Assembly: GCA_938010615.1 (NCBI GenBank)
Contig: CALLUY010000104.1
Coordinates: 1 to 37,648, forward strand
Length of the DNA: 37,648 nucleotides
Direction of reading: 5' to 3'
Source of the DNA: an uncultured Pirellulaceae bacterium
Lineage (GTDB): Bacteria; Planctomycetota; Planctomycetia; Pirellulales; Pirellulaceae
This document shows, one piece after another, positions 1 through 37,648 of the stretch. A program made the translations under genes and the position numbers. Below the pieces are notes generated by a model. It saw only the letters and a program-made list of their open reading frames with translations, did not search any database and was not told the origin of the DNA. Each line of letters opens with the position of its first letter. Position 1 is the stretch's first letter.

Positions 1-97
1 ATCCCTTCGGGAGCATGTTTGCTTTCGACCAAATCTGGTGATGGCGCTGCGCTTATCACCGGCTAATAGCTTGAATCCCTTCGGGATGGACCGATAA
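1..97. repeat. Hairpin-rich intergenic repeat (partial at window edge)
   Basis: The 12-mer ATCCCTTCGGGA occurs at 1-12 and again at 75-86. The second copy completes a 5-bp hairpin ATCCC-TTC-GGGAT (75-87). Between them GGTGAT (37-42) pairs with ATCACC (55-60) around a GC-rich core. The 5-bp stem with a TTC triloop recurs in the other repeat families of this window. It lies directly after the stop of the minus-strand PqqB-like gene, so it could act as its transcription end, but there is no T-tract. Similar short repeats are common in Pirellulaceae intergenic DNA (family knowledge). Confidence 0.6.
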
Positions 98-1081
98 CTA
101 CAACCCAATCGTTTCACCCTGTGCCGCAACGTTCATCCCGGCCCGCATAATTTGGCTCGCAGCGGCGCTTTCCGGTTGCAGAACTGGATTGGTGTGATTG
201 AAGTGAATGAAGCGAATCTTATTTCGCTGACTTTCCTCGAGCGATGAGAACCTCTTGATACTTTCGGTAACGAACGGATGCGGGATCATGGCCATGTCCC
301 GTCCCGGGATCTCCCCGTTCTCGAAAAAAGTCCCGTCCAAGTAGGCGATGTCGCAATCATGAATCACAGTCTCGATTTTTTGACCCCACTTGTTCCACTT
401 GTCGATGTCGGGAAGAAACACGACTGTCTTGCGGGGACCTTTAATCTTGAACCCAACCGTTTCGGAGAATTCATCTCGATGCGGAACCTGAAAAGGCGTC
501 ACCGAGATTCGCTCACTAAGCTTGATCGTCTCTTCTTTCTGCAATGGCTGTAAAGCGATGTTCTTCAAAGACACCAATTGGCTCCATGGTCCATTGGTTT
601 CAAGAAACGTTTTCATCCTTGGCATGCAATAAACTGGCGTTTCGTTAGCACCAATGACTTCCCGCCCCAAGTGAATCAGGCCGGTGTAGTGACCAATGTG
701 AGCATGAGTCAGGAAAATCCCATCGAGGCCGGGTTGTCGCCTTTTTGGTTCGACGAATTCGTCCAAAGATCGAAGCTGACGTGGAAAGTCTGGTGAGCAC
801 TCAAAAAGCCACCGTTGTTTTGACTCACGATCAATGACCGCAACGCTCGTGGCGTACTTCGCAAGAGATTGATCTTTCCAAGCATTCGCACAACAGGCTC
901 TGGCACAGGCTGCTTGAGGAAATCCCGCGTCTTGCGCTATGCCCAGCACGATCAACTCGACGCCGTTTTCCGGATCTTCGCCAAACGCCGTTGCAACAAT
1001 TGGCCCGAGCGATATTGTGACTACCAAGGAAAGTAATCGGACAGATTTCGAGAAGATATTCATGGCATCATTAGACACCAT
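98..1081 (-). CDS. Secreted PqqB-like metallo-beta-lactamase-fold hydrolase
   Basis: A 327-residue protein with an N-terminal signal segment (Lys/Arg then a hydrophobic run, residues about 12-32, ending near ATAFG), so it is probably exported. The N-terminal GFPQ followed by clustered Cys (59, 63, 64) resembles the GxPQ plus Cys motif of PqqB. The metal motif HAHIGH is at residues 126-131, and PHRDEFSETVGF and FLPDID supply later PqqB/MBL-type positions. PqqB belongs to the MBL fold and helps make pyrroloquinoline quinone, but no other pqq gene is nearby. This is therefore better called a PqqB-like hydrolase of unknown substrate. Two ATG starts are possible: 1081, with an AAAGG about 8 nt upstream, and 1063 (Met7), which would shorten the segment before the signal peptide. 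It diverges from the membrane protein gene at 1192. Confidence 0.8.
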   Translation of the reverse strand: MVSNDAMNIFSKSVRLLSLVVTISLGPIVATAFGEDPENGVELIVLGIAQDAGFPQAACARACCANAWKDQSLAKYATSVAVIDRESKQRWLFECSPDFPRQLRSLDEFVEPKRRQPGLDGIFLTHAHIGHYTGLIHLGREVIGANETPVYCMPRMKTFLETNGPWSQLVSLKNIALQPLQKEETIKLSERISVTPFQVPHRDEFSETVGFKIKGPRKTVVFLPDIDKWNKWGQKIETVIHDCDIAYLDGTFFENGEIPGRDMAMIPHPFVTESIKRFSSLEESQRNKIRFIHFNHTNPVLQPESAAASQIMRAGMNVAAQGETIGL

Positions 1082-1191
1082 TTTGTCGCCTTTGTGGATT
1101 TGCCCACATCGAATGGTTGACGGACTTTGCCGCGAACATGAAACTTGTGCACAACATTGTCTTTTCAGCCACCGTCAAGTTTGCAGATCCG

Positions 1192-1692
1192 ATGGAATTA
1201 ACCGACCTCTTCGCTCAACTTTCTCGTTGGGCTCATATCATCGCAGCCATCGTACTCGCCGGCGGAACTCTGTTCATGCGGTTCGCATTGGTTCCTGCTC
1301 TCTCGGAAACATCTGCCTCCGATGAGATCCGTGAAGCAATTCGCAAACGCTGGATGAAATGGGTGGCCGGTGCGGCATTGTTTCTGTTGATCAGCGGATT
1401 CTACAATACGTTTTTGAAGGCGAAGGGATTCCACCTTTCCGGAATTTACAACGGTTTGCTGGGCGTGAAAATCCTGCTGGCATTTGGAGCATTTTGGCTT
1501 TCGGCCACGATGTCTGGACGTAGCGATCGAGCCAAACGATTCCGTGAACGCGAAACGCATTGGCTCAACATATTGACCGTCATCGTTTTGGCGATCGTCT
1601 TGATGGCCGGATTCATGAAAATGGACTCGACGAACTATGAGGTTAAGGTCAAGGCGGAGACGGTCACAACTTCTGCAGACGCTCCGGATTAG
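1192..1692 (+). CDS. Small four-helix membrane protein, CopD-like
   Basis: The open frame begins at 1117, but the likely start is the ATG at 1192 (MELTDLFAQLSRW). That gives 166 residues, and the preceding 25 residues are not membrane-protein-like. Four hydrophobic segments are visible: HIIAAIVLAGGTLFM, WVAGAALFLLISGFY, LLGVKILLAFGAFWL and ILTVIVLAIVLMAGFM. The first helix carries a His-containing RWAHIIAAIVLAGGTLF pattern as in CopD/DUF-type copper-resistance membrane proteins. Proteins of this size and layout in planctomycetes are usually annotated as hypothetical or CopD-like. The gene stands alone between repeats, and a strong hairpin begins 26 nt after its stop. Function unknown; copper or haem association is only a family-based guess. 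Confidence 0.7.
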   Translation: MELTDLFAQLSRWAHIIAAIVLAGGTLFMRFALVPALSETSASDEIREAIRKRWMKWVAGAALFLLISGFYNTFLKAKGFHLSGIYNGLLGVKILLAFGAFWLSATMSGRSDRAKRFRERETHWLNILTVIVLAIVLMAGFMKMDSTNYEVKVKAETVTTSADAPD

Positions 1693-1717
1693 GTTTCAAC
1701 ATTCAATCACAACCCGA

Positions 1718-1754
1718 AGCGTCAGCGAGGTGCAGCTGGCACCTCGCTAACGCT
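1718..1754. repeat. Long imperfect hairpin, possible terminator of the CopD-like gene
   Basis: AGCGTCAGCGAGGTGC (1718-1733) pairs with GCACCTCGCTAACGCT (1739-1754) with one mismatch and a five-base loop. It starts 26 nt after the stop codon at 1692 and is followed by CTTT. The stem sequence is related to the 'cgcttgcg/gcgagcgag' repeats at 26.25 kb and 37.1 kb, so it may be a dispersed repeat recruited as a terminator. Confidence 0.55.
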
Positions 1755-1755
1755 C

Positions 1756-1996
1756 TTTGAAGTTGCAGTGTTTAGTGCTGAAAGCACGGCATGTTGTAGC
1801 CATGGACGCAAGTCCATGGAAAGGTTGATGCATCAATCGGCAGTCCTGAAAGGACGGCAGGAAAATTGCGGTGGTGCAAAGCTCGGCTCCTGCCGTGCCT
1901 TCGGCACTCTATGGCGATTCATTAACCGTAACCACGGACTTGCGTCCATGGCTAATGCATGTCGTCACTTCGTGACTAAAATTGTGCAACTTCAAA
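1756..1996. mobile_element. MITE-like non-coding element with 12-bp terminal inverted repeats
   Basis: TTTGAAGTTGCA at 1756-1767 is exactly inverted at 1985-1996 (TGCAACTTCAAA). The interior is a string of small hairpins: CCATGGAC-gcaa-GTCCATGG, an AGTCCT/AGGAC hairpin, GTGCC-TTC-GGCAC and GTCAC-TTC-GTGAC. There is no coding capacity. A diverged relative lies at 25651-25955. Together with the flanking hairpin this fills the 360-bp gap between the CopD-like gene and the coiled-coil gene. The element looks like a MITE or REP-type sequence moved in trans; no matching transposase is in the window. Confidence 0.7.
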
Positions 1997-2055
1997 ACTT
2001 ACGCTTCGAGCGCCCCTAGCCAATGAGCAATTGTCATCGGTCGTTTTGAACCGAA

Positions 2056-3660
2056 CTAGTCGTTGAGGCTTTCCACGATTTCTTTCGTGATCTCAGTCAG
2101 TTGTTTTTGTTTCGCCGTCAAACGCTGCAGCGCCGACAAAATGTCTGGATCATTCGTGTTGCCAATCGGGTCGTCGGGATCATCTAGCAACTTTGCGTAG
2201 CGACTGTGCCGGCGGAAGATTCGGTCCTGCAATGATCGCAACATTCGAATTTCGGCGATCTTTCCAACCAATGACGACTCTCCTGGACGACCTCCGCCCG
2301 ATTTCCCCTTACCGCGACTTCTGTTGGCTTCGTTTTCTTTCTGAGCTTGAGCCAACGCATCGGCCAGATAGCCCAGCGTTTCAATAATGTCGTTTTCGAT
2401 CTCGATGGTCATCTCGCCGACCTTGGATGTTGCCAACCGAGAAGCCACTTGCTCCATGTCCAATTTCATTTCCGAGACCGTTTGCGGAAACGCGACAGAC
2501 GAACCATCTTCGCGGAGCAACAGCAACGCTCGCGAAGCTTCGGTGGCGATCGACGATTGCTCAGAAGATAATTTTCCGGCTTTGATCTCGAAATCCGCAC
2601 GGCGTTGTTCTGGCAGGACCGCGTTAAGCGCCGCGGTTTGGTCTCGAACCTTAATCTCACGTTCCATCATTTTTCGAAAGCGACCTTCGAGCATCGAAAG
2701 CGTTCGCTCAACCTCTTCCTCGCGAAGCTGTCGCAAAATCTCTTCCAGCTCCTTCTTGGCGGCCTCCAGTTCGCGTATCGCCGCATTCATGTCTTCGATC
2801 GATTCATCGCGATTGGCTTGATCCAGCTTCTTCTTCGCGTCGCGCATCTTCTGTTCTGCAGCGGCAACGCGTTTGCGAACAGGATTCATTTCGTCTGCTG
2901 GCGAAGATTCTGCATCACCTGAATCGCCGCCCGAGGGTTTTCCAGTTTTCGGTTCGCCCGGCTTCCCTTTCCCTTCTCCTTTCGACCCCTCGCCTTTCGA
3001 ATCCTCGCCTTTCGAATCCTCCCCATCTTTCGATTGGTCGGATGAATCTGCGTTTTCTTTTGACTGCTCTTCGTTGTCCCGAATTTTGTCAGCCAGTTGC
3101 TTGGCCCGTTCGGCCGCCTGTTTCTGTGATTTGGAAATTCGCGGTGTGTCGCCCTGCCCTTCTGCTTCTCCACGCAACGATTTCTGAATTCTCAGCAACC
3201 GTTCGACCTCCTTAAGATACTCCTGATTTCGCTTTAGCTCATCTTCAATCCGTTTTCCTCGATCTTCGCTTTGCAGCAGCGTCAGCAAGCGATTCATATC
3301 GCTGAGAACTTTTTTCTGATTGGATTCCGCGTCGCGAAGTTCGCCAGTGGTCAGAAGCGACACAATGCGTTTCATCTCATCCGTCGTACCGCGTTCCTGT
3401 GAGAGCTCGTATGCGCGTTGCAGCAGCTTTGATCTGGCAGGATTGTTCTCTTTTTCAAATTCTCGCAATGCAAGAAGTTTCTGTTCCAACTGAGCATAAT
3501 TGGTGAGGATTCGCTGCTGTTGATCCTCGACAGATTCGTCTTCTTTCTGTTTCGCGACCGCAGGAGCTTCTTTGTCCTGCATTGCGAATGTAGATTCGAC
3601 AAACAGAAATTGAAACGCGAGCAGACTGGCCAACGAAAATTTGAAGATTGAATTCAACAT
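2056..3660 (-). CDS. Secreted coiled-coil protein, Lys/Glu-rich
   Basis: The best start is the ATG at 3660 (MLNSIFKFSLASLLAF), which yields 534 residues with a clear signal peptide ending near STFA. The longer frame from 3687 overlaps the upstream gene. Only one base separates this ATG from the stop of the 762-residue membrane protein gene, so the two are translationally coupled. The mature protein is almost entirely helical and charged, with long heptad-like stretches and a Gly/Ser/Lys/Glu low-complexity linker (KGEDSKGEGSKGEGKGKPG) about one third along. No enzymatic motif is visible. Its position at the end of the GldG/DUF4340 operon suggests an extracytoplasmic structural partner of the membrane protein. 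Function unknown. Confidence 0.8.
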   Translation of the reverse strand: MLNSIFKFSLASLLAFQFLFVESTFAMQDKEAPAVAKQKEDESVEDQQQRILTNYAQLEQKLLALREFEKENNPARSKLLQRAYELSQERGTTDEMKRIVSLLTTGELRDAESNQKKVLSDMNRLLTLLQSEDRGKRIEDELKRNQEYLKEVERLLRIQKSLRGEAEGQGDTPRISKSQKQAAERAKQLADKIRDNEEQSKENADSSDQSKDGEDSKGEDSKGEGSKGEGKGKPGEPKTGKPSGGDSGDAESSPADEMNPVRKRVAAAEQKMRDAKKKLDQANRDESIEDMNAAIRELEAAKKELEEILRQLREEEVERTLSMLEGRFRKMMEREIKVRDQTAALNAVLPEQRRADFEIKAGKLSSEQSSIATEASRALLLLREDGSSVAFPQTVSEMKLDMEQVASRLATSKVGEMTIEIENDIIETLGYLADALAQAQKENEANRSRGKGKSGGGRPGESSLVGKIAEIRMLRSLQDRIFRRHSRYAKLLDDPDDPIGNTNDPDILSALQRLTAKQKQLTEITKEIVESLND

Positions 3661-3661
3661 G

Positions 3662-5950
3662 TTAGTCCAACAACCCCTCAAAGGCATCTTTCTGTCGTTT
3701 GTCTTTCGTGCGTTTCATCAACGCCTCCTGTTCAGCGATCATACGCCTGACAATTTCCAACAGCTCGTTCTGAGACTCATATTTTACCAATACGGATAGC
3801 ACGGCGTCGATCTCTTTCAAGGCCGCATCCGTTTCGATCAAGCCGCGATCAATAAGTGTTTTCGCCGTTCCTTCGAACGATTGTCCTCCCAGCCCCTTAT
3901 CAATCTGCTTTAAAACGACTTCGATTTCATCGATTGTGTCACCAAGTATCTTCAACGATCCGTCTGGAATTGCTTTCAGGGGCGCGATGATTCCTTCAGC
4001 CAACCGTTGCTTTCGGTCTTCGGCATCCATGCGATTGTTGATCAATTGCATTCTGAGATTCTCAAACGCGTCGGCGATACTACGAATTTCTTGTGACGAC
4101 TTCATCGTCTGAAGCTTGGAACGCTGTGAGAAAACAATTCGCATCGCTTGTTGTCGCATTTGCGCCCCATCATCGCCAAGCTCAGAATCGCCCGGTTCCG
4201 CGTCCGAGGAACGCTTGTCTTCGGCGACGTTTTGCGGTCGAGTTCGAGACAGATATCCGCGCACGGCTGTCAGTTCTTCAAAAATTTGTTCCAATCTCCG
4301 ACGCTGGGAAACTTCAGTTCGTTCCAGCATTCTCAGCAGACGATTTGGCGAAACCAGCTCCAAGGAATATTTGTCACCGATTCCAACATTGGACTCTTCG
4401 CCATTGAATGAATAGTAGTCCTTGGCTTTGATGATGAATCCTAAATTTGATCCGTCATCAACGGTGAGCTTCAATCCAGCCCGAACAAGTTCTGCGATGT
4501 CGATCGACGAATCAAGTTTTCCATCCTCTTTGGTGGTTTGAACTGACGGAGGAAGTTTGCGGTCCACAGTCGTGAGTTCGACCCAAGTTTCCTGAACGCG
4601 ATAGTCGTCAGCGATCTGCCCTTCGAACGGCAAGATGGCGTCAGGCGTGATGGCAGTTCCAATCCCAACCAACTGAGCCACCACGTCGGGAGCTTCGTCT
4701 GTGATCGGTTCCACGTAAACGCTGTGGGGACTGTCGGCAACAATGTTGTCTGAGTCGACCAGATAAAATTGTAGATTGATGGCTTCGCTGAATGGCGGGA
4801 CAGGGTATTCAAAATTTGACCCGTCGACGACGCCAAGATTCATGGTCGATGCTGCTGCGTCCCAAACGTAAACTTTCTTCAGTGGCTTCGTCGCCGTGCC
4901 ACGCACATTGAAAGAAGTTCCTTGCGGCAATGCAGCGCGACCCGTCCAGCGAATACTGCGTGGAGTCCAACCGATTGAATCGTTATCCGATAGATAGGAA
5001 GGGTAAACGCAGTCCAGATCGGTTTGCGTGACGATTGGTTGGTCGACGACTTCGATGCGAAAAGGGCCCGCACGATGATCGTCGCCACGCAAAGTGAATT
5101 CGATATCGGTGAGGATGCTCTCCAAGGGAGAGCCATTGAGGGCGTAGGTTTGCCAACCGTCCTTTGGGCTGCCAATTCGATTCAGAGCTTGCGTCCCCCG
5201 ATCACCTTCCTTCGTTCGATAGTACATCAAACAACTTGACGGCAATTGTCGCCACGGGACCAGCGGATCGGTTGCTTGAGCGCGAACCGTTAACGTCAAC
5301 GATGCGCCTCGAGGGACTCGAAACGATCCATTTGCGGGGTTGAGATTTTGTCCGAGTTCTTCGATGCCTTCGACGGGAGAATCCGTTTTGATCTTCACGC
5401 CGACCATTTCCAAGTACACCCGTCGAGGCCACGGCTGATTGTCCAACATGTAGAGTCGCTTAATTGCCAACTGTAAGTTGTCGAACTTCAAGATCCCAAG
5501 ACTGACGATCGATGCCGCGAGAAGACAGGCCACGATGGCGCTGGTTCGTAGAAACTGAAACCCAACAATGTCTCGCGAGTTGACTTGGTCCAGCAGCGAT
5601 TCGGCTTTCTGCTGAGTCATGTCGATCATGGCGCGATCGATTGGCACGTCAAATCGTTCGCCGGATTCTGCTTGACTGACTGTCGAAATGAGAGACTCTT
5701 CGAACTCAGGATGCTTTCGTTCAACCAGCAACGCGAGGCTATGATTCTTCATCGACACGAAAAGTCGTCGGCCAATGAACCGATACAGCTGAATCAAGGC
5801 AATCGCGATCGCGACGATCAGCAAAAGCGTACGAGCAACCGATGAAAGCTCACGGAAGCCAAAAATGACGGGCAGATAGTCCAGCGCGAATGCGATCCAA
5901 AAACAGATCAGCGCCGCGATGATGATCGCAACGATGCCCTCGACAAGCAC
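3662..5950 (-). CDS. Large membrane-anchored protein, DUF4175-like
   Basis: A 762-residue protein from a GTG at 5950. Two N-terminal membrane helices (VEGIVAIIIAALICFWIAFAL and VARTLLLIVAIAIALIQLY) are followed by a cytoplasmic-type segment (LALLVERKHPEFEESLIST), a third helix (ILRTSAIVACLLAASIVSLGIL region), an extracytoplasmic beta-rich part and a C-terminal helical part. This layout matches planctomycete DUF4175-like proteins. The frame stays open and coding-like upstream of 5950, reading SPPIDRLLGKLRRRIRFI, which looks like the true cytoplasmic N-terminus. Yet there is no ATG, GTG or TTG in frame before the stop at 6203-6205. Either initiation is at a rare codon (ATT at 6043, CTG at 6037 or 6016) or a small sequence change removed the start. 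The stop is one base before the next ATG. Role unknown, probably an envelope partner of the neighbouring genes. Confidence 0.75.
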   Translation of the reverse strand: MLVEGIVAIIIAALICFWIAFALDYLPVIFGFRELSSVARTLLLIVAIAIALIQLYRFIGRRLFVSMKNHSLALLVERKHPEFEESLISTVSQAESGERFDVPIDRAMIDMTQQKAESLLDQVNSRDIVGFQFLRTSAIVACLLAASIVSLGILKFDNLQLAIKRLYMLDNQPWPRRVYLEMVGVKIKTDSPVEGIEELGQNLNPANGSFRVPRGASLTLTVRAQATDPLVPWRQLPSSCLMYYRTKEGDRGTQALNRIGSPKDGWQTYALNGSPLESILTDIEFTLRGDDHRAGPFRIEVVDQPIVTQTDLDCVYPSYLSDNDSIGWTPRSIRWTGRAALPQGTSFNVRGTATKPLKKVYVWDAAASTMNLGVVDGSNFEYPVPPFSEAINLQFYLVDSDNIVADSPHSVYVEPITDEAPDVVAQLVGIGTAITPDAILPFEGQIADDYRVQETWVELTTVDRKLPPSVQTTKEDGKLDSSIDIAELVRAGLKLTVDDGSNLGFIIKAKDYYSFNGEESNVGIGDKYSLELVSPNRLLRMLERTEVSQRRRLEQIFEELTAVRGYLSRTRPQNVAEDKRSSDAEPGDSELGDDGAQMRQQAMRIVFSQRSKLQTMKSSQEIRSIADAFENLRMQLINNRMDAEDRKQRLAEGIIAPLKAIPDGSLKILGDTIDEIEVVLKQIDKGLGGQSFEGTAKTLIDRGLIETDAALKEIDAVLSVLVKYESQNELLEIVRRMIAEQEALMKRTKDKRQKDAFEGLLD

Positions 5951-6100
5951 AATGAACCGAATGCGTCGACGTAGTTTCCCAAGCAGCCGATCGATCGGCG
6001 GCGAGATGGATTTCAGCGTTGGCGAACGAGCGGGCAGGGAAATGCGGTTGGTTGAGTCAGAATGTTGATGTGTGCGACGGGGGACGCGTTGCTTGTCAAA

Positions 6101-6210
6101 GTAGCACGTCTCTCCGAGACGTAAAAAATCGCCTCGGAGAGGCGAGCTACGTAAAATCGCCTCGGAGAGGCGAGCTACGTAAAATCGCCTCGGAGAGACG
6201 AACTACGTCA
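6101..6210. repeat. Tandem and inverted 28-bp repeat cluster
   Basis: Three tandem units start at 6119, 6149 and 6177, of 30, 28 and 28 bp. Each contains the palindromic core CGCCTCGGAGAGGCG, with the last unit diverged to GAGACG. The left edge (6101-6120) holds a partial inverted copy (GTCTCTCCGAGAC). The cluster lies between the 92-residue ORF and the 762-residue gene, inside the frame that extends upstream of the latter. It is not a CRISPR because there are no spacers between units. Confidence 0.75.
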
Positions 6211-6251
6211 TTGCCCCCTTAGTTTTTAGCTGTATCGATGCACTGAGCGTC

Positions 6252-6530
6252 TCAGTCGGTTACGCTGTCGCGCTCGAGCACCAATGTCATGCTTGGAAAG
6301 ACGGCTTGTTTCAAGGAATCAATTGTACCCGTATCGAGCCCCTTGAACACGAGCGATTGCTGGTTTCCGCCCTTGGTTGCGATGAAGATGATCAGGTCGA
6401 TCGGCGCCCGAAAAGATCGTGAGTCCTCCAACGGCACTGTGAGAATGTCGCCACGTTGAACGTTGCCTGATACGGTGTCGGCCGTGATGAAAAAAAGACC
6501 GTCGGAACGCAAGAAAGCGTTCTTTGCCAC
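6252..6530 (-). CDS. Small hypothetical protein between DUF4340 and membrane-protein genes
   Basis: A 92-residue frame begins at a GTG (6530), 20 bases after the DUF4340 stop and on the same strand. The sequence is not low complexity and looks globular: LFFITADTVSGNVQRG, then DILTVPLE, then PIDLIIFIATKGG and LVFKGLDTGTID. The alternation of short beta-like stretches with G-D positions loosely recalls EF-Tu-domain-2-type barrels, but that is only an impression. It could also be a displaced C-terminal piece of the DUF4340 protein, although the two are in different frames. I do not recognise the family. Confidence 0.45.
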   Translation of the reverse strand: MAKNAFLRSDGLFFITADTVSGNVQRGDILTVPLEDSRSFRAPIDLIIFIATKGGNQQSLVFKGLDTGTIDSLKQAVFPSMTLVLERDSVTD

Positions 6531-6550
6531 TACATCTGTGGGCTTGTCGT

Positions 6551-8644
6551 CTATTGCGAGTCGCCTTCTTTAGAGTCCGCAGCAGTCTCCTTCTCTGGGG
6601 AGCCCGTTTCTGTTGTGGTGGCCGGTTTGTCAGATTCAGCAGCCTCTTCCTTTTTTGGTTCAGCCTTGGGTTCCTCCTTCTTTGGCTCTTCCTTCTTGGC
6701 ATCAGCGTCCGTGTCGGCCTGTTTTTCGTCGACTTCTTTTTTGGGCGCTTCTTCAACCGAAGTTTCCGGTTTCTCAGCGTCCGGCTTTTCTTCCGTGGAC
6801 TCGCTCTCCTTCATCTCGGGCTTAACTTCCTCTTTTTGCTCAGCCAGTTCTTTCGGAGTTTCAAAAGTCGCTTCACCTTTTGGCATACTCGGGAACGATA
6901 GTTCTGGCGACGGGATCGCCGGCCCCTTATCGCCGGGTAGCACAACAGGCTTTACCACATCCTCCCGTTTCGACTGAAGCGTTTTCAAGTTGGAAGCAGA
7001 GATGACGTAAAACCAATCTCCGAAACGTTGATTCAGTTCGTCGACGAGCTTTTTGCCTTCTTCAATCTTTTCGTCGAAGGCTTCATTCTCCTGTTTGAAT
7101 CGAGTCAAATTCATTTCATGTTCGAGTTTGGCTTTTTCTACCGCCTTCAACGCTTCCTCATAGGCAATGAATTCCGGATTTCGCTGGGCTGGTTTCTCTT
7201 CTTCGGATTCGGCGTCGGCATCAGCGTCGTCCGCCCCCTTTTCATCAGCCTCATCATCGACCGTTGCCGATTCCTTTTTCTTTTCTTCGACCTTGGCAGG
7301 CTCGTAGCCCTCTGGCTTCACAGGAGGCTCAGGCAACTTTGGCTCAGTCGGTCGATCCCCAAGCAGTGTTTCGTCAAAGTTGACTCGCACGAACAAAAAC
7401 CGATTCGCGTCGTCAGTCGATTCCTCGGACTCGGCAGCAGGATCTTCCGGGTCCGTTGTGGACTCATCTTTTTCTTTGGAGCCGATCTCGATCGTGTCGT
7501 CCTCGTCGGCGACGGCTTCACCGATATGCAATCGATATCGCAACCCTTTGGAAGTTCCAAACTCAAGTTCGCCGTTTTCGGATACCAGTTCCAGATTTTG
7601 TTGCGTCCCGCCAAAGTTAAATCCTTTGTCCATTAGGTCACGTTGCAAAGCTTGAATTGCCCGTCCAGCCTTTTGCTTGTCCGCTTTCATTTCTGGGATG
7701 TCGGCAAGCTTCAAATCGGAAGTCAAAATTTGTTTACCTTCAAATTTGAACTTGGGGCGAACGCCAACAATTTGCATTTCATCCAGCACGCCGAGAATTT
7801 CGTTCACGCGGTCAGGTTCGACCGCTTCTGTGATTTCACTGATGCCTTCCATCGTCCATTGCTCCGCCGCAGAAGGACGTGACAACTTAAGCTGATCGCC
7901 TTGATCCTTGAAAAGTTCTGGCGCTCCGAAGGGGCCGGCACCGCGCTCTTCGATCTTGTAATTGTTGATGGAAATTTGAGTCACGTCTGGCCGGTTGATG
8001 CGGAGTAAGTCCGGGTCAATCCAGTCAGAAAACTTAGTCGAAAGATCGATATCCAATGAAACGCGGAACGTTTGCGAATCGTCAGCGCGTCGCATGTAAA
8101 ATTCTTTGGCTTCGGTCTGAATGTCAAAATCGTCGCCACCACGAGTTGGAACGGCATCTTCGATTTCGTTGCCGATGATGTAATCTACAAGCGGATCGCC
8201 ATTCTCATCCTTGAGCGTGATTCGTTTGCCAGCAGATTCAGGGTCTTCGAGGTCTTCCGAAAGTGGATCGACGACACCGAATTTTTCAAATTCGCTTTCA
8301 CCCATTCCAGCAAGTGCTTGTCGCTCAAGCCCCAACACCGATGCCGATGTCTGAGCAATGCGAGCTGCTCCTTCGGCTGGATAATTGAAATGAGTTGGGA
8401 TTCGCCAAAGGTCTCCGTCGCTCTCGACGCCAAATCGTTTCAAAGCGCCAGTCTCTGGATCGATCGCCGAAACTTCTAGCGAACGGGCAACTTCCGTAGA
8501 AGTGAACTCAGGATAAAAAGGAGTTCCAACCAACTTACCGGCCTCAGATTCGCCGGGTTGGTTCATGACCGCGTTGCCAACCGCCGCCAACCCTAAAACG
8601 GCTGCGGTCACGACAAAACAGATTGTTTTTGTTGACTCTTGCAT
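6551..8644 (-). CDS. DUF4340 domain protein with long acidic-basic tail
   Basis: A 697-residue protein with an N-terminal membrane anchor/signal (TICFVVTAAVLGLAAVGNAV). The body has the DUF4340 layout: FYPEFTSTEVARSLEVSAID, 'DLWRIPTHFNYPAEGAARIA', and later 'VTQISINNYKI' and 'EQWTMEGISEITEAVEPDRV'. In this family the protein is membrane-anchored with the domain outside the cytoplasm and is encoded next to GldG/ABC permeases. The last 130 residues or so are a Glu/Lys/Ala/Pro tail after the core end (GDWFYVISASNLKTLQ). The ATG at 8644 is two bases after the permease-GldG stop (8647), so they are coupled. It probably works in the same envelope complex; its substrate is unknown. Confidence 0.85.
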   Translation of the reverse strand: MQESTKTICFVVTAAVLGLAAVGNAVMNQPGESEAGKLVGTPFYPEFTSTEVARSLEVSAIDPETGALKRFGVESDGDLWRIPTHFNYPAEGAARIAQTSASVLGLERQALAGMGESEFEKFGVVDPLSEDLEDPESAGKRITLKDENGDPLVDYIIGNEIEDAVPTRGGDDFDIQTEAKEFYMRRADDSQTFRVSLDIDLSTKFSDWIDPDLLRINRPDVTQISINNYKIEERGAGPFGAPELFKDQGDQLKLSRPSAAEQWTMEGISEITEAVEPDRVNEILGVLDEMQIVGVRPKFKFEGKQILTSDLKLADIPEMKADKQKAGRAIQALQRDLMDKGFNFGGTQQNLELVSENGELEFGTSKGLRYRLHIGEAVADEDDTIEIGSKEKDESTTDPEDPAAESEESTDDANRFLFVRVNFDETLLGDRPTEPKLPEPPVKPEGYEPAKVEEKKKESATVDDEADEKGADDADADAESEEEKPAQRNPEFIAYEEALKAVEKAKLEHEMNLTRFKQENEAFDEKIEEGKKLVDELNQRFGDWFYVISASNLKTLQSKREDVVKPVVLPGDKGPAIPSPELSFPSMPKGEATFETPKELAEQKEEVKPEMKESESTEEKPDAEKPETSVEEAPKKEVDEKQADTDADAKKEEPKKEEPKAEPKKEEAAESDKPATTTETGSPEKETAADSKEGDSQ

Positions 8645-8646
8645 CG

Positions 8647-11544
8647 TTACTTGACTCTTCGATTCGGATTAATATTTCTTTGTTCATTGAAGACGCGGAA
8701 CCACAACACAACAATGCCGAGCATCAAAGCCGGCAGCGGTGCGGTGAGTGCGGTATACGTTCGAATTCGATTTTTCCGACCTTCAATCTGTGCTTGTTCG
8801 TCGGCTTCGAGTTCGGTTACTTCCTGTTTCAATTTTCGATCGAGCTTCTTTTTCTTGATCTCAAACTGGCGCTGAACGTCGGTAGCGCGTTGGCTGGTTT
8901 TCTGAAGCTTTTCCAAGAAGCCGAGCGATTCGTTGCCTTGAATTTCTTCCGTTGCGACGTCAAGCTTCGCTTGTGCGGCATCGAGTTCGTCCTGAACTTC
9001 CTTTTCGATTTCCTGCTGTTTTGCCAAACGTTGCTCGCGAAACAGTTTGAAGATCGACTCCAGTTGCACCAACGTGCGAGGACGCTGACGACGGTTGCGA
9101 AGCTGCACGAAATCGTCTGCCCCACCAAGAACTTCAATCGCGTTGAGCAAGAAACTCAAGTTGTCCAGCTTTTGGCCAACCTGTTCATCAAGTGCTGCTT
9201 CCTGTTGGAACGCAAGGTCGGACGCGAAATCGAGATCCGTGATAATGACAAGGTCTAGCCCACCTTCGACGTCCCCCTTTGCTTTGACTCTCGCTGCCAC
9301 GCAGTAGTTCTGCGTATCGACCATCGTTCGCGGGCTCGGATTAAGCACCTTCAACAAGTCGTTCGTGATTTGGCTGCGAGCAGGTTCCTCGCGGACGGTC
9401 AGTTTGCCAGTAACAGGGTTCAGCATCTGCATCGTTTGGCTTGGCGTCGTCGTGAGCTCATCCCACTCGATGCGGCCAGAGGCGAATCCGACCGTTGCCA
9501 ACGGAGTAAAATCGTACTTTGAGCCAGAACCTTCCATGATGTAGCCGGGATAGAACATCAACAGTTCCTGAAGCCCACCGGAAACTGGATCTTCGGCATT
9601 GAAGGCGACGTTCGAATCGCTGTCTTTGACGAACACGAAAGCTTTGTCGTACTGACCATAGTAGGTTGGCCAATTTTGTCCGGCATAAGCAGGCCAAGCT
9701 GGATCAAAACCGGGATGCGGATCTTCCATGTTCCAAACAGAGGCGCCATTGTTCCATTGCACACCGATTGCAGAAAACAGTGTCGACGCGGTTCCCCCAT
9801 CAGCCTTGGGGTCTTTTGAGCTGGTTAAAATGTCCACGTAGGGCGAATCTTTGGGAACGCGAGACATTTTTGGCGCGTTGAGGATGCCCAAGTTGGTCGG
9901 GTTCTGAAACGCCCAAAAGAACGGCAGCGGATCGGCCAAAATAACTGCTGGGTTTCCAGCTTCGAGATACTTAACCAACGCCGCAATGGAAGGCGCGTCG
10001 AGGCTCGCAGGATCGGCAACCAACAACACGTCCGGCGCTGCACGAACTTTCTTTTCTGGTTTCGCTTCTGCTTCAGCGTTTTCCGCATCGGCGTTTTCAG
10101 CATCAGCATCTGCGGCGGGAGTCTTCTCCTGTGGAAGAAACGTATCGAGTTCGCTGCCGCTGATGTATTTGATTTTGAACTGCTGCTTCAAAACGTCCAT
10201 CGTGCTGTTGTATGACCACGGGACTCGACGACCTTGATACTTGGGGCCACCAAAGTGAGCATCGGTATCCAAAATCCCGAGCGTCAATTTGTTGCTTTTG
10301 TCCATCGAAGTATAAATCGCGTGGCTCAATTCGTATTCGATCGATTTGTTCGAATCGAAGAAAGGCAACGTCGTTTCACCGGCTGCACTTGTAACGTGAG
10401 CGCCAAGATATACGTCGCGCTGGATCGTGATGCCGTCTTCTTCGGAGCGATCTTCACGCCCCTCAATACCAAGTTTCTGAGCCGCAATTTCGAGGTCACT
10501 ATTGGGCGTCACGTTGTTGACGATGACTTCGACGTTCTCGCCGCCGAAGCTGTCGTACTGGCGTAGCATTCCCTCGAAGTTCTTTTTGACGTTGGTGTAC
10601 TTCTGCGGAATATCTTCGCTGATGTAAGCTTGGATCGTGACCTTACGATCGGAATCCTTTACCTTCTTAAGCGTCTCAAGCGTCGCCTCATTGAGCGTAA
10701 AAAGTTTCTCCTTGGTCAAATCAAGTTGAGCCGTTGCCGTTGCCGGAGAAGTATCAACGATATTGAAGATTGCGAACACTGCGGCCGCCAACGCAATGGC
10801 ACGAATGACAAACTGCCAGCCCATGTTGCCGTCGTCGCCTCGATTCCAATGTCGTCGACTGATCACGACCATGTTCAAATACAGCATCACAACCGTAAGG
10901 CCCACGTAGTAAACGATGGAAACCAAAGATATTTGACCGATCGTGTAGTCCTTCAAGTGCCAGCCGATGCTGTATCGATTTAGCCCTAGTCCATCGCCGA
11001 GGTAACTTCCTAGGACTGGAATGGAACAGAACGCAGCGCCCAGGATGAAAGCGACCGTGGTGCTGCCCGTTAGCGAAGACGCGAACATGCCAACAGAGAT
11101 CAATGCGGATCCGCTGAGCCAATAGCCCAAGTACGTCGTTCCGATAATTCCCCAATCGGGATTGCCGAGTGCTCCCAAGGCGATCAGTTGCGTCGTCGAA
11201 AACAGGAGAGCGATCGTGTAGACCGCGACGGCTGCGAAGTACTTGCCCAGCAAGACATCGAAGTCTGACGCGGGCAGCGTGAAAAGAATCGCATCGGTTC
11301 CCTGCCGCCGTTCGTCAGCCCAAAGCGGCATCGTGATCGCGGGAATAAACAGTAGCAGCAGCTCTGGATAAAAGTTACTCAGCTGATCCAAGTTGGCCAA
11401 GTTGTCCGCAAAGAACTGCGGACAGAATGCTTGCAACGCACAGACCGTCACAAAGGCAACTATAAACAAATAGCCCAGCACGCCCGTGAAATACTGCTTC
11501 AGGTTGCGCCAGAAAACTGCGGAAATGACATGCCATCGAAACAT
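8647..11544 (-). CDS. ABC-2 permease fused to GldG-type auxiliary domain
   Basis: The likely start is the ATG at 11544 (MFRWHVISAVFWRNLKQYF), giving 965 residues. An upstream TTG at 11616 would abut the ATPase gene but adds a non-conserved stretch. Residues about 1-240 form six membrane helices of an ABC-2/GldF permease. The region beginning VTIQAYISEDIPQKYTNVK is a GldG-like extracytoplasmic (ABC_transp_aux) domain. It is followed by an Ala/Glu linker, a long coiled coil and a final membrane helix (LPALMLGIVVLWFRVF). In Bacteroidota GldF and GldG are separate proteins; here they are one chain. It should pair with the ATPase at 11617 to make a GldAFG-like transporter. Gliding is not implied; these operons occur widely in non-gliding bacteria. 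Confidence 0.88.
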   Translation of the reverse strand: MFRWHVISAVFWRNLKQYFTGVLGYLFIVAFVTVCALQAFCPQFFADNLANLDQLSNFYPELLLLFIPAITMPLWADERRQGTDAILFTLPASDFDVLLGKYFAAVAVYTIALLFSTTQLIALGALGNPDWGIIGTTYLGYWLSGSALISVGMFASSLTGSTTVAFILGAAFCSIPVLGSYLGDGLGLNRYSIGWHLKDYTIGQISLVSIVYYVGLTVVMLYLNMVVISRRHWNRGDDGNMGWQFVIRAIALAAAVFAIFNIVDTSPATATAQLDLTKEKLFTLNEATLETLKKVKDSDRKVTIQAYISEDIPQKYTNVKKNFEGMLRQYDSFGGENVEVIVNNVTPNSDLEIAAQKLGIEGREDRSEEDGITIQRDVYLGAHVTSAAGETTLPFFDSNKSIEYELSHAIYTSMDKSNKLTLGILDTDAHFGGPKYQGRRVPWSYNSTMDVLKQQFKIKYISGSELDTFLPQEKTPAADADAENADAENAEAEAKPEKKVRAAPDVLLVADPASLDAPSIAALVKYLEAGNPAVILADPLPFFWAFQNPTNLGILNAPKMSRVPKDSPYVDILTSSKDPKADGGTASTLFSAIGVQWNNGASVWNMEDPHPGFDPAWPAYAGQNWPTYYGQYDKAFVFVKDSDSNVAFNAEDPVSGGLQELLMFYPGYIMEGSGSKYDFTPLATVGFASGRIEWDELTTTPSQTMQMLNPVTGKLTVREEPARSQITNDLLKVLNPSPRTMVDTQNYCVAARVKAKGDVEGGLDLVIITDLDFASDLAFQQEAALDEQVGQKLDNLSFLLNAIEVLGGADDFVQLRNRRQRPRTLVQLESIFKLFREQRLAKQQEIEKEVQDELDAAQAKLDVATEEIQGNESLGFLEKLQKTSQRATDVQRQFEIKKKKLDRKLKQEVTELEADEQAQIEGRKNRIRTYTALTAPLPALMLGIVVLWFRVFNEQRNINPNRRVK

Positions 11545-11616
11545 GCTTCGTCGGTCCTGTAAAAAAGAATCGTAAGTCAAGTCTGTGAAAATTGTCGCCT
11601 GAGCGACACCAGTCAA

Positions 11617-12369
11617 CTAAGCGGTCTGAAAACCAGTCAGCTCATGAAAGCGGTTCGCCATCGCTTCACGTTGTCCCATATCGCCGATCGAACCATCAAA
11701 GACAATCTGTCCTTGATCAATCAAGACGACTCGGCTGCACAATGTTTCTACTTCCTGCAGCACGTGCGTCGAAAGCAACACCGTTTTCGATTTGCCCAAC
11801 TCGAGAATCAATTCCCTGATGCCAACCAGTTGGTTTGGATCGAGTCCGCTGGTCGGTTCGTCAAGAATGAGCACATCAGGATCGTGCAAAATCGCTTGCG
11901 CCATCCCGACTCGCTGGCGAAAGCCTCGCGACAGCTTACTGATGGGCTTATTCCAGACTTCTTCAAGATTGCATTTCTCTGCAACGAAACCCATGCGATC
12001 CTTCCGCTGTTTTCTCGTTAGCCCACGGGCACGAGCAAGATACTTGAGCGCACCTTTGGGGGTCATCTCATCGTAGAGCGGCCCGTTTTCAGGAAGGTAG
12101 CCGATGTGCGTAGAAGCTTCGATACGTTCGGTTTGCATGCTCTTGCCCGCAATGCGGACTGAGCCTTTGGTTGGAGAAAGGAAACCCGTCAACATTTTCA
12201 TGGTGGTGGATTTACCTGCGCCGTTTGGACCCAAAAAAGCGCAAACTTGTTGTCGCGGAACAGAAAACGAAACGTCGTTCACGGCCGCAAAAGGTCCGTA
12301 ATATTTGCAGAGCGATTCGGCTTGAATCAATGCTTCCGACTCAGCCGACGGAGTTGGATTGGATGACAT
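11617..12369 (-). CDS. GldA-like ABC transporter ATPase
   Basis: A 250-residue ATP-binding subunit with all motifs intact: Walker A GPNGAGKST (residues 47-55), signature LSRGFRQ (146-152), Walker B VLILDEPTSGLD (from 166) and the switch His in LLSTHVL (His202). The full length and the SYLPENGPLYDEM-like region fit the GldA/CcmA/NatA-type ABC-2 exporter ATPases. It is the first gene of the minus-strand operon and should energise the permease-GldG fusion just downstream. ATG at 12369. Substrate unknown. Confidence 0.9.
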   Translation of the reverse strand: MSSNPTPSAESEALIQAESLCKYYGPFAAVNDVSFSVPRQQVCAFLGPNGAGKSTTMKMLTGFLSPTKGSVRIAGKSMQTERIEASTHIGYLPENGPLYDEMTPKGALKYLARARGLTRKQRKDRMGFVAEKCNLEEVWNKPISKLSRGFRQRVGMAQAILHDPDVLILDEPTSGLDPNQLVGIRELILELGKSKTVLLSTHVLQEVETLCSRVVLIDQGQIVFDGSIGDMGQREAMANRFHELTGFQTA

Positions 12370-12599
12370 TTTTGAGTCTCGAAGGAGTGGGTCGCTTCAA
12401 AGCTGCTAATGTATCCAAACAGGGCACCGACAATCAACAGGGGTGCAGGAAATAGACCGTTTGGCGGAAAAAAATGCCAGTGCGTGGTTCCAATATGAAC
12501 TCGGGGTCGTGGACAACCGTAAAATTGAATTGGAACGAAGGGAGGGCTAGTGGGGCTAGTGCTAGTGGTATGTCCGCACTGAATTGACCAGTCGTTGCG
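12370..12599. other. Intergenic region upstream of the ABC operon
   Basis: This gap must hold the promoter of the minus-strand ABC/GldG/DUF4340 operon, but no confident -35/-10 pair is visible. The stretch near 12545-12570 contains short GGCTAGTG-type repeats. Apart from the terminator hairpins at 12600-12644, I see no other structure here. Confidence 0.4.
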
Positions 12600-12614
12600 G
12601 ACGCTGCCAGCGTC
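12600..12614. repeat. Small perfect hairpin next to terminator
   Basis: GACGCT-GCC-AGCGTC forms a 6-bp stem with a 3-base loop. It is just beyond the terminator at 12621-12644 on the minus strand and shares the CTGCCAG core with it. It may be part of a dispersed repeat pair rather than functional on its own. Confidence 0.5.
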
Positions 12615-12620
12615 AGTTGC

Positions 12621-12644
12621 AAAAAAGGATGCTGGCAGCATCCT
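12621..12644 (-). terminator. Rho-independent terminator of the GGDEF-EAL gene
   Basis: Read on the minus strand, GGATGCTGCCAGCATCC (a 6-bp stem, extendable to 8) is directly followed by six Ts. It starts 48 nt after the stop codon at 12692, in the correct orientation to end the c-di-GMP gene transcript before the ABC operon promoter. Confidence 0.75.
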
Positions 12645-12691
12645 CAACGGATCTTTGGACCGACGAATCGCAATTCAGTTCTGATGGAATT

Positions 12692-15019
12692 CTAGTGGCC
12701 AGCGTTTTCGAAAGCTGAATCTTCGTGAACGTCCTGATTCGCGAACAGCATGACGCATTCGTTCGGCGGGAGAGGCTTTCCACCATAGAATCCCTGGAAA
12801 TATTCGCAGTCATGACTCAGCAAGAAATCCAACTGCTCCTTGGATTCTACGCCCTCTGCGAGCACTTCCATGCCAAGGCTTAACCCAAGGACAACGATAC
12901 TGCTGGCGATCGTTCCGTCGTCCCTGTGCGGGATGTCGCTGACGAAAGCCCGGTCGATTTTCAGTTGATCAATCGGGAAGTTCTTCAGGTATGCGAGAGA
13001 CGAATAGCCAGTGCCGAAGTCATCGATACTGATCATGCAGCCAAATGCCTTGAGTTTCGTCAACGTCTCGGCTGTGTGGGTCACATCCGAGATAATGGCG
13101 CCTTCGGTGATCTCGAGGTCAATGCATTCTGGCGCGACATCGTGTCGTTCAAGCGTTTCGACGACTCGAGAATAGAAGTTAGGATCGCGAAACTGGACAG
13201 GAGAAATGTTGATGGCAACACGGGTGGAAATACCTGTTAATTCCCATTCCTTAAGTTGTCGACATGCTTGATCCAAAATCCACTGACCGGTCTCGATAAT
13301 CCGTCCTGAACTTTCGAGGACAGGAATGAACTCCGCGGGAGACACGACATTTCCGTTTTGGTTCCATCGGATCAATGCTTCAAATCCAACAACTTTTCGT
13401 GTGCGAGTTTCAAATTGTGGCTGATAGACGAGCGAAAATTCATCACGCGACATTGCCTCAGAAAGCTTGCTTTCTACCTGCTTGCGATGGACAAGATCTT
13501 CAGTCATTGCCGAGCGGTAAAGCGAAACATCCTTCGAGCTAAATTTTGCGTTGTACATCGCCGTATCAGCAAACGTGAATAACTCCTCGGAAGAACGTGA
13601 GTCATTCGGATAAATGCTGGCGCCGATACTCGCTCCGACTTGCAGTTTGCTGTTTTCAAAATGCATGGGTTCTCGAATCGCTTCGACAATTCGATGAGAC
13701 ATATCGACGACGTAGTCAGTTGACTCTGGCCGGTGAAGGATGACGGTAAATTCGTCTCCACCCAAGCGTGACACGATGTCTTGGTCGCCGACAACACTTT
13801 GAATTCTTTTGGCTGTTTCAATCAGGACAAGATCTCCAACGGAATGGCCAAGGGTATCGTTGATTTCTTTGAATCCGTCCATGTCCAGAACGATCAACGC
13901 AAGTTTTCCATCATGAAGCAAGGAATCTTGAGTCATGGCTTCAAGGTGCATGCGGAAACTCAAACGATTCGAAAGCCCGGTGAGCGTGTCGACGTTGGCC
14001 AATACTTTCAGTTCTTCCGCTTTCTTTGATAGCCGCTGTGTTGCAACTTTTAGTTTGGTCTCATCGCGAACCACACCGAAGACTGCTTCCACGTTTCCGT
14101 TGGCACCGAGTTCTGAGAATCCTTGGCATGCCATGTGCCTTTCGATGTTGTCATCTTGAAAAGACAAGTCAAGCGAAAAGGAAGTTCCCTTGTCTGCAGC
14201 TTGTCGCAGAACTGCCTTGAGTTCTTCGGCTCCTGATGATTCGAATCGGCCAATCAGCTCATCGATATGATTCAAATGCTTCAGTTTGCAGATCCGCTTG
14301 AGCTCATCTGAAAACACGGTTGTGTTGGTGTTGAGATTCCAATGCCAGTAGCCAATAGAAGCCGTTTCTTCTGCCAAATTCAGCAATCGCGTCTTCTCTT
14401 TGAGGCTGTCTGCCAGTCGTTGCAATTGGGCTGTGCGACGAACAAAACATCTCTCTGTTTGTTCGCAGATCCAGAGGATTGTCAACGAAAGAATTGACGC
14501 ACTAACCGCATGATCAAGTGTGTTCCCTAAACTGATTTGTAAAGGCGAAACAAATGGCGAGTAGAGCGAGAAAATTATCGCGGCAATAGTGAACGCAAAC
14601 CAACGCAATGCCGCTCGCATCCCCAAAAGCTGCACAGCCATCAAGGAAATAATCGCGAAATGAAACTCGATGGTTGATTCTGTAAATTGGCCGAGTGCAG
14701 AACAAATCAGCAGGCCAATCGCGTTGGTCAACAGGAACACGTTAATCACGAAATTACGTGCGGCCAATCGATTCCTATGAATCGCAGACAGCACAAAAAT
14801 GGTTCCCATAATCGCATACGGAAAGATCGCGACGGACAGGTCACGCTTGAGCGCAAGAAACGTTCCAGCTGTCCCCCAAAGGACGCCAAAAACGATCATG
14901 TACGTCGAAAGCTGCTGTACTCGGTCGTTTAACAACGATCCAAGAGCCCGCGAATCGAAGTCGTCTTTCATAAGACCGATTTCGGTTGCAGTATTGGAAT
15001 TGGCTGATCGATTGAGCAT
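12692..15019 (-). CDS. Membrane-bound GGDEF-EAL c-di-GMP turnover protein
   Basis: The frame is open from a TTG at 15193, but the most likely starts are the ATGs at 15019 (MLNRSANSN, 775 residues) or 14971 (MKDDFDSRAL). Using 15019, about six N-terminal membrane helices form a MASE-like sensor. A PAS-like region (LLNLAEETASIGYWHWNLNT) and a coiled linker follow, then GGDEF (residues 420-424, LGGDEF intact) and EAL (547-549, FEALIRW) with DDFGTGYSS and EVLAEGVES present. Both catalytic signatures are complete, so it could make and degrade cyclic di-GMP; which dominates cannot be told. The gene follows the acylphosphatase gene on the same strand and ends at an intrinsic terminator. Confidence 0.88.
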   Translation of the reverse strand: MLNRSANSNTATEIGLMKDDFDSRALGSLLNDRVQQLSTYMIVFGVLWGTAGTFLALKRDLSVAIFPYAIMGTIFVLSAIHRNRLAARNFVINVFLLTNAIGLLICSALGQFTESTIEFHFAIISLMAVQLLGMRAALRWFAFTIAAIIFSLYSPFVSPLQISLGNTLDHAVSASILSLTILWICEQTERCFVRRTAQLQRLADSLKEKTRLLNLAEETASIGYWHWNLNTNTTVFSDELKRICKLKHLNHIDELIGRFESSGAEELKAVLRQAADKGTSFSLDLSFQDDNIERHMACQGFSELGANGNVEAVFGVVRDETKLKVATQRLSKKAEELKVLANVDTLTGLSNRLSFRMHLEAMTQDSLLHDGKLALIVLDMDGFKEINDTLGHSVGDLVLIETAKRIQSVVGDQDIVSRLGGDEFTVILHRPESTDYVVDMSHRIVEAIREPMHFENSKLQVGASIGASIYPNDSRSSEELFTFADTAMYNAKFSSKDVSLYRSAMTEDLVHRKQVESKLSEAMSRDEFSLVYQPQFETRTRKVVGFEALIRWNQNGNVVSPAEFIPVLESSGRIIETGQWILDQACRQLKEWELTGISTRVAINISPVQFRDPNFYSRVVETLERHDVAPECIDLEITEGAIISDVTHTAETLTKLKAFGCMISIDDFGTGYSSLAYLKNFPIDQLKIDRAFVSDIPHRDDGTIASSIVVLGLSLGMEVLAEGVESKEQLDFLLSHDCEYFQGFYGGKPLPPNECVMLFANQDVHEDSAFENAGH

Positions 15020-15189
15020 GAAGCCGGACAGATAGATGGGAGCGTGCCCGGAAGTGTACGTTTCGTTTCGCCATAATCCAATTATTGCTCCCCCCCAATG
15101 TTGACTGATTAGGGACACAGGGCAGATTGTTCCTGTTCTGCCGAATTTACGGGAATCGTAGACCCATGATCGGGCGTCTGCGCCAACAT

Positions 15190-15480
15190 TCAACGACGAA
15201 TCTGCATCGACTGAAATTCGCCAGCAGCTTTGCTTTTGACGATCTCCTGGTCGTCGACTCGACCGTGCGTTGAATCGCAGACGTCAGCCACGTAGTCCCG
15301 AATAGAATTAGGTTTGCCTTCGACGATCATTTCGACGCTGCCGTCGGACAAGTTCTTCACCCAGCCGGAAACTTTATGTCGTTTCCCGACTTCGCTACAG
15401 GTGAATCGAAATCCAACTCCCTGAACACGCCCAATAAAGATGACATGCCAGCGAACTTCCAAACTTTTATCGGTAGTCAT
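15190..15480 (-). CDS. acyP: Acylphosphatase
   Basis: Starting at the ATG at 15480, the protein is 96 residues, the usual acylphosphatase length. The longer frame from 15633 lies inside the preceding ligase gene. The family signature GRVQGVGFR carries the phosphate-binding Arg25, and KNLSDGSVE carries the catalytic Asn43. The enzyme hydrolyses acyl phosphates in the cytosol. The start lies 14 bases inside the end of the MurE-like gene (stop at 15467), which suggests coupled translation. The stop overlaps the longest GGDEF-EAL frame, but that frame probably starts later. Confidence 0.9.
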   Translation of the reverse strand: MTTDKSLEVRWHVIFIGRVQGVGFRFTCSEVGKRHKVSGWVKNLSDGSVEMIVEGKPNSIRDYVADVCDSTHGRVDDQEIVKSKAAGEFQSMQIRR

Positions 15481-16993
15481 CAATTCGATAGATATCCGGC
15501 GAAGTGAAGTTACTGTCGATCGAAGCATTGTCAAACAGCCATGCTTCGCAAACGTCACGATCAGCAATCGTCCAGTTCTCGTCTCCCAAGAGAGCAAACG
15601 GTCTTTCGCCGCACCCTGCCACCAGCACGCCATCGTTTGGTCCGGCTTGACCGAGTGCCCATTCGATCGCGCGAAATCGATTCGGGATCAGTTGGACTTT
15701 TTGAGGTTCTTCAAAACCATCAAACATTTGGTGCATCGGTTCATAGTCAATCGCTGAGTCAACAGAATCTCGAGTCACGACGACGTTGTCGGCGGCAAGG
15801 TCGAGGACTTCTCCCATTCGCTTGCGATGTTCGTGGGATTGATCGTTAACGATTGAACAAACGCACCATACTTTTCCTTTGACAACTTGCCTAATGGTTC
15901 GCAGCGCAGTCGCCAATTGAACTGGCGTCTTGGCGGTGTCGATCCAGACACCATGATCTTGCCCACATTCGATTCGCTCCATCCGACCGGGCAGCTTCGA
16001 ACCTTGCTCGAGTCCTTTGGCGATCGACTGAAGGTCAATTCCTTGAGCCAATCCGACGGCTACCGCGTTGAGGCAATTGTAAATGTGTTCGTCGCCGATC
16101 ATTTGAGTTCTCACGGCAACCGATTCAGAACCGGTGACAACCATGAAAGTTTGTTCGCTGTCGAGCCGCTCCAAAAGTTGGCCTCTAACGTTGGCATCCT
16201 GAGTCATCCCAACGGTCAACACCGGAGAAGTACAGGACTCAACCAGAAAGTGGCTGGCTGGGTCGTCGAGATTGAGAATTGCCATTCCCGTCGGCTTGAG
16301 TGAATCGAGTATCCGTAGTTGTGAGCGTTTGTAGTTTTGCCTCGTGCCGTGGAAGTCAATATCTTCGTCACGCATGTTGGTCAGCACCGCAACATCAAGC
16401 TCAACGCCTGCGAAGTTTCGCTTGGCCAAATCACGAGAAGAAACTTCGATTACGGCATGCGTGCAATCGTTCATCGCCATCTGCGCCATTTGTTCGGCGA
16501 TCAACGGCGGATTGAGCGGTTTCCGCGGCAGCGTCGGTGTGTTTTTGCCAACCGAAACACCGAGCGAAGAGGATCGCCCCGTTGTGTGTCCCGCAACTTC
16601 CAAAATCGATTGGACGAGATGACTGGTGATCGTTTTCCCGACGCTTCCACTGACACCGACGGTTGTCAGCCGTTGGCTCGGGCCACCCGCAAGCGCGTGG
16701 CAAATCCGAGCATAGGCTTGTCGCGAATCTTGGACCAGAATTTGTGGAACGTTTGTTGCGACCAAGCGTTCTGTAATCACGGCAGTCGCGCCGTTTTCAA
16801 TTGCTTGTGGGCAGAAGTCGTGACCGTCGAGCTCCGCACCGAGAATAGCGACGTAAAGGTCGCCGGCTTGGCATTCATCCCACTGGCCACAGCAAGAATT
16901 GACGTTAACTGATTGGCCTCCGACAAACTTTGCGTTGGGCAAAATTTCACGTACCGGAATTCCATCGACGTAATTAGCGGTTTGGGTACTCAC
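15467..16993 (-). CDS. Divergent MurE-like Mur ligase paralogue
   Basis: The best start is the GTG at 16993. It is preceded by AAGGAGG with about 4 bases spacing, and the protein then begins STQTANYVDGIPVREILP like a MurE N-terminal domain (508 residues). An ATG at 17053 would add 20 residues. The ATP loop GVSGSVGKT is intact (Lys120) and the three-domain Mur layout is complete. MurE hallmarks are altered: the carbamylated Lys after HGTxxxY is Gln225, SSHAL reads SSRDL, DYAHTPD reads DTAKTPV, and the DNPR amino-acid-recognition motif is missing. So it is unlikely to add diaminopimelate in the usual way. Its substrate is unknown; a non-peptidoglycan conjugation is possible. It overlaps the acylphosphatase gene. 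Confidence 0.8.
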   Translation of the reverse strand: MSTQTANYVDGIPVREILPNAKFVGGQSVNVNSCCGQWDECQAGDLYVAILGAELDGHDFCPQAIENGATAVITERLVATNVPQILVQDSRQAYARICHALAGGPSQRLTTVGVSGSVGKTITSHLVQSILEVAGHTTGRSSSLGVSVGKNTPTLPRKPLNPPLIAEQMAQMAMNDCTHAVIEVSSRDLAKRNFAGVELDVAVLTNMRDEDIDFHGTRQNYKRSQLRILDSLKPTGMAILNLDDPASHFLVESCTSPVLTVGMTQDANVRGQLLERLDSEQTFMVVTGSESVAVRTQMIGDEHIYNCLNAVAVGLAQGIDLQSIAKGLEQGSKLPGRMERIECGQDHGVWIDTAKTPVQLATALRTIRQVVKGKVWCVCSIVNDQSHEHRKRMGEVLDLAADNVVVTRDSVDSAIDYEPMHQMFDGFEEPQKVQLIPNRFRAIEWALGQAGPNDGVLVAGCGERPFALLGDENWTIADRDVCEAWLFDNASIDSNFTSPDIYRIDDYR

Positions 16994-16998
16994 AAGGC

Positions 16999-17005
16999 CT
17001 CCTTG
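16999..17005 (-). promoter_or_regulatory. Strong Shine-Dalgarno deciding the GTG start of the Mur ligase
   Basis: On the minus strand the sequence reads CAAGGAGGCCTTGTG, an uncommonly complete AGGAGG a few bases before the GTG at 16993. Most genes in this window lack such a site, so it supports GTG over the upstream ATG at 17053. Confidence 0.65.
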
Positions 17006-17173
17006 CCTGCGATCACAAACGAATCGATCGCAGTCGAGCGATCGGCTCAGCATCCTTGCTGAGTGATAAGGATTCTCAATATCGCCGATGTTTGGTCAAG
17101 GCGAATTGCTCATGTCGCTTAAAAACAAGATGTTGCAAGCACGATCAATTGGCCTTGTGTGAAACTTTGCAGC

Positions 17174-18337
17174 CTATCTTTTTGAAAGGCGAATGGTGTT
17201 TCCATCATTACGCTGAATCAGATTTTCCAAATTGTCATCCAGTTCTTCGATCGAGATCTCTTGAACTGACCCATCACAGAGCGCCGCTCGAATGCGACCA
17301 TTTTGTGTTTCTGCCAATTGCGTAACTTTTGTCCCGACTTCAAATGGAATGTCAGCAGGCTTGGTCCACGGAACGGCCGATTGGCGATTCATTTGAGCGG
17401 CAAATATTGTGTTGGAGCTTCCGTCAGTAATGTCGGCGAACCCAAGCTTTTTTCCGGATTCGAACATGGCGCCTTTCCCGTCAAAACCAAGGAACAAAGT
17501 TTTCGTTTCCGAGTCAAAACTTTCGCTTTTGTAAACATCCGGCATCTGGTCCAAAAGTTCTAGGTTGTGCTCACTGTTCCACGGTTCATTCAGCTTGAAT
17601 TTGCTGTAAAGAGTCTTCTCGGGCTCGTCCATGAATTGGAGGATCGCAACCCGCCAGCTTAGCAACGGTTTTCCGCCTTCATCGTTGATGTTTCCAGGGA
17701 GATGCATGTTGGGCGAATCGAAGTTAAGTGCTGCAAGTGTGATTTTGCGAAGTTGGTTGAGCGTCTCCGTGTCCGGTTCTTCATCTTCTAGGAATTCGGG
17801 AATAAAAGGCGGCGCGGCTACTGCCAATTCCATGTTGCTACTTCTGCCACTACCACCCATGCCCATCCCCATGCCACCCTGCATTCCTCCCATCCCCATT
17901 CCGCTCATCGGATCGGGTTCGTCAGGCCAAACGAGGCCTGAAGCCTCATTGGAAATCCTTTGAACTTCAAGTTTGAGAAGCTGAACCTTGGCACTCTTGC
18001 GACGTTCGAGCTGAGTACGCAGCGCCTTGACGCTCTTCTCCATTTCCTGAAGCTCTGCTTCGTTCTGTTGCAGGAATAAATCGTACTGCTTCGAAAGCAA
18101 GCTCTGAATTTTCCCTAAAACTTTCTTCTGTGCGACATCGCCCTTAGTCGATCGAAGCTGGTCCTTGAGCTTGTCCAGTGGAGTCATTGGCATGCCCATC
18201 CCCATTCCTCCCATGCCGCCACCGCCCATCCCCATACCACCGCCCATTTCTTGGCCGCAGGTTGGCGTGACGATGAACAATGCCACGACGATTAAAGACA
18301 CCGTTGTCGAAAGCACAGAGTATTTGTTTCTATTCAT
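17174..18337 (-). CDS. Secreted Gly/Met-rich protein with DUF1559-like C-terminus
   Basis: 387 residues with a signal peptide (SLIVVALFIVTPTCG). Two Gly-Met-rich stretches (GGGMGMGGGGMGGMGMGM near residue 32, and a second near 150) bracket a coiled coil (LEQMEKSVKALRTQLERR type). The C-terminal half has the planctomycete DUF1559 features: LLSWRVAILQFMDE, a YSKFKLNEPWNSEHN-type stretch, FADITDGSSNTIFAA and ALCDGSVQEIS. No pilin-like N-terminus is present, so it is DUF1559-like rather than a typical member. It is the third gene of the sigma-kinase operon, 36 bp after the kinase stop, and is a likely output or partner of that regulatory pair. Function unknown. Confidence 0.8.
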   Translation of the reverse strand: MNRNKYSVLSTTVSLIVVALFIVTPTCGQEMGGGMGMGGGGMGGMGMGMPMTPLDKLKDQLRSTKGDVAQKKVLGKIQSLLSKQYDLFLQQNEAELQEMEKSVKALRTQLERRKSAKVQLLKLEVQRISNEASGLVWPDEPDPMSGMGMGGMQGGMGMGMGGSGRSSNMELAVAAPPFIPEFLEDEEPDTETLNQLRKITLAALNFDSPNMHLPGNINDEGGKPLLSWRVAILQFMDEPEKTLYSKFKLNEPWNSEHNLELLDQMPDVYKSESFDSETKTLFLGFDGKGAMFESGKKLGFADITDGSSNTIFAAQMNRQSAVPWTKPADIPFEVGTKVTQLAETQNGRIRAALCDGSVQEISIEELDDNLENLIQRNDGNTIRLSKR

Positions 18338-18373
18338 TTTGTTGTCCCAATAAAAGTAAATCGTGTCGCGTGG

Positions 18374-19924
18374 TTACATTCCAAACGATCGCTGCATCGA
18401 ACGGATGCGGTCATGAAGTTCAAATTTTTGCTGCTCGAATAAATCGTCTGAGCCTTCCGACGCCTTAATTGGCTGCTTCATTCGCGTGGTTGAAACTCTC
18501 AGTTCCGACATGGCCGCATCCCATCGCTCCGATTCAGACAAATTCGAAATCCAAGCAGGTTTCGCGTTGATGAATTCGCTTGGGTTCGTCCTTGGAACCG
18601 AAGGTCGACTACGAACCGTTGTCTTAGAACTTGAGCCGGCATTCAAGATTGCGTAGGACAGCAACGAAAACAAAGCCAGTGCCGCCGCAATTAAAACCAG
18701 TGGGGCAACCAACGACTTGGGCTCTGACGGCTTGCCCAATTCGGGACGCCGATATTGAGTTGGATTTTGCATGTGAGCCAAATACTGTTTGAGAGTTTCT
18801 TGAACAGATCCCGCGGAATCGAACCGTTCGTCTGGATCCTTCTGAAGCAGTTTTGAAATCAGTTCATCGAGTGTTTTCGGAACCTGACTATTGACCGACC
18901 GCGCTGACGCAGGCTGTTGCGATCCAATTTTCTGCAATACGCCATACGGGTTTTCAGCGCGAAATGGTTCACGCCCCGTCGCCATGAAATACATCACGCT
19001 GCCGAGGCTAAACAGGTCGCTCCGCAAGTCAATTTCTTCTCCTTTGCTTTGCTCAGGCGACATGTAGTGCGGCGTGCCTGCGAGCCAACCGGACTGTGTT
19101 AGCCCCGCATCGTCGGCGGCACGAGCCAAACCAAAATCTGTGATCAAAACGCGGCTGACGTCTTTCTCAAGAAGAATATTGGCTGGTTTGATGTCGCGAT
19201 GAACCAGTCCTTGCTCGTGAGCCGCTGACAGGCCAGAAGCGATCTGTTGGGCGATACGAACGACGTCTTCCGCGGACAGCGGGCCCGTTTCCTCGACATG
19301 TTTCTGCAACGAGCGACCGGAAACCAACGCCATCACAATGTAAGGACGTTTTTTCGATGTCCCGATCGAATAGATCGGCACGACATTGGGATGCACAACC
19401 GCCGCCGCTGCTTGGGCTTCGCGAGCAAATCTCTTGCGTGCCACACCGCTGACGGAAAGATGAGGAGCCAAAAACTTGATTGCCACAGGACGATTTAGCT
19501 CCGCGTCGAAACCTTTGTAGACGACGCCCATTCCTCCACGGCCAATCATTTGTTCGATGCTGAATCCGTCAACGCGCCCCAGCATTTCAGGATGAGTCGG
19601 CGACTCAAACGGTACGTCCTCAACGTAGTCGGGAAACTCGCTGACGGAAACGGCTGCAGCGCTGATCGAATTCGGATCGATCTTTACGAACACGCTTGAA
19701 CTGAAATTGGAATTTGTTTCAGCTTTTAATCTCACTGATGCAGCAAGATTCGAAGTGGCTTTTGCCCAGAAAGATTCTTCGCCAGCAAAGTTGGCCAGCT
19801 TTTCACGACACTCCCCGCAATCCGAAAGATGCTCAGCCAGTTGCGTTTCAGCTTTGCCATCAAGGGTTTGTAATATTGCTTCCTCAAGTCGACTCTGATT
19901 GCATTTTGGTTTGGACTTGTTCAT
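18374..19924 (-). CDS. Zinc-finger anti-sigma-like Ser/Thr protein kinase
   Basis: 516 residues. An N-terminal HxxxCxxC zinc-binding motif (His32, Cys36, Cys39), as in ZAS anti-sigma factors, precedes a complete kinase domain. The kinase has glycine loop IGRGGMGVVY (from 127), Lys150, HRDIKPANILL (from 242), DFG (263-265) and GTPHYMSPE. One membrane helix (405-427) and a short outer tail follow. All catalytic residues are present. The ATG overlaps the sigma factor stop by four bases (ATGA), so the two are made together. In planctomycetes such ECF-kinase pairs are common, and the kinase is thought to control the sigma factor. Here the ZAS motif on the same chain suggests binding as well as phosphorylation (inference). 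Confidence 0.9.
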   Translation of the reverse strand: MNKSKPKCNQSRLEEAILQTLDGKAETQLAEHLSDCGECREKLANFAGEESFWAKATSNLAASVRLKAETNSNFSSSVFVKIDPNSISAAAVSVSEFPDYVEDVPFESPTHPEMLGRVDGFSIEQMIGRGGMGVVYKGFDAELNRPVAIKFLAPHLSVSGVARKRFAREAQAAAAVVHPNVVPIYSIGTSKKRPYIVMALVSGRSLQKHVEETGPLSAEDVVRIAQQIASGLSAAHEQGLVHRDIKPANILLEKDVSRVLITDFGLARAADDAGLTQSGWLAGTPHYMSPEQSKGEEIDLRSDLFSLGSVMYFMATGREPFRAENPYGVLQKIGSQQPASARSVNSQVPKTLDELISKLLQKDPDERFDSAGSVQETLKQYLAHMQNPTQYRRPELGKPSEPKSLVAPLVLIAAALALFSLLSYAILNAGSSSKTTVRSRPSVPRTNPSEFINAKPAWISNLSESERWDAAMSELRVSTTRMKQPIKASEGSDDLFEQQKFELHDRIRSMQRSFGM

Positions 19925-20547
19925 GAACCCGCCCCGTTTGCTTGATTGTTCGAATTTGCGGCCAGATCTTTTTCGCTGGCTCTTTCGATCGTTTTCTTGA
20001 GTTTCGCAATGACTCGGGATCTGGCGATGTAAATTGCTCCTGTCGTCAGCTGCAATGATTCAGCGACTTCGACAACAGAACGCTCTTCAACGGCAGTTTG
20101 CCAAAAGGCTTGCCACGTTTTGCTTTGAAAGGATGGCTTGATCTTTTCGGCCGCCCAAGCGAAGAGTTGCTTTTCATATTCAGCATCATAGAAATCGGAT
20201 GCCGCACATTGCTCCGGCACGGATTGCAAAATTGGATCGTTTGCTGAAACTGGCTGACGATCCTTCTGTCGCAGAAAGTCGATCGTCAAATTTCGCGCGA
20301 TCGTTCCAATCCAGCCGCGGAAAGTTCCCTTTTCCAGACTAGGCTCCCAGCGCCGAACTGATTTGGCGATGCGAACAAATACGTCCTGAGCCAAATCGTT
20401 TGCGTCTGCGTTTTGTAAACCTCGTGACTTCGCGATTCGCAAAATCAGCGGTTCATAGATTTCACAAAATTCAAACCAAGCTTCTGCGTCCGCGGTCTCT
20501 TTCAACCGCAAGATCAAGCTGTTTCGAGTTTTGGGAGGATTGCTCAA
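19921..20547 (-). CDS. ECF-type RNA polymerase sigma factor
   Basis: 208 residues from a TTG at 20547; no ATG is available in frame nearby. Region 2 is seen in YEPLILRIAKSRG, NDLAQDVFVRIAKSV and WIGTIARNLTIDFLRQ. Region 4 is seen in SVVEVAESLQLTTGAIYIARSRVIAKLKK. The length and lack of a sigma-3 domain fit the planctomycete ECF groups encoded beside Ser/Thr kinases. It diverges from the GH38-like gene across a 102-bp gap and forms an operon with the kinase and the Gly/Met-rich protein. It probably directs its own operon, but no promoter repeat could be identified. Confidence 0.88.
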   Translation of the reverse strand: MSNPPKTRNSLILRLKETADAEAWFEFCEIYEPLILRIAKSRGLQNADANDLAQDVFVRIAKSVRRWEPSLEKGTFRGWIGTIARNLTIDFLRQKDRQPVSANDPILQSVPEQCAASDFYDAEYEKQLFAWAAEKIKPSFQSKTWQAFWQTAVEERSVVEVAESLQLTTGAIYIARSRVIAKLKKTIERASEKDLAANSNNQANGAGS

Positions 20548-20637
20548 ACGTTCTTTCGTTGCTTATTTCCTGCTCACTACCAATTTACACGTTGGCCAAA
20601 GGGAAGTCTTTCACGAATTCCATGAAGAATTTGATGC

Positions 20638-20643
20638 TAAAAT
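20638..20643 (+). promoter_or_regulatory. Possible extended -10 of a leaderless GH38 transcript
   Basis: TGCTAAAAT reads as TGn plus TAAAAT (-10 at 20638-20643). The start codon of the GH38-like gene is at 20650, six bases further, where transcription would begin. No good -35 is seen at 17 bp. Low confidence. Confidence 0.3.
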
Positions 20644-20649
20644 TGTGGG

Positions 20650-23238
20650 ATGATTAAAATCCTTCAAAAATTCACGTTGCCTTGTTGTTTTGGCCTCCTT
20701 TCGATTTTTCTTTGTTCTCCAGTGAGCTCACAAGAGAAGTCCAAAATCTATCTCGCGCCGGACGATCACACCGACTACTTTTGGACTGCGGACGACGTTC
20801 AATACCGCGCGGCGTTCCTCGAAATGATCGACTACTACCTTGATCTCGCCGACCGCACGAAAGATGCTCCGCCGGAATATCAGTCGCGTTGGAATTGCGA
20901 TGGGAGCCTGTGGATTTGGGAATATGAAAAGAACAAACCTGCCAAAGACTTTGATCGATTAATTGAGCGAATTCGCGACGGCCACATTTCGATGCCGATG
21001 ACGGCGTTGGCCAACACGTATGGAGCCCAACCTGCTGAAGCAGTCATTCGAGGGATGTACTATGCGGGACAGCTGGAGCGGAAACACGATCTCCGTTTTC
21101 CGATGGCGGTCGCCATGGAAAACCAAACTTTGCCGTTGGGGCTTGGTGCTCTTTGGTCTGGGTCGGGAGCAAAGTATTCGTGGCGTGGCGTGTGTGCTTG
21201 CGCGACGAAGATGGAGTACAAAAATTTTCAACAGCGTGACAATGAAATCTATTGGTGGAAAGGCCTCGACGGCAGCCGTGTTCTGATGAAGTGGTATTCT
21301 CTCGGCGACAACAACGCTTCCATCGGCGGATACGCAGAGGCTCGGAAACCACGTCACGCGATCGATTGGGTCAACTCCAATAAGGGGTTCAAAAAGCGAC
21401 ATCCTTTCGGAACCATTGGATTGTTTGGTCAGGGTTGGGACGATTTGAAAACGTTGTCGGACGAGTTTATCAAGGTCGCCAAGGAGAAAACGACTGAGGA
21501 TCAGCAAGTCATCGTTTCGAACGAAGAAGACTTCTTTCGCGACTTCGAAAAACACTATGGACCGCGACTGTCCAGTGAAAGTCTGGCTTACGGCAACGAA
21601 TGGGATCTCTATTGCATGTCGATGGCCGAACAAACAGCTCGTGTTCGTCGCGCGGTTGAGAAACTGAGAACGGCGGAGGCCCTTGCGACAATCGTATCGG
21701 AATTCAATCCATCATTCTGGACCGATCGCCAGACAACACGAGATCAGGCATATATGAATTTGGGTTTGTACTGGGAGCACGACTGGACAGCGGACAGCAC
21801 AGAAGAATTGCGAGGCAAGCGGGGTCGATGGCAACGGAAACTGTCGGATCAGATTTCGAGCTACGTCGATGAACTGCACGACGCAGGTTTGCAGGCCGTC
21901 GCAGATCGAATTCCGCTTAAGGCAAATACACATCGATTTGTCGTGTTCAATTCTCTTGGTTGGACTCGCGATGGAAAAGTGAACATCGACCTTCGCGGAT
22001 TGCCAAAACTTGAAGAAGGCATGGGTTGGAATGCAATTGATGTTGAATCAAGTAAACCAGTCGACATTTTGAGCCGAACTGACAACTCACTTTCGATCAA
22101 AGTCGCTCGCGTTCCTTCGGTTGGATACAGAGTCATCGAGTTGATTCAAAGTGAATTTGAAAACGACGATCCCAAAGCCGGCACTCGTGTCCTTGAGAAC
22201 GAATTCTTGAAGCTGTCCATTTCCAATTCAGGAAGTATCGAATCATTGATTGATAAAAAGTCAGGGAAGAATCTTGCTGGTCCGAATGGTCTAAACCTGT
22301 TGCGGCAAGAAGGTTCGCTGCCAAATTCTGAACCGCATGGTCAGGTTGCTGAAGTCCAAGGCGAACACGAATCGAGTTTGCTCATTAAAGTTCAGCGAGG
22401 AATTCCGCATACCGTCAAGTTGACATTGCCAAAAAATGCGAACTGGGTCGAAATTGAAAATACCATTGACGGAAATTTCTCGGGCACATGGATCTGGGAA
22501 TTCGACTTTGCAATCCCGGATTCCGCAGTGCACCACGAAGAAGTCGGCGCGATCCTCAACGCATCGCTGGCCACAGACGGCGGGCACTACGCATCCAAAA
22601 ATGCTCGCTACGATTGGCTTTCGCTTGGGCATTTCGTCGACGTCCGTGGAACGGCTGGTGGAGTCACGATTGGCAATCGAGACTGTGCATTTTTCCGACG
22701 AGGTCTAAGCACGCCTCGATATTTGGATACGAAATCGTCAAAGATCAGCGTCCTCACTGGCGGACAAGTCGATGGCCCGAAGCTGGGGATCCGACATCAG
22801 GGCGGTGACAAGAAATTTACGCAGCGATTCGCAATCCGTGTTGGACCTGACGCCAAATTCGATCCCGTCAGTTCAATGCGTTGGTCATTGGAAACACAAA
22901 ATCCGCTCGTCGCTCGCAGACTTCCGACGGATTCAAAAGTTGAAAGACAACTTCCCGAAAAAACTTACTCGTTTCTTTCCTCTGCGAACCATGATGATTC
23001 GCCAGCGCTATTGTGGTCGCTAAAGCCTTCGGAGGAAGGCATCGCCAACGGAATCATTCAACGCTTCTGGAATGTTTCAAACTCAAGCTTCGACGCAACC
23101 GTCAAGATCGATGGATTGAAACGTGCCTTTCACACGAGCCATATTGAGACCGATGGCGAAGCATTGGTGATCGAAAATGAGTCAGCCAGTGTCAAATTTG
23201 CGCCGCAGCAAATGCGATCGTTTCGCTTGGAACGATAG
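20650..23238 (+). CDS. Secreted GH38-type (alpha-mannosidase-like) glycoside hydrolase
   Basis: 862 residues with a signal peptide (LPCCFGLLSIFLCSPVSSQ). The N-terminus has the GH38 zinc signature in DDHTDYFW (His40, Asp42, Trp45), and a family-like middle helical domain is visible near residues 320-350. GH38 enzymes are zinc-dependent retaining alpha-mannosidases. In the region where the nucleophile Asp sits (WQIDPFG in canonical members) this protein reads AMENQTLPLG, placing Asn158 at the nucleophile position by hand alignment. It may be a divergent active clade using another residue, or an inactive relative. C-terminal beta-domains (about 470-862) are complete. It is transcribed away from the sigma operon and probably acts on glycans outside the cytoplasm. 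Confidence 0.8.
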   Translation: MIKILQKFTLPCCFGLLSIFLCSPVSSQEKSKIYLAPDDHTDYFWTADDVQYRAAFLEMIDYYLDLADRTKDAPPEYQSRWNCDGSLWIWEYEKNKPAKDFDRLIERIRDGHISMPMTALANTYGAQPAEAVIRGMYYAGQLERKHDLRFPMAVAMENQTLPLGLGALWSGSGAKYSWRGVCACATKMEYKNFQQRDNEIYWWKGLDGSRVLMKWYSLGDNNASIGGYAEARKPRHAIDWVNSNKGFKKRHPFGTIGLFGQGWDDLKTLSDEFIKVAKEKTTEDQQVIVSNEEDFFRDFEKHYGPRLSSESLAYGNEWDLYCMSMAEQTARVRRAVEKLRTAEALATIVSEFNPSFWTDRQTTRDQAYMNLGLYWEHDWTADSTEELRGKRGRWQRKLSDQISSYVDELHDAGLQAVADRIPLKANTHRFVVFNSLGWTRDGKVNIDLRGLPKLEEGMGWNAIDVESSKPVDILSRTDNSLSIKVARVPSVGYRVIELIQSEFENDDPKAGTRVLENEFLKLSISNSGSIESLIDKKSGKNLAGPNGLNLLRQEGSLPNSEPHGQVAEVQGEHESSLLIKVQRGIPHTVKLTLPKNANWVEIENTIDGNFSGTWIWEFDFAIPDSAVHHEEVGAILNASLATDGGHYASKNARYDWLSLGHFVDVRGTAGGVTIGNRDCAFFRRGLSTPRYLDTKSSKISVLTGGQVDGPKLGIRHQGGDKKFTQRFAIRVGPDAKFDPVSSMRWSLETQNPLVARRLPTDSKVERQLPEKTYSFLSSANHDDSPALLWSLKPSEEGIANGIIQRFWNVSNSSFDATVKIDGLKRAFHTSHIETDGEALVIENESASVKFAPQQMRSFRLER

Positions 23239-23369
23239 GCGTTAACCTGATCACATTGCCACCGTGTCGCTGAGGATACGCGATGCTAGCGAATTGTTCG
23301 AAGGACAGTTTCGCGACCATGGCAACTTAAGTTGTTCTCGCGGACGACTATCTGAATCGTGACAGCTTA

Positions 23370-23385
23370 AAAAGTTGCAACTTTT
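23370..23385. repeat. Perfect 16-bp palindrome between GH38 and RTX-like genes
   Basis: AAAAGTTGCAACTTTT is self-complementary, 127 nt before the start at 23497. It could be an operator or part of the GH38 transcript end; there is no T-tract beyond the arm. Otherwise the 258-bp gap 23239-23496 shows no further structure. Confidence 0.45.
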
Positions 23386-23496
23386 GTCAATTGCAGTCGA
23401 TAGAGTCGAAGGCGTTTCGGGCTCAAAATCCGTTCAAAACATTGTGTTTTGAATTCGCACAGCCTTGCCCCTTTCCAGACAACGAAAGATTGCATC

Positions 23497-25614
23497 ATGA
23501 AGAACTTTTTCCAACGATTGAGCATCACCAAATTCGTTTCCAATCAGCCAAAGCGACGTCGCCGCTGCAACAACTCGAATTCATTTCTAAAGCTCGAAGA
23601 TCGTAACCTCCTCGCAGCCGTCACGCTCAGCAATGTCGGATTCGGTGATCAACTTCAGTTCACAGCCGACGCTGGAGAGGCAGACGATGTTTCAGTGGAA
23701 ACAACCTCCACAGGTTCGATCCAGTTTCGAGTTGCAAACGGAGATTCGATTACCGTTCCTTCATTTTCAAATCCTGCGATTCGATTGAGTAGCTTCGCAA
23801 CCAACAACGATACGTTAACGATCGATCCGACAGGAAATTTCGGTTCCGGATTTGGACGACTCGACGTGATCAGCGTCGACTTGGGCGACCAAGATGACAA
23901 CCTCTCGATCTCAATGAACTCCAACGATTTGGTTTTCAACGAAACGTTGGCAACGTTCTTCAACGTTGGCTCCGGCAACGATGTGGTTGATGCTTCGGCT
24001 TCCACAAGGCCCGTACGAATTCTCGGTGGTGCCGGCAATGATCAAATCACTGGCGGATCTGGAAACGATACGATCCTTGGCGACGCAAACGATCAAGATG
24101 CTGGTCAGGATACGCTCAATGGTGGCGCCGGCAACGACTACATCAGCGGAAGCAGCGGAGTCGACATCCTTAACGGCGGCGCTGGAAATGATACTCTGCT
24201 TGGCGGCGAAGGTTTCGACACAATCGATGGCGGGTCGGGCGTCGACACGAACTCGTTCCTCGACATCGGAACCAGCGTGACCGCGACGGTCACCGGTGAC
24301 GGTAGCGGAACGGTCGAACACGGGACGGTTCAAGAAACGTTTGCCAACATCGAAGGACTTACGGCGTCCAACAATGGCGACGTGTTGACGATCTTTGGTG
24401 ATGTCGGTGGTACGCTGACCGGTGGAGCCGGTGACGATATTCTGACCGGCGGCAATGGCGACAATCGCTTGATCGGAAACGATGGCGACGACATTTTGCG
24501 AGGCGGCCCTGGAAACGATATCGCCTTCGGTGGATTGGGGAACGATCGGCTCAACGGAGGAGCCGACGACGATCAACTTTTCGGCGGTGCCGGTGATGAC
24601 TTCTTCGTTGGCATCTCCGGTACGGATTCAATTTCTGGCGGTGCGGGAAATGATATTAATTCATTCCAAGGGATCGGAATGGGTGTCACTGCCGTGATTC
24701 GTGACGACGGAACCGGAACCGCAAACTACGGATCAGTCACCGAAACGTTTACTGGCATCGAGCAACTGGTCGGTTCAGAATTTGATGATGTTCTGACGGT
24801 CGAAGGTTCGCAAGGGAGAACATTGGTTGGACTCGATGGCGACGATCTTCTAACCGGCGGTCTGGGCGCTGACACATTGATTGGAGGTCAGGGCAGCGAC
24901 ACTCTACGCGGCGCCGAAGGTGACGATATGATCTTCGGCAGTGAGGGCAATGACTTCCTCAACGGCGGAGACGGTGATGACACGATGTTCGGCGAGGCGG
25001 GAGATGATTTCTTCGTCGGGATCGGAGGGACAGATTCGATCCACGGCGGAGACGGAATCGACACGAACTCTTTTGAGGACATTGGTACTGGCGTGACAGC
25101 AACCATCGAAGCCGACAACGCGGGAACAGCAACGTATGGATCGGTAGTAGAAACGTTTACTGGAATTGAAAACCTGATCGGATCCGAGTTTGATGATGTG
25201 CTTTCGGTGTTCACGAACAGGAACACCATCATTCGTGGCCGTGGCGGCGACGACATCATGACAAGTTTGGCTGGCAACGATCTTTTGATCGGCGGAACGG
25301 GGAATGATATTCTTCGCAGCGGATCCGGTAACGATCGATCCTTCGGTAACGAGGGAAGCGATCGACTTAATGGCGGTGCAGGGGACGACGTGCTCTTCGG
25401 AGGCGAAGGCGATGATTTCTTTGTCGGGATCGAGGGCACGGATCAGATCAATGGTGGCTTGGGAATTGACTTGAACTCATTCGAGGGCATCGATCTTCCA
25501 GTTAGCGTCGTACGTAACCCTGACGGTTCGGGCACGGCCACATACGGGGCGGTCGTTGAGTCATTCACGAGCATCGAGCGGTTCTTCAATGCAACGGTGA
25601 CCGAGCAAGCGTAG
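23497..25614 (+). CDS. Secreted RTX-like repeat protein with LEPR-XLL-type N-terminus
   Basis: The ATG at 23497 (MKNFFQRLSITKF) gives 705 residues; an upstream TTG frame adds only non-coding-like sequence. Near residue 45 the planctomycete export signal LEDRNLLAAV is preceded by Arg-rich sequence. The rest is built from RTX-type calcium-binding nonapeptides (GGAGNDxIxGG). The C-terminal part, about 540 residues, is four modules of 136 residues. Equivalent NSF codons fall at 24250, 24658, 25066 and 25474, exactly 408 bp apart. Each module ends with a GxGTAxYGSVxETFTGIE-type linker. It is probably a calcium-folded cell-surface or released adhesin; no enzymatic domain is seen. Confidence 0.85.
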   Translation: MKNFFQRLSITKFVSNQPKRRRRCNNSNSFLKLEDRNLLAAVTLSNVGFGDQLQFTADAGEADDVSVETTSTGSIQFRVANGDSITVPSFSNPAIRLSSFATNNDTLTIDPTGNFGSGFGRLDVISVDLGDQDDNLSISMNSNDLVFNETLATFFNVGSGNDVVDASASTRPVRILGGAGNDQITGGSGNDTILGDANDQDAGQDTLNGGAGNDYISGSSGVDILNGGAGNDTLLGGEGFDTIDGGSGVDTNSFLDIGTSVTATVTGDGSGTVEHGTVQETFANIEGLTASNNGDVLTIFGDVGGTLTGGAGDDILTGGNGDNRLIGNDGDDILRGGPGNDIAFGGLGNDRLNGGADDDQLFGGAGDDFFVGISGTDSISGGAGNDINSFQGIGMGVTAVIRDDGTGTANYGSVTETFTGIEQLVGSEFDDVLTVEGSQGRTLVGLDGDDLLTGGLGADTLIGGQGSDTLRGAEGDDMIFGSEGNDFLNGGDGDDTMFGEAGDDFFVGIGGTDSIHGGDGIDTNSFEDIGTGVTATIEADNAGTATYGSVVETFTGIENLIGSEFDDVLSVFTNRNTIIRGRGGDDIMTSLAGNDLLIGGTGNDILRSGSGNDRSFGNEGSDRLNGGAGDDVLFGGEGDDFFVGIEGTDQINGGLGIDLNSFEGIDLPVSVVRNPDGSGTATYGAVVESFTSIERFFNATVTEQA

Positions 25615-25650
25615 GCGGATAACGCGTCATCGACGGGCAGGGCAAAAGTT

Positions 25651-25955
25651 TTGAAGTTGCAGTGTTTAGTGCTGAAAGCACGGCATGTTGCAGCCATTCG
25701 AACTGAGGTGGCATATGCCTCTGGCATGTGATCGTTTTTTAGTGCTGAAAGCAAGGCATGTATTAGCCATGGACGCAAGTCCATGGAAGCGTTGCTGTAT
25801 TAATCGGTAGTCCTGAACGGACGGCAGGAAAATTGAGGTAGTGTAGAGCTTGGCTCCTGCCGTGCCTTCGGCACTCCCCTCTGCGGCGGTTCATTAACCG
25901 TAACCACGGACTTGCGCCCATGGCTACAACGTGTCGTCACTTCGTGACTGAAAGA
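25651..25955. mobile_element. Diverged copy of the MITE-like element, interrupted by a 43-bp insert
   Basis: This repeats the 1756-1996 element: the same left end (TTTGAAGTTGCAGTG), GCTGAAAGCA, CCATGGACGCAAGTCCATGG, CTGCCGTGCCTTCGGCACT and GTCACTTCGTGAC. After about 48 bp it is interrupted by a GAGGTGGCATATGCCTC palindrome stretch (about 25697-25739), after which the TAGTGCTGAAAGCA start is repeated. The right terminal repeat is lost and a different repeat begins. This points to nested insertion or recombination between repeats. Confidence 0.65.
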
Positions 25956-25977
25956 GGCTGTGAATTTTACATCCTTT

Positions 25978-26053
25978 GTTTGTAGTACCGCCTTTAGGCG
26001 GAATCGAGCTTGAGCGAAGTGGAGGAATTCCGGTTAAAACCGGTACTACAAAC
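25978..26053. mobile_element. 76-bp MITE-like palindrome with 13-bp terminal repeats
   Basis: GTTTGTAGTACCG (25978-25990) is exactly inverted at 26041-26053. Two inner hairpins, CCGCC-TTTA-GGCGG (25988-26001) and CCGGTT-AA-AACCGG (26030-26043), flank a 28-bp centre. It is non-coding and immediately next to the preceding repeat. Elements of this form are dispersed in Pirellulaceae genomes (family knowledge). Confidence 0.65.
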
Positions 26054-26235
26054 GGCGCGAATGCCTTAGTGAAGCACACGCCAAATAAATTCACAGCCTC
26101 AAAGCGTGCAGCCTCAAAGCGCGTAAGCGAGGTGCGTCTCGGTACCTTGCTCACGCGTCGGCTTATGATTGGCAAAATGAAACGTTGTAACTCCCGAATG
26201 ACGGGACCTTACGGCAGTCCATGCAATTTCCTAGA

Positions 26236-26291
26236 AAGCAAGTGAATCACAAACGCCTCCAATATTCACTCGCTTGCGTTTCGGGTTTGTG
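26236..26291. repeat. Short inverted repeat, relative of the gcgagcgag family
   Basis: CACAAAC (26248-26254) pairs with GTTTGTG (26285-26291), and GCAAGTGAAT on the left matches the inverse of ATTCACTCGCTTGC. The inner sequence is related to the inverted repeats at 37089-37222. It fills part of the gap before the PAS gene; 26054-26235 holds no other gene or clear signal. Confidence 0.5.
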
Positions 26292-26348
26292 TAGTGCTCC
26301 CCTTACCACACAGTGTCTAGACCATGACTTCCACCGGTTACGCTACTC

Positions 26349-26786
26349 ATGAATACCATCGCTGACGCCAAGTCACTCCTCGATCAAAACGATCATCTTT
26401 CCATTTGGTACGCCGCGTACAAAGGGACAGAGGAAACCGTTCTTTATGCCAATCCGCTGTTTTGCAAAACCTTCGGCCACTCTTTGGAAGAGATCCTCGC
26501 ACGCAAACGCTACGAACTCGTAAATCCGCCTGACACACCAGCGGCCACGATCGAGCAATTCAAAGCCGAAGATCGTGAAGCCATGGAACGCGGCTTCTTT
26601 CTTCAACGTAGCGTTGTCGAACCGGGCAAAGACATTCTGGTCCTCAAAATTCGCTTCGATCAAGGGATCATCGGAATGTTCAAGTTAATTGATTCCAACG
26701 ATCCCAGCCAAACCAACTCGCCGCACGATCTGGATGGAGACTTCCGCAGCGTGACAGAATCGCTGCGGGCAGACCTGCTTGGCTGA
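26349..26786 (+). CDS. Single PAS-domain protein
   Basis: 145 residues that are essentially one PAS fold: IWYAAYKGTEETVLYANPLFCKTFGHSLEEI is the PAS beta-strand and helix pattern, ending with a beta hairpin (RSVVEPGKDILVLKIRFD). No kinase, GGDEF or DNA-binding domain is attached, so it must act on a partner protein. ATG at 26349. It stands alone between the repeat cluster and the left end of the tRNA-Arg islet, and a T-tracted hairpin 190 bp downstream could end its transcript. Confidence 0.75.
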   Translation: MNTIADAKSLLDQNDHLSIWYAAYKGTEETVLYANPLFCKTFGHSLEEILARKRYELVNPPDTPAATIEQFKAEDREAMERGFFLQRSVVEPGKDILVLKIRFDQGIIGMFKLIDSNDPSQTNSPHDLDGDFRSVTESLRADLLG

Positions 26787-26830
26787 AGCCGTAAAAAAAA
26801 TGGTTGCGGGATCAGAACGGTTGGTAACGG

Positions 26831-26854
26831 AAGCACTCCCGAGAGGATTCGAAC
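26831..26854. other. attL-like 24-bp copy of the tRNA-Arg 3' end
   Basis: These 24 bases match 31113-31136 at 23 of 24 positions (one T for C) and share its orientation. The matched segment is the T-arm and 3' acceptor of tRNA-Arg(CCU) plus three flanking bases. The remainder of the tRNA is absent here. Such 3'-end duplications are the usual mark of tyrosine-integrase insertion at a tRNA gene. Confidence 0.75.
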
Positions 26855-26978
26855 GAATCGGCTTTTTCGTTGGCCGGATGGACTCAGTGCTCCAGATTCA
26901 ACGCGTTCCAATTTCTGACGCTCTTGTGTCCACTGTTTGAACATGTGTTCATTCGAATCAAATCCATTAGAATCTCTA

Positions 26979-27037
26979 ATCCGGCTTAAGGTCTGCAGCC
27001 CGAACCGCGGTCTCCAACCGCCTGCCGGATTTTTTTT
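26979..27037 (+). terminator. Possible terminator between attL and rhuM
   Basis: ATCCGGC (26979-26985) pairs with GCCGGAT (27024-27030), followed by seven Ts. A small inner hairpin CGG-tctccaa-CCG sits in the 38-base interior. It is oriented to end plus-strand transcripts just before rhuM (27069). The large loop makes it uncertain. Confidence 0.4.
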
Positions 27038-27068
27038 GGAAGCATCTTGAAAGTGCAAAAGCCAAGAA

Positions 27069-28124
27069 ATGACTGACGAACCCAAACCTCAAGACGACAG
27101 CCCTGGCGGCTTTCTCATCTACGACGCCCCGGATGGCAACACTCGCATCGAAGTCCGAATGCAAGACGAGACCGTCTGGTTAACTCAGAAGCAAATGGCA
27201 GAGCTTTTTCAGACGAGCATCCCCAACATCAACCAGCACTTGGCCACCATTTTCGCCGATGGAGAATTGACCTTCGAGGCAACTATTAAGAAATACTTAA
27301 TAGTTCAAACTGAAGGAAAACGCGAGGTTTCCCGGCACATCGACCACTACAACCTGCAAGCCATCATTGCGGTCGGCTATCGAGTCCGCTCCCCCAGAGG
27401 CACCCAGTTTCGCATTTGGGCCACCGAGCGTCTGCGTGAATATCTGGTCAAAGGATTCACGATGGACGACGACCGTCTCAAGCGAGGCGGTGGAGGTCAC
27501 TACTTTGATGAACTGCTGGCCCGCATTCGCGACATCCGCAGCAGTGAGCGCGTCTTTTGGCGAAAGGTGCTGGACATTTATGCAACCAGCATCGACTACG
27601 ATCCGTCTGCAGAATCGTCCACGCAGTTTTTCAAGACGATCCAAAACAAGATGCACTGGGCCGCACACGGCCACACTACAGCCGAAGTAATCGCGCAGCG
27701 AGCGGACGCATCCCAACCTGACATGGGTTTAACCAACTACGACGGCAAGCGTCCTCGCAAGTCAGACGTTTCGATCGCCAAGAATTACCTGAACCTTGAA
27801 GAGATCGAAACGCTAAATCGAATTGTGAACGCCTATTTGGAATTTGCCGAACTACAAGCTCAGAACCGTCGTCCCATGCACATGGCCGACTGGATCAGCA
27901 AGCTCGATGACTTCTTGCGTTTGTCCGATCGTGATATTCTGAACCACGCGGGCAAGGTTTCCCACAAAGATGCGAAAGCCAAAGCGGAGCAGGAGCTTGA
28001 TGCGTACCGTCAACAGCAAGCCGCTTTGCCTGAGCCGGTCGATCGCCATTTCGATCAAACATTGGATGAATTGAAGAGAATTGAAGACGAAGCCAAGCGA
28101 AGGAAGGAGGACAACGATGCATAG
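27069..28124 (+). CDS. rhuM: RhuM family protein
   Basis: 351 residues of the RhuM (virulence protein) family, complete. The N-terminal DETVWLTQKQMAELFQTS (residues 33-50) is the family's helix-turn-helix-like start. HYNLQAIIAVGYRVRSPRG, QFRIWATERLREYLVKGF and 'DYDPSAESSTQFFKTIQNK' follow, with the C-terminal charged helix. RhuM genes are very often located inside type I restriction-modification operons between hsdM, hsdS and hsdR; their job is not established. Here it is the only intact gene of such a locus, with hsdM and hsdR pieces on the right. No frameshift seen. Confidence 0.88.
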   Translation: MTDEPKPQDDSPGGFLIYDAPDGNTRIEVRMQDETVWLTQKQMAELFQTSIPNINQHLATIFADGELTFEATIKKYLIVQTEGKREVSRHIDHYNLQAIIAVGYRVRSPRGTQFRIWATERLREYLVKGFTMDDDRLKRGGGGHYFDELLARIRDIRSSERVFWRKVLDIYATSIDYDPSAESSTQFFKTIQNKMHWAAHGHTTAEVIAQRADASQPDMGLTNYDGKRPRKSDVSIAKNYLNLEEIETLNRIVNAYLEFAELQAQNRRPMHMADWISKLDDFLRLSDRDILNHAGKVSHKDAKAKAEQELDAYRQQQAALPEPVDRHFDQTLDELKRIEDEAKRRKEDNDA

Positions 28125-28136
28125 TGCAATATTTGG

Positions 28137-28208
28137 AAACGCAAAGGCGCTGAGGACGCAGAGTTGTTTTCCGCACATCCCCTCCGCGATCTCTGCGTCT
28201 CCGCGTTT
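28137..28208. repeat. Dispersed palindromic repeat inserted next to hsdM remnant
   Basis: The left arm (AAACGCAAAGGCGCTGAGG then ACGCAGAG) and the right arm (CTCTGCGTCTCCGCGTTT) are imperfect inverted copies around a 27-base centre. The same kind of repeat is widespread in unrelated bacterial genomes. It starts 13 bases after rhuM and sits where the body of hsdM should be, so the deletion probably ended at or involved this element. Confidence 0.6.
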
Positions 28209-28212
28209 CAAA

Positions 28213-28434
28213 TCCTACCGCGCCGAGTTCGCCGAACATGGCTATGTGCTCACGCCGGCTAGCTACGTGGGAGCCGAAGTGGTGGAGGACGACCGCGTCC
28301 CCTTCGCCGAAAAGACAGAGCGCTTGACCCGCGAGTTAGCCACTCAATTTCACGAGTCCGAAAAACTGCAGGCGGCGGTCCGCGACACATCCTTCTTTTC
28401 TCAGCGAAGTCTTTTGATGGTGGCCAATTTATGA
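28213..28434 (+). pseudogene. hsdM: C-terminal remnant of type I restriction methylase HsdM
   Basis: Translation gives YRAEFAEHGYVLTPASY, VGAEVVEDD and VPFAEKTERLTRELA, which match the C-terminal tail of type I methylase subunits (HGYVLTPGRYVG, EDDGVPFEEKM, LTAQL pattern). The catalytic domain, including the NPPF motif, is absent. The open frame continues upstream only through the palindromic repeat. About 75 residues remain out of roughly 500. Confidence 0.75.
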
Positions 28435-30728
28435 AACGGCGACCGCTCAAACTGAAGACTGTTCAAGGCAAGGTTGATTTTGCCGTAATCACCATTCGTC
28501 CGGACGAGTATGAGGCTGTTCTTGACAGGCTTCCGGGGCGGCAAACGGTTGTGGGAGGTTAAAACTACGAATACGCCAAGTTTCGGAACAGTTACGGAGA
28601 GCTTGTTCGCGTTGCCGTCGCACGGACACCGGGACAAGGTAACAACGCAGCGCAACAAACCGCCAACGATATGTTCAACGACCTTCGCCCAAAGTGGATT
28701 GCGCTTGTTGGAATCGCCGGAGGGTTTCCGAGCGACGACTTTTCACTTGGAGACGTAGTACTAGCTTCGCGTGTACTCGATCTATGCGTTACCGCTTCAA
28801 AGAAGGGTGAAACCGAGTACGCCGTGCATGGAGGATTTTGCCATCCCGACGTCGAGGCACTTCTAAGCTGGCTTCCAAGTCAAAAGGAGACGCTTTGCAA
28901 GCTGTTTCCGCATTTGAATGCAAAAATGAGAGAGGAGCTCATCACGCGGATTCGTGAATGGACAAAATATCGCGCCGGTGTGGAGTTGATCGACGACCAA
29001 TTCATTTGGGATCGAGAATCACGTTTGCATTTGCTCAATGCAATTCCCTCGAAGTACGTATCAAAGTCGCTGGCTGCGTTCATTAAAGACGAAAAGGAGA
29101 GTCTCCCTGATTGGGACAAAGAAATTCATCGTGCTCATAGTGGATGGGTCAAAACGATTCCTCCAATCACTGAAGAGGAGATGGCTACCGCGACCGACAA
29201 TGAATTGGTCGAAGCATTCACAAAACAAAAACCCGGCAACAGCTCTTGGAATCAGGTTGAGGGCGGTTTTGAGGAACAAGGCGGTGGTGAAGCGTCTGCA
29301 CAACAGCTCGCCAAAATGGCGGAATCCGACCATAAAGATGCTGCAAGGATTTTGCGGTTGCTTGTTCAGCGGGGCGTGACGAAGAACATCGACCGAGCGT
29401 TGGAAGGTTTCGGCAAATGCGCGGACCGCGATTTCGTATTTGGACTATTGGCTGACATTAGCCCCAAATGTGAAGCGAGCGAATCGTTTCGCGCAAGTGC
29501 GTCTCGCATTCTCTTGGATTTGTGTGATGACGATGGGTTACCAGAAAGACAGATTCAGTTGCTCATCAGCTGGTTGAATATGCCGTGGGATCACACACGA
29601 TCCGTGGTTGTCGATGGCAAAGAGAAAGACTGGGACCCTAAGAAAAGTCTACTCTGGAGTAATTTGGGCTCAATGATTATCGACACGGACCAATCGTATT
29701 GGACGTTGGTTACGGTTACTCACGGTCTGCTAACCAGGAACGCACCTGAGGGCGATCGTTGGATGGCGTTACTTTCGACGCACCTTGATCAAGAAGTCTC
29801 CTTTAAGACGTGGCGGATGTTCTGCGACCGTCTGCGTTACGTATGTGGCAATGGATGCACCCCAGACTCCGCCAAAGCGCTGATTAGTAAGCTCTACGAT
29901 AAATTCCCAACACTTGCTTCAGAAACGATTGGTTGCCGGTTACTCGCCCGGCTTATTCGGTTCCTAGATCCCAAATTTCTACGGAATGCTTTCCAACGTT
30001 TGAAAGCGTCGAACCGTTCTATCGACCAGCAAGCTTTTGGGGAACTCCTGACGCTTGCAGCACTTTTGGATGAAACATTTGACTGGGCGCGCCCAATGCT
30101 TTCTCGAGAACTGTCGCTAGACACTGAACCGAACGAGGCGTTTTTGGTTGGGGCATCGCACGCGGTGTCGAACTCGTGGTATGACCTAGAGAAGCCGTCA
30201 GAATGCTCCCAGATTCTGAGGCAAATTTTTGCGACCGGTAACCCACAAGCCATCAACGCGTCGAGAACGCTCTTTTGGAAAGATGTTAGATTACCACTCG
30301 ATGAGAATACACTTGCGCTCTTTGCTGCGATTGAAGAAAACGTTGACGCCATAGACTCAGGACTAGCGGAAGAGGTTCTTGGTGAGATGGTCGATATCCT
30401 TCCAGAGACGGATAGACTCCCACAATTGCGCCCTCAGGTTCTTTCCTTCTGTAAACGATTGGTTGAAACGCGAATCGACGAGTTGAAACGCCGCGACTTC
30501 AATGCGTACGAAGTCGGACCGTTCTTGGTTGAAGCTGCTATGACTCTACAGCGATTTCCGGACACACGCACCGGAGGTCTTGATTTGTTTGAGCAACTCC
30601 TTCGCGCCGGACTAGATGATGCTGACAGAGCCTTAAAGGACTTTGATGGAACCAGCGGATCTTCTGGCAGCCGAAGGGAACCGCGAAGACGTAGGCGGCA
30701 ACGCCGCCGGCGCGCAACAAGCTCTTAA
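28431..30728 (+). pseudogene. Nucleosidase-type (PNP superfamily) defence protein, interrupted by TAA and probably internally deleted
   Basis: An ATG at 28431 opens a frame (MKRRPLKLKTVQGKVDFAVI, TIRPDEYEAVLDRL) that meets TAA at 28560-28562. The same frame continues as NYEYAKFRNSYGELVRVAVA, ..GNNAAQQTANDM and IALVGIAGGFPSDDFSLGDVVL through to 30728. These two parts together form the N-terminal half of a phosphorylase/nucleosidase (GIAGGFP and LGDVV motifs). The expected catalytic MESAG-like part is missing. The sequence moves instead to a WVKTIPPITEEEM region and about 500 residues of helical repeats. In larger defence proteins a nucleosidase effector, an NTPase and a helical sensor are joined; here the middle appears lost (inference). 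The last 30 residues are a frame-shifted Arg-rich run. A start at 28671 would give a 685-residue product lacking the N-terminus. Confidence 0.7.
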
Positions 30729-30872
30729 ACGATGACGCCGTCCGCGAACGCCGAGCCACCTACGGGGACGAAGTGCAACCCGGCTCGCGCAAGGGGGGTG
30801 TGTGTTCTGGCACACGCAGGGCAGCGGCAAGAGCATTGCCATGTGCTGCTGCAGCAACCGGCGACAGGCTAA
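30728..30872 (+). pseudogene. hsdR: Fragment of type I restriction subunit HsdR (Walker A region)
   Basis: Three frames must be joined: NDDAVRERRATYGDEVQPG and SRKGG from 30728, then FWHTQGSGKSIAMCC around 30806-30850, then LLQQPATG ending at TAA 30870. The HsdR helicase P-loop WHTQGSGKS is unmistakable. A G-run at 30792-30797 lies near the first frameshift. Both the N-terminal nuclease and the rest of the helicase are missing. The 240 bases from 30873 to the tRNA hold no recognisable gene. Confidence 0.75.
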
Positions 30873-31112
30873 GGCGCTGGCCTTGGATTTGAAGGAACAA
30901 GGATGAAAGAAGTCTCGGTCTGTGACGTGGATGGGCAATTCACCGACTGTGCCTCAAAAGCACTATCTGCAGATTACACCGGCGACATTGCGAAGGCAGT
31001 AAACGTTGGCAACGAAAAGTTTGAAAATAGTTTTCAGGACAGTGGCTCTGTGGGCAGCACTGTGCCACCAGTACCCGCGTTTTCCAGAATTGAAGGGCAT
31101 GGAACAACTGAA

Positions 31113-31136
31113 AAGCACCCCCGAGAGGATTCGAAC
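31113..31136. other. attR-like segment within tRNA-Arg 3' end
   Basis: The right copy of the 24-bp direct repeat. It covers the acceptor 3' strand and the T-arm/T-loop of the tRNA plus three downstream bases. Together with the copy at 26831 it encloses about 4.3 kb on the 3' side of the tRNA, which is the side where integrated elements are found. Confidence 0.7.
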
Positions 31137-31188
31137 CTCCGACACCAGCTTTAGGAAAGCTGTGCTCTATCCCCTGAGCTACGGGGGC
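31116..31188 (-). tRNA. tRNA-Arg (anticodon CCU)
   Basis: On the minus strand a 73-base cloverleaf folds. The acceptor is GCCCCCG/CGGGGGT with a G-U at 1-72. The D-stem is GCTC/GAGC, the anticodon stem CAGCT/AGCTG with loop TTCCTAA (anticodon CCT), and the T-arm GGAGG-TTCGAAT-CCTCT. The discriminator is G and CCA is not encoded. Its 3' end faces the defence islet, and its last 21 bases are repeated at 26831-26854. Confidence 0.93.
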
Positions 31189-31478
31189 GTGCAATGTTTT
31201 TTCGATGTTGGACAACCCGCGGGCAACCTTTTCATCAAAAACGACCTGAAACGGGCGCCGAGTGCTACAACACCTGACGGCCAAAACGCCTCTAACGTGA
31301 CAACGTAATGACGGTCGCGAATTCTACACGCCGGAAGCCTTCGAAGCCATATCCAGAGCCCCCTCTCTTCTGCCAAACAACGGCCAACCACATAAGAAAC
31401 TAAGGAGTAAGCTCTTCTCTTTCGGCAGTTGAGACGAACCAATATTCCACTTGAGAAGCACAGTGCCGAGCACCCTTA

Positions 31479-31544
31479 TCTGAAAATACCGGCATTCTGA
31501 ATGCGGGCATTCTGAAAATGCGGGCATTCTGAAAATGCGGGCAT
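31479..31544. repeat. Four tandem 17-bp repeats
   Basis: The unit TCTGAAAATGCGGGCAT is seen at 31511-31527 and 31528-31544 exactly, with two diverged units at 31479-31495 (TACCGG for TGCGGG) and 31496-31510 (two bases shorter). They lie in the 650-bp gap between the tRNA and rhaB. Besides the operator-like sites further on, 31189-31478 and 31545-31686 show no gene. Confidence 0.8.
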
Positions 31545-31686
31545 CGCGCACCGGAAACGCATAACGGTCGGCGACGGGTCGGCGACCTTAGCAATGAGCA
31601 CTTGACGTTCAAGAGGGTCGGCTCAAACAGGAGGTAATTGAGAAATGCACGTTTTTCGACTACGCCAACAAGCTAGTCGACCAAAG

Positions 31687-31713
31687 TTTAACTGTCGCAA
31701 AACGGCAATTAAA
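31687..31713. promoter_or_regulatory. Operator-like palindrome 1 upstream of rhaB
   Basis: TTTAACTGTCGC and GGCAATTAAA are imperfect inverted halves around CAAAAC. The 12-base core AACTGTCGCAAA is identical to a site before the AraC gene (33404-33415). It lies 61 bp (centre to centre) from palindrome 2, close to six helical turns. Confidence 0.6.
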
Positions 31714-31746
31714 GGGAGCGTTGATGGAAGTTTGTTGTTGATATCA

Positions 31747-31775
31747 TTTAATTGTCGCGTTCAGACAGTTCTAAA
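31747..31775. promoter_or_regulatory. Operator-like palindrome 2 upstream of rhaB
   Basis: TTTAATTGTCGC at the left and GACAGTTCTAAA at the right are inverted halves. It shares TTTAA[CT]TGTCGC with palindrome 1. It is 68 bp before the rhaB start. A TTTAAT in the left arm could overlap a -10, so binding here might block or steer the polymerase. Confidence 0.55.
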
Positions 31776-31842
31776 CCGACGATTCTGCTAGTCGAAGCTG
31801 ACACAACGCATCTCTATCTTGCCGCATCGGTGCGGAGCCAAT

Positions 31843-33360
31843 TTGAAAAATAGCCGACACTTTATTGGAATTGACTTGGGCGGTGAGAGTGGCCGGGTCG
31901 TGCAAGGAAGCTTCGACGGTCGGAAGATTCAGTTGCGGGAAAAGCACCGCTTCGCGACCGGTGGTATCGAAATCGATTCCACGCTTCGTTGGGACGTTGG
32001 TCACTTCTGGAACGAAATACAGACAGGATTGTCGATCGCGGCAAAGGAATGCGACGCTATCGTCAGCGTCGGAGTTGATTCGTGGGGCGTTGATTACGCT
32101 CTGCTGAATTCAAACGATGAACTGATTGAACTTCCCTATCATTATCGTGATAGCCGGAACGTTGGAACGCTGAGCAAGATACTCAAAGAGTTTCCCAAAG
32201 CGGGTGTGTTTGGGCAAACTGGCATCCAGTTCATGGAGATCAACACCCTTTGCCAATTGTTTGCCCGAAAGGAAAGCGATGACTCGCTGGACAAGGCGAA
32301 GCATTTGCTTACGATCGCAGACTATTTTCATTGGTGTCTGTGCGGATCGAAGTCTGTCGAATTCACGTTCGCGACCACGACTCAGTGTTTCAATCCTCAG
32401 AAACGCAAGTGGGCGACTACAATGCTCGACACGCTGGGCATCCCCACACATATGCTTCCTGAAGTGGTCGAACCCGGAACCAATCTCGGCATGATCAGAA
32501 ACACTGTGTCGGAAGCAACGGGGATAGGACTCGGCGCAGTCTCCGTTGTGGCCCCTGCGACCCATGATACGGCCTCAGCAGTTGTTTCGGTCCCTGTAAG
32601 CAAAGAAGTTGGCCGCAACTGGGCTTACATCAGTTCGGGAACATGGTCGCTTGTTGGAATGGAAGTTGATCAGCCTGTTATCTCGGCTGAAGCCTTGTCT
32701 GCCAACGTGACAAACGAGGGTGGTGTCGATGGAACTTGGCGACTGCTGAAAAACGTGATGGGCCTTTGGCTGATTCAACGTTTGCGGCAGGCGTTGTCTG
32801 ATCGTGGGTTTCAACGAACCTATGAAGAACTGACGAAGTTGGCTGGAGCCGCATCGCCGACGCGTTGCTATATTGATCCAGACGACGCTACGTTCCTGAA
32901 CCCGACGAATATGGAACAAGCGATTCTGAATTTCTGCAACGAAACGGGGCAAAATGCTCCAACGGATGAAGCCGGTCTCGTTCGATGTGTTTTGGAGAGT
33001 CTGGCATTGCGATATTGCCAAGTGCTTCGTGAAGTTGAAGAACTTGCCGAAACGAAAATCGATGTCGTCCATGTCGTTGGCGGTGGATGCAAGAACATTC
33101 TGCTGAACCAATTCATTTCCGGTGCTACACGATTGCCGGTAGTTGCAGGACCTAGCGAAGCAACTGCACTGGGCAATGTCATGGTGCAATGCCGTGCTGC
33201 GGGCGACGTCGAAACTCTCGATGACATTCGCGAAGTAGTCCGCAACTCGGTTGACCTGATCGAATTTGAGCCGACTTCGCTAACCTATTGGCAAGACGCA
33301 ATGACTCGTTTTGAGCAAGTCTGCGAAAAGCGTTCGTTGGGAAGACTTGGTAAGCAGTGA
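31843..33360 (+). CDS. rhaB: Rhamnulokinase
   Basis: The TTG at 31843 is chosen because GGAG lies 5 bases upstream and the protein then begins KNSRHFIGIDLGGESGR, the FGGY kinase N-terminal ATP motif. The frame extends to an earlier TTG at 31819. 505 residues; the family diagnostic SVGVDSWGVDYALL, the GQTGIQFMEINTLCQL substrate region, APATHDTASAV, ISSGTWSLVG and HVVGGGCKN are all present. These match RhaB, which phosphorylates L-rhamnulose to L-rhamnulose 1-phosphate in the cytoplasm. No rhaA or rhaD is in this window. It is followed by an AraC regulator and a rhamnosidase, forming a rhamnose-use locus. Confidence 0.92.
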   Translation: MKNSRHFIGIDLGGESGRVVQGSFDGRKIQLREKHRFATGGIEIDSTLRWDVGHFWNEIQTGLSIAAKECDAIVSVGVDSWGVDYALLNSNDELIELPYHYRDSRNVGTLSKILKEFPKAGVFGQTGIQFMEINTLCQLFARKESDDSLDKAKHLLTIADYFHWCLCGSKSVEFTFATTTQCFNPQKRKWATTMLDTLGIPTHMLPEVVEPGTNLGMIRNTVSEATGIGLGAVSVVAPATHDTASAVVSVPVSKEVGRNWAYISSGTWSLVGMEVDQPVISAEALSANVTNEGGVDGTWRLLKNVMGLWLIQRLRQALSDRGFQRTYEELTKLAGAASPTRCYIDPDDATFLNPTNMEQAILNFCNETGQNAPTDEAGLVRCVLESLALRYCQVLREVEELAETKIDVVHVVGGGCKNILLNQFISGATRLPVVAGPSEATALGNVMVQCRAAGDVETLDDIREVVRNSVDLIEFEPTSLTYWQDAMTRFEQVCEKRSLGRLGKQ

Positions 33361-33365
33361 CAAAG

Positions 33366-33403
33366 GCCTGCCCGATCAGGCGGGTCAGCTTCACGTACCC
33401 GCC
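33366..33403 (+). promoter_or_regulatory. Overlapping alternative hairpins after rhaB
   Basis: GCCTG (33366-33370) can pair with CAGGC (33377-33381), or GGCGGGT (33379-33385) with ACCCGCC (33397-33403). The two share bases 33379-33381 so they exclude one another. No T-tract follows. This may be a transcript end or an attenuator-like switch; only the base pairing is seen. Confidence 0.35.
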
Positions 33404-33427
33404 AACTGTCGCAAATGGACAACTGAA
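33401..33427. promoter_or_regulatory. Operator-like site 3 upstream of the AraC-family gene
   Basis: AACTGTCGCAAA (33404-33415) is identical to the core of palindrome 1, and the following G.CAA.T.AA spacing is also kept. It lies about 100 bp before the AraC gene start, fitting autoregulation by the encoded protein. Confidence 0.55.
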
Positions 33428-33523
33428 TTCCCACGCCTTGAACCAAGGTTTCGATATACTGTGCGGCATTGATCGCCACTAATGCCACACAGTGGTGGGC
33501 GGCTTGGTCGACCGTAACGGTGA

Positions 33524-34486
33524 ATGCTCTATAACATGCCGGATTCCGACAACGCAACATTTAATTACCTACCAGTACCCGAGATCGTCAATCGTCTTGG
33601 GTTGTACGTGACGGGTGCGGGAACGGACGTGGTGCCGGCTGGAGCAGACTACCCACAGCAGAGCCATCCCGAGCTCTACGATTTTTCATGGCACGGCGGA
33701 CGAATTTTGCCTGAGTTTCAGTTCGTGTTCATCGCTGAGGGCAGCGGAGAATTCGAATCTCGCGAAACCGGCTTGCAGAAAATTGTGCCGGGGACGTTTC
33801 TGGTTTTGTTTCCCGACGTTTGGCATCGGTATCGTCCGGATCCAGAAACTGGCTGGACGGAGTACTGGATTTCGCTCGGCGGCGACCTGCTTTTCCAATG
33901 GCATCAACGCGGACTGTTTCAGGCTGACCGACCACTGACGACCTTGCGGCAACCAGAAATAACCGTTGAGAAGTTTCGAAACGTAATCGACTTCGTAATG
34001 AAACATCCAGAACAGGACGCACCGATGCTGACTGCTCACGCCATGGCGTTGGTCGCAAGCGCGCTTGAGCGAGCTCAGACTTCTGCTGAATCGCTCAACG
34101 AGGATGATGGTGCCGAACGAAGCACCGATCCACTGGTTTCCGAATCGCTACGTGTCATTTGGAACAACAGTCACCAACGCGTGTCAGTCGACATGATTGC
34201 GAAACAAGTCGGTGTGACTCGACGCACGCTGGAACGACATTTCAAGAAGCACCTTGGCCGAACACTTTTACAAGAACTTGTGGCATGCCGGATTCAGCGT
34301 GCTAAACGGTTGCTTAGGGAGACACACGTGCCAATCAAGTATGTCGCCTACGCAGCAGGATTCAGCTCGCTGCCGAACCTTTGCAAAGTGTTTCGACGCG
34401 AAGTCGGTACAACGCCAGGCACTTATCGAGAGAGCGTTACAAACAAGGACAGACCTCGAATTTCTACATCGCAAAACGACAAATGA
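33524..34486 (+). CDS. AraC-family transcriptional regulator
   Basis: 320 residues. The N-terminal cupin-like sensing domain (FQFVFIAEGSGEFESRE, PGTFLVLFPDVWHRYRPD) is followed by a C-terminal AraC/XylS two-helix-turn-helix DNA-binding domain. There RVSVDMIAKQVGVTRRTLER is the first HTH and YVAYAAGFSSLPNLCKVFRR the second, with the GTTPGTYR ending. ATG at 33524, with a second at 33536. Placed between rhaB and the rhamnosidase, it most likely responds to rhamnose or a related sugar and controls this locus. Whether it is activator or repressor is not visible. The shared sites before rhaB and before this gene are candidate targets. Confidence 0.88.
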   Translation: MLYNMPDSDNATFNYLPVPEIVNRLGLYVTGAGTDVVPAGADYPQQSHPELYDFSWHGGRILPEFQFVFIAEGSGEFESRETGLQKIVPGTFLVLFPDVWHRYRPDPETGWTEYWISLGGDLLFQWHQRGLFQADRPLTTLRQPEITVEKFRNVIDFVMKHPEQDAPMLTAHAMALVASALERAQTSAESLNEDDGAERSTDPLVSESLRVIWNNSHQRVSVDMIAKQVGVTRRTLERHFKKHLGRTLLQELVACRIQRAKRLLRETHVPIKYVAYAAGFSSLPNLCKVFRREVGTTPGTYRESVTNKDRPRISTSQNDK

Positions 34487-34590
34487 AATCGGTAAGCCTG
34501 GCATTTTGTTTTGTTAGTTTCGACCTTTTTCACCATAAAGAACCAAGCAACACTCCATCACCCAGCATATTTGGCTGAAGGCTTAGCACG

Positions 34591-37065
34591 ATGATTTCAC
34601 GACTACTTTTGACTTTTTTGGCTGCGATCCTGACGATCGATTTTTGCTTGGCACAGGAAGCATCCGTTGATCAATCGATTGCGAAACCGTCGATTGCGGA
34701 AAACGGAGAGCTTGGTTTCGAGTCGCTGGTAAGTCGAGGATACAAGCCACTATTCAACGGCACCGACCTGTCTGGTTGGCGAAACCCTTATCCTTTCGGT
34801 GAAGCGAAAGTCGTCGACGGCGAGATTCATTTGCTTGCCGACAAGAAGTTCTTTTTGGTCACCGAAAAGAAGTATTCCGATTTCAAGCTCAGCGTTGAGA
34901 TCCATCTGCCTGAGGGTAAAGCCAACTCGGGCGTGATGTTTCGATGTCACGTCGACAAGAATGCGAAAAAGAAAGTCTTCGGCTATCAAGCCGAATGCGA
35001 TGGTTCCGATCGTCGTTGGTCTGGCGGGCTTTATGACGAAAGCCGCCGCGGTTGGATTTGGCCAAGTACCAAAGGGCGTTCGCCTGAATCGTTCCTGTCG
35101 CATGAAGAAGAATCGAAAGCCTTCTTCAAGGAACCTGCCATCGCGAACGCACTCAATCGCAACGGTTGGAACCGCTTCGTCGTCACTTGCAGGAAAGATC
35201 TCATCACGATCGAAGTCAACGGAGTCCAAACGACTCGGTTTCGTGACGCGACCGACGCGTCTGGCTTCATCGCCATTCAGCATCACGGTGAGAAAGGCCA
35301 GACGTATCGTTTTCGCAATCTATTCATCAAAGAGCTTCCCGAAATCCCGGCTGAGCAGCACGTTGCGCTAACGGAACAGGAACCCGTTTCGATCAAACGG
35401 ATCAGCGACACGGTGACCCAGATTGATTTCGGCAAAGTCGCCTTCGGAAACATCGTGATGCCGGTTCCGGGCGGCAAGGGGAAAGCCAGCGTTCACTTTG
35501 GCGAAAAACTAAAACAAGGTCGCATCGATCAAGAACCTCCGGGCACGGTTCGCTACGGAATGACTCCGATTCGACTCGGACAACAGAAAGGCAGTTGGGT
35601 CGTGCCGGCACCGATCGATGGCCGCACAGTTCAGCAAGCTGGTTTGATGTACGCCAATCCTCCTGCCGTGTTGACGCCCGATTCGTGGGGAGCCGTGATG
35701 CCGTTTCGCTGGGTAGAGATCGAAGGTTTGGCAGAGGATTTTCCTTACGATCAGATCCGACGCCGCGCAGCGTATTCATCAACGTGGAACGACGACGCCA
35801 GTTCCTTCGAATGCTCGGATGATACGCTCAACAGGATCTGGGACTTGTGCAAGTACAGCCTCAAGGCCACGACCTTTGCGGGTGTCTATGTCGATGGCGA
35901 TCGAGAGCGAATTCCGTACGAAGCCGACGCTTACCTGAACCAGCTAAGTCATTACACAACCGACGACAACGTCACGATGGCCGCGCGGTCGTTTGACTGG
36001 CTGATGGAGAATGGAACGTGGCCAACCGAATGGTCGCCGCACATGGTGTTTATGGCTCACGCCCAGTGGATGTACTCGGGTGATACCGATTGGCTGGCGC
36101 AGCGATACGAATCTTTGAAAGCCAAAACGTTGATGCATCGTAGCGGTGATGACGGCCTCGCCCGCAGTGGTGAACTGGATCAGAAACGCCACGACATCGT
36201 TGACTGGCCGAAGAAAGAACGTGACGGTTTCGTGTTCACCGAAATCAACACAGTCGTCAACGCGTTTCACATCGCGGCATTGGAGCAGATGGCTCAGATG
36301 GCGACGGCCGTCGGCAAGCCTGATGACGCAGAAGCGTTCACCGCCCGAGCAAAACTTGCCCGAGCGTCGTTTCAGGAAAAGCTGTTTGATGAATCCGCCG
36401 GTGTCTATCGCGATGGAATCGACACCGATCACAGTAGCATTCACGCTAACTTTTTCCCGCTGGCTTTCGACCTGATTCCTGAAGACAAAAAATCCGGAGT
36501 GATCGCGTGGCTGAAAGAAAACGACATGCGTTGCAGCGTCTACGCGGCTCAGTATTTCATGGAGGCCTTGTTCCGAAACGGCAGTGACAAAAAAGCGATC
36601 GACTTGATCCTTGCCGATGGCGATCGGAGCTGGAAACACATGGTCAACAGCGGCACCACCATTACGTGGGAAGCTTGGGGCCTGAAGTACAAGCCCAATC
36701 AGGATTGGAATCACGCTTGGGGAGCCGCACCGGCAAACTTGTTGCCGCGATTTGTCTTGGGCGTCGAAGCTGGATCACCCGGTTGGGAAATGGCCGTCAT
36801 TCGGCCCTGTGTTGGCGGGCTAAAGTTTGCTCGCGGACGAGTCCCAACGCCGAGAGGGCCGGTCGAGGTCGACTGGAATTATGATGAATCATTCAAGATG
36901 TCGCTTGTTTTACCAGAGGGCTTGTCTGCAAAAATCGACCTTCCGGGTATTGACGGCAGTAGTGCTGTGTTCGCCAATGGAGCCAAGGTCGAGGCAACGA
37001 AAGAGAACGGTCGCTGGATCGTTTCCGATGCGGTGAGCGGATCCGCAACATTCGAAGTCAAGTAG
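34591..37065 (+). CDS. Secreted DUF1080-GH78 fusion, alpha-L-rhamnosidase
   Basis: 824 residues with a signal peptide (LLLTFLAAILTIDFCLAQ). Residues about 50-250 are a DUF1080/3-keto-disaccharide hydrolase-type lectin-like domain (YKPLFNGTDLSGWRNP, SGVMFRCHVDK, FRNLFIKELPE). The rest is a GH78-like rhamnosidase with its beta domain, the FRWVEIEGL stretch, the Asp/Glu-rich DGDRERIPYEAD acid region, GTTITWEAW and NHAWGAAPA. GH78 enzymes release L-rhamnose from polysaccharides and glycosides by inversion. The fused DUF1080 domain could bind the glycan or act on oxidised sugars. Released rhamnose would feed the RhaB pathway upstream. ATG at 34591. The short gap from the AraC gene (104 bp) shows no operator-like site. 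Confidence 0.88.
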   Translation: MISRLLLTFLAAILTIDFCLAQEASVDQSIAKPSIAENGELGFESLVSRGYKPLFNGTDLSGWRNPYPFGEAKVVDGEIHLLADKKFFLVTEKKYSDFKLSVEIHLPEGKANSGVMFRCHVDKNAKKKVFGYQAECDGSDRRWSGGLYDESRRGWIWPSTKGRSPESFLSHEEESKAFFKEPAIANALNRNGWNRFVVTCRKDLITIEVNGVQTTRFRDATDASGFIAIQHHGEKGQTYRFRNLFIKELPEIPAEQHVALTEQEPVSIKRISDTVTQIDFGKVAFGNIVMPVPGGKGKASVHFGEKLKQGRIDQEPPGTVRYGMTPIRLGQQKGSWVVPAPIDGRTVQQAGLMYANPPAVLTPDSWGAVMPFRWVEIEGLAEDFPYDQIRRRAAYSSTWNDDASSFECSDDTLNRIWDLCKYSLKATTFAGVYVDGDRERIPYEADAYLNQLSHYTTDDNVTMAARSFDWLMENGTWPTEWSPHMVFMAHAQWMYSGDTDWLAQRYESLKAKTLMHRSGDDGLARSGELDQKRHDIVDWPKKERDGFVFTEINTVVNAFHIAALEQMAQMATAVGKPDDAEAFTARAKLARASFQEKLFDESAGVYRDGIDTDHSSIHANFFPLAFDLIPEDKKSGVIAWLKENDMRCSVYAAQYFMEALFRNGSDKKAIDLILADGDRSWKHMVNSGTTITWEAWGLKYKPNQDWNHAWGAAPANLLPRFVLGVEAGSPGWEMAVIRPCVGGLKFARGRVPTPRGPVEVDWNYDESFKMSLVLPEGLSAKIDLPGIDGSSAVFANGAKVEATKENGRWIVSDAVSGSATFEVK

Positions 37066-37088
37066 CATGAAATGCGAAGCATTCCAAT

Positions 37089-37222
37089 ACAAGCCCGACG
37101 CGCGAGCGAGGGAACACAAGCCCGACGCGCGAGCGAGGGATCGGGAATCCTCGGAAATATTCCCTCGCTTGCGCGTCGGGCTTGTATTTGCGCAACTTCA
37201 AAACTCGCGCTTCGGGCTTGTA
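37089..37222. repeat. 25-bp repeats, two direct and two inverted
   Basis: ACAAGCCCGACGCGCGAGCG with an AGGGA end occurs at 37089-37113 and 37116-37140. Its inverse is at 37161-37185 (24 of 25 bases), and a diverged inverse follows at 37201-37222 (CGCGCTTCGGGCTTGT). The arms can form a long hairpin 24 bases after the rhamnosidase stop at 37065. Related to repeats at 26236-26291 and around 1720. GCAACTTCAAAAC between the last two copies matches the right edge of the 1756-1996 element. Confidence 0.75.
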
Positions 37223-37307
37223 TTTTGTGCTGCACACCAAAAACCTATTCAGCGACAATTAGCCCGCAATCTATTTAGCGCCATGAGCTACGAAAAAGAG
37301 AACTAAC

Positions 37308-37648
37308 ATGAAAACCAACTGCAATCAGACAAGCGCTCTTCGTGCGTTAATTCTGTGCTTTCTTTTCGCAACGTCTTCAAATGCGATCGCCGACGACAAC
37401 TTTGAACAACTGTTCAACGGCAAAGACCTCACAGGCTGGGCTGGCGTGGATGGTTTTTGGTCTGTCAAAGACGGAGCCATTGTCGGCGAAACGACGAAAG
37501 CAAAACCAACCAAGGTCAACACGTTTCTCGTATGGCAAGGCGGCGAAGTTGGTGACTTTGTCTTCAAAACGAAAGTCCGCTTTCAAGGCAACAACAGTGG
37601 CGTGCAGTATCGCAGAGAATTAATCAACGCCGAAAAATTCGTCGTCAA
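37308..37648 (+). CDS. Secreted DUF1080 (3-keto-disaccharide hydrolase family) protein, partial at window end
   Basis: The ATG at 37308 opens a frame that runs off the window, so 113 complete codons are seen. A signal peptide (ALRALILCFLFATSSNAIA) precedes the DUF1080 start DNFEQLFNGKDLTGWAGVDG, then WSVKDGAIVGET, FLVWQGGEVGDFVFKTKVRF and NNSGVQYR. This family acts on 3-keto-glycosides in some studied cases and is greatly expanded in planctomycetes. An AATTGTCGC element (minus strand, 37252-37260) upstream resembles the rhaB operator core. It probably belongs to the same sugar-use locus. Confidence 0.85.
   Translation, partial: MKTNCNQTSALRALILCFLFATSSNAIADDNFEQLFNGKDLTGWAGVDGFWSVKDGAIVGETTKAKPTKVNTFLVWQGGEVGDFVFKTKVRFQGNNSGVQYRRELINAEKFVV

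What the first reader, a model, noticed from the sequence alone, without database searches (positions are those of the whole stretch)
26831..31136. tRNA-Arg(CCU)-bounded 4.3-kb defence islet with attL/attR-like direct repeats and no integrase
A 24-bp copy of the tRNA 3' end (23/24 identical, same orientation) lies 4.28 kb away on the 3' side of the intact tRNA. That is the exact geometry of integration at a tRNA gene. Everything between is defence-type: rhuM, hsdM remnant, nucleosidase-type gene and hsdR fragment. The islet has shrunk and lost its integrase, so it looks like a fossil or a satellite cargo site at a hotspot.
Basis: partly seen in the sequence, partly recalled or inferred. Interest (0 to 1): 0.7.

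Follow-up and report, generated by a model that had tools for sequence, protein, structure and literature searches.

The report
Decayed defence islet beside tRNA-Arg
A short stretch of broken anti-phage genes sits between a tRNA gene and a copied piece of that tRNA, as left behind by an old DNA insertion, and the same kind of gene wreck in related bacteria holds other anti-phage systems in the same slot.

Summary
A 24-bp copy (23/24) of the tRNA-Arg(CCU) 3' end lies 4.28 kb away on the tRNA's 3' side, same orientation; shuffles give none and the own assembly holds no other copy. No integrase lies between, and the assembly shows two integrase-family genes, probably XerC/XerD. In 4 of 33 relatives this tRNA has 3'-end copies on its 3' side. 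No empty site was found. It is most likely a fossil tRNA insert.

The cargo tells more: the wreck of one type I restriction operon, with leader, rhuM, the last ~57 codons of hsdM, a nucleosidase-STAND gene with a stop and a ~860-codon in-frame loss, and an hsdR scrap. Nine copies of the hsdM scrap, from five genera, are 85-97% identical. In 8 loci of 7 genomes (19 loci examined) it is followed by different cargo and hsdR remnants, among them Lamassu, Hachiman and type II R-M; 4 of these 8 left junctions fall within 10 bp. Only the window's copy is at tRNA-Arg(CCU), so cargo and tRNA insertion are separable. How cargos were swapped is inferred. New variant of a known kind.

The parts
31115..31188 (-). 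intact tRNA-Arg (anticodon CCT)
   Evidence: ARAGORN
31113..31136 (-). repeat copy inside the tRNA: T loop to 2 nt past the 3' end (reconstituted att-like site)
26831..26854 (-). displaced 24-bp copy of the tRNA 3' end, 23/24; 24/24 identical to the tRNA of relative G025
26980..27059 (+). 5' leader of an hsdM operon; in G010 C209 and G014 C34 the same leader stands before hsdM; hsdM itself is gone here
27069..28124 (+). rhuM, intact 351-aa ORF
   Evidence: PF13310 1e-116, PADLOC PDC-S05 4e-148
28217..28387 (+). hsdM 3'-end rump (57 codons), 85-97% identical among nine copies of five genera; left edge of the cargo slot
28431..30728 (+). nucleosidase-STAND gene, broken: stop codon at 28560-28562, in-frame loss of about 860 codons at 28896-28898; natural C-terminus kept
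30729..30864 (+). hsdR scrap with Walker A motif, frame broken; right edge of the cargo slot
26349..26786 (+). PAS-domain gene just outside the left repeat (not part of the islet)
31819..33360 (+). FGGY-family kinase, probably rhaB, outside the right end

Best explanation
26831-31136 is the remnant of a DNA insert that entered the 3' part of the tRNA-Arg(CCU) gene by site-specific recombination in the T-loop/3'-end region. The insert's copy of the 3' end kept the tRNA whole and the displaced host 3' end was left at 26831-26854; the integrase has since been lost. What remains is the wreck of one type I R-M operon: leader, rhuM, hsdM 3' end, then, where hsdS would stand, a nucleosidase-STAND defence gene, then hsdR. 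Shown: repeat geometry, uniqueness, gene identities, breaks, and the same hsdM-rump/cargo/hsdR frame with other cargos in other genomes. Inferred: the recombination event, the lost integrase, that cargo and att sites arrived together, and that the rump frame exchanges cargo through its conserved ends.
For: Repeat unique to this tRNA, correct side and orientation, 0 of 100 shuffles. Same-geometry copies at the same tRNA in 4 of 33 relatives: G068 51/51 bp at +956, G044 45/45 at +7593, G067 20/20 at +816, G070 57 bp with mismatches at +9210; no 3'-end copy on the 5' side or reversed (431 kb of 3' and 320 kb of 5' flank). 3' halves at contig ends in G014 and G004. Breaks inside the cargo. Whole relatives of the parts: hsdM-rhuM-hsdS-..-hsdR in G034 (domains confirmed) and hsdR-nucleosidase/STAND-hsdM in G078. 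Slot with other cargo in 8 of 19 loci examined.
Against: No empty site, and no relative examined joins the two flanks. The 8 nt after the intact tRNA (TTTTCAGT) are the same in G025 and G018, whereas the displaced copy is followed by other sequence (6 of these 8 nt lie outside the repeat); if they are the native flank, a simple insertion is wrong, or the match is chance. 125 bp (26855-26979) and about 250 bp (30865-31112) between the repeats and the recognised cargo are unexplained. Related cargo in G014 and G020 is not at this tRNA. MAG assembly: the left part of the window is collinear with G025 3.04-3.06 Mb but rhaB lies at 3.51 Mb there, so a rearrangement or misjoin near the tRNA is possible.
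Confidence: 0.66

Rival explanations
1. The repeat is the scar of an older, lost tRNA element, and the R-M wreck came in later by ordinary recombination, as defence genes pile up at such loci. Repeat and cargo are then two separate events.
For: Related wrecks lie away from tRNA-Arg(CCU) in G014, G020 and the 16 other loci fetched (ARAGORN on the fetched stretches); gaps of 125 and about 250 bp lie between repeats and cargo; two partial copies beside one tRNA in G070 suggest successive elements.
Against: The wreck fills nearly the whole interval between the repeats, leaving only about 0.4 kb.
Confidence: 0.27
2. The islet is still mobilisable in trans by an integrase elsewhere (satellite or cargo island without its own integrase).
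For: Both att-like copies are nearly identical; relatives have integrases beside the same tRNA.
Against: G000 shows only two PF00589 genes, probably XerC/XerD; most of the cargo is broken. The assembly is only 84% complete, so an integrase could be missing from it.
Confidence: 0.05
3. The 24-bp copy arose without an integrase, for example by a local duplication or template switching at the tRNA followed by divergence.
For: No integrase, no empty site; the outer flank of the copy does not resemble the tRNA flanks of relatives.
Against: Position, orientation and end point follow the rule of tRNA islands; the copy ends just past the tRNA 3' end and starts at the T loop, one of the known crossover regions (Islander paper, passages).
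Confidence: 0.06

Closest known systems
tRNA-targeted genomic islands (Islander; PMC4383910, passages read)
   Same: Intact tRNA, displaced 3' fragment on its 3' side, same orientation, 4.3 kb between (Islander's length limits are 2-200 kb).
   Different: No integrase, so Islander's own filter would reject it; cargo broken; no empty site known.
KplE1/CPS-53 defective prophage in argW of E. coli (PMC2951348, passages read; that argW reads CCU is recalled)
   Same: Shrunken element at a tRNA-Arg gene bordered by a short duplicated core (16 nt there, 24 here).
   Different: KplE1 is 10.2 kb and keeps its integrase gene intS; here no integrase is left.
Type I R-M operons with embedded defence genes (TgvAB in V. 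cholerae VPI-2 and RloF in C. jejuni; PMC11411939, passages read)
   Same: Unrelated defence genes stand among hsd genes.
   Different: The VPI-2 R-M system is whole and active; here hsdM and hsdR are rumps and other cargo stands where hsdS would be, between short, highly conserved ends.
STAND NTPases with a nucleosidase effector domain (PADLOC Effector 'PN-superfamily' and PDC-M60C, weak matches)
   Same: N-terminal phosphorylase-like domain, AAA/STAND-like core and long C-terminal part in relatives G078 and G041.
   Different: The window copy lacks the second half of the nucleosidase domain and the NTPase core.

Membership tests
tRNA-integrated genomic island | intact target tRNA gene | tested here: met
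tRNA-integrated genomic island | displaced end fragment of the same tRNA, right side and orientation | tested here: met
tRNA-integrated genomic island | integrase gene inside | tested here: not met
   hence filed only as a probable remnant
tRNA-integrated genomic island | empty site in a relative | tested here: inconclusive
   flanks not conserved around the tRNA in the relatives examined
type I R-M system | hsdM, hsdS and hsdR open reading frames | tested here: not met
   hsdM last 57 codons, no hsdS seen, hsdR scrap
nucleosidase-STAND defence protein | effector domain plus intact NTPase core | tested here: not met
   stop at 28560-28562 and ~860 codons missing relative to G078/G041
phage satellite (PICI-like) | own integrase and packaging or helper-interference genes | tested here: inconclusive
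   none among the interval ORFs scanned; short ORFs and the PHROGs library were not scanned

The most novel reading that the evidence does not exclude
In Pirellulaceae, the ends of a type I R-M operon (the last ~160 bp of one hsdM lineage and the first part of hsdR) act as a travelling frame whose middle is exchanged: hsdS in whole operons, but Lamassu, Hachiman, type II R-M, methyltransferases or a nucleosidase-STAND protein in decayed ones. The rump DNA is kept because it is the recombination handle, not because it encodes a working enzyme. The window is one such frame parked in a tRNA-Arg insert.
Probability: 0.4. Interest if true: 0.66.

Novelty: new variant of a known kind. Interest (0 to 1): 0.42.

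Why it matters
As a tRNA islet it is one more decayed insert. The cargo frame matters more: if conserved hsdM/hsdR ends serve as handles for swapping whole defence systems, that is a concrete route by which defence islands change content, and it is testable from junction sequences alone.

Tried and rejected
Empty-site test: searched rhaB (60 genomes, own included), the tRNA (99), the PAS gene (40) and the G025 tRNA-adjacent 531-aa gene (28; found only in G025). The flanks are not conserved around the tRNA, so no empty site could be read; only the left part of the window is collinear with G025.

The partial tRNA copy beside an integrase in G010 C70 first looked like a further case. Its anticodon loop (TTCTAAT) is not that of the CCT gene and reads like tRNA-Arg(TCT), so I dropped it. 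G001 C118 proved to be a tRNA-Glu. Group I intron in the anticodon loop: considered for the half tRNAs of G017, G018, G004 and G014; Rfam at gathering thresholds found only two tRNAs in the five loci given.

Serine recombinase as the window's lost enzyme: a family beside tRNA-Arg genes exists in relatives, but G000 has no match.

AttP-bearing viruses: 0 exact 24-mer matches in viral contigs; plasmids no match for the hsdM rump; phages 3 weak matches, all in the rhuM part.

'tRNA-Arg(CCU) is hotter than other tRNAs': not shown. The control is small (13 other tRNAs), some genomes enter the CCT set more than once, and that stricter test misses G070. 'Exactly shared junction bases': I first read the left junction as identical in window, G020 and G248; closer reading gives a spread of under 10 bp for these and G010 C209, and the same caution holds for the right junction of G020 and G248. 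The other four replaced loci do not join the cluster: G014 keeps the natural hsdM end, and the rump match stops earlier in G010 C165 (a few bp), G033 and G063.

Claims on print rest on the listings; none of the titles and abstracts listed showed an hsdM/hsdR slot with exchanging defence cargo, but no bioRxiv set is held and most subscription papers are missing.

Full report
WHAT IS THERE. The tRNA-Arg(CCT) gene is at 31188-31115 on the minus strand. A 24-bp stretch from its T loop to two bases past its 3' end recurs at 26831-26854 with one mismatch, in the same orientation and on the 3' side. Shuffled windows gave no match with up to three mismatches (0 of 100), and no other copy was found in the 4.70-Mb assembly. 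The copy is 24/24 identical to the tRNA 3' end of G025, whose acceptor pair 3-70 is T-A instead of C-G (read; numbering mine). That may mean that the displaced copy keeps an older host allele, or it may be one chance mutation.

NEIGHBOURHOOD. The window is the whole contig C104 of a 221-contig assembly. Window genes 1117-12369 and 18374-20547 are collinear with G025 3.04-3.06 Mb, and the tRNA of G025 follows 6.5 kb later on the same strand, against 10.6 kb here (the stretch between these two gene blocks was not fetched in G025). Between the sigma-factor gene and the tRNA the window proteins had no match in G025's interval. On the other side, rhaB, araC and the rhamnosidase gene lie 447 kb from the tRNA in G025. 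So the tRNA region is rearranged among species and no empty site can be read.

THE SAME TRNA IN RELATIVES. I examined 33 relatives with at least 2.98 kb of 3' flank (recount: 431 kb of 3' flank, 320 kb of 5' flank, 23 of 33 with 2.9 kb or more on the 5' side). Four have a copy of their own tRNA 3' end in that 3' flank, same orientation: G068 (51/51 bp, +956), G044 (45/45, +7593), G067 (20/20, +816), G070 (57 bp with mismatches at +9210 and a second piece at +144). No 3'-end copy was seen on the 5' side or reversed; G068 has a 5'-half copy 1.4 kb upstream. G068 and G067 are thus also small intervals, about 1 kb and 0.8 kb. G029 and G065 were left out because only 1.0 and 0.1 kb of 3' flank exist on their contigs. 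Contig ends in G014 and G004 carry 3' halves starting in the anticodon loop. G017 and G018 show the reverse type: a lone 5' half, in G018 beside an intact tRNA elsewhere with a similar promoter region and an integrase gene (PF00589 1e-11) about 100 bp upstream of it. Integrase-family ORFs were found near the tRNA in G002, G042 and G041 (3' side) and G018, G019, G009, G044 (5' side, some partial); a further one in G065 looks like XerC/XerD and G017 has a fragment. A stricter test counted 4 of 50 tRNA-Arg(CCT) contexts (window included, some genomes twice) against 1 of 13 other tRNAs, so this tRNA is used repeatedly but is not shown to be special.

THE CARGO. From left to right: 26980-27059 matches the leader that precedes hsdM in G014 and G010 (81% and 86%); hsdM itself is gone. 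rhuM is intact and 88% identical to G014's over residues 1-240; in G014 the gene is split into two frames. Then come the last codons of hsdM, overlapping by ATGA the start of a nucleosidase gene. In G078 and G041 that gene encodes 1662 and 1620 aa with a phosphorylase domain and an AAA/STAND-like core. The window's version has a stop after 43 codons and jumps in frame from the equivalent of G078 residue 200 to 1059. Its C-terminus is natural (it ends like G078's). A frame-broken hsdR piece with Walker A follows. In G078 the intact nucleosidase-STAND gene stands between hsdR and hsdM; in G034 rhuM stands between hsdM and hsdS. So the islet is best read as one decayed operon. The nucleosidase ORF was found in 6 of 99 genomes, own included, and in none of the other 27 genus members.

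THE SLOT. The hsdM 3' end (window 28217-28430) matches 24 of 241 family genomes, own included. I examined 19 loci: 16 fetched plus window, G014 and G020; the weak hits of 8 genomes were not fetched. In 7 loci an hsdS match follows hsdM or its rump (G203, G196, G192 C2, G259, G123, G174, G151). In 8 loci of 7 genomes no hsdS match was seen and other cargo lies before an hsdR remnant: the window; G014 (136-aa ORF); G020 (N6-methyltransferase like type IIG 9e-35, plus 239 aa without match); G248 (LmuA 1e-47, LmuB 4e-112); G063 (HamA 2e-116, HamB 1e-234); G010 C209 (type II methylase 8e-66 and restriction enzyme 3e-151); G010 C165 (cytosine methylase PF00145 2e-43); G033 (a 1988-aa ORF with weak LmuA match 7e-11). 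Four loci are unclear (G192 C8, G061, G193, G010 C163). Nine rump copies from five genera are 85-97% identical to each other, while the last alignment block of intact hsdM genes in G192, G259, G196 and G034 is 48-77% identical. Left junctions: those of window, G020, G248 and G010 C209 fall within 10 bp, some 40 bp before the hsdM stop of whole copies; the other four of the eight do not join this cluster. Right junctions: G020 and G248 coincide within about 10 bp in hsdR; G063 and G010 C165 are 17 bp apart at another place; the window's lies about 290 bp further in than G020's; G010 C209, G014 and G033 differ again. Upstream of the rump stands rhuM (window, G014, G020, G192, G259) or an IS200-like transposase (G010 C209, G196, G248; PF01797).

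READING. The tRNA geometry says that an insert came in here. The related wrecks elsewhere say that the cargo has its own history: of the 19 loci, only the window's has a tRNA-Arg(CCT) in the fetched stretch. Conserved ends with changing middles fit exchange by homologous recombination in the hsdM and hsdR ends. They also fit repeated decay of one widely transferred operon family in which each defence gene was acquired separately. I favour exchange only mildly. Embedding of defence genes in type I R-M loci is known (PMC11411939, passages); decayed frames with differing whole systems between near-identical ends I did not find in the searches made.

WHAT WEAKENS IT. No empty site; possible misassembly; the 8 nt after the intact tRNA equal those of G025 and G018, which would suit a native flank there; small numbers; half of the replaced loci do not share the left junction; family names rest on profile matches.

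Noticed in passing
L068, L079, L211, L213, L214, L215, L212: Close relatives (58-97% identity) of one large serine recombinase end at or inside the 3' end of tRNA-Arg genes in 6 of 7 loci examined: anticodon CCT in G012 and G009, TCT in G012 (second copy), G002, G003 and G078 (only C-terminal parts matched in G009, G002, G003, G078); in the seventh, G057, a tRNA-half-like sequence follows. More distant relatives were not looked at. The Islander paper (2014, passages) says that only tyrosine recombinases were known to target tRNA genes.
   Followed up: partly
L098 and L072 (G018), L097 (G017): 5'-half copies of tRNA-Arg(CCT) ending at the anticodon loop; in G018 with a similar promoter region on both copies and an integrase beside the intact tRNA: elements of the rarer 5'-fragment type at the same tRNA.
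   Followed up: partly
window 20547-31819: Left part of the contig is collinear with G025 3.04-3.06 Mb, right part with 3.51 Mb: rearrangement or misjoin around the tRNA.
   Followed up: partly
L208 (G123) 6119-9311: Intact hsdM, a 428-aa ORF, then a second copy of an hsdM 3' end before hsdS, in another hsdM lineage: insertion at the hsdM 3' end seems to recur.
   Followed up: no
L080 (G010 C70) 5150-5185: 3'-half copy resembling tRNA-Arg(TCT) next to a 330-aa tyrosine integrase gene.
   Followed up: no
window 31479-31550: Four tandem copies spaced 15-17 bp (GCGGGCATTCTGAAAAT) between the tRNA and rhaB.
   Followed up: no
window 28137-28216: Imperfect palindrome between rhuM and the hsdM rump, of the kind CTGAGGACGCAGAG...CTCTGCGTCTCCGCG; recognised from recall as a common intergenic repeat type, read.
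   Followed up: no
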